DNA of 64,000 bases from Herbidospora yilanensis. Lineage in GTDB: Bacteria; Actinomycetota; Actinomycetes; Streptosporangiales; Streptosporangiaceae. The DNA is taken from the NCBI RefSeq assembly GCF_001570565.1, contig NZ_BBXE01000020.1, positions 124,001 through 188,000 of the forward strand. The letters run 5' to 3'. Positions 1 to 64,000 of the stretch are shown here, in pieces. How positions within the stretch are numbered: the first letter of the stretch is position 1; each line of letters opens with the position of its first letter. Both the position numbers and the translations under genes were made by a program. The notes under the pieces are model-generated. The model saw nothing but the letters and a program-made list of their open reading frames with translations. It was not told the origin of the DNA and did not search any database.

Positions 1-1
1 C

Positions 2-640
2 ACCCCGGCACAGGTCTACAACGACCCGGCGACCGCGTTCACCGCGGCGTTCCTCAGCTCGCAGCAGCTCAACCTGCTGGCGGCCACGGTGCGTACGCCG
101 CAGAACCAGTTCATAATGCTGGACTTCGGCACACACCAGATCACGATGCCGTGGACCGATCCACGTGCTTACGCGGTGTCACAACACACCGGCAGCCAGA
201 TCATCGTGGGCATCCGCCCCGACGCGCTCGCGCCGATGCCCGAGGGCATGGACGGCCCGGTGTTCATGGGCCGGGTGCGCACGCTCGAATATCACGGCCA
301 CGAGTGGCTGGCCTACGTCGAGTGCGGCATCCCGGCAGTGGCCGTGCCCGAGCCGCCCGACCCGAGGTTCCGCGCCGCGAACGGCGGCGGCGCCAACGGC
401 TCGAAGACGCGGTCGATGATGCGGCGGTTGTTCAACTCCGACATCGACGCCGACGACACCCCGTCGGGGCCGCAGTCGGGGCCGAACGGGCTCGGGTCGC
501 ACCGCCGGGCCGACCTGATCGTCCGGCTGGGCGCCCGGCCGTCGTGGCGCGCGGGCGAGCACGCCCGGGTGGCCGTGGACGTGTCGCGGCTGATGTTGTT
601 CACCCACACCGGCGCCCGCATCGACCCGCCCCGCCGATAG
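2..640 (+). CDS. Sugar ABC transporter ATP-binding protein, C-terminal part (5' end outside window)
   Basis: The reading frame is open from base 2 and begins with a segment reading PAQVYNDPATAFTAAFLSS, the typical end of the nucleotide-binding domain of MalK/UgpC-type importers (compare 'GTPxEVYxxPxxxFVAxFIG'). The remaining ~190 residues correspond to the regulatory TOBE/OB-fold region (VGIRPDAL, then VRTLEYHGHEWLAYVE). Walker motifs must lie upstream, outside the window. A Gly/Asn/Asp-rich insert (about residues 120-155) is longer than in typical MalK. The natural role is to energise sugar uptake, but the substrate cannot be told. The next gene converges from the other strand only 8 bp away. 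Confidence 0.8.
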   Translation, partial: TPAQVYNDPATAFTAAFLSSQQLNLLAATVRTPQNQFIMLDFGTHQITMPWTDPRAYAVSQHTGSQIIVGIRPDALAPMPEGMDGPVFMGRVRTLEYHGHEWLAYVECGIPAVAVPEPPDPRFRAANGGGANGSKTRSMMRRLFNSDIDADDTPSGPQSGPNGLGSHRRADLIVRLGARPSWRAGEHARVAVDVSRLMLFTHTGARIDPPRR

Positions 641-648
641 GACCCCCG

Positions 649-1263
649 CTAACGGCTCGCGCCCGCGTGGGCGAGCACCGAGACCACGCCGACGAGCCGG
701 GTCACCTTGTCCTGTTCGGCCCGGTGGAAGGCCGGGCCCTGGCGGCGGGCCACGATCAGGCACAGGTCGCCGATCGGCACGCTCAGGAGGTTGAGCGCGC
801 CCTCGGAGAACGCCGTCGCGCGGGGCGCGGTGAACCGCTCGGCCTGGAGGCTCTCCGGGGCCTGCCAGCTTCCGTGCACGACCTCTCCCGACCCGGCGTC
901 GACGGCCACCGCCCATTCGGCGCTGACCAGGTCGGACACCGCGTCGACCAGGGTGAGCACGGCCCGCGCCGGTTCGGCGGCGACGTGGCCGAGCAGGTCG
1001 TAGTCGGGATTGGCGCCCGGCGCCTCCCGCGTGGGCCAGGCCGCCTCGACCTTGACCCCGGGCACGACGCCGATGCGGTCGCGCAGCTCGTCGGGGCTGA
1101 AGACGGCCGACCACGACACCGTGAAGTCGTCGATCGCCCGGCCCGCCTCGCGTTCGAGCACGGTCACCTGGAGGATGTCGGCCCCCATCACCCCGAAGGC
1201 CCTGGCCACCTGGCCGAGCACTCCCGGCCGATCGGGCAGCGACACCCGCAGACGCAGCAGCAT
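649..1263 (-). CDS. ACT-domain protein, probable amino-acid-binding regulator
   Basis: 204 residues. The N-terminus (LRVSLPDRPGVLGQVARAFG...ADILQVTVLERE) is a classical ACT domain of the kind that binds small ligands, mostly amino acids. A second, weaker ACT-like half may follow around residues 65-95, and the C-terminal part looks like a GAF-like sensor tail with no catalytic motif. I chose the ATG at 1263 because a GAGAGGAGG ribosome-binding site lies just upstream; an in-frame start 81 bp further out has none. Similar free-standing ACT proteins are common in actinomycetes and have no settled function. It is divergent from the histidine kinase gene. Confidence 0.72.
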   Translation of the reverse strand: MLLRLRVSLPDRPGVLGQVARAFGVMGADILQVTVLEREAGRAIDDFTVSWSAVFSPDELRDRIGVVPGVKVEAAWPTREAPGANPDYDLLGHVAAEPARAVLTLVDAVSDLVSAEWAVAVDAGSGEVVHGSWQAPESLQAERFTAPRATAFSEGALNLLSVPIGDLCLIVARRQGPAFHRAEQDKVTRLVGVVSVLAHAGASR

Positions 1264-1433
1264 GACCAGCCTCCTCTCTTCCCCCGCCGACCACCACACT
1301 GGCTTACGCACGTTTCGGTCATGTTCCGGAAGGATGTCCAGCATAAGGCGGCGTCCGATTCCCGCCCGGGGCTTGGCCGACCTTTGGTGTTGTCGGGGCG
1401 GCGCGATGAGATCACGGTGAGTAGCCTCAAGGG

Positions 1434-2795
1434 ATGTCCCTCCCCTGGCTGCGGACCCGCTCGATACGCGCGCGCCTCACCCTCCTCGCGGTGGCCATCG
1501 CGCTGCTGATCCTCATCCCGGTCGGCGTCGGCGGCAACCTGATCACCCGCAGGCTGGTGATCGACCACATCTTCGAGACGAGCCAGAACGTCGCCTCGCA
1601 ACTCGCGACCGAGATCCGCACGGGCACCGTGCCCTCCCCCATCCCGATCCGCGACGGGATCACCTACGTCCAGATCGTCGCCCCCGGCGGCCGGGTGATC
1701 GAGTCGAGCAACCCGGCCCGCGACCTGCCCCCGGTCACGGCCGTCTGGCCGGCCCCCGACAACCGGATCATCCGCTTCACCTCCTGCGTGCTGCCCGACA
1801 AGAACTGCGTCTACGGTGTCGGGATCAGAGCCACCGCCGACTCCAACAGCGAGGTCGTGTACGCCGCCCGCGAGGCCCCCAGCTTCCTCACCACCCGCAG
1901 CCTGGCCCTGGCGATCGCGGTGCAGGTGGCGCTGCTGACGGCGCTGATCGCCTGGCTGGCCTGGCGGATCACCGGCCGCGCCCTCCACCCGGTCGAGGAC
2001 ATCACCAACGAGCTGGCCGAGATCACCGTCCGCGACCTGACCCGGCGGGTGCCGGTCCCGCCCGGCGACGACGAGATCGCCCGGCTGGCGCGGACCGCCA
2101 ACGCCACCCTGGGCCGCATGCAGCGGGCGGTGGAGCAGCAGCGCCAGTTCGCCGCCGACGCCTCCCACGAGCTGCGCACCCCCATCGCCGGCATCCGGGC
2201 CCAGCTGGAGAGCGGCCGGCTCCACGCCGAGGACATGCCGGAGGCGATCGAGGCGGCGCTGCGCGACACCGACCGGCTGGAGGCGATCTGCACCGACCTG
2301 CTGTTCCTGGCCCGGGTGGGCTCGGCCGAGGCCAACGTCAAGGAGCGGGTCGACCTGGCCGGGCTGGTCGGCGCCCGGATCAAGCCCAGTTCCGAGCGAA
2401 TGCCGCGCAAACTGCGGCTGGAGCCCGGCGTGGTCGTCGAGGCGATCGAGCCGCAGCTCGCGCGGGCCTTCGGCGAACTGCTCGACAACGCCGACCGGCA
2501 CGCCGCCAGCGAGGTCACCGTCAGCCTGTCCACCGACGGCGACCAGGCCGTGCTGACGGTGCAGAACGACGGCGAGGGCATCGCCGAGGCCGACCGCGAG
2601 CGCATCTTCGAGCGGTTCACCCGGCTCGACACGGCCCGCAGCCGGATGCGCGGCGGCACCGGCCTCGGCCTGGCCATCGCCCGCGAGGTGGTGGAGGCCC
2701 ACCACGGCACGGTGAAGGTGGAGCCGGTGCCCAACGGCGTCAGCTTCGTGATGCGGCTGCCTCTCGCCGGTCCGCCACCGCCTGACGACCGATGA
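1434..2795 (+). CDS. Two-component sensor histidine kinase
   Basis: 453 residues. It has an N-terminal membrane helix (about 12-37), an extracellular sensor loop, a second helix (about 155-180), a HAMP linker, a HisKA domain with the phospho-acceptor H245 in DASHELRTP, and a HATPase domain with the N box (ELLDNADRHA) and G box (GTGLGLAIAREV). It would autophosphorylate at the membrane and pass phosphate to a response regulator. No response-regulator gene is adjacent, so it is an orphan here. Its 3' end runs 56 bp into the 3' end of the convergent NRPS-MFS gene, so the two transcripts overlap tail to tail. Confidence 0.92.
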   Translation: MSLPWLRTRSIRARLTLLAVAIALLILIPVGVGGNLITRRLVIDHIFETSQNVASQLATEIRTGTVPSPIPIRDGITYVQIVAPGGRVIESSNPARDLPPVTAVWPAPDNRIIRFTSCVLPDKNCVYGVGIRATADSNSEVVYAAREAPSFLTTRSLALAIAVQVALLTALIAWLAWRITGRALHPVEDITNELAEITVRDLTRRVPVPPGDDEIARLARTANATLGRMQRAVEQQRQFAADASHELRTPIAGIRAQLESGRLHAEDMPEAIEAALRDTDRLEAICTDLLFLARVGSAEANVKERVDLAGLVGARIKPSSERMPRKLRLEPGVVVEAIEPQLARAFGELLDNADRHAASEVTVSLSTDGDQAVLTVQNDGEGIAEADRERIFERFTRLDTARSRMRGGTGLGLAIAREVVEAHHGTVKVEPVPNGVSFVMRLPLAGPPPPDDR

Positions 2796-5700
2796 GGTCG
2801 TCCGGCGGGGCGTCGGGCACGTCGGCGTCGAACCGGGCCAGCCGCGGCACCCGGAGCGCCACGAGGGCGATCAGGGCGATGGCGGCGGCGAAGACGACGT
2901 ACAGGAGCCCGATGCCGGCGCCCTTCGGGCCGTCGACGAGGTTCTCCATGAGCTCCGAGCCGAACGGCGCGACCACGCCGAAGGCCAGCGGCAGGGTCGA
3001 CCAGGCGATCAGGGTGTTCAGCGCGATGACCCGGCCGTGGAACCGCTGCGGCACCTTGACCTGGACGATCGTGGCGTAGATGCCGTTGACGACGGTCAGC
3101 GCGAGCGACATGCCGAACGCGCCGGCCGCGATCACGACGAGGTTCTGCTGGAGCCCGGTGACGGCGCAGAAGACCGCGAGACCGAGGGTGGCCAGCAGCA
3201 TGCCGCGCATGCGGCGGCGGCGCGGGCCGCCCCACAACGCCACCGCGAGCCCGCCGAGCAGCACGCCGACGCCGCCGGCGACCGACACCCGGGCGACGTC
3301 GTCGAGGTCGTTGCCGCCGAAGGCCAGCACGAGCGGGCTGAGCAGCAGGAACAGCGGCGACAGGAAGACGTTCAGGCCGGCGAAGAACAGCAGCATGGCG
3401 CGGAAGCTCCGGTTGAACCAGGTGTAGCGGAAGCCGCCGACCATCTCGGCCCAGATGGTCTCGCGGCGGCGCAGCCCCATCGTGCGGGGGAACTTCACCA
3501 GCAGCACCGAGACGATCGCGAAGGTGTAGCTGGCCACGTCGATGACGAGGATGCCTTCGAGGCCGATGGTGGCCATCAGGCCGGCGGCGATCAGCGGCAC
3601 GATGAGCTGGGCCGAGCCGGTGACCATCTGGACGACGCCGTTGGCGTGCCCGAGCAGCCGTTTGGGCACGAGCTGCGGGATCGACGCGCCGTAGGCGAGC
3701 CGCTGGAAGGTCAGCGCGACCGACAGGACGGCCAGCAGCGGGTAGACGGCCCAGATGTGCAGGTTCCCGGTCCACAACAACAGGCCGAGCGCGAGCTGGG
3801 TCGACCAGGCGCCGACGTCTCCGGCGAGCATGACCTTGCGGCGGTCGTACCGGTCGACGATCACGCCCGCGAGCGGGGCGACCAGCATGCCGGGCAGCAG
3901 CCCGATGACGGAGAACAACGCGAAGCTGACCAGTGAGCCCGTGGTGACGTAGATCCACAGCGGCACGGCGAACTCGGTCAGGGCCGAGCCGATGATCGAG
4001 ACGAGCTGCCCGGCGGCGACCGCGCCGAACCGTTTCATGCTCGGCTTCGGGCCCTCGTCGACGACGGGTTCGTCGGAGGTCGCCTGGGTCCACCAGGTGC
4101 GTTCGGGGGTGCGGGGCACCTTCTCGCGGGTGGTGACGATCTCGGCGAGCTCCTCGGCGCGGTGCTTGAGGAAGAAGTGCCCCGCCTCGTCGAGCACGAC
4201 GCACGAGCTGGCCGGGGCCAGCCGGAGCCACTCGCGGAAACGTTCCTGGTAGAACTCCGTGGCCGGGTCGCGTTCGCCGACGACGGCGGTGATCGGCGCG
4301 TTGATCACCGGTCCGCCGGTCTCCGACCAGAGCCGGGTGAAGTAGGCCTCGGCCTCGCGGGTGCCCTCGCGGCGGTTCTTGATGATGGCCTTGAGCTGGT
4401 CGTCGTCGAGCTCCTCGACGTCGAGGCCGGCGGCGATGAGGCCGTTGGCCCACATCCGGTCCGACCGCAGCTTCTCGGCCGCGGTGCGGACCCTGCCGGC
4501 CAGGGAGCTCGGGCGGGAGAAGGGGAAGACGCCGCCGAGGTGCAGCACCTCGACCTCGCGTCCGGCGGCCTCCAGGCGGCGGGTGATCTCGACCGCGAGC
4601 ATGACGCCGAGGCCGCAGTGGCCGTAGAGGGCGATCGGCCCGGGGATCCGGTCGAGGATCTCCCGCGCGCACTCGTCGGCGACCTCGGGGATCGGCCGCG
4701 CCTCCTCGTCGAGGCCCCACTCCTGGCCGGGCACGGCCACGGAGTAGAGGGCGACGTGGTCGGGCAGGGCGTCGGCGAGGGGCTGGTAGATCGCGGCGCT
4801 GCCGCCGCCGTAGGGGACGCAGACGAGGTTCGTGGTGGTGCGCCGGGGCGGGGTGAGGCGGTGCAGGAGGCGGCGCGGGCCCTCGTCCCCGCGGGAGGCG
4901 AGGGCGCGGACGGTGCGGTGCTTGAAGATGTCCATGATCGTCACCGGGCGTTCGGTGACGCGGCGGAGCTTGGCCACGACCTGGGCGGCCAGCAGCGAAT
5001 GGCCGCCGAGGGCGAAGAAGTCGTCTTCGGCGCCGATCTGGTCGACGTTCAGGACGGCGGCCCAGACGTCGGCGATGGCCTGTTCGAGCGGGGTCGCCGG
5101 GGGGACGTAGGCCGATTCGGCCTGGCGGTCGGTGCCGGGGTCGGGCAGGGCGGCGCGGTCGACCTTGCCGTGCGACTTCAGCGGGAGGGCGTCGAGCCAG
5201 ACGTACCGCGACGGGATCATGTAGTCGGGCAGCAGGTCGGTCAGTTCGGCGCGCAGGTCGCGCGGCTCGCCGACCAGGTAGGCGACGAGGCGGTCGTCGC
5301 GCAGCTCGACCACGGCCTGGCCTACTCCCTCGCGGTCGGCCAGGACGACCTCGATCTCGGCGAGCTCGACCCGGTAGCCGCGGACCTTCACCTGGAGGTC
5401 GCGGCGGCCGAGGAACTGGAGTTCGCCGGAGGGCAGCCAGCGGCCGAGGTCGCCGGTGCGGTACATGCGGGCGCCCGGCTCGCCGAACGGGTCGGGCACG
5501 AACTTCTCGGCGGTCAGCGCGGGCCGGCCGAGGTAGCCGCGCGCCAGCCGGTCGCCGCCGAGGTGGACCTCGCCCGGCACGCCGACCGGGCAGGGGTTCC
5601 CCGCGGGGTCGAGGACGTAGACGCGGGCGCCGGGCAGCGGGCGGCCGATCGGCAGCAGGCCCTTCTCGCCCTCCTCGACGTCGTGGGTGGTGACGCCGAC

Positions 5701-7905
5701 GGTGGCCTCGGTGGGGCCGTAGTGGTTGACCACCCGCAGGCCCGGCCGCCGCAGCCCGGCCGCCCACTCCGCCGGAGAGGCCTCGCCGCCGAGAAGCAGC
5801 AGTTCCTTCGGCAGGACGTCGGCCTCGGGCAGCAGCGACGCCAGGTGCGACGGGGTGATCTTCAGGTGGTCGGTGTCCCGGAGGGTCACCGCGAGCTCCT
5901 CGGCCGGGAGGCGCGGATTGAGCAGCGTCAGCGTGCCGCCCGTCATCAGCGACAGGTAGAAGACGGTGATGCCGAAGTCGAAGCTCAGCGACTGGAGGAG
6001 GGCGTAGGAGCCCTCGGGCCGGGGGTTCAGGCGCTCGCGGACGCCCGACAGGTAGGTGAGGATCTGCCGGTGCTGGACGGCCACGCCCTTGGGCCGGCCG
6101 GTGGTGCCGGAGGTGTAGATGACGTAGGCGAGGTCGGTGTCGGAGATGTCCGGCAGCGGAGAGACGCCGCTCTCGTCGGGGGTCACCGTGTGCGTGACGC
6201 CGGGCAGGCCGCGCCGGGTGACGGCGATCTCGATGCCCGCGTCGTCCACGAGATAGGCCAGGCGGTCGTCGGGTTGCGCCGGGTCAAGCGGCACATAGGC
6301 GGCGCCCGCCTTCAGCACGCCGAGGATGGCGACCGCGATCTCGGCCGACTGCTCCAGGCAGACGGCGATCCGGGAGTCACGCCCGGCGCCGAGGTCGCGT
6401 AATCGGGCGGCCAGCGCGTCGGAACGGTCCGCCAGGTCGCCGTAGGTCAGGTCGACGCCGTCGCAGCGCACGGCCACGCGGCCGGCCGGGCCGCGCACCA
6501 CCTCGTGGAGGAGCGTTCCGGCCGGCTCGGCCGGGCCGCCGCCGGAGAAGGCGAGCACGTCCCCGGCGGGGAGGACGTAGGACGAGATCGGCCGGCCGGG
6601 GTCGGCGACGACCTGGCCCAGCAGGTCGGCGAACTGCCCGGCGAAGCGCTCGACCGTCGCCCGGTCGAACAGGTCGGTGTTGTACGCGAACTGGGCCCAG
6701 TAGCCGCCGGGGCGCTCGTAGAGGTAGAGCGACAGGTCGAAGCGGCTCACCCCGGCCTCGGCCCGGAACGGGGTGAGGGTCAGGCCGTGGCCGTCGAGGC
6801 CCTGGCGCCAGTTCTGCAGCGCCATCGTCACCTGGGCGATCGGCGAGCGGGAGACGTCGCGCTCGACCTCCAGCTCCTGGACCAGCCGGTCGAACGGGAG
6901 CTCCTGGTGGGCGTAGGCGTCGAGGGCGCGGTCGCGGACCCGGGCGACGAGCTCGGTGAAGGTCGGGTCGCCGGTCAGGTCGGCGCGCATGGCCAGGGTG
7001 TTGACGAACATCCCGGCGACGTCGTCGAGTTCGGGCACGCTCCGGCCCGCGCTCGGGGAGGCGACGGCGAAGTCGTCCTGGCCCGAGTAGCGGCCCAGCA
7101 GCACCTGGAAGGTCGCCAGCAGGACCATGTACGGCGTCACGGCGCCGTCGCGGGCGATGGCGACGTCCACCGGGATCTCGTGCACCGCCCCCGCGTGGCC
7201 CATCTCGGGCGGGCGCGGCCGGTCCGTGGGCAGGTCGAGCACCGGGACGCCGCTCAGCCGCTCGCGCCAGTGGGCGATGTCGCGGGTGTGGTCGCGGTCG
7301 CGCTGCCAGACGGCGTAGTCGGCGTAGGCCACCTTCGGGGGCGGCTTGGGCGTCTCGCCCCGGGCCAGCGCGAGCAGCTCCGACAACACGATGTCGTGTG
7401 ACCAGCCGTCGGTGACCAGGTGGTGGGCCGACAGCAGCAGGACCCGGTCGTCCGGCGCGAGCCGGACCACCAGGGCGCGCAGCAGCGGGCCGTGCTCCAG
7501 GTCGAACGGGCGCCGCAGCGCGGTCTCGACGATCTCCCTGGCCTGCTCCTCGGTCGCCGCCTCGGCCAGCCGGAACTCGGCCCCCGCCTCGGGCCGCAGG
7601 GTGACCACCGGGACGCCCTCGTCGTCGGCGGCGAAGCGGGTGCGGAACACCTCGTGCCGGGCCGCGACCTGGTGGAAGGCCGCTTCGAGCACGGCGTCGT
7701 CGAGGTCGCCCTGGAGGCGGACGGTCAGCGGGACGGTGTACGTCGTGGTGCCCGGCCGGTACTGCTCCAGGAACCACAGTCGCTCCTGGGCCGGGGAGAG
7801 CACGAGGGGCGCGGCCGGGTCGCGCGGGGGTATCGCCCGGGTCTCCTCCCGGCGTCGTAACCGCTGGGCGAGGAGGGCCTTCTTGTCGGCCGACAGTGTG
7901 CTCAC
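2740..7905 (-). CDS. Nonribosomal peptide synthetase (C-A-T-TE) fused to an MFS exporter
   Basis: About 1721 residues in one frame. Order: condensation domain with HHLVTDGWS near 161; adenylation domain (YTSGTTGRPKG, YRTGDLGRW); carrier domain with FFALGGHSLL (Ser near 968); RifR/GrsT-like thioesterase starting at VCVPYGGGS, with GHCGLG near 1097 so that Cys sits at the nucleophile position; then a 12-helix EntS-like major facilitator domain (about 1295-1700, DRYDRRKVM loop). Hand alignment with GrsA gives the pocket D-F-T-K-L-G-H-V-G-K, close to the Asp code, so Asp is my prediction. The GTG at 7905 has a GGAAGAG ribosome-binding site; a TTG 30 bp upstream has none. It probably adds and releases the last residue, and the fused transporter may export the product. 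It is divergent from the two-module NRPS. Confidence 0.93.
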   Translation of the reverse strand: MSTLSADKKALLAQRLRRREETRAIPPRDPAAPLVLSPAQERLWFLEQYRPGTTTYTVPLTVRLQGDLDDAVLEAAFHQVAARHEVFRTRFAADDEGVPVVTLRPEAGAEFRLAEAATEEQAREIVETALRRPFDLEHGPLLRALVVRLAPDDRVLLLSAHHLVTDGWSHDIVLSELLALARGETPKPPPKVAYADYAVWQRDRDHTRDIAHWRERLSGVPVLDLPTDRPRPPEMGHAGAVHEIPVDVAIARDGAVTPYMVLLATFQVLLGRYSGQDDFAVASPSAGRSVPELDDVAGMFVNTLAMRADLTGDPTFTELVARVRDRALDAYAHQELPFDRLVQELEVERDVSRSPIAQVTMALQNWRQGLDGHGLTLTPFRAEAGVSRFDLSLYLYERPGGYWAQFAYNTDLFDRATVERFAGQFADLLGQVVADPGRPISSYVLPAGDVLAFSGGGPAEPAGTLLHEVVRGPAGRVAVRCDGVDLTYGDLADRSDALAARLRDLGAGRDSRIAVCLEQSAEIAVAILGVLKAGAAYVPLDPAQPDDRLAYLVDDAGIEIAVTRRGLPGVTHTVTPDESGVSPLPDISDTDLAYVIYTSGTTGRPKGVAVQHRQILTYLSGVRERLNPRPEGSYALLQSLSFDFGITVFYLSLMTGGTLTLLNPRLPAEELAVTLRDTDHLKITPSHLASLLPEADVLPKELLLLGGEASPAEWAAGLRRPGLRVVNHYGPTEATVGVTTHDVEEGEKGLLPIGRPLPGARVYVLDPAGNPCPVGVPGEVHLGGDRLARGYLGRPALTAEKFVPDPFGEPGARMYRTGDLGRWLPSGELQFLGRRDLQVKVRGYRVELAEIEVVLADREGVGQAVVELRDDRLVAYLVGEPRDLRAELTDLLPDYMIPSRYVWLDALPLKSHGKVDRAALPDPGTDRQAESAYVPPATPLEQAIADVWAAVLNVDQIGAEDDFFALGGHSLLAAQVVAKLRRVTERPVTIMDIFKHRTVRALASRGDEGPRRLLHRLTPPRRTTTNLVCVPYGGGSAAIYQPLADALPDHVALYSVAVPGQEWGLDEEARPIPEVADECAREILDRIPGPIALYGHCGLGVMLAVEITRRLEAAGREVEVLHLGGVFPFSRPSSLAGRVRTAAEKLRSDRMWANGLIAAGLDVEELDDDQLKAIIKNRREGTREAEAYFTRLWSETGGPVINAPITAVVGERDPATEFYQERFREWLRLAPASSCVVLDEAGHFFLKHRAEELAEIVTTREKVPRTPERTWWTQATSDEPVVDEGPKPSMKRFGAVAAGQLVSIIGSALTEFAVPLWIYVTTGSLVSFALFSVIGLLPGMLVAPLAGVIVDRYDRRKVMLAGDVGAWSTQLALGLLLWTGNLHIWAVYPLLAVLSVALTFQRLAYGASIPQLVPKRLLGHANGVVQMVTGSAQLIVPLIAAGLMATIGLEGILVIDVASYTFAIVSVLLVKFPRTMGLRRRETIWAEMVGGFRYTWFNRSFRAMLLFFAGLNVFLSPLFLLLSPLVLAFGGNDLDDVARVSVAGGVGVLLGGLAVALWGGPRRRRMRGMLLATLGLAVFCAVTGLQQNLVVIAAGAFGMSLALTVVNGIYATIVQVKVPQRFHGRVIALNTLIAWSTLPLAFGVVAPFGSELMENLVDGPKGAGIGLLYVVFAAAIALIALVALRVPRLARFDADVPDAPPDDLIGRQAVADRREAAASRS

Positions 7906-7943
7906 GGAACGTCTCTTCCGACGACGGTTTGTCAATTTCCCTT

Positions 7944-7964
7944 ACTGTAAATAGTCTTTACAGT
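7944..7964. promoter_or_regulatory. 21-bp palindrome, probable operator of the NRPS-MFS gene
   Basis: A perfect inverted repeat, ACTGTAAA - 5 nt - TTTACAGT, lies 38 bp upstream of the GTG start of the minus-strand NRPS-MFS gene. The flank TTAAGCGGAGATCGCC is shared, in inverted orientation, with the second palindrome at 8071-8091. Its AT content stands out against the GC-rich surroundings. The bound regulator is unknown. Confidence 0.6.
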
Positions 7965-8070
7965 TAAGCGGAGATCGCCAGTCTCGCACGGCCGCCACGT
8001 GCACACAATGACCGGGAGGAGGGCTTGTCGGCCCCTCCGTCCGCATGGTTCACTGACGGCGATCTCGCTA

Positions 8071-8091
8071 ACTGTAAGCAAACTTTCCAGT
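8071..8091. promoter_or_regulatory. Second copy of the 21-bp palindrome, probable operator of the two-module NRPS gene
   Basis: ACTGTAAG - 5 nt - TTTCCAGT: the same spacing as the 7944-7964 site and the outer ACTG/CAGT kept, but imperfect inside. The neighbouring GATCTCGCTA matches the flank of the first site in mirror image. It would control the rightward NRPS transcript. Confidence 0.5.
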
Positions 8092-8112
8092 TTTAGTTTG
8101 GCGGTTTCCCCC

Positions 8113-11100
8113 TTGGCTCGCGCCCTCTCCCCGGCCCAGGAACGCCTGTGGTTCCTGCACCAGCTCGACCCCGCAGACCCGTCGTACACGACCTGCCACG
8201 CCTACCGGTTGCGCGGCCCCCTCGACGTCCCGAGGCTGGCCCTGGCGTTCGAGACCGCGGCCACCCGGCAGGAGAACCTGCGCACCCGCTTCCCCACCGC
8301 GGCGGCCGAGGTGCTGCCCCCGGGCCCCGTGCCGATCGCCCAGGTCAGGGCGGCCGACGCGGAAGAGGCGCGGGAGCTGGTCCGTGAGCTGGCCAACACG
8401 CCGATGGACCTGTCGCAACCCCCGATCAGGGTCGTGCTGATCGAGCTCGCCCCCGACGACCACGTGCTGGCCATCGCGCTGCACCACATCATCGCCGACG
8501 GCCTGTCGGTGGCGGTGCTGGCCCGCGAACTGGCCGACGCGTACGGCGGAACTGGAGCGCTCCCACCGCTGAAACCGCAGGTCCACGCCCCCGAAGAGGT
8601 CCACACGAGCTGGTGGGTGGAGCGGCTCCAGGGGGTGCCGGTGCTCGACCTGCCGACCGACCTGCCGCGCCCGGCGCGGCGCGGCGGCGCGGGCGCCGAG
8701 GTGATCGTGGAGATCGACGCGGCGACCGCCGCGCGGGCCGCCGAGACGGCGCGGGCCATGCGGGCCACGCCGTTCATGCTCTACCTGACCGCGTTCGCGG
8801 TGTTCCTGGCGCGGCACTCGGGCCAGGACGACTTCTGCGTCGGCACCCCGGTCTCGCGCCGCAACGACGTCGGCCTCGAACAGGTCATCGGCCACCTGAC
8901 CAGCATGCTCCCGCTCCGATTAGCCCCGGCCGGCACGTTCGCCGAGGCCGTCAAGGCGACCCGGCGGACGCTGATCGAGGCCATGTCCCACGCCGACGTG
9001 CCGCTGGAGCGCGTCATCGCCGAGCTCGGCCTGCCCCGCGACCTGAGCCGCACGCCGGTCTACCAGACCATGTTCGCCCTGCACAGCTACACCGCCGACA
9101 CGGTGCCGAGCCCGCTCCCCGGCCTCGACGCCGAGTCGTTCCCGAGCGGCTGGACCGGCGCCCGCTGCGACCTCTCGCTCGACCTGTGGCCCAACTCCGA
9201 CGGCACCACGACGGGCTCGCTGATCTACTCCACCGAGTTGTTCACCGAGGCCACGGCCCGGCGGATGGGCGCCCGGTTCGCCACCCTGCTGACCGCCCTC
9301 CTCGACGACCCCGACCGGCCGCTCGACACCGTGAACCTGCTGCCCGACGACGAGCGGGCCTGGCTGACCGACCGGGGCCGGGGCGCCCCCGGCCACGACG
9401 TCGCCACCTGGACCTCGCTGTTCGTCGAGCAGGCCCGGCGCACCCCCGGCGCGCTCGCCGTCGACGACGTCACCTACGGCGAACTGCTCCGCTGGGCGAC
9501 CTCCGTCGCCGCCTCGCTGCCGCCGTCGCGGCTGGTCGCGATCAGGACCTCGCGGGGCGTGCGGACGATCGTCGCGATGCTCGCGGCCCACTTCGCGGGG
9601 GCGGCCTATCTGCCGGTCGACCCGGCCTATCCCCAGGCGCGCGTTGAATACATTCTGAAAGATTCAGGCGCGGAGGTCGTGCTGCGCGACGAGGACCTCG
9701 TCGTCCCGGCGGCCGATTTCACTCCGACCTCCTCTGACGCGCCCGCTTACATTCTCTACACCTCCGGGTCAACAGGACGGCCGAAGGGCGTCGTCGTCCC
9801 GCACCCCGCGCTGGCGAACCTGCTGCTCGGCATGCGGGACATCGTCGGGTCGACGCCCGCCGACGTGTGGCTGGCGCTCACCAGCACCGCGTTCGACATC
9901 TCGGCCGTCGAGCTGTTCCTGCCGCTGATCACGGGCGGGCGGGTGGTGTTCGCCGACGACGCCCGCGACGCCCAGGCCGTCGCCGGCCTGATCCGCGACC
10001 ACGGGGTCACCCACGTGCAGGCGACGCCGTCGGGCTGGCGGGTGCTGCTCACCGCCGACTGGCCGCCGGTCACCGCGATCACCGCCGGGGAGCCCCTGCC
10101 GCCCAAGCTGGCCAGGGAGCTGACCGCCCGCACCCGCCGCCTGATCAACGGCTACGGGCCGACCGAGACCACCGTCTACTCGACCACCTGGGACGTCCCG
10201 CGCGACGCCGAGGCGATCGGCATCGGCCGGCCGACACCGGGCACGGTCGTCCGCGTCGTCGCCCCGAACGGCGACCTGGCCCCCATCGGGGTGCCCGGTG
10301 AGCTGCGCATCGGCGGGCTCGGGGTGGCCCGGGGCTACCACGACCGGCCGGAGCTGACCGCCGAGCGGTTCACCGCCGACGGGTTCTACCGGACCGGCGA
10401 CCTGGTCAGGATGCTCGGCGACGGAACCCTGGAGTTCCTCGGGCGGACCGACAACCAGGTCAAGCTCCGGGGGCACCGGATCGAGCTCGGCGAGATCGAG
10501 ACCGTGCTGGAGTCGATCGACGGGGTGGGCCAGGCGGTGTGCGCCGTTCAGGACGACACGATCGTCGCGTTCGTCACCGGCGACGCCGCCGCCGTCCCCG
10601 GCGAGACGCGGCAGGTGCTGCCCGCCTACATGGTGCCGAGCCGGGTCGTCGTGCTGGACACGCTGCCGCTGACCCCCAACGGGAAGGTCGACCGGAAGGC
10701 GCTGCCGAGGGCCGAGGCGGCCCCCGCGCCGGCGCGCATGCTGAAGACGCGGACCGAGCGGCTGGTCGCCAAGGTGTTCGCCGACGTGCTGAAGACCACG
10801 ATGCCGGGCGGCGAGGACGACTTCTTCGCCCTGGGCGGGCACTCGCTGCTGGCCACCCGGGTGATCGCGCGCCTGCCGGTCAGGCTCCCGGTGAGCACGG
10901 TGTTCCTGCACCCGACGGTCGCCGGGCTGGCCGCCCAGATCGACGCGGCCCGCCCGCCGGTCGACCACGTGCCCCGGCCGCGCCCGGCCGGGACGGTGCC
11001 GCCGCTGTCGGCCGGGCAGGAGCGGCTCTGGTTCCTCAACCGGCTCCACCCCGACACCGACGCCGGGTTCAACATGTGGATGGTCCGGCACCTGGCCGGC

Positions 11101-13914
11101 GACCTCGACCGCGCCCGGCTCCAGGACGCCGTGACCACGGTCGCCCGGCGGCACGAGATCCTCCGCACGAGCTTCCCGGCCGTCGACGGCGAGCCGGTCG
11201 TCGAGATCCTGGACACCACGCCGGTCATCGAGTGGATCGCCGCGGACGACGCCGCGCGACCGGTCGCCGACCGGGTCAACACCCCGTTCGACCTCACTGC
11301 CGGACCGGCGATCAGGGTCACCGTGGTCGAGGTGCCCGGCGGGCACGTGCTCTGCATCGTCGCCCACCACGTCACCGGCGACGGGGTGTCGCTGAACATC
11401 CTGCTCGACGAGCTCGCCGACGCCTACTCCGGCGTCGAACTGCCGCCGGTGCCGCTCCAGTTCGGCGACGTCGCGGTCTGGCAGCGCGCCCGCGACGCCG
11501 GTCCGGCGGTCGACTACTGGCGGCGGCAGCTCGCCGCGCCGACCCCGCTCGACCTGCACCCCGACCGGCCCCGCACCGGCAACGCCGGGCCGAGCGCCAC
11601 GGTCACCTTCCGCGTCGGCCTCGCCGAGACCGAGCGGCTGGTCGCGCTGGCCCGCGACAACCGGGTGACGCTGTTCATGGCGCTGCTGGCCGCCTACCAG
11701 ACCACGCTGGCACGGCACACCGGGCGGACCGACATCCTCGTCGGCACCTCCAACGCCGGGCGCGACACGGTCGCGCTCGAATCGGTGATCGGCTACCTGA
11801 CCGACATCCTGGTGCTGCGCGGCGACCTGTCGGGCGACCCGCTGTTCACCGACCTGCTGCGGGCGACCCGCACCACCGTCCTGGACGCCTTCCAGCACCG
11901 CGGCGTGCCGTTCGAGAAGCTGGTCACGGAGCTCCGGCTGGAGCGCGACCTGACCCGGACGCCGGTCTTCCAGACGATGGCGATCCTGCACACCCACGAG
12001 ACCGGCCGGGTGCCGCGCCCGTTCACCGGCCTGACCGTGACCGACCTGCCCGGCGGGCACGCCCAGGCCAAGTTCGACCTGCTGCTGGAGGCCTGGCAGG
12101 ACGCCGAGGGCCTGCACGTCCAGCTCGAATACGACACCCTCCTCTACGACGCCGCCACGGCCGAGGGCCTGGCCGCCCGGCTGAGGACGCTGCTGCTCGG
12201 CGTCGCCGCCGACCCCGCCCGGCGCCTGTCGGAGCTGCCGCTGCTGACCCGCGCCGACCACGCCTTCCTCCACGAGGCCGGGCACGGCCCCGCCCTCACC
12301 GACCCCGAACGCGTCCCCGCGATGATCGCCCGGCAGATCGCCGAACGGCCCGGCGCGGTGGCCATCCGGACCGACGGGCGTACCGTCGCCTACGGGGAGC
12401 TGCCGATCGCCGTCCACGAGAACGGGCGCACCATCCGGGAGGTCGGGCTCGACCGGACCCCCGAGGGCATCGGGGCGCTCCTGGCGGCCTGGGCGTCGGG
12501 CGCCGCCTACCTGCCGGTCGACCCGGCGCTGCCCGAGGCGCGCAAGGCGTTCCTGCGCGCGGAGGCCGCCGGGGGGAGTCACGAGGACGCCGCCTACGTG
12601 CTGTTCACCTCGGGCTCCACCGGGACGCCCAAGGGCGTCGTGGTCGGGCACCGGGCGCTGGCCACACGCGTGGCGTGGATGCGGGAGGCGTACGGGCTCA
12701 CGCCCGCCGACCACGTGGTGCAGTTCGCGGCCTACTCCTTCGACACCCACGCCGAGGAGATCTATCCGGCGCTGGCGGCCGGGGCCACCCTCGAACTGCT
12801 GCCCGGCGGGCCGCTGACGCTGCCGGCGTTCCTGGCCTCGCCGCGCGGGCGCGACGTGACGGTGCTCGACCTGCCGACGGCGTACTTCCACGAGCTGGTC
12901 ACCCTCGACGTCGAGCTGCCTCCGGGGTTGCGGCTGGTCATCCTCGGCGGCGAGGAGCTGAGCGGGGCGGCCGTGGCCCGGTGGCGGGAGCGGTTCGGCG
13001 ACTCGGTGCGCCTGGTGAACACCTACGGGCCGACCGAGGCCACGATCATCGCGACCGCGGGCGACGTGACCGGCGAGGAGGAGCGCCCGTCGATCGGGCG
13101 GCCCGTCGGGGGCGTGGTCGCGCTGGTGCTGGACGCCCACGGGCGTCCGGTGCCGCCGGGCATGCCCGGCGAGCTCTGCCTGGGCGGACCCGGTCTGGCC
13201 GACGGCTACCTCAACCGGCCCGCGCTCACCGCCGAGCGCTTCCGGCCCACCCTGCAGGGACGGCTCTACCTGACCGGCGACCGGGCCCGCTTCCTGGCCG
13301 ACGGGCGGCTGGAGTTCCTCGGGCGGGTCGACGACCAGGTCAAGGTGCGCGGGCACCGGATCGAACCGGCCGAGGTGGAGCTGCGGCTCACCGCGCATCC
13401 GGCGGTCACCGGGGCCGTGGTGGTCGCCGACGCCGACCGGCTGGTCGCCTACGTCACCGGGACCCGGACCGACCTCGCCGAATGGGCGGGGGACGCGCTG
13501 CCGGCGTACATGGTCCCGTCGGTGTGGATGTGGCTGGACGCGCTGCCGCTGACCCCCCACGGGAAGGTCGACAAACGGGCGCTGCCCGCGCCCGACGCCG
13601 GCGCCTCGCTCGGGCACGTCGAACCGCGCGGCGACGCCGAGGCCCTCGTCGCCGAGGTGTACGACTCGGTCCTCGGCCTCACCGGGGTCGGCGCGCTGGA
13701 CGACTTCTTCGCCATCGGCGGCCACTCGCTGCTGGCCGCCCGCGCGCTGGCCCGGATCAAGGCCATCACCGGGATCGAGGTGCCGATCAGGGTCATCTTC
13801 GACTGCCCCACCGTGGAGAAGCTGGCCGCGGTGCTGGAGGAGATGATCGTCGCCGAGCTCGACGAGCTCTCCGACGAGGAGGCCGCCGCGCTCGTCCACG
13901 GGACGCCGAAGTGA
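8113..13914 (+). CDS. Two-module nonribosomal peptide synthetase (C-A-T-C-A-T)
   Basis: About 1933 residues. C1 with HHIIADGLS near 124; A1 with YTSGSTGRPKG near 549; T1 Ser near 911 (FFALGGHSLL); C2 with HHVTGDGVS near 1085; A2 with FTSGSTGTPKG near 1497; T2 Ser near 1872 (FFAIGGHSLL). There is no epimerase, methyltransferase or thioesterase domain, so the chain must pass to another protein, most simply the divergent C-A-T-TE-MFS. Hand-read pockets are D-I-V-Q-I-A-G-V-Y-K (unassigned) and D-T-E-D-I-G-T-I-I-K, whose two acidic residues suggest a basic substrate (weak). The start is uncertain: the TTG at 8113 puts the C-domain signature LSPAQERLWF at residue 5 and keeps the palindrome upstream, but lacks a clear ribosome-binding site. 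The frame is open back to 7999. Confidence 0.93.
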   Translation: MARALSPAQERLWFLHQLDPADPSYTTCHAYRLRGPLDVPRLALAFETAATRQENLRTRFPTAAAEVLPPGPVPIAQVRAADAEEARELVRELANTPMDLSQPPIRVVLIELAPDDHVLAIALHHIIADGLSVAVLARELADAYGGTGALPPLKPQVHAPEEVHTSWWVERLQGVPVLDLPTDLPRPARRGGAGAEVIVEIDAATAARAAETARAMRATPFMLYLTAFAVFLARHSGQDDFCVGTPVSRRNDVGLEQVIGHLTSMLPLRLAPAGTFAEAVKATRRTLIEAMSHADVPLERVIAELGLPRDLSRTPVYQTMFALHSYTADTVPSPLPGLDAESFPSGWTGARCDLSLDLWPNSDGTTTGSLIYSTELFTEATARRMGARFATLLTALLDDPDRPLDTVNLLPDDERAWLTDRGRGAPGHDVATWTSLFVEQARRTPGALAVDDVTYGELLRWATSVAASLPPSRLVAIRTSRGVRTIVAMLAAHFAGAAYLPVDPAYPQARVEYILKDSGAEVVLRDEDLVVPAADFTPTSSDAPAYILYTSGSTGRPKGVVVPHPALANLLLGMRDIVGSTPADVWLALTSTAFDISAVELFLPLITGGRVVFADDARDAQAVAGLIRDHGVTHVQATPSGWRVLLTADWPPVTAITAGEPLPPKLARELTARTRRLINGYGPTETTVYSTTWDVPRDAEAIGIGRPTPGTVVRVVAPNGDLAPIGVPGELRIGGLGVARGYHDRPELTAERFTADGFYRTGDLVRMLGDGTLEFLGRTDNQVKLRGHRIELGEIETVLESIDGVGQAVCAVQDDTIVAFVTGDAAAVPGETRQVLPAYMVPSRVVVLDTLPLTPNGKVDRKALPRAEAAPAPARMLKTRTERLVAKVFADVLKTTMPGGEDDFFALGGHSLLATRVIARLPVRLPVSTVFLHPTVAGLAAQIDAARPPVDHVPRPRPAGTVPPLSAGQERLWFLNRLHPDTDAGFNMWMVRHLAGDLDRARLQDAVTTVARRHEILRTSFPAVDGEPVVEILDTTPVIEWIAADDAARPVADRVNTPFDLTAGPAIRVTVVEVPGGHVLCIVAHHVTGDGVSLNILLDELADAYSGVELPPVPLQFGDVAVWQRARDAGPAVDYWRRQLAAPTPLDLHPDRPRTGNAGPSATVTFRVGLAETERLVALARDNRVTLFMALLAAYQTTLARHTGRTDILVGTSNAGRDTVALESVIGYLTDILVLRGDLSGDPLFTDLLRATRTTVLDAFQHRGVPFEKLVTELRLERDLTRTPVFQTMAILHTHETGRVPRPFTGLTVTDLPGGHAQAKFDLLLEAWQDAEGLHVQLEYDTLLYDAATAEGLAARLRTLLLGVAADPARRLSELPLLTRADHAFLHEAGHGPALTDPERVPAMIARQIAERPGAVAIRTDGRTVAYGELPIAVHENGRTIREVGLDRTPEGIGALLAAWASGAAYLPVDPALPEARKAFLRAEAAGGSHEDAAYVLFTSGSTGTPKGVVVGHRALATRVAWMREAYGLTPADHVVQFAAYSFDTHAEEIYPALAAGATLELLPGGPLTLPAFLASPRGRDVTVLDLPTAYFHELVTLDVELPPGLRLVILGGEELSGAAVARWRERFGDSVRLVNTYGPTEATIIATAGDVTGEEERPSIGRPVGGVVALVLDAHGRPVPPGMPGELCLGGPGLADGYLNRPALTAERFRPTLQGRLYLTGDRARFLADGRLEFLGRVDDQVKVRGHRIEPAEVELRLTAHPAVTGAVVVADADRLVAYVTGTRTDLAEWAGDALPAYMVPSVWMWLDALPLTPHGKVDKRALPAPDAGASLGHVEPRGDAEALVAEVYDSVLGLTGVGALDDFFAIGGHSLLAARALARIKAITGIEVPIRVIFDCPTVEKLAAVLEEMIVAELDELSDEEAAALVHGTPK

Positions 13915-15386
13915 CGGCGTTCTCCGGGTTGCCCGCCCGCGAGGGCCCGCTCACGATGGGCCAGGCCAACATGGTGCGCTGCGTGCGCACCGACCCGCCG
14001 GAGCACATGAACTACCGGGTGGTGCGCGACCTGCCACCCGGGGCCTCGGTGGAGGACGCGGTGCGCCGGCTCGTCGGCCGGCACGAGTCGCTGCGCACCA
14101 CCTTCCACGGCGACGTGCAGCGGGTGCACGGCTCCGGCGTGATCGCGGTCGGCGCGGAGGCCGACCACACGGCGCGGTTCGACCTGGAGAACGAGTTGCC
14201 GCTGCGCGTGGGCGTGTCCGGCGGCCAGGTGACGCTGGTGACCACCCACAGCGCCGCCGACGCGGCCGGGCTCGCCGTGCTGCTGGCCGACTGGGACGAC
14301 ATCGTCGTCGGCAAGCCGCTCGACCCCGTCACCGCGCCGCAGCCCGTGGACGTCGCCCTGGCCGAGACCTCGCCGGCCGGCCGCAAGCGGGCGGAGGCGG
14401 CGCTGCGCTACTGGGACGGCGCGTTGTCGCGGGTGCCGCGCTCGACGCTGACCGTCTCGGTCGACGACACCGGGCACGAGTGGCGGCTGCCGCGCCTGCG
14501 GGTGCGGTCGGCCGGGGCGGCCCGCGCGCTGGCCCGCATCTCCGCCCGGACGGGCGTCAGCGGCTCGGCCGCCGTGCTCGCCGCCTACGCGGCGCTGGCC
14601 GGGTTACGGGGCGGGCTGCCACTCACGGCCGTGTTGTCGATCTCGGCCAACCGGTTCCGGCCCGACCTGCGCTCGTATGTCGGGCCGCTGGCCCAGGACG
14701 CCCTGGTCCCGGTGCCCGTGTCGGCCTCCTTCGAGGAGGTGCTCGCGGGGGTGCGGGGGGCGGCGCTGGGGGCGTACCAGAACAGCCGTTTCGACGCGGA
14801 CGCGCTGATCAAGATCATGGAACGGGTGCAGCGGGACCGCGGCGTGTTCTTCGCCCGCGACCTGGTGTTCAACGACATGAGCGGCGCCGGCCGCACCGGG
14901 CGGCCCGCGACGACCGGCGACGAGGTCCGCGCGGTCTGGCTGCCGGAGGCGACCCTGCCGTGCCGGACGGCGTTGTGGGTGCACCGGCTGCACGGCGAAC
15001 TCGATCTGACCCTGTGGGCCGACCCGCGCGTGCTGCCCCGGGAGGACACGCTTCTGCTGGGCGAGGGAATCGCGAAAACATTGATCGCGGCCGGGGACGG
15101 AAATGTCTGCGACATTTCCGAAATTTCAGGAATTCAACCGATTGGACGGGACGATTCCTGGGTGTTCGCCGACGGCCAATGGGTCTCATTGCCGGAAGTG
15201 ACCAGGCTCGTGACCGACGCCTGCGGCATTCCGGCCTCGGTCGGAGAGGATCTGATCTGCCGCGTCGAAACACCGCTGACGCCGGCGGAATTGCACACCG
15301 AATGCCTCCGCCTGCTCCCCAGCCGAATGGCGGCGATCACCCCTCGCCACTATGTCGTGTCGGGAGCCGAGGGATCCGGCCGCTGA
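13911..15386 (+). CDS. Stand-alone condensation-domain-like protein with degenerate active site
   Basis: 491 residues, starting at a GTG that overlaps the NRPS stop by 4 bp (GTGA), so it should be translationally coupled. The fold signature is that of an NRPS condensation domain (MGQANMVRCV, then RRLVGRHESLRTTF). The catalytic HHxxxDG is replaced by THSAADA, keeping only the second His and the Asp. The middle (SISANRFRP...VGPLAQDALVPV) resembles the NR.(T)xxxxVG-type latch of C domains. The last ~60 residues carry no recognisable domain and their DNA is AT-richer (15060-15350). It may act as a terminal or ester-forming C domain, or as a non-catalytic partner of the assembly line. Confidence 0.75.
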   Translation: MTAFSGLPAREGPLTMGQANMVRCVRTDPPEHMNYRVVRDLPPGASVEDAVRRLVGRHESLRTTFHGDVQRVHGSGVIAVGAEADHTARFDLENELPLRVGVSGGQVTLVTTHSAADAAGLAVLLADWDDIVVGKPLDPVTAPQPVDVALAETSPAGRKRAEAALRYWDGALSRVPRSTLTVSVDDTGHEWRLPRLRVRSAGAARALARISARTGVSGSAAVLAAYAALAGLRGGLPLTAVLSISANRFRPDLRSYVGPLAQDALVPVPVSASFEEVLAGVRGAALGAYQNSRFDADALIKIMERVQRDRGVFFARDLVFNDMSGAGRTGRPATTGDEVRAVWLPEATLPCRTALWVHRLHGELDLTLWADPRVLPREDTLLLGEGIAKTLIAAGDGNVCDISEISGIQPIGRDDSWVFADGQWVSLPEVTRLVTDACGIPASVGEDLICRVETPLTPAELHTECLRLLPSRMAAITPRHYVVSGAEGSGR

Positions 15387-15419
15387 GAGCGCGACGATTC
15401 CCGAAACGAATGCACGGCG

Positions 15420-15445
15420 CCCGCGTGGCCAAGACGGTTCGGAAA
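15420..15445. repeat. 26-bp direct repeat, copy 1
   Basis: Begins CCCGCGTGGCCAAGACGGTT and ends CGGAAA. An identical copy lies at 15479-15504, a period of 59 bp. Two copies only, with unlike spacers, so it is not a CRISPR array. Confidence 0.75.
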
Positions 15446-15478
15446 CCACCGGCGTCCTCGCGTCAGAAAGACGCGGCA

Positions 15479-15504
15479 CCCGCGTGGCCAAGACGGTTCG
15501 GAAA
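15479..15504. repeat. 26-bp direct repeat, copy 2
   Basis: Identical to 15420-15445; it runs directly into the terminator-like hairpin that starts at 15508. Confidence 0.75.
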
Positions 15505-15507
15505 GCC

Positions 15508-15548
15508 GCGGGCAGGGCTCGGCATCCCCGCGGGCCGGCCCTGCCCGC
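15508..15548 (+). terminator. Terminator-like hairpin
   Basis: The arms GCGGGCAGGG and CCCTGCCCGC pair perfectly over 10 bp with a 21-nt loop. There is no U-tract, as is usual in actinomycetes. It lies about 120 bp after the condensation-like gene. Confidence 0.5.
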
Positions 15549-15689
15549 ATGCGCGGGCACGTCTCCTCATCCCGTGCGGGTAAGCGCCCCCGCACCGGCG
15601 CGCGCGGGCACGTCGGGTGGCCACACGTCGTCGGGTGGCCGGCCGGGCGGAGCCGTAACGGAAAGGGATCGTGACCCCCGGCGGCGGGA

Positions 15690-16628
15690 TCAGGCGTCCG
15701 GCAGCAGGGTGGGGAGGGCACGTTCGAGGGCGCGGGTCCAGTAGGGCCAGTCGTGTTTGCCGTCGCCGTAGAGGTCGGTTTCGACCGTCAGGCCGGCGAG
15801 TCTGGCGGCGCGGAGGAAACGCTGGTTCTGGCGGAGGATGGACTGTTCACCGAAGTCGGTGCCGCCGCCCTCGTCGAGTTCGCCCGGTTCGCCGTTGCCC
15901 GATGAGACGTAGAGGCGCAGGCCCGTCAACTGGGATGCGAGGTCGGCGGGGTTGTGGGCGCGCCAGTTGTCCTCGCGCGCGGGGAGGGGGCCCCACAACT
16001 TGTCGGGGTCGGCGCCGTTGTCCCTGAGGAAGGAGGAGAAGCCGGGCACGTCCATGCGGATGTCGAGCACGCCCGAGAACGACGCCACCGCCTCGAAGAC
16101 CCCCGGGTTGCGCGCGGCGTAGCCGATCGCGCCGTGGCCGCCCATCGACAGGCCCGCGACGGCGCGGCGCTCCCCCACGCCATAGAGGACCTCGACGAGG
16201 GCGCGGACCTCCTTCATGTGGAAGGTCTCCCAGGCGGGGCCGTCGAGCCAGTCGGCGTACCAGCCGCCGGAGCCGCCCTCGGGGACGACCACGACCGCCT
16301 TCAGGTGCTCCGTCACCCTCGCCGCGTCGCCCTTGGTCAGCCACGTGTCGGGGGTCGGCTCGCAGCAGCCGTGCAGCAGGTAGAGGACCGGCCAGCCGGT
16401 CGAGCCCTTCGTCCAGCCCGCCGGTTTGAGCACCCGCACCTGCGCCTCGCGGCCGAGGGCGGCCGAGGCGATCGTCAGGGCGTCCTGGCGGTCGTCCACG
16501 GCGACGGTCTCGGTGACTCGGGGGGTGAGGGCGGTCGTCAACGGGGTCTGCCTTTCCTGAGTGGCGTCGGAGCATCCGGCGGCAAGGAGAACCAGAGGTA
16601 AACTCACCGCCAGCAAAATACGTCTCAT
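15690..16628 (-). CDS. Secreted esterase lipoprotein (esterase D/antigen 85-like fold)
   Basis: 312 residues. The N-terminus MRRILLAVSLPLVLLAAGC is a lipoprotein signal with the lipobox LAAGC, so the protein is probably anchored outside the membrane. The rest is an alpha/beta hydrolase of the PF00756 type: VLYLLHGCC (oxyanion region), nucleophile Ser in GLSMGGHGA near 160, Asp in the GNGEPGELD region and His in GKHDWPYW near the end. The family includes acyl esterases, feruloyl esterases and mycolyltransferases; I cannot name the substrate. The promoter must lie in the 258-bp region shared with the divergent sialic-acid operon. Confidence 0.82.
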   Translation of the reverse strand: MRRILLAVSLPLVLLAAGCSDATQERQTPLTTALTPRVTETVAVDDRQDALTIASAALGREAQVRVLKPAGWTKGSTGWPVLYLLHGCCEPTPDTWLTKGDAARVTEHLKAVVVVPEGGSGGWYADWLDGPAWETFHMKEVRALVEVLYGVGERRAVAGLSMGGHGAIGYAARNPGVFEAVASFSGVLDIRMDVPGFSSFLRDNGADPDKLWGPLPAREDNWRAHNPADLASQLTGLRLYVSSGNGEPGELDEGGGTDFGEQSILRQNQRFLRAARLAGLTVETDLYGDGKHDWPYWTRALERALPTLLPDA

Positions 16629-16886
16629 ATGTGACTTCTATCTAAATTTTGATCATTTGGGTAGGGGTCCAGATTTATGGGTAAACGGCCCCGATACCCC
16701 CTGAAACGCCGGGAAATAGCGGCTGGTCAGAGCGGTCACAGAGATCAAAGTGATGCTAACGGCACGGAAAGTTAACATGCGCGTTCATAACCGTTAAGCT
16801 CAGCACCCCCATTCAGGTCACACTCGTGACTAGGTTTCCTGGGACCCCCATCCCTGGGGGGTTACCGCCCTTTGAGGAGTTGACCC
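16629..16886. promoter_or_regulatory. Divergent promoter region, esterase / nonulosonic acid operon
   Basis: 258 bp without a gene, AT-rich around 16630-16800. Near the operon side there is a small inverted repeat (GTCAC...GTGAC around 16818-16831) and a hairpin ACCCCC-7 nt-GGGGGT at 16844-16862, followed by the ribosome-binding site GAGGAG and the GTG start at 16887. The hairpin lies in the presumed leader and could affect translation. No known riboswitch was recognised. Confidence 0.45.
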
Positions 16887-18944
16887 GTGCGAGTCCTGGC
16901 CGTTGTCCCCGCCCGCGGTGGTTCGGTGGGAGTTCCGCTGAAGAACCTGGAGCGGGTCGGAGGAATCCCCCTGGTCTCCCGGGCCGTCAGCGCGCTCGTC
17001 CGCGCCGAGTCCGTCGACACCGTGGTCGTGAGCACCGACCACCAGGGGATCGCCGCCGCCGCCGAGGCCGCCGGCGCCCAGGTCGTCGACCGCCCGGCCG
17101 ACATCGCGGGCTCGACCGCGTCGAGCGAGTCGGCCGTCCTGCACGCCCTGGCGTCGCTCGGCGAGACCCCCGAGGTCGTGCTGCTCGTCCAGTGCACCAG
17201 CGCGTTCATCGACCCGGCCGACGTCGACGCCGCCGTCGCCAAGGTGCTGTCCGGCGAGGCCGACGTCGTGTTCTCCGGTCTGGAGACCTACGAGTTCATC
17301 TGGACGGAGGGCGGAGAGGGCGTCAACCACGACCCCGCGACCCGCCCGCGCCGCCAGGACCGGGAGCCCCACTTCCGCGAGACCGGCGCCTTCTACGCCA
17401 TGCGCGCCCAGGGCTTCCTGGAGGCCGGGCACCGCTTCTTCGGCACCGTCGCCGTGCAGCCGGTCAGGAGCGTGACCGCCCACGAGATCGACAACCCCGA
17501 AGACCTCGAGATCGTGCGCGCGCTGGCCCACGTGGTCGACGCGCCGCTGCCGATCGACGTCGACGCCGTGGTCACCGACTTCGACGGCGTCCACACCGAC
17601 GACCGCGCGTTCGTCGACTCCGAGGGCCGCGAGATGGTCGCGGTCTCCCGCGCCGACGGCATGGGCGTCTCGCTGCTGCTGCGCGCCGGGGTCAAGGTGC
17701 TGGTCCTGTCGACCGAGCAGAACCCCGTCGTGGCCGCCCGCGCCCGCAAGCTCGGCGTGCCCGTGCTGCAGGGCCTGTCGGCCAAGCAGAACACGCTGGC
17801 CGACTGGCTGGCCATCGAGGGCCTCGACCCCGAGCGCGTCGCCTACGTCGGCAACGACGTCAACGACCTCGGCTGCATGGCGCTGGTCGGCTGGCCGGTC
17901 ACCGTCCCCGAGGCCCACGCCGAGGTCCGCAAGGCCGCCCGGGTCGTGCTGACCCACGGCGGCGGCGCCGGCGCCGTCCGCGAGCTGGCCGACCGGGTGC
18001 TCGCCGCCCGGCCCGCGACCCCGGCCGCGACGCCCGCCCCCGCCCTCCGGCCGCGCACCGTCACGGTCGAGCCGAAGGCCGTCGCCATCGGCGAGAAGCT
18101 GCTGGGCGCCGGCCACCCGGTCTACGTCATCGGCGAGATCGGCATCAACCACAACGGCGACGTCGAGATCGCCAAGAAGCTCATCGACGTGGCCGTCGAG
18201 GCCGGATGCGACGCGGTCAAGTTCCAGAAGCGCACGCCGGAGATCTGCGTGCCGATGGAGCAGCGTTCGCAGATCCGGCAGACTCCGTGGGGCGAGATGA
18301 CCTACATGGAGTACAAGATCCGCACGGAGTTCGGCAAGGACGAATACCAGCAGATCGCGCTCTACTGCGCCCAGAAGGGCATCGACTGGTTCGCCTCGCC
18401 GTGGGACGTCCCGTCGGTCGAGTTCCTCGAGAACATGAACGTGCTGACCCACAAGGTCGCCTCGGCGTCGATCACCGACCACGAGCTGCTGCGCGCGCTG
18501 GCCGAGACCCGCAAGCCGATCCTGCTCTCGACCGGCATGTCGACCCTGGAGGAGATCGACGCCGCCGTCGATATCCTGGGCACGCAGAACCTGGTCATGA
18601 TGCACGCCACCTCGACCTACCCCCTGCCTCCCGAGGAGGCCAACCTGCGCACGATCCAGACCCTCCGCGAGCGCTATGGCGTCCCGGTCGGCTACTCGGG
18701 CCACGAGCGCGGCCTGCAGATCTCCCTGGCGGCGGTCACCCTCGGCGCCGTCACGGTCGAGCGCCACATCACCCTCGACCGCACGATGTGGGGCTCCGAC
18801 CACGCCGCCTCGCTGGAGCCGAGCGGCCTGGAGCACCTCGTCCGCGACATCCGCATCATCGAGAAGGCCCTGGGCGACGGCGTCAAGCGCGTCTTCCCCG
18901 GCGAGGAGGCCCCCCGGGCCCGCCTGCGCAGGGTGACCGTGTGA
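16887..18944 (+). CDS. Trifunctional nonulosonic acid protein: NeuA-like cytidylyltransferase / HAD phosphatase / NeuB-like synthase
   Basis: 685 residues combining three sialic-acid activities. Residues 1-210 are a CMP-sialate synthetase (VVPARGGSVGVPLKNL, VQCTSAFIDP). Residues 225-385 are a KdsC-type HAD phosphatase (VTDFDGVHTDD, then GNDVNDLGCM). Residues 400-680 are an N-acylneuraminate synthase (IGEIGINHNGDVEIAKKLID, VKFQKRTPE, GYSGHERG). NeuB condenses phosphoenolpyruvate with an N-acylhexosamine, HAD removes phosphate and NeuA activates the sugar with CTP. The usual C-terminal antifreeze-like (SAF) domain of NeuB is missing. GAGGAG precedes the GTG start. The glycosyltransferases that follow overlap by 4 bp, so a glycan carrying a sialic-type sugar is the likely product. 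Confidence 0.92.
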   Translation: MRVLAVVPARGGSVGVPLKNLERVGGIPLVSRAVSALVRAESVDTVVVSTDHQGIAAAAEAAGAQVVDRPADIAGSTASSESAVLHALASLGETPEVVLLVQCTSAFIDPADVDAAVAKVLSGEADVVFSGLETYEFIWTEGGEGVNHDPATRPRRQDREPHFRETGAFYAMRAQGFLEAGHRFFGTVAVQPVRSVTAHEIDNPEDLEIVRALAHVVDAPLPIDVDAVVTDFDGVHTDDRAFVDSEGREMVAVSRADGMGVSLLLRAGVKVLVLSTEQNPVVAARARKLGVPVLQGLSAKQNTLADWLAIEGLDPERVAYVGNDVNDLGCMALVGWPVTVPEAHAEVRKAARVVLTHGGGAGAVRELADRVLAARPATPAATPAPALRPRTVTVEPKAVAIGEKLLGAGHPVYVIGEIGINHNGDVEIAKKLIDVAVEAGCDAVKFQKRTPEICVPMEQRSQIRQTPWGEMTYMEYKIRTEFGKDEYQQIALYCAQKGIDWFASPWDVPSVEFLENMNVLTHKVASASITDHELLRALAETRKPILLSTGMSTLEEIDAAVDILGTQNLVMMHATSTYPLPPEEANLRTIQTLRERYGVPVGYSGHERGLQISLAAVTLGAVTVERHITLDRTMWGSDHAASLEPSGLEHLVRDIRIIEKALGDGVKRVFPGEEAPRARLRRVTV

Positions 18945-19879
18945 TCAGCCTTTCGGTGATCGTCCCGGTCCGCGACGGCGCGCCGTTCATCGCCGACGCG
19001 CTCACCTCGCTGGTCCGCAACCGGCGCGCCGACTTCGAGTACATCGTCGTCGACGACGGCTCGGCCGACGACACGGGCGCGATCACCGACGAGTTCCGCG
19101 CGGAACTCCCCGGCCTGCACCTGATCCGCAACCAGGTGCCGGTCGGGCTGGCCGACGCCCGCAACACCGGGCTGAAGCTGGCCTCCGGCCGCTACATCAC
19201 CTTCCTCGACGGCGACGACTGGATCGGCCGGGGCTACCTGGCCGACCTGGTCACCGCGATCGAAGGTCTGGGCTGCGACTTCGTGCGGGTCGACCACGTG
19301 CAGGTGAACGGCTTGAAGAGGGAGACCAACCGCGCGCCGGTCGCCCGGCGCGGGGTGGTCCTCGACCCGCGGGACTCGATCATGCCGCCCAATGCGAAGA
19401 CGATGGTCGACTATCCCTACGCGTGGGCCGGGGTCTACCGGCGCGAGTCGCTGGGCGACCTGCTCACCTTCCCAGGAGGCCTCCACACGGCCGAAGACCG
19501 GCCGTGGATCTGGCGGCTGCACCAGCGGGCCCGTTCGTTCGCGGCCGTGTCTCTGGCGGGCGTGTTCTACCGCCGGGGCGTGCCGCAGTCACTCACCCAG
19601 ATCGGCGACGAGCGGCAGCTCCACTTCTTCGACGCCTTCGATCTGGTCTTCGAAGAGGTCGAGGAGCGGTTCCTGCCGAAGGCGGTCCGCACGTTCCTGG
19701 CCCTGCTCGACAACCACCTGGCCAACAACGAGCGGTTCACGCCCGAGATCCTGGCCAAGTTCGAGGCGCGCGGCGCCGACCGGCTCGGCCGCCTGCCCGA
19801 GGCGATGGTCCGGGAGAGCTTCGACGCCATCGAGCCCGACCGCCGGGAGTTCATCGCCCGGCTCCTGGAGGTTTCGTGA
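18941..19879 (+). CDS. Family 2 glycosyltransferase
   Basis: 312 residues. The GTG start overlaps the stop of the sialic-acid gene (GTGA). It has a typical GT-A fold start: SVIVPVRDGAPFI, then YIVVDDGSADDTG, then the metal-binding LDGDDWI (DxD-type) near residue 90. There is no membrane helix, so it acts in the cytoplasm on a nucleotide sugar. Its place between the nonulosonic acid synthase and the polysialyltransferase-like gene suggests it builds the underlying glycan or teichoic-like chain; donor and acceptor are unknown. Confidence 0.87.
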   Translation: MISLSVIVPVRDGAPFIADALTSLVRNRRADFEYIVVDDGSADDTGAITDEFRAELPGLHLIRNQVPVGLADARNTGLKLASGRYITFLDGDDWIGRGYLADLVTAIEGLGCDFVRVDHVQVNGLKRETNRAPVARRGVVLDPRDSIMPPNAKTMVDYPYAWAGVYRRESLGDLLTFPGGLHTAEDRPWIWRLHQRARSFAAVSLAGVFYRRGVPQSLTQIGDERQLHFFDAFDLVFEEVEERFLPKAVRTFLALLDNHLANNERFTPEILAKFEARGADRLGRLPEAMVRESFDAIEPDRREFIARLLEVS

Positions 19880-21159
19880 CGCAGGTCTTCCACGCCTCGC
19901 GGTTCTTCGGCGCCATGTCCCTGGCGGCGGCCATAGACGCCGGGGTCTTCGGCCCGCCGGGCTCCGCCGAGCGGGTCCTGATCGTCACCAACAACGCCGA
20001 CATCCCCGAGGCCGCGCTCGGCCTCGACGAGGCGCCCGGGTTCACCGCCCTGCGCGACCGCTTCGACCGGATCGTCTCCTGGAACGAGATCATCGCGCCG
20101 CTCCACCCGTCTGACTGGAAGCCCCGGTCGATCGAGGCCCCGATGCTCGGCCGCCTGCTCCAGAAGGCGATGGGCCTGGAGCACATCGAGGAGATGGTGC
20201 TTGAGTCGGTCATCGTGCCGCCCGCACGGGCCCTGCCGGGCCTGTTCAAGGACGCCATGCTGACGATCTACTCCGACGGCCTGATGGCCCACAGCCCGAC
20301 CCGTGACGTGCTCCCGGGCGAGATCTCCCAGCGCATCACCCGGCTCCTGCACCTCGACCTGGTCCCCGGGCTGACCCCCCTCCTGCTGCGCGAATACGGC
20401 GTGCCGGCGCGGGCGCTGCCCTCGGGGGCGTTCACCGACGTCGTCGGCAGGGTCGCGGCCGCGTCGGGGCCGATGCCGGAGGGCGAGGCGATCGTCCTGG
20501 GCCAGTACCTCTCGTCGCTCGGCATCCTCACCCCCGACGAGGAGTTCAAGCTCCACGCCGACATGGTCCGCGGTGTCATCGCGCGTGGCCACCGCTCGAT
20601 CGTCTTCAAGCCCCACCCGGCCGCGGGCCGCCGCCAGGGCCGTGAGCTGGCCCAGATCGCGGCGGGCCTGAACGCGAGCCTGACGGTCGCACCCGACGAG
20701 GTCCCGGCGGAGGTCCTGTTCGCGACCCGACGCGCCCGCCTGGTGGTGAGCTGCTTCTCCACGGCCCTGATGACGGCTCGCCGCTTCTTCGGCCTCCCGG
20801 TCGCCACAGTGGGCTCCGACCTGCTGCTGGAGCGGCTGACCCCATACGAGAACAGCAACCGCGTCCCCGTCACGATCGTCGACGCGTCGGTCCCCCGGCT
20901 CGACGCCGACGGCTCGCTGACCGACCCGGCGGTCGCCGATCTGGCGCGGCTGGTCGACGCGGTCGCCTACTGCATGCAGAGCGCCGCCCATCCGGGGCTG
21001 CGGCCCGCGGCCGAGGCGTACATCAAGGCCAACGGCCCGGTGCGTTACTTCAAGAAGAAGCGCCTGGAGGCCCTCGGCCTCATCGAGAAGCCCGCGCCGC
21101 CGCCTCCGCCGCCCCCGAAGACCGGGCTCGCCCGGCTGAAGCAGATCGTCAAAGGCTGA
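19876..21159 (+). CDS. Alpha-2,8-polysialyltransferase-like glycosyltransferase
   Basis: 427 residues, coupled to the GT2 gene by a GTGA overlap. It shows the bacterial sialyltransferase hallmarks: an acidic-acidic-Gly-like motif (IYSDGLMAHS), the HP motif (FKPHPAAGR) that binds CMP, and a downstream Ser motif (SCFSTALMT). The C-terminus has a run of seven or more prolines and a basic tail (TGLARLKQIVKG), possibly a membrane or partner contact. With the upstream CMP-sugar synthetase it would transfer nonulosonic acid to a surface glycan. Linkage and polymer length cannot be inferred. Confidence 0.8.
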   Translation: MTQVFHASRFFGAMSLAAAIDAGVFGPPGSAERVLIVTNNADIPEAALGLDEAPGFTALRDRFDRIVSWNEIIAPLHPSDWKPRSIEAPMLGRLLQKAMGLEHIEEMVLESVIVPPARALPGLFKDAMLTIYSDGLMAHSPTRDVLPGEISQRITRLLHLDLVPGLTPLLLREYGVPARALPSGAFTDVVGRVAAASGPMPEGEAIVLGQYLSSLGILTPDEEFKLHADMVRGVIARGHRSIVFKPHPAAGRRQGRELAQIAAGLNASLTVAPDEVPAEVLFATRRARLVVSCFSTALMTARRFFGLPVATVGSDLLLERLTPYENSNRVPVTIVDASVPRLDADGSLTDPAVADLARLVDAVAYCMQSAAHPGLRPAAEAYIKANGPVRYFKKKRLEALGLIEKPAPPPPPPPKTGLARLKQIVKG

Positions 21160-21228
21160 TCGGTTCCAGGTGATACCAAAGGGGTATTCCCGGCATTCTG
21201 TGACGTGAGGTTTCGGCACCCTTGCCGT

Positions 21229-22551
21229 ATGTCCACCCCTCTCAAACAGATCATCGCCGGCGGAATGGCCGCCGCCGGCGTGCTCGCCCCCACCGTGCCG
21301 GCCGAGGCGTCGGCGGCGGGCGCTCCGCTGAGACTCGCGGGCACGTCCTGGTTCGCCGGCGGCGGCGTGCCCGTCTGCGGCGCCAGCACCGCGACGAGCT
21401 GCGCCGGCCAGAAGCACGTCGGCGGCGTCTCCTACAACTGGTGGCAGTGCGTGGAGCTGCCGCAGCGCTTCTACCTTCGGCGCGGCTGGCACTCGGGCGT
21501 CTTCCCCGGCGTCGGCGTCGCCTCCCAGATCTTCACCCGGGCGGCGGCGCTCGGCATGGAGCGGCAGGCGAACGGCTCGGTCAAGACGATCGTGCCGGGC
21601 GACATGATCGTCATGAACCGCAGCGGCGCGGCCGGTCACGTGGTCGTGGTCGAACGGGTCACCGTCAACAAGGACGGCACCAGGAACGTCGTGACGGTCG
21701 GGCAGAACTCCCAGGTGGTGCGCAACCCGATGCGCTGGCACGGCGGGCGGCTCGACTCGTTCTGGGCCTCCTACAGCGTCGCGGGTGTCGTGCACGCGAA
21801 GAAGAACATGGGCATCCTGTCGACCGGCGGCGGGCCGGCCGACTACCCGGAGCTGGTCAACGGCGGCGGCGCCCGGCCGTTCGGCGCGGGCCACCTGGCG
21901 GTGACCTCGACCGGCCAGGTGTTCGGCGGCCTGCCCGGCGCGGCCCCCGCGGTGTCGGGGCGCATCACCGACGCCGCCGTGACGCCGTCGGGCGCCGGTT
22001 ACTGGTTGTTGTCCTCGTCGGGGCAGATCTTCCCGTACGGTGACGCGGCGCCCCCCGTCGCGCGCCCCGCGACCGCCGAGGGCGAGCTGGTGGCGATCGA
22101 CGCGGCTCCCAACGGCTACCTGGTGACGACCTCGACCGGGCAGGTCTACGGGCCCGGCGTGTGGATCACCGCCTCGCCCGAGGGCTACAGCGGGCGGTTC
22201 GTCGACATCGAGGTGACGGCGGGCGGCTACTGGCTGCTGACCTCGGCCGGGCAGGTGCACCCGTTCGGCGCGGCGAAGTGGTACGGCAACGCGACGACGT
22301 TCGAGCGCGCGATCGTGGCCATGGCGGGCACCGCGACCGGCAGGGGCTATCTGATGGTCGACGTGGCGGGGAACGTCTTCGCCTTCGGCGACGCCGAGCA
22401 CCTGGGCGACCTGCCGGAGGGCTCGGCGGAGGCGGCCGACATCGCCGTCACGGCCACCGGTTACGTCGTCACGACGAAGACGGGCGTCCGGCACACGTTC
22501 GGGCCGGGCGCGGGGGTGACGACCCCGGGCCCCTACACCGGGACGTTCTGA
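21229..22551 (+). CDS. Secreted CHAP-domain amidase with C-terminal repeat domain
   Basis: 440 residues. A signal peptide (LKQIIAGGMAAAGVLAPTVPAEASA) leads to a CHAP-type cysteine peptidase/amidase domain: active Cys in WWQCVELPQRF and His in AAGHVVVVERV. From about residue 215 there are six imperfect ~40-residue repeats built on G-Y-W-L-L-x-S-x-G-Q-(V/I)-x-x-(F/Y)-G-x-A, likely a propeller-like wall- or glycan-binding domain. It may trim peptidoglycan. A GTG 24 bp upstream (21205) is an alternative start; the ATG at 21229 gives the better signal peptide. Confidence 0.75.
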   Translation: MSTPLKQIIAGGMAAAGVLAPTVPAEASAAGAPLRLAGTSWFAGGGVPVCGASTATSCAGQKHVGGVSYNWWQCVELPQRFYLRRGWHSGVFPGVGVASQIFTRAAALGMERQANGSVKTIVPGDMIVMNRSGAAGHVVVVERVTVNKDGTRNVVTVGQNSQVVRNPMRWHGGRLDSFWASYSVAGVVHAKKNMGILSTGGGPADYPELVNGGGARPFGAGHLAVTSTGQVFGGLPGAAPAVSGRITDAAVTPSGAGYWLLSSSGQIFPYGDAAPPVARPATAEGELVAIDAAPNGYLVTTSTGQVYGPGVWITASPEGYSGRFVDIEVTAGGYWLLTSAGQVHPFGAAKWYGNATTFERAIVAMAGTATGRGYLMVDVAGNVFAFGDAEHLGDLPEGSAEAADIAVTATGYVVTTKTGVRHTFGPGAGVTTPGPYTGTF

Positions 22552-22692
22552 CGGAGATTGCCGGGAGGCGACATCTCCATACGGCCGGAGAACTCCTGAG
22601 TGGTTCGCCGCGTCTTAAAGGTCAGCCGCGCCCGGAGCCCGCCGGCTCCGGGACGGCTCGTCCTGGAACGTGACAAGCCCTCGGAGAGAACA

Positions 22693-23568
22693 ATGATCAC
22701 CATGCGCTCCCTGCTCGTCGGAGCCCTGCTGGCCCCGGCCCTGCTCGCCCCCGCCGCCCTGCTCCCGGCCGCCGCGACGGCGAAGGCCGTGCCGCAGCTC
22801 GTCGCGGTCCGGGCCGACCGCCAGCCCGGCGTCGACCGCCTCGTCTTCGAGTTCCGCAACGGGCTGCCACCCACGCGGATCGCGGAGTACGTGCCCAAAC
22901 TGATCGCCGACGGCTCGGGGCACACCGTGCCCGTCCCCGGCGCCGCGAAGCTGGCCTTACGGTTCTTCGACGCGCGGGGCCACAACGACACGGGCGGCTC
23001 GACCTACGGCGCGGCCCGGCGGACGTACGCGCTGCCGGGCGTCATCCAGGTCGTCAACACGGGCGACTGGGAGGCGACCCTGTCGTTCGGGGTGGGGCTG
23101 GCCAGGAAGGTGCCCTACCGCATGTACACGCTGACCAAGCCGAGCCGGATCGTCGTCGACTTCACCGTGGCCTACCGCACCGTCCCGGTGAAGGCCTACT
23201 TCCTCGACCTGCCGCGCGAGCCGAAGCTCAAGGCGGTGTCGCGGCCGGTGGTGCCGCCGAGCACCGCCCACGGCGCGCTCCAGCGCCTCTTCGCCGGTCC
23301 GACGGCGGCCGAGCAGGCGGCCGGGCTGCGCTTCGTGAACTCCGGCGCGACCGGGTACAGCAAACTGACCGTGACGAACAAGGTCGCGCGGGTCTACCTG
23401 ACCGGGAAGGTGAAGAGCGGCGGCGCGACGTTCACCATCGCCGACCACCTGAACGCGACGCTGAAGCAGTTCCCGACGGTGAAGTGGGTCAAGATCTACG
23501 ACGCCGCGGGCAAGACCCAGCGGCCCGGCGGCAACGGCGACTCGATCCCCGAATCCCTGGAGCCGTGA
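22693..23568 (+). CDS. Secreted protein with AMIN-like and GerMN domains
   Basis: 291 residues. The start at 22693 follows a GGAGAG ribosome-binding site and gives a clear signal peptide (MRSLLVGALLAPALLAPAALLPAAATA). The middle region (YALPGVIQVVNTGDWEATLSFGVGL...PSRIVVDF) looks like an AMIN-type beta domain. The C-terminal ~90 residues (GALQRLFAGPTAAEQAAGL, then TFTIADHLNATLKQFPTVKWVKIY) are a GerMN/sporulation-type domain. Proteins of this pairing are secreted or lipid-anchored in actinomycetes; cell-wall work is plausible but unproven. Confidence 0.72.
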   Translation: MITMRSLLVGALLAPALLAPAALLPAAATAKAVPQLVAVRADRQPGVDRLVFEFRNGLPPTRIAEYVPKLIADGSGHTVPVPGAAKLALRFFDARGHNDTGGSTYGAARRTYALPGVIQVVNTGDWEATLSFGVGLARKVPYRMYTLTKPSRIVVDFTVAYRTVPVKAYFLDLPREPKLKAVSRPVVPPSTAHGALQRLFAGPTAAEQAAGLRFVNSGATGYSKLTVTNKVARVYLTGKVKSGGATFTIADHLNATLKQFPTVKWVKIYDAAGKTQRPGGNGDSIPESLEP

Positions 23569-23644
23569 GTATTTCTCCGCAGACGGCCACCGGCTTCCGC
23601 GGTTTCCTGGACCCCGTCAACCCAACCAGACGGGGGAAAACCAA

Positions 23645-24151
23645 ATGTCATTCGCAAAGCGTGTCCTCACCGCCTTAGCGCTCGTCGCGGCCGGCCTGGT
23701 GATGGTCACGAGTCCCGCGCAGGCGGCGGCGGTCACGTCCGTCCACGTCTCCGGGAAGACGCTCTTCATCGTCGGCACCGGGGACGGGGACACCGTCAAC
23801 GTCAGCTTCGTCAAGGGGGCGCTGACCGTCGACTCCGACTCGGACATCGTCGTGGGAGCAGGGTGTACCACGTCGGGGACGGAGGCCCAGTGCTCCGGCC
23901 CCGTCCAGTTCCTGGACGTCTCGCTGCTCGGGGGCAACGACACGTTCACCAACAAAACGGGGCTCCAGTCGGACGTGCGCGGGGGCTCGGGGCGCGACGT
24001 CCTGAACGGGGGCACCGGCCGCGACGGGCTCAACGGGGGCTCCGGCGACGACACTCTGAAGGGCAACGGGGGAATCGACACCGCGAACGGGGTCGGCGGT
24101 TTCGACGTGTGCGTCGCCGAGACCGAGACGGCCTGCGAGGCCGACGCCTGA
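23645..24151 (+). CDS. Small secreted RTX-type calcium-binding protein
   Basis: 168 residues with a signal peptide (MSFAKRVLTALALVAAGLVMVTSPAQA). The C-terminal half has glycine/aspartate nonapeptide-like repeats (LLGGNDTF, VRGGSGRDVL, NGGTGRDGL, NGGSGDDTL, KGNGGIDTAN), which in RTX proteins wind into a calcium-binding beta roll. It ends with two cysteines (FDVCVAETETAC) likely to form a disulfide. No enzymatic domain. GGGGGAAAACC precedes the ATG. Confidence 0.82.
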   Translation: MSFAKRVLTALALVAAGLVMVTSPAQAAAVTSVHVSGKTLFIVGTGDGDTVNVSFVKGALTVDSDSDIVVGAGCTTSGTEAQCSGPVQFLDVSLLGGNDTFTNKTGLQSDVRGGSGRDVLNGGTGRDGLNGGSGDDTLKGNGGIDTANGVGGFDVCVAETETACEADA

Positions 24152-24170
24152 CCTGGCCACCGAATTCCGA

Positions 24171-24203
24171 AGCCGCCCCGCGCCACTCGTGCGCGGGGCG
24201 GCT
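24171..24203. terminator. Bidirectional terminator
   Basis: A perfect 13-bp stem (AGCCGCCCCGCGC / GCGCGGGGCGGCT) with a 7-nt loop lies between the convergent RTX gene and the minus-strand Nit1C-type operon, and fits termination from both sides. Confidence 0.8.
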
Positions 24204-24257
24204 GTTCCAATACGCCGCCATGACGACGCCAGGCGGACTTCCCCGCACCGGCGCCCG

Positions 24258-25301
24258 TCAGTGCGCCCGGTAGAACTCCAGGTGCGCCTGCGCCGCCTTC
24301 CGCCACGTGTGCCGGGCGGCCAGCGCCTTCCCGTGGGCGACCCGTTCCGGCGACGGGACCGTCACCGCCTCCCGCAGCGCCGCCGCGAGCGACGCGGGAT
24401 CGGTCGCGAACAGGGCCGCGCCGGTGAAGACCTCGCGGAAGACGGCCAGGTCGCGCACCACCAGCGGTACCCCGGCCGCCAGCGCCTCCATGGCGGCCAG
24501 GCCGAAGCCCTCCTTCGTCGACGGGAACGCGAACGCCGCCGCGCCCGCCACCAGGCCGGGCAGGTCGTCGTGCGGCACCGCGCCGAGCACGACCGGCGCG
24601 ACGCCCAGCTCCGCGGCGCGGGCCTCCCACGCCGACCGGTAACCCCGGTAGTCGAACAGCGTCTCGCCGCCCGCGACGACCAGCGGATACCCCGGCAGCA
24701 GGGCGTGCGCCTCCAGCAGGTCGAGGGAGCCCTTGCGGGGTTCGATGCCCCCCACGGTCAGGACGTACGTGCCGAAGCGGGCGCGCCAGGCCGACCCGTC
24801 GGCCGCCGCGAAGCGGGCGGCGTCCACGCCGTTGGGGATCACCGACGCCGAGATCCCCCACCCGTCGGCCAACTCGGCCGCCACCGCCGACGACACGCAG
24901 ACGTGCGCGAACGGTTCGACCAGGGCACGTTCGTGGCAGGCGGCCAGCTCGGGGGTGGTGAAGTGGTCGAGGTGGTGGACCGTCCGGACGCAGCGCCCGG
25001 CGGCGTTGGCGGTGATGCAGTCCTGGGCGTGCACGACGTCGTACGCGGACGGCGTGAACGCCTCCCGCAGCAGGTCGATCGAGCGCAGGACCCGCTCCCC
25101 CACCGTCTCGCCGGGCACGTCGGGGCAGTCGACGATGTGGACGGGCACCCGCACCCGGCGGTGGAAGCGGCGGTCGCCGCCGCGTCCCAGCGCCCACACC
25201 TCGGCCTCCGCCCCGAGGTCGGCCAGCGCCTCGGCGAGGGCCAGGGTGTGCACGACCCCGCCGCGCGGCCTGGTCGAGTAGGTCAGCAGCGCGATCCTCA
25301 T
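24258..25301 (-). CDS. Family 4 glycosyltransferase, MSMEG_0565-like
   Basis: 347 residues, a GT-B glycosyltransferase: N-terminal MRIALLTYSTRPRGGVVHTLALAEAL and a C-terminal donor domain with VGGIEPRKG and the E-x7-E-type motif (STKEGFGLAAMEALAAG). It is the last gene of the minus-strand operon; its ATG overlaps the stop of the nitrilase-like gene (ATGA). This family is recurrent in the MSMEG_0565-0572 neighbourhood of actinomycetes, where its acceptor is unknown. Confidence 0.85.
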   Translation of the reverse strand: MRIALLTYSTRPRGGVVHTLALAEALADLGAEAEVWALGRGGDRRFHRRVRVPVHIVDCPDVPGETVGERVLRSIDLLREAFTPSAYDVVHAQDCITANAAGRCVRTVHHLDHFTTPELAACHERALVEPFAHVCVSSAVAAELADGWGISASVIPNGVDAARFAAADGSAWRARFGTYVLTVGGIEPRKGSLDLLEAHALLPGYPLVVAGGETLFDYRGYRSAWEARAAELGVAPVVLGAVPHDDLPGLVAGAAAFAFPSTKEGFGLAAMEALAAGVPLVVRDLAVFREVFTGAALFATDPASLAAALREAVTVPSPERVAHGKALAARHTWRKAAQAHLEFYRAH

Positions 25302-26119
25302 GCCCGGTAGGCCTCCGGCCGCCGTTCGCCGATGTGCCGCAGCACCCGCCGCGCCTGGGCGATCTCCGCCGCCACGTCGACGGAGGCGACCGCGAGCCCG
25401 GCCTTCGACCACGTCCGCGCCAGGATGTCGCCGCCCGGACCGACCACCTTGGCCTGGCCGAGGAACCGCATCCCGCCCATCGCGCCGGTCTGGTTCGACG
25501 AGGCCAGCACCACCTGGTTCTCGGCGGCGCGGGCACAGTCGTACAGGTCGAACAGGCGCGACTGGCGGTCCTGGGCCATGCGCGGGGCCCGGTTGGTGAT
25601 GCTGGTGGGCCAGGCCGACAGGCAGGCGACGATCTGGGCGCCGTCGAGGGCCAGCGACCGGGCCGACTCGGGGAAGGTCTTGTCGTAGTCGATCAGCATG
25701 CCGAGCCGCCCGACCGGGGTGTCGAACGCGTCGAAGCGGTCGCCGGGCGAGTAGGCGGCGATCTCCCCGGCCGGCAGGTGCACCTTGCGGTGGCGGCCGA
25801 GGACGCCGTCGCCGCTCACGCAGACGGCCGCGTTGAACCGCGACTCCCCCTCGGCCTCGCAGTAGCCGACGCAGACGACCATCTCGGCGGCCAGTCCGGC
25901 GACCCGCATGATCAGCGGGTCGTCGGGGTCGAGCGCGGGCGGCAGCGCGGCCGGGTCGGGGTGGCGCAGGTCGGCGAGGTAGCCGCCGAGGGCGGCGTCG
26001 GGCAGGACGAGCAGCCCGGCGCCCTCCTGGCGCGCGTCGGCGATGAGCTTGGCGACCCGCTGGAGGTCGAATTCCAGGTCACGGCCGAAGTGCGCGGAGG
26101 CGGCGGCGATGCGGAGCAC
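25298..26119 (-). CDS. Nitrilase-superfamily protein with substituted catalytic residues (probable pseudoenzyme)
   Basis: 273 residues, clearly a carbon-nitrogen hydrolase fold and a paralogue of the gene just upstream (shared SARSLALDGA, FDLYD/FDLFD, RRPEAY). The Glu-Lys-Cys triad is damaged: the Glu is Asp (LVLPDAALGGY) and the nucleophilic Cys is Asp (MLIDYDKTFPES, where active members have ICYD). The Lys (RHRKVHLP) remains. It should not act as an ordinary amidase or nitrilase; a structural partner, regulator or ligand-binding role is my inference. GTG start, 3 bp after the stop of the active paralogue. Confidence 0.85.
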   Translation of the reverse strand: MLRIAAASAHFGRDLEFDLQRVAKLIADARQEGAGLLVLPDAALGGYLADLRHPDPAALPPALDPDDPLIMRVAGLAAEMVVCVGYCEAEGESRFNAAVCVSGDGVLGRHRKVHLPAGEIAAYSPGDRFDAFDTPVGRLGMLIDYDKTFPESARSLALDGAQIVACLSAWPTSITNRAPRMAQDRQSRLFDLYDCARAAENQVVLASSNQTGAMGGMRFLGQAKVVGPGGDILARTWSKAGLAVASVDVAAEIAQARRVLRHIGERRPEAYRA

Positions 26120-26122
26120 GGG

Positions 26123-26947
26123 TCACGATCCTGCCGCATACGCCTCGGGACGGCGATCCCGCAGGTGCCCCATCGACCGCCGGGCGGCGGCCAGCACGCC
26201 GGGCACGTCCACGTCGCAGACGGCGAACCCGCCGTCGACGCCGGTCGCGGCGAGGATCTCCCCGCCCGGTGCGACGATCTTGGCGCGGCCGACGAACCGC
26301 AGGTCGCCGAAAGAACCCGACTGGTTCGACGACATCCAGACCACCTGGTTCTCCAGGGCCCGCACCTGGTCGAACAGGTCGAACCGGCGGGTCCACCGGT
26401 CGTCGGCCAGGTCGGGCGCGGGGTCGGTGCGGCTGGCGGGCCAGGCCGACACGCAGACGACGATCTCGGCGCCGTCGAGGGCCAGCGACCGGGCCGACTC
26501 GGGGAACGCCTTGTCGTAGCAGATCATCATGCCCATGCGCCCGGCCGGGGTGTCGAAGGCCGTGAAGCCGTCGCCCGCCGCGTAGCTGCGGTCTTCGCGG
26601 AGCGGCTGGTGGACCTTGCGGTGGTGGCCGAGTACGCCGTCACCGGTCAGGCAGACGACGGAGTTGAACCGCGTGTCGCCGTCGGCCTCGCAGTAGCCGG
26701 CGCAGATCACCAGGTCCCCGGCGATGGCGGCCAGGCGCCGGAGCTCCGGGCCGTCGCGGCGCAGCGCGGGCGGCCCGGCGGCCGAGCCGCCGAGGTTGAC
26801 CAGGTAGCCGCCCAGGCACGCCTCGGGCAGCGCCAGCACCGACACCCCCTCCGAGCGGGCCTTCGACGCCAGGGCCTCGATCGTGGCGAAGCACGCGTCG
26901 AGGTCCCGGCCGAACGGGGCGGCGACCGCCGCCAGCCGAATGGTCAT
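26123..26947 (-). CDS. Carbon-nitrogen hydrolase, Nit1C-type nitrilase (NitC-like)
   Basis: 274 residues with an intact nitrilase triad: Glu in LALPEACLGGY, Lys in HHRKVHQP, Cys in MMICYDKAFPES. These enzymes hydrolyse nitriles or amides. The neighbours match the Nit1C cluster (nitrilase, radical SAM, GNAT, AIR synthase, Sll0783-like, flavoprotein), which in other bacteria has been linked to growth on cyanide as nitrogen source and to nitrogen starvation. ATG at 26947, 9 bp downstream of the preceding stop, in an eight-gene minus-strand operon. Confidence 0.88.
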   Translation of the reverse strand: MTIRLAAVAAPFGRDLDACFATIEALASKARSEGVSVLALPEACLGGYLVNLGGSAAGPPALRRDGPELRRLAAIAGDLVICAGYCEADGDTRFNSVVCLTGDGVLGHHRKVHQPLREDRSYAAGDGFTAFDTPAGRMGMMICYDKAFPESARSLALDGAEIVVCVSAWPASRTDPAPDLADDRWTRRFDLFDQVRALENQVVWMSSNQSGSFGDLRFVGRAKIVAPGGEILAATGVDGGFAVCDVDVPGVLAAARRSMGHLRDRRPEAYAAGS

Positions 26948-26956
26948 GCGTCCTCC

Positions 26957-28387
26957 TCAGGCCGTTCCGAGTCCGGTGACCGCGCCGGGCACGCCCTCCG
27001 TCACCACGCCGTCGGGCCAGCGCAGCCGCACGCCGCTCCCGGCCACGAGCTCACCGCACTCCGCGCCGGTCGCGGGCCCGGCGGGCAGCGCGGGACCGCC
27101 GGCGGTGAGCATGGCGAACCCGGGGAAGCAGGTCAGCCAGTCGCCCATGGCGACCCCGGCGGGCCGGGGCACCCGCGCGGGTTCGAGCACCGCGCCGCAC
27201 CCGCTCGCCTCGGCCAGCATGCCCAGCGTCCCGGCGATCCCGGCCATGGAGACGTCCTTGGCCGCGGCGGGCCGGGCCGCGCCGACCGCGCCGAGCATGG
27301 CGCGCAGATCCTCGGTGGTCCGGGTCGAGGTGGAGTCCCACTGCCGCCCGGTGTAGCCGGTCCGCCACCGGCCGCCGAGGTCGGCGGTCAGCCGTACCGG
27401 ATGCCCCGGACGCCCGCCCCCGCCGGGCACCGGCGACACGGCCCGCCCGAGCGCGGTGACCGAGAGCGCGGCCGGCACCCCGAGCTGGGTGTGGCCGCCG
27501 AGGACCGGCACGTCGTAGGCGCTCGACGCGCGCCGCAGCCCGGTCAGCACCCGGGCCGCGAACGAGGCGTCGCGGGCCCCGAGCGCGTCGAGCAGCCCGA
27601 CCGGGGTCGCGCCCATCGCGGCGAGGTCGTTGAGGTTGACCAGCACCGAGCACCATCCGGCCCAGTCGGGGTCGCGTTCGACCATCGACGGCAGGATCGC
27701 GTCGCAGGCCGCGACCACGTCGCTGCCCGGCACCGGCGCGCCGTCGTCGCCGACCCACCCGCGCCCGCCGGGCGAGAGCCCGCGCAGCAGCGGCCCGAGC
27801 ACGGCCTTCCCGGCGGCGGCGCGGGCCAGCCGCCCGATGGGCCACCGCATCGTGTGGTGGGGCCGCCCGGCGACGCGCACGGGCCGGACCGGCCGCCACC
27901 CGAGCCGGGTGAACAGCGGGAGTGCCCGTTCCCGCACGTCCGCCTCGAACCGCAACACCCCGGCGGCCTCGGCGTGCGCGCACGCCGCCCGCACCAGCGC
28001 GGCCCCCACCCCGGGGACGCCGCGCAGCGCCGGGTCGACGACGAGCCGCGAGCCGCGCCACCAGCCGATGTCGGGGCCGTCGGGCTCCGGCCCGAGCCGC
28101 ACCCCGCCCACGACGACCCCGGCGGCGTCCCGGGCCACCAGCACGACGGTGCGCGGATCCTCGTCGCGGTGGTCCAGGTCGTCGTCCTCGAACAGCCCCT
28201 GCTCCTCGACGAAGACCCGCCGGCGGAGCAGCCGGTAGGCGTACAGGCAACCACGGTCGGCCGTCGCCTCGACGACGAACCGGGCGGGCGCGGGTGCGAG
28301 CCCACCGAGGAGCGCGGGCACGTCGAGCGCGCGGGGGGCGGCGAACGCGGGCGAGCCGGTGAGCAGCACGTCGCAGACGGAGGTCAC
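26957..28387 (-). CDS. GNAT acetyltransferase / AIR synthase-like fusion, MSMEG_0567 type
   Basis: 476 residues. The N-terminal ~180 residues are a GNAT domain (YRLLRRRVFVEEQGLF, then LVVDPALRGVPGVGAALVRAA, the acetyl-CoA loop). The rest is a PurM/AIR-synthase-like ATP-binding domain (SVLVNLNDLAAMGATPVGLLDAL, GGHTQLG, KDVSMAGIAGTLGMLAEASGCGA). In cyanobacteria the two halves are separate (sll0786/sll0787); in actinomycetes the fusion is known. The two activities presumably work on one intermediate of the pathway, whose chemistry is unresolved. GTG start. Confidence 0.87.
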   Translation of the reverse strand: MTSVCDVLLTGSPAFAAPRALDVPALLGGLAPAPARFVVEATADRGCLYAYRLLRRRVFVEEQGLFEDDDLDHRDEDPRTVVLVARDAAGVVVGGVRLGPEPDGPDIGWWRGSRLVVDPALRGVPGVGAALVRAACAHAEAAGVLRFEADVRERALPLFTRLGWRPVRPVRVAGRPHHTMRWPIGRLARAAAGKAVLGPLLRGLSPGGRGWVGDDGAPVPGSDVVAACDAILPSMVERDPDWAGWCSVLVNLNDLAAMGATPVGLLDALGARDASFAARVLTGLRRASSAYDVPVLGGHTQLGVPAALSVTALGRAVSPVPGGGGRPGHPVRLTADLGGRWRTGYTGRQWDSTSTRTTEDLRAMLGAVGAARPAAAKDVSMAGIAGTLGMLAEASGCGAVLEPARVPRPAGVAMGDWLTCFPGFAMLTAGGPALPAGPATGAECGELVAGSGVRLRWPDGVVTEGVPGAVTGLGTA

Positions 28388-28391
28388 GCCG

Positions 28392-29450
28392 TCACCCGCC
28401 CGCCGTCGCCAGGGCGCTGCACGCGCCGCAGGCCGCGCACCCCGCGCCCTGCCCGGCGCCGGTCATCCCGGCGCCGCGCAACATCGCGGCCACCCGTTCG
28501 GTCACGTCCCTGACCAGTTCCCCCGACGGCGCCGGTACGCCGTCGCGCCGCCCCAGCGTCCCGGCGAGCGGCCGGTAGGGCACCACGAAGGGGTAGACGC
28601 CGTGGGCGATCAGCTCGGAGGCCCCCGCGACGAGTTCGTCGGCCGACTCCCCCAGCCCGATGAGCAGGTAGGTCGACACCCGGTTGCGGCCGAAGACGCG
28701 GACCGCCTCGTCCCAGGCGGTCCAGTAGTCGGAGAGCGGCGTGCGGGCCTTCCCGGGCGTCCAGCGCCGCCGCACGTCGTCGTCGAGCGACTCGACGTGG
28801 ATCCCGATCGCGTGCGCCCCGGCCCGCCGCAGCTCCGCGATCCAGGCCAGGTCGGCGGGCGGCTCGCACTGCACCTGGATCGGCAGCCCCGGCACCGCGG
28901 CCAGCACGGCCCGGACCGACCGCGCCAGCACCCTGGCCCCGCGATCGGGGCCCGAGGTGGTCCCGGTCGTCATGACCATCTGCCGCACCCCGTCCAGCCG
29001 GACCGCCGCGGCGGCCACCTCGGCGAGCTGCGCGGGCGTCTTGGCCGCCACGGTCGCGCCGGAGGCGAGGGACTCCTCCACCGCGCAGAACCGGCAACGT
29101 TCCTCCTCGGCGTACCGCACGCAGGTCTGCACCACGGTCGTGGCCAGCACATCGGCCCCGTGGAGCTTGGCGATCTTCTCGTAGGGCACGCCGTCGGCCG
29201 TGGCCAGGTCGTAGAACCGGGGCCGGCGGACGGCCCGGACGGCCACGCCCATGTCGGTGCCGCCCAGGTAGAGCCGCCCGTCGCGGACGACGTAGGGGCT
29301 GGCGGGGTCGAGGGGCAGCGCTGCGTTGGCGCCGTCGACGAGCAGGTGCCCGTCGTCCGACGGACCGGCTCCCCCGGTCCGCCGTACGGGCGCGTCGAGC
29401 CGGACCCCCCGGATGGCCACGTCGACGCGGGTGGAGACGCGGTCGGTCAT
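28392..29450 (-). CDS. Radical SAM protein, MSMEG_0568 family
   Basis: 352 residues. The three cluster-binding cysteines appear as C-x8-C-x2-C (QTCVRYAEEERCRFCAVEES) rather than the standard C-x3-C-x2-C. Further typical barrel elements follow (VMTTGTTSG, QCEPPADLAWIAEL, GIHVESLDD, STYLLIGLGES). The C-terminus has a second cysteine group, GAGCAACGACSAL, that could hold another Fe-S cluster. The ATG overlaps the stop of the Sll0783-like gene by 1 bp. The reaction is unknown. Confidence 0.87.
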   Translation of the reverse strand: MTDRVSTRVDVAIRGVRLDAPVRRTGGAGPSDDGHLLVDGANAALPLDPASPYVVRDGRLYLGGTDMGVAVRAVRRPRFYDLATADGVPYEKIAKLHGADVLATTVVQTCVRYAEEERCRFCAVEESLASGATVAAKTPAQLAEVAAAAVRLDGVRQMVMTTGTTSGPDRGARVLARSVRAVLAAVPGLPIQVQCEPPADLAWIAELRRAGAHAIGIHVESLDDDVRRRWTPGKARTPLSDYWTAWDEAVRVFGRNRVSTYLLIGLGESADELVAGASELIAHGVYPFVVPYRPLAGTLGRRDGVPAPSGELVRDVTERVAAMLRGAGMTGAGQGAGCAACGACSALATAGG

Positions 29451-29962
29451 CAGAACATGTACGTCGAGTTGATGACGGCGCCCTTGCGGGTGTAATGGAT
29501 CAGCGCGTCCTGGACGTCGAGCGGGTGGGTCGGGATGACCCCCTCGATGAGGTCCTCCTCGCGCGCGCCGTGCAGCGACAGCCCGAACCGGCAGCAGAAG
29601 ACCTTGCCGCCCTCGGCGATGAACGTCTTCAGCGAGTTGTTGATGTTGTGCTCGCCGGGGAACGCCGAGTTGCCGGTCGTCGGGAAGCCCCGGGTGGCCA
29701 GGCAGTTCAGCGACCCCGGCCCGTAGAAGTAGATGGCCGACTCGAAGCCCTTGCGGAGCGCCCGGGTCGCCTGGAGGACGGCCACGAAGCTGACCGACGA
29801 CTCGTGCGCGATGCCGTGCACCAGGGTGAAGTAGGTCTCGCCGTCTTCGGCCTTGTAGTCGGGGAAGACCTTCGTCTCACCGTAGAGGCTCGACCCGTCG
29901 GGCAGCGACGGGTGGGGGATCTCGGTGAGGCTGGCCTGCTCCAGGTCGGTCAGTTCGGTCAT
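29450..29962 (-). CDS. Sll0783/MSMEG_0572-like nitrogen starvation response protein
   Basis: 170 residues, no signal or membrane segment. The sequence (LVHGIAHESSVSFVAVLQATRALRKGFESAIYFYGPGSLNC, then KVFCCRFGLSLHGAREEDLIEGVIPTHPLDVQDALI) matches the conserved hypothetical protein that accompanies Nit1C nitrilases and is induced by nitrogen limitation in cyanobacteria. The fold is DsrE-like in general look. The ATG at 29962 has an AGGAG ribosome-binding site; an in-frame start 18 bp upstream is less likely. Confidence 0.82.
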   Translation of the reverse strand: MTELTDLEQASLTEIPHPSLPDGSSLYGETKVFPDYKAEDGETYFTLVHGIAHESSVSFVAVLQATRALRKGFESAIYFYGPGSLNCLATRGFPTTGNSAFPGEHNINNSLKTFIAEGGKVFCCRFGLSLHGAREEDLIEGVIPTHPLDVQDALIHYTRKGAVINSTYMF

Positions 29963-29972
29963 GTCGGGGCTC

Positions 29973-30788
29973 CTATCCATACAGCTTCTCGAAGGTGTCG
30001 TGGAAGACCAGCCGGGCCAGCTCGCCGTCCCCCACGGCGGCGCTGAGCCGGGCGTGCTCCCCGGGGTGGTCGCCCCAGGGTTCGTCGCTGGCGAACAGCA
30101 GCCGGTCGTGGCCGAAGCCGCGCCGGTCGATCTCCCGGGCCAGCCAGCGCGGGGCGAACCCGATGGCCCAGGAGAGGTCGGTGTAGACGCGCTTGCCGGC
30201 CGCGATCCAGTCGAAGAACCTCGACCCGGCCAGCTTGATGTGGCCCGACGCGCCGCCGCCGAAGTGCACGAGGTGGATGGCGACGGCGTCGCCGTACCGT
30301 TCGACCAGGTGGGCGATCTCGTCGACGTCGGAGGCGGCGCCGGGCGAGGTGTGGACGTGCACGACCAGGTCCCCGTCGCGGGCGACGGTGAAGATGCGGT
30401 CGAGCAGCGCCCGGCAGGAGGGGTCGGCGGGGCGTCCGCCGAGCAGGAAGCTCAGCTTCAGCGCCCGGACCCCGGGTTCGCTGGCGAGCGCGAGCGCGGC
30501 CAGCGTGCGCGACTCGTCCGCGGGCCGCGGCGAGACCCACAACCCGGCCCGGATCCGGTCGTCGCGGGCCGCGGCCTCGACGCAGAGGTCGTTGAAGGAG
30601 AACGCGACGGCCGGGTCGGGCACGCCGTAGTTGGGGATCACCAGCGCCCGTTCGGTGCCCTCGCGGTCGAGGTCGCGCAGGAGCTCGGTGATGGTGGCGC
30701 GGGCGCCGACGTCGGGCCGGACCGGCGGCCCGCCGTAGAAGGGGTGAGCGGGCAGGATCCCCAGGTGGCGGTGGGCGTCTCTGATCAT
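29973..30788 (-). CDS. Amidohydrolase of the Nit1C-type operon
   Basis: 271 residues. A TIM-barrel amidohydrolase-2-like protein: DAHRHLG at the N-terminus, VVHVHTSPGA, IHLVHFGGG and the late Asp motif LLFASDEPWG. The first metal motif is H-x-H-like (AHRH). It probably hydrolyses an amide, lactone or carboxylate intermediate of the pathway. The ATG overlaps the stop of the flavoprotein gene by 1 bp; a GTG one codon earlier is possible. Confidence 0.8.
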   Translation of the reverse strand: MIRDAHRHLGILPAHPFYGGPPVRPDVGARATITELLRDLDREGTERALVIPNYGVPDPAVAFSFNDLCVEAAARDDRIRAGLWVSPRPADESRTLAALALASEPGVRALKLSFLLGGRPADPSCRALLDRIFTVARDGDLVVHVHTSPGAASDVDEIAHLVERYGDAVAIHLVHFGGGASGHIKLAGSRFFDWIAAGKRVYTDLSWAIGFAPRWLAREIDRRGFGHDRLLFASDEPWGDHPGEHARLSAAVGDGELARLVFHDTFEKLYG

Positions 30789-32065
30789 CACGTCCCCAGC
30801 AGCTCGGGGTGGACGTGGTAGCCGGAGGCCGCGGGCGCCTGCCCGGCGAGGTGGGCCGAGACGTGCCCGGCGAGGTGCTCGGCGTCGCGGCCGACCCCCA
30901 CGATGCGGCCGGAGCCCCAGGTGTGCAACCAGGGCAGGCCGAGGAAGTAGAGACCGGGCCAGCGGGTCACCCCGCGCGTGTGGGCGGGGTAGCCGGTCCC
31001 GTCGAACACGGGGACCCTGATCCAGGAGTGGTCGCGCCGGAAGCCGGTGCACCAGACGACGGCGGCGATCTCCTCCTCGCGGACCGTCGAGGTCCCCGCC
31101 GGTGGCCGCCAGACCGGCACGTAGCGCTCCCCGGCGGGGGCCGAGATCCCGTTCGAGGCGATGTAGGCGTCCACGGAGTCCTGCACGCCCTCGGACACCG
31201 CGTCGGCGTGGTCGAGGTTGGCGGCCAGGTCGTCGGCGAAGTGGAGACGGCCCCCGGTGATCCCGGTGAGCCGTCCGTGTAAGCGCATGCCCTGGAGCGC
31301 GAAGGCCCGCAGGTCGATGTCCCGGCCGCCGTCGCGCCCGGTCACGTAGTGGTTGGCGCGGGCCCGCACCGCCTCCGGGTCGTCGAACTCGGTGATCGGC
31401 CGGTCGTAGTGGCCCATCAGGTCGAGCCACTCGACCACGTCGCGCCCCCGGTAGCGGCGCGCGACCCGGGGCGCGGTCCCGACGGCGAGGTGCACGGTCC
31501 GGCCGGCCAGGAACAGGTCCTCGGCGATCTGACAGCCCGACTGCCCGCTCCCCACCACGAGCACCGGGCCGTCGGGCAGGCCGTCCGGGGCGCGGTAGGC
31601 GTCGGAGTGCAGCGACGGCACGGTGAGCCGCTCGGCCATCCGGGGCACGACCGGCGTCTGGTAGGGGCCGGTCGCGACCACGACCTGCCCGGCGGTCAGC
31701 ACGCCCCGGTCGGTGGTGACGGCGAAGCCGCCCTCGACGGCGGTCAGCCGGGTGGCCGTCACGTGTTCGACGACGGGCGGCGCGAACGAGGCGGCGTACC
31801 CCTCCAGGTAGGCGACGATCTCCTCGCGCACCATGAAGCCGTCGGGGTCGCCGCCCGCGTAGGGGTGTCCGGGCAGGTCGCACTGCCAGTTCGGGGTGAC
31901 CAGGCAGAAGGAGTCCCAGCGCCGGGAACGCCACGACTCGCCGACGCGGCCACGCTCCAGCACGACGTGGCCGACGCCCAGGCGGGTCAGGCAGTGGCTC
32001 ATCGACAACCCGGCCTGGCCGCCGCCGATCACCACCACGGGGTGGGCGGAACCGTCGACTCTCAT
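30788..32065 (-). CDS. Flavin-dependent monooxygenase, MSMEG_0569 family (NitH-like)
   Basis: 425 residues with two dinucleotide folds: FAD (VVVIGGGQAGLSMS, residues ~9-22) and NADPH (VLVVGSGQSGCQIAED, ~170). The sequence is of the flavin-containing monooxygenase/Baeyer-Villiger type (WDSFCLVTPNW, then WCTGFRRDHSWI). It is first in the eight-gene operon; a 91-bp gap upstream is the most likely promoter site, with a possible -35 TTGACG read on the minus strand. It would oxygenate a nitrogen- or carbon-containing intermediate. Confidence 0.87.
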   Translation of the reverse strand: MRVDGSAHPVVVIGGGQAGLSMSHCLTRLGVGHVVLERGRVGESWRSRRWDSFCLVTPNWQCDLPGHPYAGGDPDGFMVREEIVAYLEGYAASFAPPVVEHVTATRLTAVEGGFAVTTDRGVLTAGQVVVATGPYQTPVVPRMAERLTVPSLHSDAYRAPDGLPDGPVLVVGSGQSGCQIAEDLFLAGRTVHLAVGTAPRVARRYRGRDVVEWLDLMGHYDRPITEFDDPEAVRARANHYVTGRDGGRDIDLRAFALQGMRLHGRLTGITGGRLHFADDLAANLDHADAVSEGVQDSVDAYIASNGISAPAGERYVPVWRPPAGTSTVREEEIAAVVWCTGFRRDHSWIRVPVFDGTGYPAHTRGVTRWPGLYFLGLPWLHTWGSGRIVGVGRDAEHLAGHVSAHLAGQAPAASGYHVHPELLGT

Positions 32066-32156
32066 GCCCCTCAGTGCATGAGCGGGCCGTTGCCGATCGA
32101 TGTCATCCGGAACAAATCCCCGTCAACGGATGCGCACGCGCCGTGACGGGCGGTCG

Positions 32157-33356
32157 TTACTTGAGCAACTTGCGGATCTTCTTCTTGGCGCGGTAGCCGT
32201 AGCGGAGCACCTTGGGCGGCACCTCGATGCGCAACCGCGCGCGGCGGCGGGCGGCGGCGTGCTGGGGGCCGTCGAGCAGCGACGACGAGGGCGCCAGCGT
32301 GCCCGCGCGGGCGCGCTCCACGAGGGCGAGGGTGCGGACGACCCAGTCGTTGTGGGCGGCCTCGTGGAAGTAGTTGGCCGCGCACCACTCGGGGGTCGGG
32401 GTGCGGAAGCCGGCCTTGGCGAGGTCGTCGAGCGTGCCGAGCGAGCCGGAGCCCTCGAACACCAGGTTGATCATCTCGGCGCTGACCCCGAAGTCCGACA
32501 GCACCAGCAGCGGCACACCCTGGGCGATGGCCTCCAGCGCCGCCGTCGAGGAGACGGTGACGAACCCGTGGGCGCGGGCCAGGTGCTCGTGCATCGGCCC
32601 GGCCTCGAACGACAGCAGGCCCGCCGGGACGCGGCCCTCGGCGGCCATGGTGTTCCAGAGCCGCTCGTAGTGGTGCTTCTCGTTGTGGGTCTGGCGTTCG
32701 TCGTCGCGGGCCCGCAGCTTGACGACCACCCGCAGGTCGGGCCGGGCCTCGGCGAGCGCCTTCAGCGCCAGCAGCACGCTCTCGCGGTCGTCGCGCCTCA
32801 CCGGGACCTTGGCCTGGGTGGCGAACACGACGCGGTCGCGCGTCTCCCCTGCCGAGGGGTGGCCGGTCAGGTCGAGGTAGGGCAGCCGCGCCAGCGCCAC
32901 CTGCCCGCCGCCGCCGAGCCGCTGGGCGATCTCGCCGAACTCCCGCACCTCGCGGCCGGAGTGGAGGATGAACAGGTCGCAGCCGCTGCGGTAGATCCAG
33001 GCCTTCTCGGTCGCCGGAACCGAGATGCCCGGCAGCCCGGTGACGAACACGGGGCGCGGCCTCAGCCCGGCGAGCACCTCGCTGACCAGCGCGTCGACGA
33101 CCGGGCCAGTGCACGACACCAGGATCACGTCGGGCCGGAACCGCTCGGCGGCCTTGCGCAGCGCCCGCGCGCCCAGCGTCGGCACGTCGTGGAAACGGGT
33201 GCCGCTCACGGCGGCGGCGATCTGCGACTCCGAGGGGGCGATGGGGGTGCGCACCACGGCGAGTTCGAGCTTCCAGTCGCCGGGCGCCCCTCCGACCAGC
33301 CCCGCGGCCCATTTCAGGTAGGAGTCGGAATCGGCCACGGCGAAAACGCGGATCAA
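32157..33356 (-). CDS. Glycosyltransferase-like protein (DUF6716-type)
   Basis: 399 residues. It starts FAVADSDSYLKWAAGLV and contains a GT-B-like C-terminal half (VVFATQAKVPV, VVVKLRARDDERQ, FVTVSSTAALEAIAQGVPLLVLSDFG), with the Ser-rich motif of sialyl- or polysialyltransferase-type enzymes. The C-terminus is strongly basic (YRAKKKIRKLLK), suggesting membrane contact. A TTG start overlaps the stop of the GT52-like gene (TTGA). Likely role: surface glycan assembly together with its partner; substrate unknown. Confidence 0.65.
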   Translation of the reverse strand: MIRVFAVADSDSYLKWAAGLVGGAPGDWKLELAVVRTPIAPSESQIAAAVSGTRFHDVPTLGARALRKAAERFRPDVILVSCTGPVVDALVSEVLAGLRPRPVFVTGLPGISVPATEKAWIYRSGCDLFILHSGREVREFGEIAQRLGGGGQVALARLPYLDLTGHPSAGETRDRVVFATQAKVPVRRDDRESVLLALKALAEARPDLRVVVKLRARDDERQTHNEKHHYERLWNTMAAEGRVPAGLLSFEAGPMHEHLARAHGFVTVSSTAALEAIAQGVPLLVLSDFGVSAEMINLVFEGSGSLGTLDDLAKAGFRTPTPEWCAANYFHEAAHNDWVVRTLALVERARAGTLAPSSSLLDGPQHAAARRRARLRIEVPPKVLRYGYRAKKKIRKLLK

Positions 33357-34333
33357 GGAGCGACTCTTTCGTGTGCGAAAAGCTGGAGGTGGGAGCGGAG
33401 CGAGGGACCCGCCGAGGCGGTCCACCATTCGTCCGGCACGTCGACCGTCTCCACCGAGACGCCGCGTGCCCGCAGCAGGATACGGAGAGAAGTGACCGCC
33501 GTCGACGGCAGGCTCAGCACCCGCTGGCCGGGCCGCAGGTCGCGCAGGGTCATCTCGGCGGGGGCGCCGCTCTCGTAGACCGTGACGCCGTCGATGCGGC
33601 GGACCCGGTCGAGGTCTCTGGGGTCTTCGCGGCGGTGCGGGTAGTAGGCGACCGGCTCGTCGAGCCCGGTCAGCCACTTCACGTAGGCCTCGCGGTGGAT
33701 CAGCCCGTTGCGCACCAGGGAGGTGCCCAGCACGACCGTCTTCTCGGCCGGCGGACGCCTGCCGGGCTGGCTGCGCAACCACGGGAAGTCGTGTCGCACG
33801 ACGGAGGCGCCGAGGGCGCGGACGGCGTCGGCGACCTCGTCGGGCACCGGCAGCGCGGTGAAGACGGTGAGCCGGCCGCGGCGGGCCAGCCGGCGCAGCC
33901 GCACCCCGGCGACGGCCCCCATGGCGGTGCGCGCGGTGCCCGGCACGGCGCGGGCGCGCAGCAGCGGGCGGCGCTCGGCGAGGAGTTCGAGCAGCCGGAT
34001 GGTGGCCAGCCCGTCGTCGACGAGCAGCAGCCGGCGCACCGGGGAGGTCAGGAGACTGAGCTGGACGCGGCCCGAGAAGGCGTCGCCCACCGCCCACGAC
34101 CGGCCGGGCTTGGGCATCTTCGCCGACGGCTCGGCGAACCGCAGCCCGTCGGGCAGAGCGAGCCGGGAGATCTCGTTGCGGGTCAGCCGAAGCGCGGGCA
34201 GGCCCGAACGCGGCACGACGACGGCGTCGTCGCCGAGCAGACCCGCGTGCTGCGCCTCGATGACGCAGAGAAGCTGAAGCGGGGACTCGACCCACGCGAC
34301 GGACGAACCGCCATTACTCGCAGAACTCTCCAT
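33353..34333 (-). CDS. GT52-like sialyltransferase candidate
   Basis: 326 residues from the ATG at 34333 (a GTG at 34345 is an alternative). Three motifs of bacterial sialyltransferases are visible: the N-terminal VESPLQLLCVIEA typical of GT52, an acidic-acidic-Gly motif (LLLVDDGLAT) and an HP motif (AYYPHRRED), followed by a Ser motif (SLPSTAVTS). It could use the CMP-activated sugar made by the NeuA-HAD-NeuB protein 15 kb away. Overall similarity to any named enzyme is only at motif level. Confidence 0.62.
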   Translation of the reverse strand: MESSASNGGSSVAWVESPLQLLCVIEAQHAGLLGDDAVVVPRSGLPALRLTRNEISRLALPDGLRFAEPSAKMPKPGRSWAVGDAFSGRVQLSLLTSPVRRLLLVDDGLATIRLLELLAERRPLLRARAVPGTARTAMGAVAGVRLRRLARRGRLTVFTALPVPDEVADAVRALGASVVRHDFPWLRSQPGRRPPAEKTVVLGTSLVRNGLIHREAYVKWLTGLDEPVAYYPHRREDPRDLDRVRRIDGVTVYESGAPAEMTLRDLRPGQRVLSLPSTAVTSLRILLRARGVSVETVDVPDEWWTASAGPSLRSHLQLFAHERVAP

Positions 34334-34550
34334 GGACCCGTTCACGACGGGCTCACGGTAGCCGCCGATCGCAACAGGACAGGGAACGACGGGTGAACAG
34401 CCGAATACGTGAACCCCCGGATCTCATGTGAATCACTGTCCACGAGGTCTTAGAACGGTGCAACCGGTTGGGAGAATCCACTACGTATCGTGCACGGTCC
34501 GGTGCTAAATGTACGTTTTCGCAGGTGTAACAGCGGCAATGATCTGCCCC

Positions 34551-36044
34551 ATGTTGAAGAGGAGTCTCTCCTGCGGCCTCGCCCTGGCCTTCATCGCGGC
34601 GCCGCTGACCATAACGCCCGCGACGGCCACGGTGGCCAAGAAGGCCCCTCCGAACGTCGTCTTCATCCTCGCCGACGACCTCGACACGGCCGACCTCCAC
34701 CGGTTCCCCAACATCTCCCGGCTGGCGTCGAGCGGGACCACGTTCTCCCACTTCTACGTGACGAACCCGTGGTGCTGCCCGTCGCGGTCGTCGATCCTGC
34801 GCGGGCAGTACATCCACAGCCACGGCGTGACCAGCAACCGCTTCCCCACCGGCGGCTTCCCGCGGTTCAAGCCGCTGGAGGAGAGCACGATCGGCACCTG
34901 GATGAAGGGCGCAGGCTACCGCACGGCCCTGTTCGGCAAGTACCTGAACCAGTATCCGAGCCCCGAGGTGCCACGCACCTACATCCCGCCGGGCTGGGAC
35001 GAATGGGCGGTGCCGGTCACCAACCTCTACCGCGAATACGGCTACGCCCTCAACGACGACGGCATCATCGTCGAGCGCGGCGAGCAGCCGGAGGACTACC
35101 TGACCGACGTGCTGGCCCAGAAGGCCGCCGGGTTCGTGAGCCGCAGTGACCCGTTCTTCCTCTACCTGACCCCCACCGCGCCGCACCGCCCGGCCAACCA
35201 CGCGCCGCGCCACGCCGACGCCTTCGAGGGGGTCAGGGCGCCGCGCACCCCCTCCTACAACCAGGAGGACGTGTCGGCCGAGCCGCTCTGGGTGCAGCAG
35301 CGCGGGCGCATACCGAAGCGGGTCCGGCGCAACATCGACCAGATGTACCGCGACCGGCTGCGTTCCACGGCGGGCCTCGACGACCTGGTCGGCACGGTCG
35401 TCTCGGCGCTGGAGCAGGCCGGCAAGCTCGACGACACCTACATCTTCTTCGGCTCGGACAACGGCTTCCACCTGGGGCAGCACCGGCTGCGTTCGGGCAA
35501 GACGACACCCTACGAGGAGGACATCCGGGTCCCGATGATCGTGCGCGGGCCGGGGGTGCCGGCCGGGCGGGTCGACACCTCGCTGGGCTCGACGGTCGAC
35601 CTGGGCCCGACCTTCGCCGAGCTGGCCGGCGCGCAGGTGCCGGGCTTCGTCGAGGGCCGGTCGCTGGTCCCGCTGCTGCAGGGCCGGCGGGTGCCGTGGC
35701 GCGACGCGGTGCTGGTCGAGTTCGACAAGCCCGACTACGCGCCCGGCTGCCCGCCCACCTACCGGGCACTGCGCACCGAGACCCACGCCTACGTCGAGTA
35801 CGCCACCGGCGAGCGCCAGCTCTACGACATGATCGGCGACCCTCACCAGCTCACGAACCTGGCCGCCACCGCCGACCCGGCGCTGATCGCCGGCCTGTCG
35901 GGCCGGCTGGCCGCGCTGCACGCCTGTTCGGGGGCGGGTTGCCGGGTCGCCGATACGATTTTGGGCGAACGCTCAGATTTCCCCCCGTCAGGAGTGCAAT
36001 GGATCGGACCCCGACCCCAGAACGGGCCGCATGTGATCGGCTGA
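34551..36044 (+). CDS. Secreted sulfatase (arylsulfatase A family)
   Basis: 497 residues. A signal peptide (MLKRSLSCGLALAFIAAPLTITPATA) precedes a sulfatase domain: metal-binding VFILADDLDTAD, the formylglycine motif C-x-P-S-R in WCCPSRSSILRGQ near residue 78, GKYLNQYP, and the second metal site FFGSDNGFHLGQH. The Cys is oxidised to formylglycine in active members. It would remove sulfate esters from glycans or phenolics outside the cell. The last 46 bp overlap the MarR gene in another frame. Confidence 0.9.
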   Translation: MLKRSLSCGLALAFIAAPLTITPATATVAKKAPPNVVFILADDLDTADLHRFPNISRLASSGTTFSHFYVTNPWCCPSRSSILRGQYIHSHGVTSNRFPTGGFPRFKPLEESTIGTWMKGAGYRTALFGKYLNQYPSPEVPRTYIPPGWDEWAVPVTNLYREYGYALNDDGIIVERGEQPEDYLTDVLAQKAAGFVSRSDPFFLYLTPTAPHRPANHAPRHADAFEGVRAPRTPSYNQEDVSAEPLWVQQRGRIPKRVRRNIDQMYRDRLRSTAGLDDLVGTVVSALEQAGKLDDTYIFFGSDNGFHLGQHRLRSGKTTPYEEDIRVPMIVRGPGVPAGRVDTSLGSTVDLGPTFAELAGAQVPGFVEGRSLVPLLQGRRVPWRDAVLVEFDKPDYAPGCPPTYRALRTETHAYVEYATGERQLYDMIGDPHQLTNLAATADPALIAGLSGRLAALHACSGAGCRVADTILGERSDFPPSGVQWIGPRPQNGPHVIG

Positions 36045-36460
36045 GCCCCGGCTTCGGCCATCTCATCCGGTCGGCCACCGCGCTGGAACGCCTGATCGAC
36101 AAGGCGCTGCAGGAGGAGGTCGGGATCACCCACGTGATGTTCGAGGTGCTCATGCGCCTCTACCGCGACCACGGCGCCTGCACCGCGATCAACGCCCTCG
36201 ACCTGACGCTGACCAGCGGGGGGATGACCCGGCTGCTCGACCGGATGGAGAAGGCGGGGCTGGTCACCCGGGGCCGCCACGAGGGCGACCGGCGGGTGAC
36301 CCTGATCCGGCCCACCGCCCAGGCCTCGGAGATCTTCCTGCGGGCGGTCGACGTGCACGTACGCGTCGTCGACCGCCACTTCGAGGCCCCGCTGTCCGCC
36401 GCCGAGCGGGAGACGCTGCGGCGGGCGCTGGCCCGGCTGGAGGAAGTCCTCACGGAATAA
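35999..36460 (+). CDS. MarR-family transcriptional regulator
   Basis: 153 residues with a winged helix-turn-helix: LEVLMRL-like helix (MFEVLMRLYRDHG), recognition region LTSGGMTRLLDRMEKAGLVTR and wing HEGDRRVTLIRPT. The ATG at 35999 lies inside the sulfatase gene, preceded by CAGGAG. It may control the downstream nitroreductase or the overlapping sulfatase; the ligand is unknown. Confidence 0.88.
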   Translation: MDRTPTPERAACDRLSPGFGHLIRSATALERLIDKALQEEVGITHVMFEVLMRLYRDHGACTAINALDLTLTSGGMTRLLDRMEKAGLVTRGRHEGDRRVTLIRPTAQASEIFLRAVDVHVRVVDRHFEAPLSAAERETLRRALARLEEVLTE

Positions 36461-36509
36461 ATTCAGTTGCGCGGGAAGATATTGCCCGAGCAGAAGGTTG
36501 TGGGACCAC

Positions 36510-37115
36510 ATGAGTGCCATCACAACCGAGCGCGCCCTCGACGCCGCCGGCCAGGACCTGCTGTTCCGCGACGCCCGGACGGCCAACACCTTCACCGACG
36601 AGCCCGTCTCCGACGAGACCGCGCACGCGATCTACGACCTGGTCAAGTGGGGCCCGACCGCCATGAACACCCAGCCGCTGCGCATCGTCTACGTCCGCTC
36701 CCCCGAAGCGCGGGCCAGACTGGTCGAGCACATGGCGCCGGGGAACAAGGCGAAGACCGCCGCCGCCCCGCTGGTCGCCGTCCTGGCCGCCGACGTCGAC
36801 TTCCACGAGCACCTGCCGCGGACGTTCCCGCACTTCCCGGGGGCGAAGGACGCGTTCTCCGACCGTGACCAGCGGGTGGAGTCGGCACGGTTCAACGGCG
36901 CTCTGCAGGTGGGCTACTTCATCGTCGGCGTGCGCGCCCACGGCCTGGCCGCCGGGCCGATGGCCGGGTTCGACAAGGCCGCCCTGGAGAAGGAGTTCTT
37001 CCCGGAGGGCCGGCACGAGGTACTCGCCGTGGTCAACATCGGCCGGCCCGGCCCGGACGCCTGGTACGCCCGCAACCCCCGTCTCGACCTCCATGAGGCC
37101 GTCACCACCGTCTGA
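36510..37115 (+). CDS. Nitroreductase-family oxidoreductase, malonic semialdehyde reductase (RutE)-like
   Basis: 201 residues. The FMN-dependent nitroreductase fold is seen in FRDARTANTFTDEPV, WGPTAMNTQPLRIVYV and the C-terminal VNIGRPGPDAWYARNPR, all typical of the RutE/HadB group that reduces malonic semialdehyde in pyrimidine breakdown. The rest of the Rut pathway is not here, so the substrate could be any small aldehyde or nitro compound. It lies 49 bp after the MarR gene. Confidence 0.8.
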   Translation: MSAITTERALDAAGQDLLFRDARTANTFTDEPVSDETAHAIYDLVKWGPTAMNTQPLRIVYVRSPEARARLVEHMAPGNKAKTAAAPLVAVLAADVDFHEHLPRTFPHFPGAKDAFSDRDQRVESARFNGALQVGYFIVGVRAHGLAAGPMAGFDKAALEKEFFPEGRHEVLAVVNIGRPGPDAWYARNPRLDLHEAVTTV

Positions 37116-37177
37116 CCACGCCCGACCCCAAGTGGCCCCTCTCCCAGTGGAGATGGGCCACTTTGTTCTCTATGAAC

Positions 37178-37191
37178 TGGGAGCGCTCCCA
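37178..37191. promoter_or_regulatory. CebR box 1 upstream of cebE
   Basis: TGGGAGCGCTCCCA, the perfect 14-bp palindrome that CebR binds in Streptomyces. It lies 208 bp before cebE. Confidence 0.9.
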
Positions 37192-37237
37192 ACTGCGGGT
37201 ATGTACTTTTTGTCGATTCATGTCCATTTCTACGCCT

Positions 37238-37263
37238 CTAACCGTTACCGGAGTAACAGTTAG
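37238..37263. promoter_or_regulatory. Imperfect 26-bp palindrome between the CebR boxes
   Basis: CTAACCGTTAC - 4 nt - GTAACAGTTAG: ten of eleven arm positions pair. The right arm, read on the other strand, is CTAACTGTTAC, very like the CTAACTGTAA half-site of the palindromes near 7.9-8.1 kb. It may bind a second regulator. Confidence 0.4.
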
Positions 37264-37307
37264 GTTTCGGCATATTGACGGGTGCGTTGCCCATAGTGGA
37301 CTCTTCG

Positions 37308-37321
37308 TGGGAGCGCTCCCA
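37308..37321. promoter_or_regulatory. CebR box 2 upstream of cebE
   Basis: A second perfect TGGGAGCGCTCCCA, 78 bp before cebE and 130 bp from box 1. Two such boxes could allow cooperative binding or looping. Confidence 0.92.
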
Positions 37322-37398
37322 ACCTGCTGAGCAGTTCGGGGATCGGCCGGGAGCCACCTTCTGTCACAAATTCGGGAACCACCTGAGAGGGGTCCGGA

Positions 37399-38739
37399 AT
37401 GATGAACAACACGCGCCGCGGTGTGCTCGCGGCCGTGGCCGCAGGGGCGCTGGCCTTCACGGCCGCTGCCTGCGGCGGCGATGAGGCACCCGCAGCGGCA
37501 CCCAGCGCGGGCGGCTCCGCGGCCCCTGCCGAGAAGATCGAGCTCACGCTGAACACCTTCGGCGGCGGCGAGAACTTCGCCTACGACGACGCCGTGGCCC
37601 AGTGGAACGCCGCGAACCCGAACGTCCAGGTCAAGTACGTCAACCTGACCGACCGGTTCGAGGACACCTACCTGCCCCAGGTCCTCCAGTGGCTGGAGGC
37701 CGGCAGCGGCGCGGGCGACATCATCGGCATGGACGAGGGCGCGATGGGCCTCATGGCCGCCCGCCCGCAGTACTTCGCCGACCTCGGCCAGTACGGCCTC
37801 GACAGCCGTAAGGCCGACTTCCCCGCCTACAAGTGGGACACCGGCGTCAACACCGAGGGCAAGCTGTTCGCCCTCGGCACCGACATCGGCGGCATGGCCA
37901 TGTGCTACCGCACCGACCTGTTCGAGAAGGCCGGCCTGCCGACCAACCGCGACGAGGTCTCCAAGCTCTGGCCGACGTGGAACGACTACCTCGAGGTCGG
38001 CAAGAAGTTCAAGGCGAAGGTGCCGGACGCGGGCTTCGTCGACGGCGCCAACACCGTCTACGAGTCGGTGCTGGCCCAGGAGGCCGGCAAGAACGGCGGC
38101 CAGATCTACTTCGACAAGGGCCAGCAGCTCATCGTCGACAAGAACCCGGGCGTCAAGGCCGCCTTCGACTACGTGCAGCAGCTCAGCACGGCCGGTCTGA
38201 CCGCCAAGCTGCGCTCCTGGAGCGAAGAGTGGAACACGGCCATGCAGAAGGGTGGCTTCGCCACCATGGGCTGCCCGTCGTGGATGCTCGGCGTGATCTC
38301 CGGCACCTCCGGTGAGGGCAACGCCAAGAAGTGGGACGTCGCGGCGGTGCCCGGCGGCTCCGGCAACTGGGGCGGCTCGTGGCTGATGGTGCCCTCGCAG
38401 AGCAAGCACCCGAAGGAGGCCGCCGAGGTCCTCAACTTCCTGACCGGGAAGGAGGGCCAGGTCGCGGCGTTCAAGGAGGGCGGCAACTTCCCGAGCTCGA
38501 TTCCGGCCCAGCAGGACCCCGCGGTGGCCGAGGCCAAGAACGCCTACTTCAACGACGCGCCGAGCGGCCCGATCTTCGCCGCCTCGGTGGCGCAGCTCTC
38601 GCCGGTGTTCTTCGGTGAGAAGCACGCCCAGGTGAAGGCCGCCGTCGGAGAGGTCCTCGTGGGCGCCGACCAGGGCTCGGTCAAGTGGGACGAGGCCTGG
38701 ACCCGATTCGTGGAGGAGGGCGTGAAGGCCGCGGGCTGA
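37399..38739 (+). CDS. cebE: Cellobiose/cellotriose ABC transporter solute-binding lipoprotein
   Basis: 446 residues. A lipoprotein signal with AAACGG (lipid-modified Cys near 25) is followed by a family 1 sugar-binding fold (LTLNTFGGGENFAYDDAVAQW, then GTDIGGMAMCYRTDLFEKAGLP). It captures cellobiose or cellotriose outside the membrane for CebF/CebG. The assignment rests on the operon (cebF, cebG, GH1 glucosidase, CebR) and on the two CebR boxes upstream. GAGAGGGGTCCGG precedes the start. Two hairpins after the stop probably lower expression of the permease genes relative to cebE. Confidence 0.88.
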   Translation: MMNNTRRGVLAAVAAGALAFTAAACGGDEAPAAAPSAGGSAAPAEKIELTLNTFGGGENFAYDDAVAQWNAANPNVQVKYVNLTDRFEDTYLPQVLQWLEAGSGAGDIIGMDEGAMGLMAARPQYFADLGQYGLDSRKADFPAYKWDTGVNTEGKLFALGTDIGGMAMCYRTDLFEKAGLPTNRDEVSKLWPTWNDYLEVGKKFKAKVPDAGFVDGANTVYESVLAQEAGKNGGQIYFDKGQQLIVDKNPGVKAAFDYVQQLSTAGLTAKLRSWSEEWNTAMQKGGFATMGCPSWMLGVISGTSGEGNAKKWDVAAVPGGSGNWGGSWLMVPSQSKHPKEAAEVLNFLTGKEGQVAAFKEGGNFPSSIPAQQDPAVAEAKNAYFNDAPSGPIFAASVAQLSPVFFGEKHAQVKAAVGEVLVGADQGSVKWDEAWTRFVEEGVKAAG

Positions 38740-38755
38740 CCCCCCGGCCGTGCCC

Positions 38756-38817
38756 GACCGGCCCCTGCACCGAGGGGCCGGTCACTCACTTGAGCGGCCG
38801 GATCCCCCCGGCCGCTC
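38756..38817 (+). terminator. Two tandem hairpins between cebE and cebF
   Basis: Stem 1 is GACCGGCCCC/GGGGCCGGTC (38756-38765 with 38774-38783, loop 8). Stem 2 is GAGCGGCCGG/CCGGCCGCTC (38792-38801 with 38808-38817, loop 6). Both are perfect over 10 bp. They fit partial termination or stabilisation of the cebE message. Confidence 0.7.
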
Positions 38818-38836
38818 CTTCCACGAAAGGTTGACG

Positions 38837-39811
38837 ATGAGCCTCAGCGTCGACGCGGGCTCCCGGACCCGCACGGTGCCACCCGGGCCCCGGCGGCACG
38901 CGCGGCCGCCGGGCGGCCGGAGATTCTGGTCCTGGCTGGACCTGCGGGCCACTCCCTATTTCTTCGTCTCGCCCTACTTCATCCTGTTCGCGATCTTCGG
39001 CATCTTCCCGCTGATCTTCACCGCCTGGGTCTCGCTGCACGACTGGCAGCTCGCCGGCGACAAGACGTTCATCGGCCTGGAGAACTACACCGAGCTGCTC
39101 GCGGACGACAAGTTCTGGAACTCGGTGCTCAACACCGTCGGCATCTTCGTGATCGCGACGGTGCCGCAGCTGCTGCTCGCGCTGCTGCTGGCCAACGCAC
39201 TGAACAAGAAGCTGCGCGGCCGGCTGGTGCTGCGGCTGAGCGTGCTCGCGCCGCTGATCACCTCGGTGGTGGCGGTCGCGGTCGTCTTCACCCAGCTGTA
39301 CGGCCGTGACTACGGCATCGTCAACTGGGTGCTGGGCTGGTTCGGGGTCGACCCGATCCACTGGCAGAACCAGAAGTGGTCGTCGTGGATCGCCATCGCG
39401 ACCATGGTCGACTGGCGCTGGACCGGCTACAACGCGATCATCTACCTGGCCGCGATGCAGACGATCCCCAAGGACCTCTACGAGGCCGCCGCGATCGACG
39501 GCGCCTCCCCCCGCCGCCAGTTCTGGGGCATCACGGTCCCGCTGCTCAAGCCCACGATCATCTTCACCGTCATCGTCTCGACGATCGGCGGTTTCACCCT
39601 GTTCGCCGAACCGGTGATGTTCGGCGCCGGCCTGATGACCGGCGGCACGACGGGCCAGTTCCAGACGGTGGCCATGTTCATCGTCAAGGAGGGCTTCCGG
39701 GACTTCCAGTACGGCTACGCCGCGGCCGCGGCCTGGATCCTGTTCCTGCTCATCATGATCACCGCGTTGATCAACTTCGCCATCGTCCGCGGCATCGGGA
39801 GATCACGATGA
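38837..39811 (+). CDS. cebF: Cellobiose ABC transporter permease
   Basis: 324 residues with six predicted membrane helices starting at YFFVSPYFILFAIFGIFPLIFTAWVSL. The permease EAA loop is seen as DLYEAAAIDGASPRRQFWGITVPLLKP. MalF-like partner of CebG. The ATG at 38837 follows GAAAGG. The long Arg/Pro-rich N-terminus (residues 1-35) is cytoplasmic. Confidence 0.9.
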   Translation: MSLSVDAGSRTRTVPPGPRRHARPPGGRRFWSWLDLRATPYFFVSPYFILFAIFGIFPLIFTAWVSLHDWQLAGDKTFIGLENYTELLADDKFWNSVLNTVGIFVIATVPQLLLALLLANALNKKLRGRLVLRLSVLAPLITSVVAVAVVFTQLYGRDYGIVNWVLGWFGVDPIHWQNQKWSSWIAIATMVDWRWTGYNAIIYLAAMQTIPKDLYEAAAIDGASPRRQFWGITVPLLKPTIIFTVIVSTIGGFTLFAEPVMFGAGLMTGGTTGQFQTVAMFIVKEGFRDFQYGYAAAAAWILFLLIMITALINFAIVRGIGRSR

Positions 39812-40701
39812 CGACGATCACACATCGGGCGCCCCGGGCCCCGCGCCCGACCGAGGCCGGCACCTCGCGGCTCGACCCGTTCCGCGCGTCCGTCCTGACC
39901 AAGGCGAGCCTCGGCCTGGCCATCTTCCTGTCGATCTTCCCGATCTACTGGATGATCGTCATCGCGACCCGCACCAACGAGGACGCGCACAGCATGCCGC
40001 CGCCGCTGATCCCGGCCGGCAACCTGGGCGACAACATCAGGGCCGTCTTCGAGGCCGAGAACGCCCACTTCATGACGGGCATCGTCAACTCGATCATCAT
40101 CGCCTGCACGGTGACGATCGGCATCGTGATCATCTCGACCCTGGCCGGGTTCGCGTTCGCCTCGCTCACCTTCAGGGGCCGCAACCTGCTGCTGCTGTCG
40201 GTCGTGCTGACCATGATGGTGCCGCTCCAGCAGATGGGCATCGTCCCGCTCTACCAGATGATGGTCACCCTGGGCTGGACGAACACCCTCAAGGCGGTCA
40301 TCCTGCCGTTCCTCGTGAACGGTTTCGGGGTGTTCCTCATGACGCAGTACACGCGCCAGGCCGTACCGAGGGAACTGGTCGAGGCCGCGCGGGTCGACGG
40401 CGCGAGCACCCTGCGCATCTGGTGGAACGTCGCGGTGCCGGCGGTCCGGCCCGGCATGGCGGTGCTGGCGATCCAGACGTTCATGCTGATCTGGAACGAG
40501 TTCCTCTGGCCTCTCATCGTGCTCACGCCGGACAATCCGACTGTGCAAGTCGCGCTGAGGGCTCTGAACGACCGTTACTCGACCAACTACGTGCTCATCT
40601 TCGCGGGCACGACGGTCTCGATCATTCCTCTTCTGCTGGTATTCGTCTTTTTCGGCCGCCAGATCATCGGCGGACTCATGGAAGGTGCGGTCAAGGAGTG
40701 A
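39808..40701 (+). CDS. cebG: Cellobiose ABC transporter permease
   Basis: 297 residues, MalG-like, with six helices (IFLSIFPIYWMIVIATR at the start) and the EAA loop ELVEAARVDGASTLRIWWNVAVPAVRPG. It overlaps cebF by 4 bp (ATGA). No ATPase gene is in this operon; in Streptomyces the shared ATPase MsiK powers CebEFG, and the same is expected here. Confidence 0.9.
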   Translation: MTTITHRAPRAPRPTEAGTSRLDPFRASVLTKASLGLAIFLSIFPIYWMIVIATRTNEDAHSMPPPLIPAGNLGDNIRAVFEAENAHFMTGIVNSIIIACTVTIGIVIISTLAGFAFASLTFRGRNLLLLSVVLTMMVPLQQMGIVPLYQMMVTLGWTNTLKAVILPFLVNGFGVFLMTQYTRQAVPRELVEAARVDGASTLRIWWNVAVPAVRPGMAVLAIQTFMLIWNEFLWPLIVLTPDNPTVQVALRALNDRYSTNYVLIFAGTTVSIIPLLLVFVFFGRQIIGGLMEGAVKE

Positions 40702-42134
40702 CCCAGAACACAGAGACCCAGATCGACACCCCTGGTCTGGTCTTCCCCACCGGCTTCGTCTGGGGCAGCGCGACGTCGGCCTACCAGATCGAAGGCGCCC
40801 TCACGGCCGACGGCCGCGGCCGTTCCATCTGGGACACCTTCGTGGCGCAACCCGGGCGGGTCGTCGAGGGCGACGACGCCTCGGTGGCGATCGACCACTA
40901 CAACCGCTACCGCGACGACGTGCGGCTGATGGCCGACCTGGGGCTGACCGCCTACCGGTTCTCGGTCTCCTGGACCCGCATCCAGCCCGACGGCAAGGGC
41001 GAGGTCAACACCAAGGGCCTCGACTTCTACAAGCGGCTGGTCGACGAGCTGCTCTCCTACGGCATCTCGCCGTGGGTGACGCTCTACCACTGGGACCTGC
41101 CGCAGGCCCTGGAAGACGACGGAGGGTGGCCGTCGCGCGACCTGTCGAAGCGCTTCGCGGACTTCGCCGCCGTCGTCCACGGCGCCCTCGGCGACCGGGT
41201 GGCCAACTGGGCCACGGTCAACGAGCCGTGGTGCGCGGCGTTCCTCGGCTACTCCTCGGGCGAGCACGCCCCCGGCCGCCGGGTCCCGGCGGAGTCGATC
41301 AAGGCGGCCCACCACCTGAACCTGGCCCACGGCCTGGCCGTCCAGGCGATGCGGGCCCAGCGCGCCGACACCCGGATCGGCGGCTGCGTCAACCTGTACG
41401 CGATCAGCCCGCAGACCGACAGCGAGGCCGACCGCGACGCCGCCCGCCGCATCGACGGCGTGCAGAACCGCTTCTTCCTCGACGCCATCATGCGCGGCCG
41501 CTACCCGCAGGACGTCCTCGACGACCTGACGCCGCTGATCGCGCCGGAGGAGTACATCAAGGACGGCGACCTGGAGCTGATCGCGGCCCCGCTCGACATG
41601 CTGCTGATCAACTACTACAGCCGCTTCACCGTCACCGGCGCCGAGGGCGGCACCAAGTCGGCCTCGGCGGCCCCCACCGACACCGGCTCGGCGTGGCCCG
41701 GCAACGAGCACGTCGGCTTCGTCAACGGCGGCCGTCCGGTCACCGGCATGGGCTGGGAGGTCGACGGCGGCGGCCTGTTCGAGGTCCTCACCCGCCTGCG
41801 CGACGAGTACCCCGCCATCCCTCTGTACATTTCAGAGAACGGCGCCGCCTACGACGACGTGGTCACCGAAGACGGCGCGATCCACGACGTGGAACGCCAG
41901 GCCTACATCGACACCCACCTGAGGGTCTGCCACCAGGCCATCGAGGCGGGCGTGCCGCTGGAGGGCTACTTCGCCTGGTCGCTGATGGACAATTTCGAGT
42001 GGGCGTGGGGTTATGGCAAGAGATTCGGCCTGGTGTACGTGGACTACCCAACCCAGACGCGCATCCTGAAAGATAGCGCTCTCTGGTACGCCGAGACCAT
42101 CCGGCACGGGGGCCTCCGGGGTCCGGCACAATAG
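40698..42134 (+). CDS. bglC: Intracellular GH1 beta-glucosidase
   Basis: 478 residues from a GTG that overlaps the cebG stop (GTGA). A family 1 glycosidase: VFPTGFVWGSATSAYQIEGA near the start, acid/base Glu in TVNEPW, nucleophile Glu in YISENGAAYDD, and the sugar-binding DNFEWAWGYGKRFG. No signal peptide. It cleaves imported cellobiose to glucose, which in Streptomyces also removes the CebR inducer and so ends the response. Confidence 0.9.
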   Translation: MTQNTETQIDTPGLVFPTGFVWGSATSAYQIEGALTADGRGRSIWDTFVAQPGRVVEGDDASVAIDHYNRYRDDVRLMADLGLTAYRFSVSWTRIQPDGKGEVNTKGLDFYKRLVDELLSYGISPWVTLYHWDLPQALEDDGGWPSRDLSKRFADFAAVVHGALGDRVANWATVNEPWCAAFLGYSSGEHAPGRRVPAESIKAAHHLNLAHGLAVQAMRAQRADTRIGGCVNLYAISPQTDSEADRDAARRIDGVQNRFFLDAIMRGRYPQDVLDDLTPLIAPEEYIKDGDLELIAAPLDMLLINYYSRFTVTGAEGGTKSASAAPTDTGSAWPGNEHVGFVNGGRPVTGMGWEVDGGGLFEVLTRLRDEYPAIPLYISENGAAYDDVVTEDGAIHDVERQAYIDTHLRVCHQAIEAGVPLEGYFAWSLMDNFEWAWGYGKRFGLVYVDYPTQTRILKDSALWYAETIRHGGLRGPAQ

Positions 42135-42161
42135 CGTGAACGTGGTGAGGGGGCAGGACTG

Positions 42162-43181
42162 ATGAACGGGGACCGCCGCTCGGTCGCGAGGCCGACGCTC
42201 GAAGCCGTCGCCGCGCGTGCCGGAGTCGGGCGAGGAACGGTTTCACGGGTCATCAACGGCTCGCCGAAGGTGAGCGAGAAGGCCCGCGACGCCGTCCTGC
42301 TCGCGATCGACGAACTCGGATACGTCCCCAACCGGGCGGCCCGCACCCTCGTCACCAACCGGACCGACACCATCGCCCTGGTGGTGTCGGAATCCGAGCA
42401 GCGCGTGTTCGACGAGCCCTACTTCGCCGGCCTGATCAGGGGAATCGGGTCGGCGCTGGCCGAGACGGGCCTCCAGCTCATCCTGAGCATGGCCCAGAAC
42501 CGCAACGAGCACGACCGCCTGGAACATTATCTGACCGGGCAGCACGTCGACGGCGTCCTGCTGACCTCGGTCCACGGCGCCGACCCCCTGCCGGGACGTC
42601 TCGAAGAGCTGGGTGTGCCCACCGTCCTCGGTGGCCGCCCCGTGGGGCTCAACCCCTACAGCTACGTCGACATGGACAACCGGGCGGGGGCCCGGCAGGC
42701 GGTCAAATACCTTCTCGGCAAGGGCCGCACCCGCATCGCGACCATCGCCGGTCCCCAGGACATGGGCGTGGGCGTCGACCGACTGGCCGGCTACCGCGAC
42801 GCCCTCCTCGCGACCGGCCTGACCGAACGCGTCGCCTACGGAGACTTCTCCGAAGAGAGCGGCTCGACCGCGATGCGCGAACTGCTCGACCGCCACCCCG
42901 ACCTCGACGCCGTGTTCGCGGCCTCCGACCCGATGGCGGTCGGCGCGCTGCGGGTGCTGCGCGAGCGGGGGTGCGCGGTGCCGCAGGACGTCGCGCTGAT
43001 CGGCTTCGAAGACTCGAAGGTGGCCCTGCACACCGAGCCGCCGCTGACCAGCGTCCACCAGCCGACCGAGGCGATGGGCCGGCAGATGGTGCAGCTCCTG
43101 GTCGCCCGCATCAACGGCGAGCCGCTGGAGCAGCCGGTCGTCATCCTCGACACCCACCTGGTGATCAGGGCGTCGACCTGA
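42162..43181 (+). CDS. cebR: LacI-family cellobiose-responsive repressor
   Basis: 339 residues. The N-terminal LacI helix-turn-helix (TLEAVAARAGVGRGTVSRVINGSPKVSEKARDAV) with hinge YVPNRAARTL is followed by a periplasmic-binding-like effector domain. In Streptomyces CebR binds TGGGAGCGCTCCCA and lets go when it binds cellobiose or cellotriose. Four perfect copies of this sequence occur in the window: two before cebE, one before the NRPS-MFS gene and one before the aldose epimerase gene. No box lies directly before cebR itself, which is probably read through from the cebE operon (27 bp gap after bglC). Confidence 0.9.
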   Translation: MNGDRRSVARPTLEAVAARAGVGRGTVSRVINGSPKVSEKARDAVLLAIDELGYVPNRAARTLVTNRTDTIALVVSESEQRVFDEPYFAGLIRGIGSALAETGLQLILSMAQNRNEHDRLEHYLTGQHVDGVLLTSVHGADPLPGRLEELGVPTVLGGRPVGLNPYSYVDMDNRAGARQAVKYLLGKGRTRIATIAGPQDMGVGVDRLAGYRDALLATGLTERVAYGDFSEESGSTAMRELLDRHPDLDAVFAASDPMAVGALRVLRERGCAVPQDVALIGFEDSKVALHTEPPLTSVHQPTEAMGRQMVQLLVARINGEPLEQPVVILDTHLVIRAST

Positions 43182-43622
43182 TCAGCCGGTGGTGAAGAAG
43201 GCCGGGTAGCCGGCGCAGCTCGCACCCTCCAGCCGCAGGGCCGAGGAGATCTTGTCGTTGAACTTGAACTGCTGCGCGCTGAGGTTCGGCACGGTCTCGC
43301 CGGGCCTGATGCAGTAACGGCGGTCCTGGTAGTTCTTGTCGTCGAAGACGACCCAGGCCCTCCAGTCGTTGTTGATCAGCGAACTGGTCTTGTCGTTGAA
43401 CGTGGGGAACTCCGGCTTGGAGACCTGCCGGTAGACCCAGAACTGGCCGAGCTCGTTCCATTCGAGCGTCTGCACCGGGACCTTCGCGCCCTCGTAGCCC
43501 GCGTCGTCGAACAGATAGAGCGTCCGGAAGTCGAGCGTGACGGCCTGGGCGGGGCTCGCGGCGCCCAGGACGCCCAGCGCCACGACGGCCGCGCCGAGAA
43601 GCCGCTTGCTGATGATGGACAT
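43182..43622 (-). CDS. Secreted peptidase inhibitor family I36-like protein
   Basis: 146 residues. A signal peptide (MSIISKRLLGAAVVALGVLGAASPAQA) is followed by two beta/gamma-crystallin-like half domains (LYLFDDAGYEGAKVPV and WVVFDDKNYQDRRYCIRPGE, then FNDKISSALRL). Two cysteines remain in the mature part. I36 proteins (SMPI type) inhibit metalloproteases. The stop abuts that of cebR, so the two genes converge without space between them. GAGGAAT-like ribosome-binding site. Confidence 0.8.
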   Translation of the reverse strand: MSIISKRLLGAAVVALGVLGAASPAQAVTLDFRTLYLFDDAGYEGAKVPVQTLEWNELGQFWVYRQVSKPEFPTFNDKTSSLINNDWRAWVVFDDKNYQDRRYCIRPGETVPNLSAQQFKFNDKISSALRLEGASCAGYPAFFTTG

Positions 43623-43707
43623 GATTCCTCCTTGAGACGGTGTCTGCGGAGGAGTCTGCCGATCACGCCTTGGAGGCCGCTTGTGCTTCCTTCAAGCGGC
43701 GGGCCCA

Positions 43708-43744
43708 AGCGGCCGGCCCGGCTCTCCCGACCGGACCGGCCGCT
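43708..43744 (-). terminator. Hairpin after the oxygenase gene
   Basis: The arms AGCGGCCGG and CCGGCCGCT (43708-43716 with 43736-43744) lie 12 bp beyond the stop of the minus-strand TauD-like gene and probably end that transcript. Confidence 0.6.
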
Positions 43745-43755
43745 CGACTGGGAGG

Positions 43756-44658
43756 TCAGCTCATCGCGACCAGGACCCGGCGGGAGCCGGTGAAGGGCCG
43801 GCGGCCGTGGCCGACCAGGACGTTGTCGATCAGCAGCACGTCGCCCGTCCGCCAGTCCACGTCGACGGCGTGCTCCAGGCCCCGGTCGCGCACCTGGATC
43901 ACGTGGCCGGGCGGGATCGGCGTGCCGTCGGCGTACTGGACGGACTGCGGTAGGTCCTCCGGCGGCATGATCTCGGCGAGCATCATCGCGGTCTCGTCGC
44001 CCAGGGACGCCGGGTGCCACTGGTCGGACTGGTTGAACCAGACCTCCGCCCCCGTCACCGGGTGGCGGGTCGTCGCCGGGCGGACCTGGGTCACCCGCAG
44101 CCCGCCGTCGGACCGCCACGTCCACTCGGCGGCGGAGGCGTCGAGGAAGGCCTCGACCGCCTTCTTGTCCGAGGTCTCGAACGTCTCCTGCCAGCTCTTG
44201 CCGAGACCCATCCCCCCGTGCAGGTTCTGGGTGTAGCGCACGCCCTTGGCGAACGCCTCCCGGACCGGCGGATCGAGGGACTCCAGCCACGTCACGCCGT
44301 CGACGACCGGGGTCGCGCCGCCCGACTCGGCGGCCTTGGCGCAGAAGAACATCAGCCGCGACGGCCACGACGCGGCGTAGGACAACTCGTTGTGCATGGA
44401 GATCGTGTACTCGGCCGGGTACTCCGTCGAGGTGTACACGTTCTGGCCGACCTTGGTGCGCGGGGAGTTGCCGTGGACGTAGGCCAGCCGGTTCGGCAGC
44501 AGCAGGTCCATCGGCGCGTCCAGGGCGGCCTCGGTCACGCCGAAGCCGCGGAAGACCAGGGCCTTCTTCTCGACCAGCAGGTCGTCGACGGGGGTGTCGC
44601 GGAGGAACTCGGCCAGGGGCCGGCCGTCGCCGGGTAACTCATGGGGTTGCCAGCTCAT
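43756..44658 (-). CDS. SyrP/TauD-type Fe(II)/2-oxoglutarate oxygenase
   Basis: 300 residues. The iron-binding triad is seen as H89-x-E91 (SMHNELSY) and the distal H284 (DNVLVGHGRRPFTG), with the 2-oxoglutarate-binding Arg just after (GSRRVLVAM). H-x-E instead of H-x-D is typical of the clavaminate synthase-like branch, which includes SyrP and AsnO, hydroxylases of Asp or Asn used in peptide assembly. With the Asn/Asp-like code of the neighbouring NRPS, beta-hydroxylation of that residue is likely. The ATG overlaps the GT1 stop (ATGA), so the two form an operon divergent from the NRPS. Confidence 0.85.
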   Translation of the reverse strand: MSWQPHELPGDGRPLAEFLRDTPVDDLLVEKKALVFRGFGVTEAALDAPMDLLLPNRLAYVHGNSPRTKVGQNVYTSTEYPAEYTISMHNELSYAASWPSRLMFFCAKAAESGGATPVVDGVTWLESLDPPVREAFAKGVRYTQNLHGGMGLGKSWQETFETSDKKAVEAFLDASAAEWTWRSDGGLRVTQVRPATTRHPVTGAEVWFNQSDQWHPASLGDETAMMLAEIMPPEDLPQSVQYADGTPIPPGHVIQVRDRGLEHAVDVDWRTGDVLLIDNVLVGHGRRPFTGSRRVLVAMS

Positions 44659-45875
44659 CGGGATCCTTTTCGGAGGTGGCGTCGGAGCGCTTCGCGCTGG
44701 GATTCCGTGAGGACGGGACGAGCCGGGCGCGGCGGGCCGAGGAGCGAGGCGACGAGGGCCGCCGCTCTCGTGACGCCCGCCGACGGATCGAGGTCCTCGG
44801 GTGCTGCCGGCCGCTCCCCCGATGCGAGCAGATCGCGCAGCGTTTCCCCCGCCTCGGGCCATTTCCCGGGCGGAAGCCATCGTGCCAGCCCGAGTTTGGC
44901 GAGCCGGGCGGCGTTGTCGGGACGGTCGGCGCCGTCGGCGAGCACCAATTGCGGGGTGCCGGCCATCAGCGCGCGGGTGAGGGTGCCGATGCCGCCGTGG
45001 TGCACGACCGCCCTGACTTCCGGCACGACCTGGTCGAACGGCAACCGTCCGAACCAGCGCACCCCTTCGGGCAATGGCGTGGGCAACAATTCGGGATAGG
45101 GCGTGACGACCACGGCCGGAAATCCCTCGACCGCTTTCAGGGCGGAGGCGTAGAAGGCCTCGTTCAGCATGCGGCCGGTGCCGCCCGAGACGAGGACCGG
45201 TCGATCGGCGACGACGTCCGGAGAGAACGTTTCCCGGGAGGCGGCGTCGGGCACCGCGAAACCGGCGAGTTCGAATCGGGCCGGGGATTTCGTGCCCGCC
45301 TGGTCGAACCAGCGGGGCCACAATCCGATGTCCATGGTCGCGCCGGCGAACCAGCCGTGCCAATCGGTTATCGGCGGCAGGCCCAGGTCGTCCCGGACGG
45401 ACTGGAAGCCCCCGGCGAGTTCGGTCGCGTACATGTGGGCGGCCAGGCGCGCGCCCATGACCTGGATCGGGGAGACCGCGACCCAGGCGACGGGGCAGCC
45501 GAGCAGTTCGGCGGCGAACCGGACCGACAGGGCCGAGGTGTGCCGGCCGACCAGGACGGTCCGGCCCGGCTCGTGCCGTTCGGCGATGGCCTTGACCTCG
45601 AAGGCGAGCTGCTCGAACAGGCCGTTGCGCTCGTAGAAGGCGAGCCAGCCGAGGCCGCCGCGGGTGTCCATGAGCTGGGCGGTGTCGGCCTGGTGGCGGG
45701 CGAACTGCTCGGCGGTGTCGATCGCGGTGAAGTCGAGGCCGGCCGCCGCCGCGCGGTAGGGCGCGTGCGTGATCAGGGTCACCTCGTGACCCTGGCGGCG
45801 GAGCTCGGACCCGAGCCGGACGAAGGGCATCACGTCGCCGTCGGTGCCATGGGTGACGGCGATTATCCTCGGCAC
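44655..45875 (-). CDS. GT1 glycosyltransferase (macrolide/antibiotic glycosyltransferase-like)
   Basis: 406 residues from the GTG at 45875. The N-terminus RIIAVTHGTDGDVMPFVRLGSELRRQGHEVTLITH and the donor motif VHHGGIGTLTRALMAGTPQLVL are those of UDP-sugar-dependent natural-product glycosyltransferases. It could decorate the peptide product or mask its activity before export. An ATG 69 bp upstream (45944) is an alternative start. The upstream region is shared with the NRPS-MFS gene and holds CebR-like sites. Confidence 0.83.
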   Translation of the reverse strand: MPRIIAVTHGTDGDVMPFVRLGSELRRQGHEVTLITHAPYRAAAAGLDFTAIDTAEQFARHQADTAQLMDTRGGLGWLAFYERNGLFEQLAFEVKAIAERHEPGRTVLVGRHTSALSVRFAAELLGCPVAWVAVSPIQVMGARLAAHMYATELAGGFQSVRDDLGLPPITDWHGWFAGATMDIGLWPRWFDQAGTKSPARFELAGFAVPDAASRETFSPDVVADRPVLVSGGTGRMLNEAFYASALKAVEGFPAVVVTPYPELLPTPLPEGVRWFGRLPFDQVVPEVRAVVHHGGIGTLTRALMAGTPQLVLADGADRPDNAARLAKLGLARWLPPGKWPEAGETLRDLLASGERPAAPEDLDPSAGVTRAAALVASLLGPPRPARPVLTESQREALRRHLRKGSR

Positions 45876-45975
45876 GCCACCCGCCCGGCGCCCGGAATTT
45901 CGGCTGACAGTGAGCTGCGCATGAAAGTTTCTGTTCCCTTGCATCGGTGGCGGCCGGTGGGTGATACTCCGACTG

Positions 45976-45989
45976 AGAAAGCGCTCTCT
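45976..45989. promoter_or_regulatory. Degenerate CebR-like palindrome
   Basis: AGAAAGCGCTCTCT keeps the AGCGCT core and most of the dyad of the CebR box (9 of 14 positions), 101 bp before the GT1 start on its transcribed side. It could be a weak CebR site or belong to another LacI-family protein. Confidence 0.4.
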
Positions 45990-46297
45990 TGTTCCCGGAT
46001 GCCCGTCCTGGAATGCCACCAAAGAAGCAGTAGCGACATGTTCCTGTCAACGGTGATCCCGCATAATGGAACGGCCGCTTCCAGTGCTCCGGGAATGCGG
46101 GACAGCCTCGGGGTCGTGACTTTTTTTAAGTTCTATACTATGCTGCTGCCGGATGTCTGACCTGCATGCCGGCAGAACGAAGGAGGGCTACTCGCTTACT
46201 CATGGGTAATTCGCGGGTAAGCCGGCATTCCCCAGTGGGGCGCGGCGCGCACTTGCGCGCGGCGAATAGGTTCGATTAATCTCTTGTGGGGGTGCGG

Positions 46298-46311
46298 TGG
46301 GAGCGCTCCCA
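46298..46311. promoter_or_regulatory. Perfect CebR box upstream of the NRPS-MFS operon
   Basis: TGGGAGCGCTCCCA, identical to the two boxes before cebE, 112 bp before the GTG start of the NRPS-MFS gene. It is followed by TAACGGTTAA. Confidence 0.9.
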
Positions 46312-46423
46312 TAACGGTTAATTGGGTTCCGCAAGTTTCTGCAACTCAGCGCAACATTAGGATGGCGCTTATCGCGCCGGCCTTTTTCGGGTTGCCTTGG
46401 ACCGTTCAAAGAAAGGCCACTCC

Positions 46424-49400
46424 GTGGCAGTGACGTCCACATCCACACCCGAGTCCGTGCCCCGTGGCTCCCTCGGCGGGCTCTCCCCCGCGCGCCGGGC
46501 GGCACTCGCCCGCCTGCTCACCGCGCGCCCCAAATCCCCCATCCCCGTCGTGCCGCGCGACCAGGGCCCCCTCGCCTGCTCCTTCGAGCAGCGGCAGATG
46601 TGGCTCGGCGCGCAACTCGACGGCGCGGCCCCGGCGCCCAACGCCACCCTGGGGCTCCGGCTCGACGGCCCCCTCGACGTCCCGGCGCTGACCGCCGCCC
46701 TCGACGCCCTGATCGCCCGACACGAGAGCCTGCGTACCGTTTACGCGACTCCCGGCGACCAGGCCGCGAGCGACGGCGAACCGCTCCAGACGGTGCTCGA
46801 TCCGTTCCCCATGCCGCTGGAGTTCCACGGCGCCCCCGACCTCGCCGCGGAGATCACCGCCGAGGCGGTGACCAGGCGGTTCGACCTGCGGACCGGGCCG
46901 GTCGTGGCGGCGACGCTCATCCGGCTGGCCGAGCGGTCGCACGCCCTGCTGGTCGTGTGCCACCACATCGCCGCCGACGGCTGGTCGATGGGGATCCTGG
47001 CCGACGAACTGGCCACCCTCTACCGCGAGGCGGTGGACGGTGAACCGTCCCCGCTGCCGGCGTTGCCGGTCCAGTACGCCGACTACGCCGCCTGGTCCCG
47101 TGCCGAGCTGACCCCCGAGACGCTCGGCCGCCGCACCGCCTACTGGCGGGCCACGCTCGACGGCGCGCCCGCGGTCGACCTGCCGGTGCGGCGGGAGCGG
47201 CCGGTTCCCGGCGGGCGGCGTACCAGCACGAACTGGAGCCTGCTCGCCCCGGGCACCCTGGCCGCGCTGCAAGCGGCCGGAGGGCCGGGCACGACGCCGT
47301 TCACCGCCCTGCTGGCGGTGTTCTCGATGTTGCTGGCCCGCTACACCGGCGCCGAGGGGGTCACCCTGGCGACCACGAACGGCGGGCGCCGGCGGCGCGA
47401 GCTCGAAGGCGTCGTCGGCTGCTTCGTGAACGCGGTGCCGATCCACGGCGACCTGTCCGGCGATCCGTCCTTCCCCGAGGTCGCGGCCCGGATCAGGGCG
47501 GCCGTCGGCGGCGCGCTGAGCAACCCGCTGCCGCTGTCGGTGCTGGCCGACGCCGTCGACCTGAAGCTGCCGGTCAGCTTCTCGTTACGCGGCTTCCGCG
47601 ACCAGCGCGGCGACTGGCCCGGCCTGACCGCCTCGATCTGGGACCACGAGGTCGACCACCAGGGCTACGAGTTGTCGCTGCTCGTCCACCTCGACGGCGA
47701 CGTCACGGGGCTCGACTTCACCTACCGGCGCGACCTGCTCGACGACGACGTCGTCGACCGCATGGTGGGCCACTACCACCACCTCGCCGCCCAGATCGCG
47801 GCGAACCCGGCGGCCACGCTGGCCGAGCTCGACCTGGTGACCCCGGAGGAGCGGGAGACGATCTTCGGGACGTGGAACGACTCGGCGCGGCCGTACCCGG
47901 AGAGAGCGCTCCCTTTGTTGCTGGCCGAGCACCGGGACTCGACCGCGACGGCGGTCCGGTTCGGCGGCCGGGACACCTCCCACGCCGAGCTGCACGCCCG
48001 CGCCAACCAGATCGCCCGGCGGCTGCTCGCCGAGGGGGTCACGCCGGAGAGCACGGTCGGGGTGCTGCTCGACCGCTCCCCCGATCTGATCGCGTCGCTG
48101 CTGGGCGTGTGGCTGGCCGGGGCGGCGTACGTGCCGATGGACCCGGCGTTCCCGCCGCAGCGCATCGCCGACATGCTGGAGACGGCGGGCACGACGCTGG
48201 TGCTGACCGAGCGCGGGTACGTCTCCCGGTTCGACGGCCCCACGGTCGTCGAGGTCGCCTCGATCGACGGCGACACCACCCCCGTCGACGTCGAGCCCGA
48301 CCTCGACCGGCTGGCCTATCTCATCTTCACCTCGGGCTCGACCGGGAAGCCGAAGGGCGTCCAGGTCACCCACCGGGGGCTGGTCAACCACGTGTGGTGG
48401 GCCGTCGAGGAGCTCGCCTCCCGGGGCGAGGGCGGCGCGCCGCTGCTCGGGTCGGTCGCCTTCGACCTGGTCGTGCCCAACCTGTGGGCGCCGCTCGTGA
48501 CCGGCCAGGCCGTGACGGTCCTCGACCAGGACTTCGACATGGGCGAGCTCGGCGAGCTGCTCAGCGGCCGGGACTTCAGCTTCGTCAAGCTCACCCCCGG
48601 ACACCTGGAGGTGCTGGGCCATCAGCTCGACGACGCCCGCGCCGCCGCGCTGGCCGGGGTGATCGTCGTGGCCGGGGAGGCCCTCCCCGGTTCGCTCGCC
48701 GACCGCTGGCTCGAGATCCTCGGCCCCGGACGGCTGATCAACGAGTACGGCCCCACCGAGGCCACCGTCGGCACGTGCGTCTACCCGGTCACCCACCGGC
48801 AGCACCACGAGGTCGTCCCCATCGGGGCGCCACTGCCCAACATGCGCATGTTCGTTCTCGACCCGCACCGCCGCCTGCTTCCCGCCGGCGTCCCGGGCGA
48901 ACTGTACGTCGGTGGCGTCGGCGTCACCCGCGGCTACGTGAACCGACCGGACCTGACCGCCGAACGGTTCGTGGAGTTCGAGGGTGAACGCGTCTACCGG
49001 ACGGGCGACCGGGTCCTCTGGCTGCCCGACGGCAACGTGGCGTTCCTCGGCCGGTTCGACGACCAGGTGAAGATCCGCGGGTACCGCATCGAGCTGGACG
49101 AGGTCAGGGCCGCGCTCCTCGACCATCCGGGGGTGCGGGACGCGGTGGCGGCGGTGCACGAGGAACGGCTGGTGGCCTACTACGTGCCGGTCGCCGGTCC
49201 GGTGCGGGGCCTGGACGAGCACTGCGCGCTCCGGCTCCCGGAGTACATGGTCCCGGTGGTGTTCACCGAGCTCGACCGCATGCCGCTCAACGCGAACGGC
49301 AAGGTCGACCGCAGGGCGCTGCCCGCCCCCCAGGTCACCGCCTCCGCGGGGAGGGAGCCGGGCACCGAGACGGAACTCCTCATCGCGGGCGTCTGGAAAG

Positions 49401-51754
49401 AGGTCCTCAACGTCGAGACCATCGGCGTCGACGACGACTTCATGGCGCTGGGCGGCCACTCGCTGCTGCTCATCCGCATGATCGCCAAACTCCGCCAGAC
49501 GATGCCGGACAAGCCGGTCAGCGTGGTCGACGCCCTGGCCAACCGGACCGTAGCGGCCCTCGCCGCGCTGGTCGACGGGCCGGAAGAGGAGGAGAAGGGC
49601 CTGCTGGTCCGGCTCACCAAGCCGATCGCCGCCCCGGCCATGACCCTGGTCTGCGTGCCCTACGGCGGCGGCAGCGCGGTCGTCTACCAGGCGCTCGCCG
49701 ACGCGCTGCCGAAGGGCGTCGCGCTCCAGGCCGTCGCCCTCCCCGGGCACGAACTCGGCGTCGACGAGGAGATCCTGCCCTTCGACGAGGCCGCCGGGAG
49801 GATCTGCGCGGAGATCCTGGCCAAGGTCAAGGGCCCGCTGGTGCTGTACGGCCACTGCGTCGGCAGCGCCCTCACGACCGAGATCGCCCGCCGCGTCGAG
49901 GCGGCCGGCCGGGAGATCGACGCCGTCTACATCGCCGGCAGCTTCCCGTTCGCCGTCCCGACCAAGGGCCTGAGCGGCCTGCTGAACAAGCACTACTTCA
50001 ACAACCGCCGGCTGCGGAACAACAACTCCGAGGCCAACTGGCTGCGCGCCATCGGCGCCGACCTCGACGGCCTGGGCGCCGAGGAGGTCGAGCGCATCGT
50101 CACGACCATGCGCTCCGACGCCAAGGCGGGCGAGGCCTACTTCACCCGGCTGATCGACGAGGGCGCGACCCCGCTGACCGCCCCGGTCGTCTCGATCGTC
50201 GGCAGCCGCGACCCGATCACCGACTTCTACGAGGAGCGCTACCGCGACTGGCACGTCACCGCCAGGACGACGGCGCTCGTGGTGATCGACGAGGCCGGCC
50301 ACTACTTCCTCCGCTACCGGGCCGCGGAACTGGCGAGGATCATCACCGCCGTCCACACCGACCTCGACGGCCCCCACGCCGCCGAGACGTGGCGCAAGGA
50401 GGCGGTCTCCCGCGAGGCGCCGCCCGTCGAGGCCACGCTGGGCCGGTTCCTGCGGGTCGCCGCCGGCCAGACCGTGTCGATGGTCGGCACGGCCATGACC
50501 GAGTTCGCCGTCCCGATCTGGGCCTACCTGAAGACCGGCTCGCTGCTGCAGTTCAGCCTGTTCGCCATCATCGCGCTGGTGCCGGGCCTGGTGCTCTCGC
50601 CGCTCGTCGGCGCGCTGGTCGACCGGAGCGACCGGCGCAGGGCGATGCTCGTCGGCGACGGCGCCTGCCTCGGGCTGCAGGCGCTCATGCTGGGGCTGCT
50701 GCTCACCGACACCCTCCCGATGCCCGCGCTGTACGGAATCCTCGTCCTGCTCAGCGTGGCGCTCACGGTGCAACGCCTGGCCTGGGCGTCGGCCGTGCCG
50801 CAACTGGCTCCCAAGCACTATCTCGGCCACGCCGGCGGCGTGCTCCAGCTCGGCAACGCGATCGGCCGGCTGATGGTCCCGCTGTTCGCGGTCGGGGTGC
50901 TGGCCGCGATCGGCCTGAACGGGATCCTGATCGCCAACGTCGTCTGCTACCTGTTCGCCGTCGCCGTCACCCTGTTCACGCCGTTCCCCAGGGCCATGGC
51001 CTGGACCCGGCGGGAGACGGTCGGGGCGGAGATCCGCAACGGCTTCCGCTACCTGTGGCGGCGGCCGGGCCTGCGGGCGATGGCGATCACCATGTTCGTC
51101 GTCAACTTCTTCCTGTTCACCGCGTTCACGATGATCTCGCCGCTGGTGCTCTCGATGGGCGACCTGGGCGACACCGGGACCGTGGCCGTGGTCGCCGCCG
51201 CCGGGGCGGTGGCGGGCGGGTTCGTGATCTCGATCTGGGGCGGCCCGCGCCGCCGCCGGATGTTCGGCATGCTCTCGGCCGTGGCCGTCGTGGCGCTCTT
51301 CGCCTTCTCGATGGGCCTGCGGCCGTGGTTGCCGCTGGTCGCGCTGGGGGCGGCCGGGATGGCGCTGTTCATGACGATCAGCGACGGCATCTGGATCACG
51401 ATCATCCACTCGAAGGTGCCGCAGCGCTACCACGCCCGCGTGATCGCCATCAACCAGATGCTGGCCATGTCGACGCAGCCGATCGGCCTGGCCGTGCAGG
51501 CCTGGCTGGCCGGGCTGGTGTTCGTCCCGCTGCTGCGCGAGGACGGCGCGCTGGCCTCGACGGTCGGCGCCGTGATCGGCGTCGGCGAGGGGCGCGGCAT
51601 CGGCCTGCTCTACCTGATCTGCGGCCTCGCCATGGCCGTCACGATCGTGATCGCACTGAGGCACCGGGCGCTCCGGAACTTCGACCGGGACACCCCGGAC
51701 GCCGAACCCGACGATTTGGTCGGTCTCGCAGAACTGAAGGGAACCTCCGCATGA
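46424..51754 (+). CDS. CebR-box NRPS (C-A-T-TE) fused to an MFS exporter
   Basis: 1776 residues. Order: condensation domain (HHIAADGWS near 180), adenylation domain (FTSGSTGKPKG, YRTGDRVLW), carrier domain (FMALGGHSLL, Ser near 1012), RifR/GrsT-like thioesterase (VCVPYGGGSA; GHCVGS with Cys near 1145; late DEAGHYF) and an EntS-like 12-helix MFS domain (about 1343-1765). The hand-read pocket D-L-P-K-V-G-E-V-G-K is near the Asn code (DLTKLGEVGK). As a single module it would join an acyl or carrier-bound donor to one amino acid, and the fused domain could export the product. The GTG at 46424 has GAAAGG 8 nt upstream. It shares architecture with the gene at 2740-7905 but is clearly diverged from it. 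Confidence 0.93.
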   Translation: MAVTSTSTPESVPRGSLGGLSPARRAALARLLTARPKSPIPVVPRDQGPLACSFEQRQMWLGAQLDGAAPAPNATLGLRLDGPLDVPALTAALDALIARHESLRTVYATPGDQAASDGEPLQTVLDPFPMPLEFHGAPDLAAEITAEAVTRRFDLRTGPVVAATLIRLAERSHALLVVCHHIAADGWSMGILADELATLYREAVDGEPSPLPALPVQYADYAAWSRAELTPETLGRRTAYWRATLDGAPAVDLPVRRERPVPGGRRTSTNWSLLAPGTLAALQAAGGPGTTPFTALLAVFSMLLARYTGAEGVTLATTNGGRRRRELEGVVGCFVNAVPIHGDLSGDPSFPEVAARIRAAVGGALSNPLPLSVLADAVDLKLPVSFSLRGFRDQRGDWPGLTASIWDHEVDHQGYELSLLVHLDGDVTGLDFTYRRDLLDDDVVDRMVGHYHHLAAQIAANPAATLAELDLVTPEERETIFGTWNDSARPYPERALPLLLAEHRDSTATAVRFGGRDTSHAELHARANQIARRLLAEGVTPESTVGVLLDRSPDLIASLLGVWLAGAAYVPMDPAFPPQRIADMLETAGTTLVLTERGYVSRFDGPTVVEVASIDGDTTPVDVEPDLDRLAYLIFTSGSTGKPKGVQVTHRGLVNHVWWAVEELASRGEGGAPLLGSVAFDLVVPNLWAPLVTGQAVTVLDQDFDMGELGELLSGRDFSFVKLTPGHLEVLGHQLDDARAAALAGVIVVAGEALPGSLADRWLEILGPGRLINEYGPTEATVGTCVYPVTHRQHHEVVPIGAPLPNMRMFVLDPHRRLLPAGVPGELYVGGVGVTRGYVNRPDLTAERFVEFEGERVYRTGDRVLWLPDGNVAFLGRFDDQVKIRGYRIELDEVRAALLDHPGVRDAVAAVHEERLVAYYVPVAGPVRGLDEHCALRLPEYMVPVVFTELDRMPLNANGKVDRRALPAPQVTASAGREPGTETELLIAGVWKEVLNVETIGVDDDFMALGGHSLLLIRMIAKLRQTMPDKPVSVVDALANRTVAALAALVDGPEEEEKGLLVRLTKPIAAPAMTLVCVPYGGGSAVVYQALADALPKGVALQAVALPGHELGVDEEILPFDEAAGRICAEILAKVKGPLVLYGHCVGSALTTEIARRVEAAGREIDAVYIAGSFPFAVPTKGLSGLLNKHYFNNRRLRNNNSEANWLRAIGADLDGLGAEEVERIVTTMRSDAKAGEAYFTRLIDEGATPLTAPVVSIVGSRDPITDFYEERYRDWHVTARTTALVVIDEAGHYFLRYRAAELARIITAVHTDLDGPHAAETWRKEAVSREAPPVEATLGRFLRVAAGQTVSMVGTAMTEFAVPIWAYLKTGSLLQFSLFAIIALVPGLVLSPLVGALVDRSDRRRAMLVGDGACLGLQALMLGLLLTDTLPMPALYGILVLLSVALTVQRLAWASAVPQLAPKHYLGHAGGVLQLGNAIGRLMVPLFAVGVLAAIGLNGILIANVVCYLFAVAVTLFTPFPRAMAWTRRETVGAEIRNGFRYLWRRPGLRAMAITMFVVNFFLFTAFTMISPLVLSMGDLGDTGTVAVVAAAGAVAGGFVISIWGGPRRRRMFGMLSAVAVVALFAFSMGLRPWLPLVALGAAGMALFMTISDGIWITIIHSKVPQRYHARVIAINQMLAMSTQPIGLAVQAWLAGLVFVPLLREDGALASTVGAVIGVGEGRGIGLLYLICGLAMAVTIVIALRHRALRNFDRDTPDAEPDDLVGLAELKGTSA

Positions 51755-52074
51755 CCCCCACCGAATCCGCCGTCGCCGAGATCTGGACCGAGCTGCTCGG
51801 CCAGGCCCCGCCGTCGGTCGACGACGACTTCTTCGAACTCGGCGGCCAGTCGCTGACGATGGTCCAGTTCCTGGCCCGGGTGGAGGAGCAGTTCGGCGTC
51901 GAGTTACCCATCGACGTGTTGTTCTCGTCCGGGTTCACCGTCGCGGAGGCGTCCAAGGCGATCGACCAGGGCCGGATCGCGGCCGTGGACGACGACGAGC
52001 TGGCCGCCCTGCTGAAGCAGCTCGACGGCATGTCGGACGACGAGATCAACGAACTGCTCTCCGACAACGCATGA
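51751..52074 (+). CDS. Stand-alone acyl/peptidyl carrier protein
   Basis: 107 residues, overlapping the NRPS-MFS stop by 4 bp (ATGA). One carrier domain with the phosphopantetheine site FFELGGQSL (Ser near 34), then an acidic tail (DDDELAALLKQLDGMSDDEINELLSDNA). Free carrier proteins hold a building block made in trans. The E1/E2 genes three positions downstream are the obvious candidates for loading it. Confidence 0.9.
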   Translation: MTPTESAVAEIWTELLGQAPPSVDDDFFELGGQSLTMVQFLARVEEQFGVELPIDVLFSSGFTVAEASKAIDQGRIAAVDDDELAALLKQLDGMSDDEINELLSDNA

Positions 52075-53291
52075 GAGTCCTGCTCGCCCAGAACATGTTC
52101 CACCTCCCCAGCCACGGCGGGGCGAACAAGTCCAACCGGATCATGATGGAGCAGCTCGCGGCGCGCGGGCACGAGTGCCACGTCGTGGCGCCGATGAGCG
52201 GGGAGCTTCGTTCGACGTCCGCCGACGACCACGTGGCCTATCTCAGGGGTCTCGGCGCGGAGGTGACGTCGGCCGGTTCCGACGTGCTGGTCTACGACCA
52301 CAACGGGGTGCGGGCCCACGTGGCGACCCGCGCCTCCCTGCTCGCGAAGCTGATCGGCGAGGTGGCCGCCGAGGTCTCCCCCGACTGGACCCTGGTCCCG
52401 TCGGACGACCCCGGGCTGATCGTGCTCGGGGCCGCGCTGCGGGCGGCCCCGGAGCGGGTCGTCTACCTGGCGCACACGCTGCAGCAGTTGCCGTTCGGGC
52501 CCGGGGCGTTCTATCCGAGCGCGGCCGGGACCCGGATGGTGAAGCTGGCGGCGTCGGTCGTGGCGGTGAGCCAGGCGGCGGAGACGTACCTCCAGAAGTG
52601 GGGCGACATCTCGTCCACACTGATTTATCCGCATATTTACGGAGATCCGGCAGAACTGGCCGGCGGAGACCTGATCACGATGATCAACCCGTGCGGCTAC
52701 AAGGGCCTGAGCGTGCTCCTCGGCCTCGCCGACGCGCGGCCCCGCCTGCGGTTCCTGGCCGTGCCGACCTGGGGCACCACCGCCGACGACCTCGACGAGC
52801 TGAAGCGCCGGCCCAACATCGAGATCGGCCAGCCCTCCGACGACATCGACGACATCCTGTCGCGGGCGAAGGTCCTGCTCATGCCCTCGCTCTGGGACGA
52901 GACCTTCGGGTACGCCTGTGTCGAGGCCATGGCCCGGGGCGTCCCGGTGATCGCCAGCGCCGTCGGCGGCCTGTCGGAGGCCAAGCTCGGCGTGCCCTAC
53001 TCGGTCCCGGTGCGCGGCATCGAACGTTACGAGTCGGTCGGCCGGGCCCGGCCCGTCCCGGTCGTCCCGGAGCAGGACCTCGGCCCCTGGCTGAACGCCC
53101 TCGACCCCGTGACGGGCGACGAGGCGCTGCATCGCCACCTGGCCCGCCGGTCGAGGAAGGCCGCGCTCGACTTCATCGGGTCGCTCGACGCCGGCGCCCT
53201 GGAAGCCCACCTGACCACCCTGCGGCCCAACCGCCGCCTCGCCGCGCTGGCCGCGCTCGCGGCGGCCCGTGCCAAGGAGTCCCAGTCATGA
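52071..53291 (+). CDS. Family 4 glycosyltransferase in the NRPS operon
   Basis: 406 residues, ATGA overlap with the carrier-protein gene. A GT-B fold with MRVLLAQNMFHLPSHGGANKSNRIM at the start and the donor motif MPSLWDETFGYACVEAMARGVPVIAS. Being inside the chain of coupled genes it should act on the product or on a precursor, for example adding a sugar that makes the product resemble a glycolipid or glycopeptide. Donor unknown. Confidence 0.87.
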   Translation: MRVLLAQNMFHLPSHGGANKSNRIMMEQLAARGHECHVVAPMSGELRSTSADDHVAYLRGLGAEVTSAGSDVLVYDHNGVRAHVATRASLLAKLIGEVAAEVSPDWTLVPSDDPGLIVLGAALRAAPERVVYLAHTLQQLPFGPGAFYPSAAGTRMVKLAASVVAVSQAAETYLQKWGDISSTLIYPHIYGDPAELAGGDLITMINPCGYKGLSVLLGLADARPRLRFLAVPTWGTTADDLDELKRRPNIEIGQPSDDIDDILSRAKVLLMPSLWDETFGYACVEAMARGVPVIASAVGGLSEAKLGVPYSVPVRGIERYESVGRARPVPVVPEQDLGPWLNALDPVTGDEALHRHLARRSRKAALDFIGSLDAGALEAHLTTLRPNRRLAALAALAAARAKESQS

Positions 53292-54199
53292 TCGGAGCGG
53301 TGCGGGAACGCACCCTGACGCCCGTCTCGGAAGCCGACCTGTCGCGGATGTTGCGGATCCGGCACTTCGAGAAGGCCCTGCTGCGCCTGTTCGAGCAGGG
53401 CCGCCTCAACGGCACCACGCACACCTGCCTCGGCCAGGAGCACGTGCCCGTCGCGGTCAGCGCCCTGCTGCGGCCCGAGGACCACGTGTTCAGCAACCAC
53501 CGGGGGCACGGCCACTTCCTGGCCCGCTACGACGAGCCGCACGCCCTGCTCGCCGAGATCACCGGCCGCGAGGGCGCGCTCTGCAACGGAGTGGGCGGCA
53601 GCCAGCACATCTACCACGAGCGGTTCCTGTCGACCGGCGTCCAGGGCGAGTCGCTCCCGGTCGCGGTCGGGGTCGCGCTGAGGCACCGGCGGACCGGCGA
53701 CGGGATCGTGTGCGCGTACATCGGCGACGGCACCTGGGGCGAGGGGTCGGTGTACGAGGCCCTGAACATGGCCCAGCTCTGGGGCGCCCCGCTGCTGGTC
53801 GTCGTCGAGCACAACCGGATCGCCCAGTCGACGCCGACGGCCCGCCAGATGGCCGGGTCGATCGCGGGCCGCTGCGCCGGGTTCGGCGTCCGGCACGAAC
53901 GGGTCGAGTCGGTCGACGTCAACGTGGTGCGCGGCGCGCTGGCGCCGCTGGTCGACCACGTGCGGCGGGAGAAGCGCCCGGCCGTGTTCGAGGTGTCGGT
54001 GCACCGGGCCGGGCCGCACAGCAAGGGCGACGACACCCGCACCGCCGCCGAACTGGCCGAGGCCGCCGCCGGCGACTGGTACCCGCACTACACCCGCGAC
54101 TTCCCCGCGCAGGTCGCGGCGCTGGAGGAGATCGAGCGCGCGTTCATCGACGCCGCGGTGGAGAACGTGCTGGCCCGGCCCCTGTCGGAGTGGTCATGA
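53288..54199 (+). CDS. 2-oxo acid dehydrogenase E1 alpha subunit
   Basis: 303 residues. The thiamine diphosphate motif runs from GDGTWGEGSVYEALNMA to VVEHNRIAQS, and the N-terminal RMLRIRHFEKALLRLFEQG is typical of PDH/AcoA-type alpha chains. With the next gene it would decarboxylate a 2-oxo acid, or cleave a ketose phosphate, on TPP and pass the two-carbon or acyl unit to the lipoyl arm of E2. No dihydrolipoamide dehydrogenase (E3) gene is present, so the set may not serve NADH production. ATGA overlap with the GT4 gene. Confidence 0.9.
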   Translation: MIGAVRERTLTPVSEADLSRMLRIRHFEKALLRLFEQGRLNGTTHTCLGQEHVPVAVSALLRPEDHVFSNHRGHGHFLARYDEPHALLAEITGREGALCNGVGGSQHIYHERFLSTGVQGESLPVAVGVALRHRRTGDGIVCAYIGDGTWGEGSVYEALNMAQLWGAPLLVVVEHNRIAQSTPTARQMAGSIAGRCAGFGVRHERVESVDVNVVRGALAPLVDHVRREKRPAVFEVSVHRAGPHSKGDDTRTAAELAEAAAGDWYPHYTRDFPAQVAALEEIERAFIDAAVENVLARPLSEWS

Positions 54200-55167
54200 G
54201 AGTCGCCGAACACCTGAACCGGTCGCTGCACTCGCTGATGGAGAACGATCCGTCGGTCCACCTGCTGGGCGAGGACGTCTCGGACCCGTACGGCGGCGCG
54301 TTCAAGATCACCAAGGGCCTGTCGGACCGCTTCGGCCCGCGCGTGATGTCCACTCCCCTGTCCGAGGGGGGCATCGTCGGCGTCGGCGCCGGGCTGGCCC
54401 TGGCCGGCGACCGGGCCATCGTGGAGATCATGTTCGGCGACTTCGCCACGCTGGCCTTCGACCAGCTCGTGAACTTCGCGGCCAAGTCGACGACCATGTA
54501 CGGCCGTCCGGTGGACGTGCCGCTGATCGTGCGCCTCCCCACCGGCGGCCGGCGGGGCTACGGGCCGACGCACAGCCAGAGCCTGCAGAAGCACTTCATC
54601 GGCGTGCCGGGCCTGTCGGTGTACGAGATGAGCCCCTTCCACGACGCCGGGCGGCTGTTCGCCGAGATCTTCGCGGGTGGTAGGCCGGCCGTGTTCTTCG
54701 AGGACAAGGTCCTCTACACCAAGCCGATGCTGAGCGACGGCGACGGCCTGCACACCTTCGAGGTGCGCGACGGCTGGGCGGTGATCCGGGCGGAGCGGGA
54801 CACCGAGGACGTGCTGCTGGCCCCGGGCGGCCTCACCGACCGCGCCCTGACGGCCCTGCGCGACCTGCTGCTGGAGGACGAGATCGCCTGCACGCTGCTG
54901 GTCCCCGCCCGCCTCCACCCGCTCGACGTGACCCCGGTCGCCGACGTGCTCGCGGCGGCCAAACGGGTGCACGTCGCGGAGGACGGCACCGCCGGGGGGA
55001 CCTGGGGCGCCGAGGTGGCCCGGCTGCTGCACGAACGGCTGTGGGGCCGGCTGACCGCGCCGATCACGCACATCTCGGCGCCCGACTCGATCATCCCGAC
55101 GGCCGCGCACCTTGAGGCCCGGTGCACCGTTCAGCCCGCCGACATCCGAAGAGCCATAAACAAATGA
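54196..55167 (+). CDS. 2-oxo acid dehydrogenase E1 beta subunit
   Basis: 323 residues, ATGA overlap with the alpha gene. Typical beta-chain sequence: LLGEDVSDPYGGAFKITKGL, RVMSTPLSEGGIVGVGAGLALAG, MFGDFATLAFDQLVNFAAK and RLPTGGRRGYGPTHSQSL. It completes the alpha2-beta2 E1 that binds thiamine diphosphate at the subunit interface. Regulated as part of the NRPS operon. Confidence 0.9.
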   Translation: MRVAEHLNRSLHSLMENDPSVHLLGEDVSDPYGGAFKITKGLSDRFGPRVMSTPLSEGGIVGVGAGLALAGDRAIVEIMFGDFATLAFDQLVNFAAKSTTMYGRPVDVPLIVRLPTGGRRGYGPTHSQSLQKHFIGVPGLSVYEMSPFHDAGRLFAEIFAGGRPAVFFEDKVLYTKPMLSDGDGLHTFEVRDGWAVIRAERDTEDVLLAPGGLTDRALTALRDLLLEDEIACTLLVPARLHPLDVTPVADVLAAAKRVHVAEDGTAGGTWGAEVARLLHERLWGRLTAPITHISAPDSIIPTAAHLEARCTVQPADIRRAINK

Positions 55168-56249
55168 CCGAATTCCGCATTCCGAAGCTGAACAACAACG
55201 ACGACAGCTACATCCTCGTGGAATGGCTCGCGGCCGACGGCCAGGAGGTGAAACAGGGCGACCCGCTCGTGGTCATCGAAACGTCGAAGACGGCGGAGGA
55301 ACTGGAAAGTCCGGCCGACGGGACATTGGCCATCCGGGTCCATTCCGGCGACTGCGCCCCGGGCGAATTGATCGCCGCCATCGGGGCGGCGGTCGAGGTC
55401 GCGGAACCGGTCGTCCCCGAGGTGCCGCCGCTGGAGTCCGGGGAGATCGACATCGTGATCACCCGCCCGGCGCAGGTGCTGATCGAGCGCCACGGCGTCT
55501 CGCTCGACCGGGTGCGGGCGCTCGGCAAGAAGGTGATCAGGGCCGAGGACGTGGAGTCGCTGGCCGACCCGCGCGAGGTCGTCGTGCTGCCGAAGGCGCA
55601 GCGTCAGGCCGCCGACGTGGTGGTGCTGTCGCACCAGACCATCCCGGCGGCGTTCACGGTGGTCAAGGCCGACGTGACCGACACCGCCAAGCTGACCCGG
55701 GACCTGTCCAAGCACGCCCGGACCCTGATCGGGCTGTCGGAACTGCTGGTCAAGGCGGTGGCCGACCAGCGGGCGGAGTTCCCGCACCTGTTCTCCACCT
55801 GGCTCGGCGACGGCCGGATCCGGCTCGCGGAGGGGTCGCACGTCGGCGTCACCATCGACGTCGGCAAGGGCCTGTTCGTGCCGGTCGTCCGCGACGCGGA
55901 CGTGCGTCCGCTCGACGCGGTGGCCCGGGAGCTCATGGACTACCGGATGACCGCGCTGCGCGGCAGCTTCCGGGAACGCGATCTGGAGGGGGCCAACATC
56001 GTGGTCACCCTGCACGGCGAGGCGGGCGTGGAGTCCGCGATCCCCATCGTCCATCCCGGCCACGTGGCGGCGCTGTCGCTCGCCTCGACGCAGCAGGAGG
56101 TCCAGCAGGGCGATGAAGGTTTCATGGTCCGCCAGACCGTGCGGATCGGGCTGGCCTTCGACCACCGCGTCGTGAACGGCCGGGACGCCGCGCTCTTCCT
56201 CGGAGCGGTCAAGCGGTTGCTGGAGGAACCGCGCAGATGGTTGGAATAA
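55164..56249 (+). CDS. 2-oxo acid dehydrogenase E2 (lipoyl acyltransferase)
   Basis: 361 residues, ATGA overlap with E1 beta. N-terminal lipoyl domain with lipoyl-Lys at 42 (ETSKTAEELES), a peripheral-subunit-binding region (TRPAQVLIERHGVSLDRVRALGKKVIRAEDV) and a CoA-acyltransferase domain ending in FDHRVVNGRDA (His near 334; the usual Asp of HxxxDG is Asn, as in some AcoC-like proteins). It is short for E2. It could hand its acyl group to the free carrier protein rather than to CoA, as in the NapB/NapD and QncN/QncL systems. Confidence 0.88.
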   Translation: MTEFRIPKLNNNDDSYILVEWLAADGQEVKQGDPLVVIETSKTAEELESPADGTLAIRVHSGDCAPGELIAAIGAAVEVAEPVVPEVPPLESGEIDIVITRPAQVLIERHGVSLDRVRALGKKVIRAEDVESLADPREVVVLPKAQRQAADVVVLSHQTIPAAFTVVKADVTDTAKLTRDLSKHARTLIGLSELLVKAVADQRAEFPHLFSTWLGDGRIRLAEGSHVGVTIDVGKGLFVPVVRDADVRPLDAVARELMDYRMTALRGSFRERDLEGANIVVTLHGEAGVESAIPIVHPGHVAALSLASTQQEVQQGDEGFMVRQTVRIGLAFDHRVVNGRDAALFLGAVKRLLEEPRRWLE

Positions 56250-56323
56250 CGCGTCGTGGTGTATTTGTGCTGATGTCACTCAGCGCCGCCGGCGCCTGCG
56301 CCGCAGACCGACCGAGGAGAACC

Positions 56324-57622
56324 ATGACGCCCGTACGCTTCCCCCGTGACTTCGTCTGGGGGGCGGCCACCTCCGCCTTCCAGGTGGAGGGTGCCACCAA
56401 GGAGGACGGCCGGGGGGTGTCGGTCTGGGACACCTTCGCCGCCACCCCGGGAAACGTGCGGGACGGCGACACCGGCGACCCGGGCGCCGACCAGTACCAC
56501 CGCGTCGAGCAGGACATCGCGCTGATGCGCGAGCTGGGCCTGGAGAGCTACCGCTTCTCGATCGCCTGGCCGCGTGTCCAGCCGACGGGCACCGGCCGCC
56601 CCAACCTCAAGGGCCTGGACTACTACAAGCGCCTGGTCGACGGCCTGGTCGGCGCCGGCATCCGCCCGATGGTCACGCTGTTCCACTGGGACCTCCCCCA
56701 GGCCCTCCAGGACGAGGGCGGCTGGGAGAACCGCGACACGGCCCACCGCTTCGCCGAATACGCCGAGATCATGTACGACGCCCTGCACGTCCGCGACTGG
56801 CTCACGATCAACGAGCCGAAGACCGTCGTCGACTGCGGCTACCGCACCGGCATCCACGCCCCGGGCGTGCGCGACGACGACCGCGCCCTGGTCGCCTGCC
56901 ACCACCTGCTGCTGGCCCACGGCCTGGCCAGCCGCCTCCTGCACGACCGCCACCCGGGCCGCCGGATCGGCCCCGCGCTGAACCTCCACCCGACCTACCC
57001 GGCCGACGACTCGCCCGAGGCGAAGGAGGCCGCGCGCCGCCAGGACGCCCGCGAGAACCGTCTCTACCTGGAGCCCGTCTTCAACGGGACCTACCCGGAG
57101 GAGGCCATGACCCGGCATGACATGATCATGGACGGGGACATGGAGATCATCAGCGAGAAGGTGGACGTGCTCGGCGTGCAGTACTACACGCCGCTCTTCA
57201 TCGACGCCGAACAGCGGCGCGTCGTCCGCCATCCGGTCAGGGTGGCCGGCTGGCTGGAGGACTACCCCGACGGCCTGCACGACGTCCTGCTGCGCGTCAC
57301 CCGCGACCACCCCGGCGTGCCGATCGTCATCACCGAGAACGGCCTGGCGACCGACGACGCGGTCGCCGCCGACGGCGGCGTGCACGACGACGACCGGATC
57401 GCCTATCTGCGCGGCCACATCGGCGCGATGCACCGCGCGATGGAGGCCGGCGCGAAGGTCGAGGGATATCACGTGTGGTCGCTGCTCGACAATTTCGAAT
57501 GGGCCGAGGGATACAGCCAGCGATTCGGCATCGTGCACGTCGACTACGCGACGCAGAAGCGAATTCCGAAAGACAGCGCCCTTTGGTACCGGGACCTTGT
57601 CGAGACCGGCGAACTGCGGTGA
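56324..57622 (+). CDS. Second GH1 beta-glucosidase, possibly secreted
   Basis: 432 residues from the ATG at 56324, which has a strong GAGGAGA site. A family 1 glycosidase: VRFPRDFVWGAATSAFQVEGA, acid/base Glu in TINEPKTV, nucleophile Glu in VITENGLATDD, DNFEWAEGYSQRFG. The frame stays open to an ATG at 56237, itself preceded by GGAGGA, and the extra 29 residues (RRGVFVLMSLSAAGACA) look like a twin-Arg signal peptide. If used, the enzyme is exported and could unmask a glucosylated product outside the cell. It lies 74 bp after the E2 gene (or overlaps it by 13 bp from the upstream ATG). Confidence 0.88.
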   Translation: MTPVRFPRDFVWGAATSAFQVEGATKEDGRGVSVWDTFAATPGNVRDGDTGDPGADQYHRVEQDIALMRELGLESYRFSIAWPRVQPTGTGRPNLKGLDYYKRLVDGLVGAGIRPMVTLFHWDLPQALQDEGGWENRDTAHRFAEYAEIMYDALHVRDWLTINEPKTVVDCGYRTGIHAPGVRDDDRALVACHHLLLAHGLASRLLHDRHPGRRIGPALNLHPTYPADDSPEAKEAARRQDARENRLYLEPVFNGTYPEEAMTRHDMIMDGDMEIISEKVDVLGVQYYTPLFIDAEQRRVVRHPVRVAGWLEDYPDGLHDVLLRVTRDHPGVPIVITENGLATDDAVAADGGVHDDDRIAYLRGHIGAMHRAMEAGAKVEGYHVWSLLDNFEWAEGYSQRFGIVHVDYATQKRIPKDSALWYRDLVETGELR

Positions 57623-57668
57623 CCTGCTTCTTTTTCGTTGACTCATCAGCCCAATTCACACTAGGTTG

Positions 57669-57682
57669 TGGGAGCGCTCCCA
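57669..57682. promoter_or_regulatory. Perfect CebR box upstream of the aldose epimerase gene
   Basis: TGGGAGCGCTCCCA, 84 bp before the GTG at 57767; the fourth identical copy in the window. Confidence 0.9.
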
Positions 57683-57766
57683 CTCGGGTGGCCAGGAGGC
57701 TGCCGAGCTGGGCCGATCACGTGGCGCATACCCTTGACCTTGTCTCTCGGAGAAAGGACACCCCCC

Positions 57767-58645
57767 GTGCCCCAGTACACCCTCCTCGGCGGCGGCTACC
57801 GCGCGGAGCTGACCGAACTCGGCGGCGCCGTCTCAGCCCTCACGCACGGAGGACGTGACCTGATCCCGAGCCGACCCGTCGACGGGCCGATCGAGTTCTA
57901 CAACGGCACCCTGCTCGCGCCGTGGCCCAACCGGGTCGTCGGCGCCCGCTACGTGTTCGCCGACGAGTGCTTCGAGCTCCCCGTGAACGAGCCCGACCGG
58001 GGCCACGCCCTGCACGGCTTCGTCTCCGACGCCCACTGGTCGTGCGTGGAGTTCACCGCGATCGAAGACCACCGCTCCTCGGCGGTCATGACCTACACGC
58101 TGGAACCCCACCAGGGCTACCCCTACCGGCTCGCCCTCACCACGACGTACGTCCTCGACGAGACGGGCCTGACGACCACCCTGAAGGCCGAGAACATCGG
58201 CGAGACCGCCGCCCCCTACGGCTGCGGCCCCCACCCGTGGTTGCTGGCCGGCCCCGACGTGACCGAATACACGCTGTCCCTGCCCGCGGGGAAGGTGTTC
58301 CTGACCGACGAGCTGCTCGCCCCCACGGAGCTGGTCGCGGTCGACGGCACCGACTACGACTTCCGCGAGCCCCACCCGCTGGGCCGGGTCGCCATCGACC
58401 ACGCCTACACCGCCCTGAGCGAGGGCCGCGTCGTGGTGAGCGGCCCCGGCGGCGGCGTGGCCGTCACGTGGGACCACGAGTCCCTGCCGTGGGTCCAGGT
58501 CTGCAACGGCGTGGGCCTGGGCTACAAGGGCGTCGCGGTCGAGCCGATGACCTGCCCGCCCGACGCCTACAACAGCGGCACCGACCTGATCGTCCTCAAG
58601 CCCGGCGACACGCACGAGGCGAGCTGGACGATCTCGGCGGCCTGA
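57767..58645 (+). CDS. Aldose 1-epimerase family protein
   Basis: 292 residues from a GTG with GGAGAAAGG upstream. A mutarotase-like beta-sandwich: NGTLLAPWPNRV, the first active His in GHALHGFV, the second in CGPHPWLL, and the catalytic Glu in VAVEPMTCPPDAYN. It interconverts alpha and beta anomers of hexoses, which would help channel glucose set free from beta-linked cellobiose. The CebR box just upstream supports a place in the cellobiose regulon. Confidence 0.87.
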   Translation: MPQYTLLGGGYRAELTELGGAVSALTHGGRDLIPSRPVDGPIEFYNGTLLAPWPNRVVGARYVFADECFELPVNEPDRGHALHGFVSDAHWSCVEFTAIEDHRSSAVMTYTLEPHQGYPYRLALTTTYVLDETGLTTTLKAENIGETAAPYGCGPHPWLLAGPDVTEYTLSLPAGKVFLTDELLAPTELVAVDGTDYDFREPHPLGRVAIDHAYTALSEGRVVVSGPGGGVAVTWDHESLPWVQVCNGVGLGYKGVAVEPMTCPPDAYNSGTDLIVLKPGDTHEASWTISAA

Positions 58646-58646
58646 C

Positions 58647-59627
58647 ATGGACAGCAAAACGAAGCGGTCGCTGACGACCGCCGAACTCGACGCGCTCGTC
58701 ATCGGCGCCGTGGGAGCGGGCGTCGTGACGGCCGAGGAACTGCCCGACGGCTTCGCCAACGCCGTCTGGCGCCTCGGCCTCGACGACGAGTCGCAGGTCG
58801 TCCTGAAGGTCGGCCCGCCCCCCGACCTGCCGCTGCTGACCTACGAACGCGACCTGCTGCGCACCGAGGCCATGGTCTACCACCTGGCCCAGGGCACCGG
58901 CCTGCCCATGGCCACGCTGCTCCACGCGGGCTTCGACGACCCCGGGATCGGTGGCGACTGGCTGATCCTGTCGGCGCTCACGGGCACACCGTGGAACCGG
59001 GCGGCACCCGACCCCGCGCGGGACGGCGCGCTGAGGCGCGAGATGGGCGCCCACCTGGCCACCCTCCACCGCATCCCCGGTTCGGGCACGTTCGGCTACC
59101 CCTACGCCGGCCTGACCGGGGCGACGTGGCGCGAGGCGTTCCTGAAGATGGTCGGCGCTATCCTCGACGACGCGGTGAAATGGGAGACCCGCCTCCCGGC
59201 CACCATCCTCGACCTGGTCGGCGCCTTCCACCGCAACGCGGCGGCCCTCGACGACGTGCAGACCCCCGCGCTGGTCCACTTCGACGTCTGGCCGGGCAAC
59301 GTGTTCCTCAACCCCGACGGCACGATCGAGGCGCTGATCGACCACGAACGCGCCTTCTGGGGCGACCCCCTGGCCGACTTCGTGACCCCGACCATCTTCT
59401 CCGACCTGACCGGAGACGACCCGATGCTGGCGGGCTACCAGGAGGGCGGCGGGCGGGCCGGCTTCACCCCGACGTCCCGGGTCAGGTTCGCGATGTACCA
59501 GGCGTACCTGTACCTGATCCTGCTGGTCGAGGACGGTCCCCGGCAGTATCCGGAGGCCGACTACGCCCGGCTGCGGAACGGCGCGACCGAGGGCCTGGTG
59601 CGGGCGCTGGGCATCCTGACGCGCTGA
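58647..59627 (+). CDS. Phosphotransferase of the aminoglycoside phosphotransferase/kinase fold
   Basis: 326 residues, 1 bp after the epimerase gene. It has the catalytic loop LVHFDVWPGNVFL (H-x-D-x4-N) and the metal-binding ALIDHERAFWGDPLADF, the marks of APH-type small-molecule kinases (fructosamine, homoserine, choline or antibiotic kinases). Co-transcription with the CebR-box epimerase makes a sugar or sugar amine a likely substrate; self-resistance is another possibility. Confidence 0.82.
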   Translation: MDSKTKRSLTTAELDALVIGAVGAGVVTAEELPDGFANAVWRLGLDDESQVVLKVGPPPDLPLLTYERDLLRTEAMVYHLAQGTGLPMATLLHAGFDDPGIGGDWLILSALTGTPWNRAAPDPARDGALRREMGAHLATLHRIPGSGTFGYPYAGLTGATWREAFLKMVGAILDDAVKWETRLPATILDLVGAFHRNAAALDDVQTPALVHFDVWPGNVFLNPDGTIEALIDHERAFWGDPLADFVTPTIFSDLTGDDPMLAGYQEGGGRAGFTPTSRVRFAMYQAYLYLILLVEDGPRQYPEADYARLRNGATEGLVRALGILTR

Positions 59628-59632
59628 CGGTC

Positions 59633-59665
59633 CCGATGGGCGGCAGGCCCGCCGCCGCCCATCGG
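59633..59665. terminator. Bidirectional terminator
   Basis: A perfect 12-bp stem CCGATGGGCGGC/GCCGCCCATCGG with a 9-nt loop, between the kinase gene and the convergent toxin gene. Confidence 0.82.
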
Positions 59666-59666
59666 T

Positions 59667-60014
59667 TCATCCGCCGCGCCGCTCCGTCTGCTTGGGATGG
59701 CCCGCGGCCACCTTCGTGAACCAGAGTGTCCGCCCGGCGTCGTCGACCAGATACCAGACCCGGCCCCCCGCGGTGACCTCGTACTGCCACTGTTCGAGTT
59801 CCCGGCCCTCATGCTTCACCCGGCCGAGCGATCCCTTGAGCGGGTGCTGCCGATCGTTGACACGGCGCGGATCACTCGTGAGGTCGACCCAGCAGCGGTC
59901 ACAGTTCCCCGGCGCCTGCGCGCAGAGTTCGCGCCATGCCTTGGCCGTTTTCGCGTTCGCGGCGCGTACCAGCCAGTTCGTGGGGCGCCGGATCTCGTCA
60001 CCGCGCCCGGTCAT
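59667..60014 (-). CDS. RelE/ParE-like toxin candidate
   Basis: 115 residues. The C-terminal half (LEQWQYEVTAGGRVWYLVDDAGRTLWFTKVAAGHPKQTE) looks like the beta-sheet end of RelE/HigB-type ribonucleases or gyrase toxins; the N-terminus is basic with LVRAANAKTAKAWRELCAQA. The ATG overlaps the stop of the antitoxin gene (ATGA). Antitoxin-first order and a repeat operator upstream support a type II toxin-antitoxin pair. Confidence 0.7.
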   Translation of the reverse strand: MTGRGDEIRRPTNWLVRAANAKTAKAWRELCAQAPGNCDRCWVDLTSDPRRVNDRQHPLKGSLGRVKHEGRELEQWQYEVTAGGRVWYLVDDAGRTLWFTKVAAGHPKQTERRGG

Positions 60015-60460
60015 TCCACACCGTGGATCGGCTGTCCTCCTGATCCGTCGAAAGGATCGGCCAGTTCGCGGGCGGTCTCGGGGTCGCTCCAGACCAGCGC
60101 CGTCGAGGTCCACGACTTACGGGCCCGGGCGTAGGGCAGCAGCTCGCCGGTGTCGGCCCCGGCGAGCAGATGCGCGAGCAGCTCACGGACACACTGAAGC
60201 CGCTCGGCCTCGGGGAGCCAGACCAGCCACGGCAGGTCTTCACCGAGCGCCTCTTCGGCGAGCGCCTGATTGGCCCGCGCGACGATGGCCATCGATCGGG
60301 CCAGGGTGAGCAGCGCGCCTCGGGCGGCCTGGTATCGCTCATCTCGTACGAGCCACACATTCTCCGCATCGCGCCGTTCGAGCAGCACGTCAGCGGCGTC
60401 GAGTTGGGGGAACACCTCGTTGCGCTCGCGCGCCAGCGCACTGAACGGAAAAGTCTTCAC
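60011..60460 (-). CDS. Phd/YefM-like antitoxin candidate
   Basis: 149 residues. The N-terminus MKTFPFSALARERNEVFPQLDAADVLLERRDAENVWLVRDERY fits the Phd-like fold that binds operator DNA (compare short 'prevent-host-death' proteins), with a longer helical C-terminus for toxin binding. The tandem 11-bp repeats 30 bp upstream are a likely autoregulatory operator. Confidence 0.65.
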   Translation of the reverse strand: MKTFPFSALARERNEVFPQLDAADVLLERRDAENVWLVRDERYQAARGALLTLARSMAIVARANQALAEEALGEDLPWLVWLPEAERLQCVRELLAHLLAGADTGELLPYARARKSWTSTALVWSDPETARELADPFDGSGGQPIHGVE

Positions 60461-60489
60461 CCGCCCAGGCTAGTCGAACCGTGCATCAG

Positions 60490-60511
60490 TAGTGCAACAC
60501 TAGTTCAACAC
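60490..60511. promoter_or_regulatory. Tandem 11-bp direct repeats, toxin-antitoxin operator
   Basis: TAGTGCAACAC followed directly by TAGTTCAACAC (one mismatch), 29 bp upstream of the antitoxin start on the minus strand; the place and form fit an antitoxin-bound operator. Confidence 0.55.
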
Positions 60512-60562
60512 TCTGGCCAACTCTAGCGGAGAGTGATCCCCCGAACACGACGGATTCGCCTC

Positions 60563-61276
60563 TCAGACCACCTTCGCGAGCATCACCGGCTCCGTCGTCG
60601 GCTGCTCGGAACCGCCCGCCGGCTCCACCGTCACCCCGAAGTGGTCGGTCCCCGGCGGCAGGTCCACCGTCGCCGTGCGGATCCCGCCGCCGTCGACCAG
60701 ACCCGCCGGGCGGATGTGTTCCCCGCCGATGGTCCAGAGCTGGTAGGTCCGGGACGGGTCGAGCGCCGGCAGGTCGGAGGTGAACATCACCTTCCCGCGG
60801 CTCTCCGAGGCCACCACCGTCGCCGATCCCCCGCCGGCCATGCCGACCTTGCGGACCACGGCGTCGGGCGCGGCGAGCAGGTTCTGGATCTCCTCGATCG
60901 AGGCGTCCCGCGACCGGATCTCGTTGACGGCGACGACGCCGATCGACACCGCCGCGGCGGCCGAGACGGCGGCCAGGGCCAGGGCCCACCGGCCGGGGCG
61001 GCGGCGCAGCGGCACGACGACCTCGGGTGGCGTCTCCTCGATCACGGGCGGTTCCTGGCGGACTTCGGCGATCTGGGCCATGACCCGTGACTTCAGGGCC
61101 CGGGGCGGGGCCTCGGCCACCGCGACGCCGAGCCGCGCGGCCGTCTCCCTCAGCCCCCGGACCTCGATCGCGCAGGCCTCGCACCGGGACAGGTGGCCCT
61201 CGAACTCGCCCAGTTCACCGGCGGGCAGGGCGTTCAGGGCGTAGGCCCCGGACAGGGTGTGGATCTCGTCGTTCAC
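60563..61276 (-). CDS. Anti-sigma factor, RskA family
   Basis: 237 residues. The N-terminal zinc-binding anti-sigma domain is seen in HTLSGAYALNALPAGELGEFEGHLSRCEAC (H-x3-C-x2-C type), one membrane helix near 100-122 (WALALAAVSAAAAVSIGVVAV), and an extracellular RskA C-terminal domain (YQLWTIGGEHIRPAGLV, then FGVTVEPAGGSEQPT). It holds the sigma factor at the membrane until cleaved. The GTG start overlaps the sigma gene stop (GTGA). Confidence 0.9.
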   Translation of the reverse strand: MNDEIHTLSGAYALNALPAGELGEFEGHLSRCEACAIEVRGLRETAARLGVAVAEAPPRALKSRVMAQIAEVRQEPPVIEETPPEVVVPLRRRPGRWALALAAVSAAAAVSIGVVAVNEIRSRDASIEEIQNLLAAPDAVVRKVGMAGGGSATVVASESRGKVMFTSDLPALDPSRTYQLWTIGGEHIRPAGLVDGGGIRTATVDLPPGTDHFGVTVEPAGGSEQPTTEPVMLAKVV

Positions 61277-61863
61277 CGCTCCACCCCCATGCAGTCGCGC
61301 AGCCGGACCAGACCGTCGCGCATCCGTGTCTTCACGGTCCCCAGGGGGACCTTCAGCAGGCCGGCCACCTCGGGATAGCTGTAACCCCCGTAGTAGGCCA
61401 TCGTGACGGCCTGGCGTTGCAGTTCGGTCAGGCCGTCGAGGCAGCGGCGGACCCGTTCGCCCTCCAGGCGCGTGGTCACGGTCTCGGCCACGTGGTCGTA
61501 GGCGACCTCGCCGCCCATCCGGGCCACCCGGTCCTCCCGGTCGGAGGACGCCTGCGCGGAGCGTACCCGGTCGACGGCGCGGCGGTGGGCCACGGTCATC
61601 ACCCAGGACAGGGCGCCGCCGCGGGCGGGGTCGAAGCGGGCGGCGGTCCGCCACACCTCGACCATGACCTCCTGGGCGACCTCCTCGGCCTGGGCCCGGT
61701 CGCGCACGACGCGGCGGATCAGTCCGAACACCGGGGCGATCAGTCTGTCGTACAGGCGCTCGAAGGCCGTCTCGTCGCCGCGGGCGACCAGGATCAGCAG
61801 CTCGTCGAGCTCCGGGCTGCGGCCCGTGACGGATAGGGGCACGACATCGTTCACGAACCCCAT
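61273..61863 (-). CDS. ECF RNA polymerase sigma factor, SigK-like
   Basis: 196 residues with region 2 (FERLYDRLIAPVFGLIRRVVRDRAQAEEVAQEVMVEVW) and region 4 (LTELQRQAVTMAYYGGYSYPEVAGLLKVPLGTVKTRMRDGLVRLR). The adjacent RskA-type anti-sigma factor makes it a SigK-like extracytoplasmic-function sigma factor. It is divergent from the FAD monooxygenase gene, 44 bp apart, which may be one of its targets. Confidence 0.92.
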   Translation of the reverse strand: MGFVNDVVPLSVTGRSPELDELLILVARGDETAFERLYDRLIAPVFGLIRRVVRDRAQAEEVAQEVMVEVWRTAARFDPARGGALSWVMTVAHRRAVDRVRSAQASSDREDRVARMGGEVAYDHVAETVTTRLEGERVRRCLDGLTELQRQAVTMAYYGGYSYPEVAGLLKVPLGTVKTRMRDGLVRLRDCMGVER

Positions 61864-61907
61864 TCGCCGCCGCCTGCCCCGTGGATTGCCCGGGTAGGAG
61901 GGGAATC

Positions 61908-63125
61908 ATGGAAACCACCGTGGTGATCGCGGGCGGCGGGCCCGCCGGGGCGATGCTGGGGCTGCTGCTCGCGCGGGCGGGGATCGAGGTCGTCCTGCTG
62001 GAGAAGCACGCCGACTTCTTCCGGGACTTCCGGGGGGACACGATCCATCCGTCGACGATCCAGGTCCTCGACGAACTGGGGCTGCTGGAGAGGTTCGAGG
62101 CCATCCCGCACCGCTCGTTCGAGTACTTCGCCCTCTACACGGGCGAGGAGTTCATCCCGATGGCCGACTTCCGCGGGCTGCCCGGCAGGCACCGGCGGCT
62201 GGCGATGGTGCCGCAGTGGGACTTCCTCAGGCTGATCACCACCGCGGCCGGCGAATATCCGAACTTCCGGCTCCTCATGGAGCACAAGGCCGTGGACGTG
62301 ATCCGCGAGGGCGACGCGGTCCGCGGGGTCGTGGTGGAGTCGGGCGGCGCCCGCACGGAGATCCGGGCCGCGCTGACCGTGGCGGCCGACGGGCGGCACA
62401 GCGATCTGCGCGCCGCCGTCGGGTTCGAGCCGGCCGACATCGGGGCGCCGATGGACGTGTTGTGGTTCCGGCTGCCCCGCCACGACGGGCATCCCGACGA
62501 CGTGTTCCTGCGGCCGGGCCGCGGCACGGCGCTGGTGTCGTTCAACCGGGGCGACTACTGGCAGATGGCCTACTTGATCCCGAAGGGCGGGTTCGACGAC
62601 CTCAAGGCGGCCGGCCTGGCGAACTTCCGGTCGAGCGTCACCAACCTGCTGCCCTACCTCGACACGAGCGAGGTCACCTTCGACGACGTCCAGCTCCTCA
62701 CCGTGGTCGTCGACCGGCTGCCGCGGTGGCATCTGCCGGGGATGCTGGTCATCGGGGACGCCGCGCACGCCATGTCGCCGGTCGGCGGGGTCGGGATCAA
62801 CCTGGCGATCCAGGACGCCATCGCGGCCGGGAACCTCCTCGCCGGGCCGCTGGGCCGGGCGCAGCGGAACCGGCGGCCGGTGCTCGATCCCGTGCCGGCT
62901 TCTCTCCTGGCGAAACTGCGGCGCCGGCGCTGGTATCCGACGGCCGCGACCCAGGCGATCCAGGTGCAGATCCAGAACCGGATCATCGCCCGCGTCCTCG
63001 CGGGTGACGCCGATGCGGGCTCCATCGGCGCCGCCGCGCGGAGGATCCCCCTGCCGGTACGCCGCCTCCTCGGCCGCGCCATCGGGCTGGGTTTCCGGCC
63101 CGAGCACGTACGCTCATCTCACTGA
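61908..63125 (+). CDS. FAD-dependent monooxygenase (PHBH-type)
   Basis: 405 residues. FAD-binding GGGPAGAMLGLLLARAGIEVVLLEKH at the start, the DG motif VAADGRHSDLRAAVG near 160 and the GD motif LVIGDAAHAMSPVGGVGINLAIQDA near 285 are all typical of class A aromatic hydroxylases. AGGAGGGG precedes the ATG at 61908. The substrate is unknown; similar actinomycete proteins hydroxylate polyketides or simple phenols. Confidence 0.88.
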   Translation: METTVVIAGGGPAGAMLGLLLARAGIEVVLLEKHADFFRDFRGDTIHPSTIQVLDELGLLERFEAIPHRSFEYFALYTGEEFIPMADFRGLPGRHRRLAMVPQWDFLRLITTAAGEYPNFRLLMEHKAVDVIREGDAVRGVVVESGGARTEIRAALTVAADGRHSDLRAAVGFEPADIGAPMDVLWFRLPRHDGHPDDVFLRPGRGTALVSFNRGDYWQMAYLIPKGGFDDLKAAGLANFRSSVTNLLPYLDTSEVTFDDVQLLTVVVDRLPRWHLPGMLVIGDAAHAMSPVGGVGINLAIQDAIAAGNLLAGPLGRAQRNRRPVLDPVPASLLAKLRRRRWYPTAATQAIQVQIQNRIIARVLAGDADAGSIGAAARRIPLPVRRLLGRAIGLGFRPEHVRSSH

Positions 63126-63176
63126 ATGGACATGGCAGGCCGGTCCTCGGGACGAGGAACGATAACCTCGTATGTC

Positions 63177-64000
63177 GTGAGCGCACTCAACCTCGACACC
63201 TGGCGTGACCTGCCCGCCGCCCAGCAGCCCGAGTGGCCCGACCGCGGCGCGCTCGACGATGTGGTCACCGAGTTGCGCGGGTTGCCGCCGCTGGTCTTCG
63301 CCGGGGAGTGCGACCGGCTGAAAGACGAGCTGGCGGCGGTCGCGCGCGGCGAGGCGTTCGTCCTGCAGGGTGGTGACTGCGCCGAGACGTTCGCCGGCGC
63401 CACCGCCGACAACGTCCGCAACAAGATCAAGACGCTGCTCCAGATGGCGATCGTGCTGACCTACGCCGGGCGGGTGCCCGTCGTCAAGATCGGCCGGCTC
63501 GCCGGGCAGTTCGCCAAGCCGCGGTCGAAGAACACCGAGACCCGCGACGGCGTCGAACTGCCGGCCTACCGGGGCGACATGGTCAACGGCTTCGAGTTCA
63601 CCGAGGCCTCGCGGGTGCCCGACCCGGGCCGTCTCCTGCGGGCCTACCACTCCTCGGCGGTGACGCTGAACCTGGCGCGGGCCTTCACCAAGGGCGGCTA
63701 CGCCGACCTGCGGCAGGTCCACGCCTGGAACCAGGACTTCGTGGCCGGTTCCCCGGCCGGTCAGCGCTACGAGCGGCTGGCCCGGGAGATCGACCAGGCG
63801 CTGGCCTTCATGTCGGCGTGCGGCGCGGAGCCCGCGGAGTTCCACACGGTCGAGTTCTACTCCTCCCACGAGGCCCTGATCCTCGACTACGACCACGCGA
63901 TGACCCGCATCGACAGCCGCACGGGTCTGCCCTACGACGTCTCGGCCCACATGGTCTGGATCGGCGAGCGCACCCGCCAGCTCGACCACGCCCACGTCGA
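63177..64000 (+). CDS. Class II 3-deoxy-7-phosphoheptulonate (DAHP) synthase, 5' part
   Basis: The frame opens at a GTG (63177) and runs off the window end, giving 274 residues. It matches plant/actinomycete type II DAHP synthase: LDTWRDLPAAQQPEWPD, VLQGGDCAETFA (Cys of the metal site), VPVVKIGRLAGQFAKPRS, VNGFEFTEASRVPDP, AFTKGGYADLRQVHAWN and EFYSSHEALILDYD. It makes DAHP from phosphoenolpyruvate and erythrose 4-phosphate, the first step to aromatic amino acids. The ribosome-binding site is weak, so the start is slightly uncertain. Confidence 0.93.
   Translation, partial: MSALNLDTWRDLPAAQQPEWPDRGALDDVVTELRGLPPLVFAGECDRLKDELAAVARGEAFVLQGGDCAETFAGATADNVRNKIKTLLQMAIVLTYAGRVPVVKIGRLAGQFAKPRSKNTETRDGVELPAYRGDMVNGFEFTEASRVPDPGRLLRAYHSSAVTLNLARAFTKGGYADLRQVHAWNQDFVAGSPAGQRYERLAREIDQALAFMSACGAEPAEFHTVEFYSSHEALILDYDHAMTRIDSRTGLPYDVSAHMVWIGERTRQLDHAHV

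Follow-up and report, generated by a model that had tools for sequence, protein, structure and literature searches.

A putative CebR/CelR operator before an NRPS operon of Herbidospora yilanensis and before related TE-MFS clusters of the Streptosporangiaceae

Can the breakdown products of cellulose switch on a biosynthetic operon in Herbidospora yilanensis? The question is raised by the 14-bp palindrome TGGGAGCGCTCCCA, which T. fusca CelR is reported to bind (PMC4697097) and which is present at the promoter of an NRPS operon next to the gene of a CebR/CelR ortholog. We consider it probable that the operon at 46424-57622 is a biosynthetic cluster of the CebR (CelR) regulon that is repressed by CebR and released by cello-oligosaccharides. 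In the mechanism that we propose, CebR, encoded 3 kb away, would sit on the palindrome at 46298 and block transcription until cello-oligosaccharides imported by Ceb release it, so that the cluster would come on together with the cellulases and the importer. This wiring would have been kept, or gained several times, among the NRPS-TE-MFS clusters of the Streptosporangiaceae. An earlier, sequence-only reading of this one locus had interpreted it as a cellobiose-triggered natural product operon; that interpretation is supported, and it is here widened from the locus to the family.

The ceb locus and the NRPS operon beside it

The window, by which we mean the whole stretch of 64,000 nucleotides that was analysed, holds four perfect copies of the box, at 37178, 37308, 46298 and 57669 (Table 1). 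Three of these, namely the box of the NRPS operon and the two of the cebE promoter with the same sequence, had rightly been listed by the sequence-only reading, which missed the fourth. As it had also described, 112 bp separate the end of the 46298 box (46311) from the GTG start of an NRPS-MFS gene (46424), the domain order being NRPS-TE-MFS. This GTG is preceded by AAGAAAGG, a plausible ribosome site, while a search for a sigma-70-like promoter around the 46298 box found none. When up to three mismatches were allowed, the window alone contained 9 sites against 7.6 expected, which is not above chance; the signal therefore resides in the perfect sites. In 10 of the 10 type-A loci of Herbidospora and Acrocarpospora, a perfect box also follows the start of the NRPS frame at a distance of 11.3-11.5 kb.

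The operon runs from the NRPS gene through those for the carrier protein, GT4, E1-alpha, E1-beta and E2, followed by GH1. Start and stop codons overlap by 4 bp (ATGA) at 51751, 52071, 53288, 54196 and 55164, thus at all five junctions, and so join the first six genes, as had been claimed. The GT1 and TauD genes, which also overlap by 4 bp, diverge from this operon, and beyond both lies cebR (42162-43181), the end of the ceb operon. Its distance from the box is 3.1 kb, in line with the earlier estimate of about 3 kb. The GT1 gene presumably starts with the GTG at 45875, the longest frame beginning at 46022.

The ceb operon itself has the order cebE, cebF, a gene in the place of cebG, bglC and cebR, with cebF named by its position in the operon only. 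One PDB match of cebE, 8bfy, is named as cellobiose-binding. CebR, the LacI-family CebR/CelR ortholog encoded inside this operon, has its best PDB match over the full length in 5ysz (E 1.1e-124), which we take to be T. fusca CelR with cellobiose. The recognition segment of CebR, GVGRGTVSRVINGS, is identical to that of 5ysz, and among the 23 LacI genes, out of 38 matches, that a helix-turn-helix regular expression caught, it occurs only in CebR.

Table 1. Features of the ceb locus and the neighbouring NRPS operon (positions in the window)
Feature	Position	Strand	Evidence or remark
CebR/CelR box 1, cebE promoter	37178..37191	.	perfect
CebR/CelR box 2, cebE promoter	37308..37321	.	perfect
cebE, sugar-binding protein of ABC importer	37399..38739	+	PDB 5ixp E 4.7e-78; 8bfy E 1.3e-66
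bglC-like GH1 beta-glucosidase	40677..42134	+	PF00232 E 5.6e-159
cebR, LacI-family repressor, candidate box regulator	42162..43181	+	PF00356, Peripla_BP_3
TauD-family Fe(II)/2-oxoglutarate dioxygenase, candidate beta-hydroxylase	43759..44658	-	PF02668 E 2.4e-33
GT1 glycosyltransferase	44655..45875	-	PF06722, PF03033
Second, different LacI-type palindrome AGAAAGCGCTCTCT in GT1 promoter	45976..45989	.	
CebR/CelR box of NRPS operon	46298..46311	.	perfect; same 14 bases in 20 nrps-7 loci
NRPS, 1776 aa, C-A-T-TE-MFS (nrps-7 by size and domain order)	46424..51754	+	Pfam; PMC4599437 Table 2
TE domain, Cys-Asp-His triad, ObiF1-like	49589..50389	+	
Stand-alone carrier protein (ACP/PCP)	51751..52074	+	PF00550 E 2.6e-15
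GT4-type glycosyltransferase	52071..53291	+	PF00534, PF13439
E1-alpha, TPP-dependent dehydrogenase component	53288..54199	+	PF00676 E 3.1e-43
E1-beta, transketolase-like	54196..55167	+	PF02779, PF02780
E2, lipoyl domain and acyltransferase	55164..56249	+	PF00364, PF00198
GH1 beta-glucosidase, probably intracellular	56324..57622 (longer frame from 56237)	+	PF00232
Box before epimerase gene	57669..57682	.	perfect
Aldose 1-epimerase	57767..58645	+	PF01263 E 9.1e-42
APH / fructosamine-kinase-like protein	58647..59627	+	PF01636, PF03881

The box in the genome and the family, and the repressors that may read it

Scanning the genome (67 contigs, 7,854,788 bases) returned 16 perfect boxes and none for the reversed control pattern; with up to one mismatch the counts were 18 and 3. 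Six of the 16 perfect boxes lie at GH9, GH48, GH6 or CBM2 genes (GH9 and GH48 on C14, GH9 and GH6 on C23, CBM2 proteins on C26 and C61), two at cebE, one at the aldose epimerase gene, two at NRPS operons and two at LacI genes, one of the latter being shared with a gene for a solute-binding protein. Over half are thus found at cellulase, CBM2, ceb or epimerase genes. The sequence-only reading had proposed such a scan, with many unrelated copies counting against its claim, but the genome does not show them. Only three of the 16 boxes fall at other genes: these include mscL and a gene for a secreted-looking protein without a Pfam match, and the third box, close to the end of a contig, stands about 320 bp before a malate/lactate dehydrogenase-like gene. 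The box set of H. yilanensis is the cellulose regulon as described for CebR (Table 1 of PMC5332605) and CelR (PMC3377646).

The second NRPS operon with a perfect box (C33:101716) also begins with a C-A-T-TE-MFS NRPS, 41% identical to nrps-7 over nearly its full length, and continues with homologs of the carrier protein and of GT1 (50%), then a C-A-T NRPS and a GH3 protein that was named by eye from the sequence. In all, five TE-MFS NRPSs of this genome match over TE and most or all of MFS, a sixth match covering the MFS part only. The other three of the five, nrps-3, nrps-4 and nrps-6 (named by domain order and place), are unboxed and thereby provide a within-genome control. The nrps-4 gene lies inside this window, on the minus strand. 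By size and domain order, nrps-7 and nrps-5 of Komaki et al. (PMC4599437) are the same genes as those described here, the C33 cluster being nrps-5 by its domain order; their table gives no MFS domain, unlike what we find for these NRPSs. They report a protein of 1776 aa for nrps-7 of H. yilanensis NBRC 106371 and a C/Aasn/T-TE module that occurs in all five Herbidospora type strains, its product not being predicted (PMC4599437). The terms cellobiose, CebR, promoter, regulat- and glycosyl- are absent from the main text of that paper.

When named genomes were first searched with the TE-MFS part of the two boxed paralogs, 38 loci emerged, in Herbidospora, Acrocarpospora, Microbispora, Nonomuraea, Planotetraspora, Sphaerisporangium, Thermocatellispora and Nakamurella. 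A box with at most one mismatch was present at 33 of them (31 perfect); L095 has two mismatches, and L079, L081, L085 and L089 have no box, L079 and L081 lying at contig ends. Since the search patterns were derived from two boxed paralogs and are hence biased, 33 of 38 is not used as a rate. A less biased sample of 61 genomes from 60 genera yielded 46 TE-MFS genes in 18 genomes (E <=1e-180), for which the box was sought from -7000 to +400 of the open frame. Four of the rows had less than 7000 bp of upstream sequence (L134 661, L056 1675, L139 6212 and L127 6955 bp), of which L139 and L127 count as unboxed. Twenty of the 46 genes, from 13 of the 18 genomes, are boxed at up to one mismatch (16 perfect), and in these 46 stretches five control palindromes gave a single match in total. 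Of the 20 boxed genes, 12 have a pair of sites with a spacing of 125-229 bp, and in ten of these pairs one site is TGGGAGCGTTCCCA. The remaining 26 genes, nrps-3, -4 and -6 among them, have no box, which means that the enzyme family does not need CebR-box control. On the NRPS tree the box label requires 6 changes, against 15.3 when shuffled, with none of 500 shufflings as low, a comparison from which shared ancestry is not removed.

Chance occurrence is ruled out by these control palindromes together with the genome-wide counts. To the idea that the box is a chance product or an inherited remnant without function we give next to no credence. Shared ancestry within a genus does keep sequences alike, but all 14 bases are the same in the nrps-7 loci of Herbidospora (7), Acrocarpospora (4) and Microbispora (9), while the flanks are down to 19-49% identity (upstream/downstream, 60 bp each, ungapped, between genera: 49/23%, 25/20% and 19/28%), and distinct NRPS lineages carry the box.

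A CebR ortholog with 80-100% identity is encoded in 13 of the 13 genomes that have a boxed TE-MFS gene. In the five genomes with unboxed TE-MFS genes only, the best CebR matches are 91% (G019), 80% (G003), 76% and 56% identical, with none in the fifth. Seven of the 46 TE-MFS genes have cebR as a neighbour at no more than 20 kb (G000, G029, G027, G045, G059, G033 and G055). All seven are boxed, compared with 13 of the other 39 (Fisher P 0.0014, ancestry not removed), and they fall in two NRPS lineages, the NRPSs of G027, G045, G059, G033 and G055 and nrps-7 being on different branches of the tree. The regulator encoded beside its target, which had been pointed out for this locus, thus recurs in other genera. 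G059 and G045 likewise have E1a-E1b-E2-GH1 as the divergent partner, followed by a box, the epimerase and APH, so that the neighbourhood is kept while the NRPS differs. At the level of sequence, the box-NRPS-TE-MFS wiring is family-wide in the Streptosporangiaceae and goes beyond one locus: in many soil actinomycete genera, core NRPS operons have this perfect operator directly in front of them, often with cebR alongside.

With GH1, epimerase and APH downstream, the epimerase having its own box, the 46298 box might instead serve a catabolic E1/E2-GH1-epimerase-kinase operon for the use of cello-oligosaccharides, in which the NRPS would be a passenger and there would be no cellobiose-controlled product. 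A GH1 that is probably intracellular would fit this, as would G024, where a box, ACP, GT4 and E1a are kept beside cebR with no NRPS between. We nevertheless regard it as very unlikely, because the nrps-5 box precedes an NRPS operon with no E1/E2 found in the 20 kb examined, and because E1b follows the NRPS and not the box. Specifically, in 15 of 17 genomes E1b and TE-MFS NRPSs are found together (Fisher P 1.4e-9), and the 16 of 24 E1b genes that lie within 20 kb of such an NRPS stand beside boxed (9) and unboxed (7) ones alike.

The palindrome at 46298 could also be read by another LacI protein, alone or with CebR, in which case the signal need not be cellobiose or act via CebR. The likeliest such protein is a paralog (C13:270450-271451) that is 46% identical to CebR and may be either a CebR target or a reader of the same palindrome. 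Of nine genomes searched, that of H. yilanensis included, six have an ortholog of it (81-100% identity in G000, G045, G059, G033 and G027, 71% in G003), each with a perfect box that precedes the matching region by 22-38 bp, which fits self-regulation. The paralog is missing from G019, G022 and G056, where perfect boxes number only 4, 3 and 1 and no TE-MFS gene is boxed, even though G019 has CebR at 91%. A perfect box likewise lies upstream of a third LacI gene (C16:23286). However, the paralog could be a CebR target that was lost with the rest of the regulon, and its helix-turn-helix segment, GVSPATASRVLTGS, differs from those of CebR and 5ysz. Moreover, NRPS clusters adjoin cebR in seven genomes, and G003 has the paralog and 14 boxes, none of them at its TE-MFS gene. 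On balance a reader other than CebR, alone or with it, seems unlikely to us, although this second LacI repressor, which has a conserved box of its own, must be taken seriously as a rival.

Besides the box that we assign to CebR, there is the different palindrome in the GT1 promoter (Table 1). All 11 loci of Herbidospora and Acrocarpospora that were checked, this window among them, contain AGAGAGCGCTCTCT within one mismatch, and AGARAGCGCTYTCT has three copies in the genome (control 0). According to Anderson et al. (PMC3377646), this palindrome also precedes a Thermobispora transporter operon. Given this second conserved palindrome at GT1, the cluster may listen to two sugar regulators.

Enzymes and likely product

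To call the product a peptide, as the sequence-only reading did, is probably an oversimplification. With only one NRPS module, an acyl-ACP cassette and a pair of glycosyltransferases, the gene set would point to a small glycosylated acyl-amino acid. In this scheme ACP, E1 and E2 would load a short acyl unit, glycolyl being the best guess, the single NRPS module would join it to an Asn-like residue, and GT1 and GT4 would glycosylate the product, which the fused MFS domain would export. DLPKVAEVGK, the specificity code of the A domain as read by eye at the GrsA positions, is presumably nearest to the code for Asn. The Asn call of Komaki et al. for this domain is independent support (PMC4599437). 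PDB matches of GT1 are among antibiotic and sterol glycosyltransferases.

The ACP, E1-alpha, E1-beta and lipoyl E2 that adjoin the NRPS resemble a glycolyl-ACP (glycolicacyl-ACP) cassette. In QncLMN and SclQ1-4, of quinocarcin and scleric acid, ACP, E1-alpha, E1-beta and E2 likewise stand beside a small NRPS (PMC6335953), the Scl proteins being of 76, 305, 338 and 386 aa and those here of 107, 303, 323 and 361 aa, a likeness by gene set and size only. Unlike these systems, the present operon includes glycosyltransferases and a beta-glucosidase. The latter, GH1, is 45% identical to bglC, and the Herbidospora rows, but not Acrocarpospora, share its N-terminal extension from 56237. Oleandomycin is exported as a glycoside that a secreted beta-glucosidase reactivates. 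A similar role for GH1, whose N-terminus from 56237 is signal-like, was set aside, since the extension is not shared by Acrocarpospora and has a stop codon within it in locus L066, and no signal was seen by eye in the GH3 of the nrps-5 cluster.

The thioesterase domain has a Cys nucleophile, an Asp in the RifR-like position and a His. In an AlphaFold model of middling confidence (pLDDT 76.9, residues 134-142 under 50), its fold is nearest to ObiF1 and SulM among solved structures, which fill the top five Foldseek rows and the top three VIA rows. The TEs of ObiF (obafluorin, a beta-lactone) and SulM (sulfazecin, a beta-lactam) share Cys/Asp/His (PMC6668435, PMC11298585). The TE here is about 31% identical to ObiF1 and is followed by the MFS domain; ObiF is reported to have an MbtH domain, whereas the Pfam scan of the present NRPS found none. 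To close a four-membered ring, an ObiF-type TE would need a C-terminal residue with a beta-hydroxy (or beta-amino) group. The TauD protein shows HxE (residue 89) and, late in its sequence, a His (284). Its gene, present in the window, is absent from the locus in L063 and L065, and none was found at the nrps-5 locus.

A more specific proposal, which we hold to be unlikely, is that the compounds induced by cello-oligosaccharides in the Streptosporangiaceae form a family of small glycosylated alpha-amino-beta-lactones. Glycolyl-ACP made by E1/E2 would then acylate beta-hydroxyasparagine (via TauD) on the single NRPS module, the Cys-thioesterase would close the beta-lactone on release, and GT1/GT4 would add a sugar to the glycolyl hydroxyl before export by the fused MFS. 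The ceb locus would in that case be a recurrent landing site for such clusters, and chemical defence would be tied to cellulose feeding.

Comparison with known systems

In S. scabiei, the txt NRPS cluster is linked to CebR boxes and induced by cello-oligosaccharides (PMC5332605, PMC8914351). Its boxes are imperfect (cGGGAGCGCTCCCA, gGGGAGCGCTCCCA) and lie 786-899 bp upstream or inside txtB (PMC5332605), whereas the box here is perfect and 112 bp upstream. Control of txt is reported to run via the activator TxtR, while no activator gene is among the genes scanned here; also unlike txt, cebR adjoins the cluster. Pfam analysis of the eleven genes at 43.7-59.6 kb detected neither txt genes nor an AraC-type TxtR, which bears out the earlier remark that the gene set is unlike the thaxtomin cluster. 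In the S. scabiei transcriptome, no responsive cluster except that of the thaxtomins seems directly CebR-controlled, two other clusters being up in the cebR mutant with no predicted site (PMC8914351), and rotihibin is reported to be cebR-independent (PMC8552735).

The CelR regulon of T. fusca and its relatives has the same palindrome, with cellulase and importer targets (PMC4697097, PMC3377646). The CelR 'pyruvate dehydrogenase' targets in S. roseum may be this E1/E2 cassette; control of these clusters by CebR, if true, may explain such odd targets in Streptosporangium. The words nonribosomal and non-ribosomal are absent from the main text of Anderson et al. (PMC3377646), and none of the open-licence PMC matches listed concerns CebR/CelR control of NRPS clusters in the Streptosporangiaceae.

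The data suggest that these soil bacteria make the small molecules when feeding on plant cellulose. If so, there would be a simple way to wake a silent cluster family, by cellobiose or cebR deletion, and cellulose feeding would be linked to small-molecule production outside plant disease. A CebR-controlled cluster as a kind is already known, thaxtomin being the only case of direct CebR control in the open-licence literature matches listed. New with respect to the open-licence searches are the direct perfect operator, the family-wide spread, the cebR linkage and the type of cluster.

Operator pairs and a second palindrome

Twelve loci (L116, L121, L123, L124, L126, L130, L135 and L148-L152) carry two operators each, spaced 125-229 bp apart, and in 10 of these TGGGAGCGTTCCCA is one member of the pair. 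This arrangement points to repression through two sites or to looping. The promoter of the GT1 glycosyltransferase gene holds AGAAAGCGCTCTCT, a second palindrome of the LacI type, and this GT1-promoter palindrome matches AGAGAGCGCTCTCT with at most one mismatch in all loci tested (11/11). AGARAGCGCTYTCT occurs in three copies in the genome.

Features discussed in this section
Feature	Location	Strand	Match
Second LacI-type palindrome, GT1 promoter	window 45976-45989
Adjacent cellulase genes GH9 (CBM3, CBM2) and GH48 (CBM2)	L017 (C14:281700-294700)
LacI paralog, perfect CebR box directly before its start	L016 4999-6055 (C13:270398-271454)
Additional TE-MFS NRPS	window about 2700-8000	minus	TE-MFS, C20:126764-128872

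Boxed genes elsewhere in the genome

The two cellulase genes have one perfect CebR box apiece. The perfect box before the LacI paralog was kept in all six orthologs found (9 genomes). Judged by eye, the gene following this paralog is serine/threonine kinase-like.

The surroundings of cebR and a further NRPS

The interval separating cebR from the TauD gene contains a short open stretch on the minus strand (window about 43190-43630) that resembles a secreted protein. In another genome (L159, G024:C51:86000-105900), GT1, a perfect box and the ACP-GT4-E1a genes adjoin cebR, and both NRPS and TauD are absent from the set beside it; this acyl-ACP set may serve an NRPS located elsewhere. No CebR box (at most one mismatch) was present at the additional TE-MFS NRPS of the window, which lies about 37 kb from cebR, with both inside the window. 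By its place, this gene corresponds to nrps-4 of Komaki et al. 2015 (PMC4599437).
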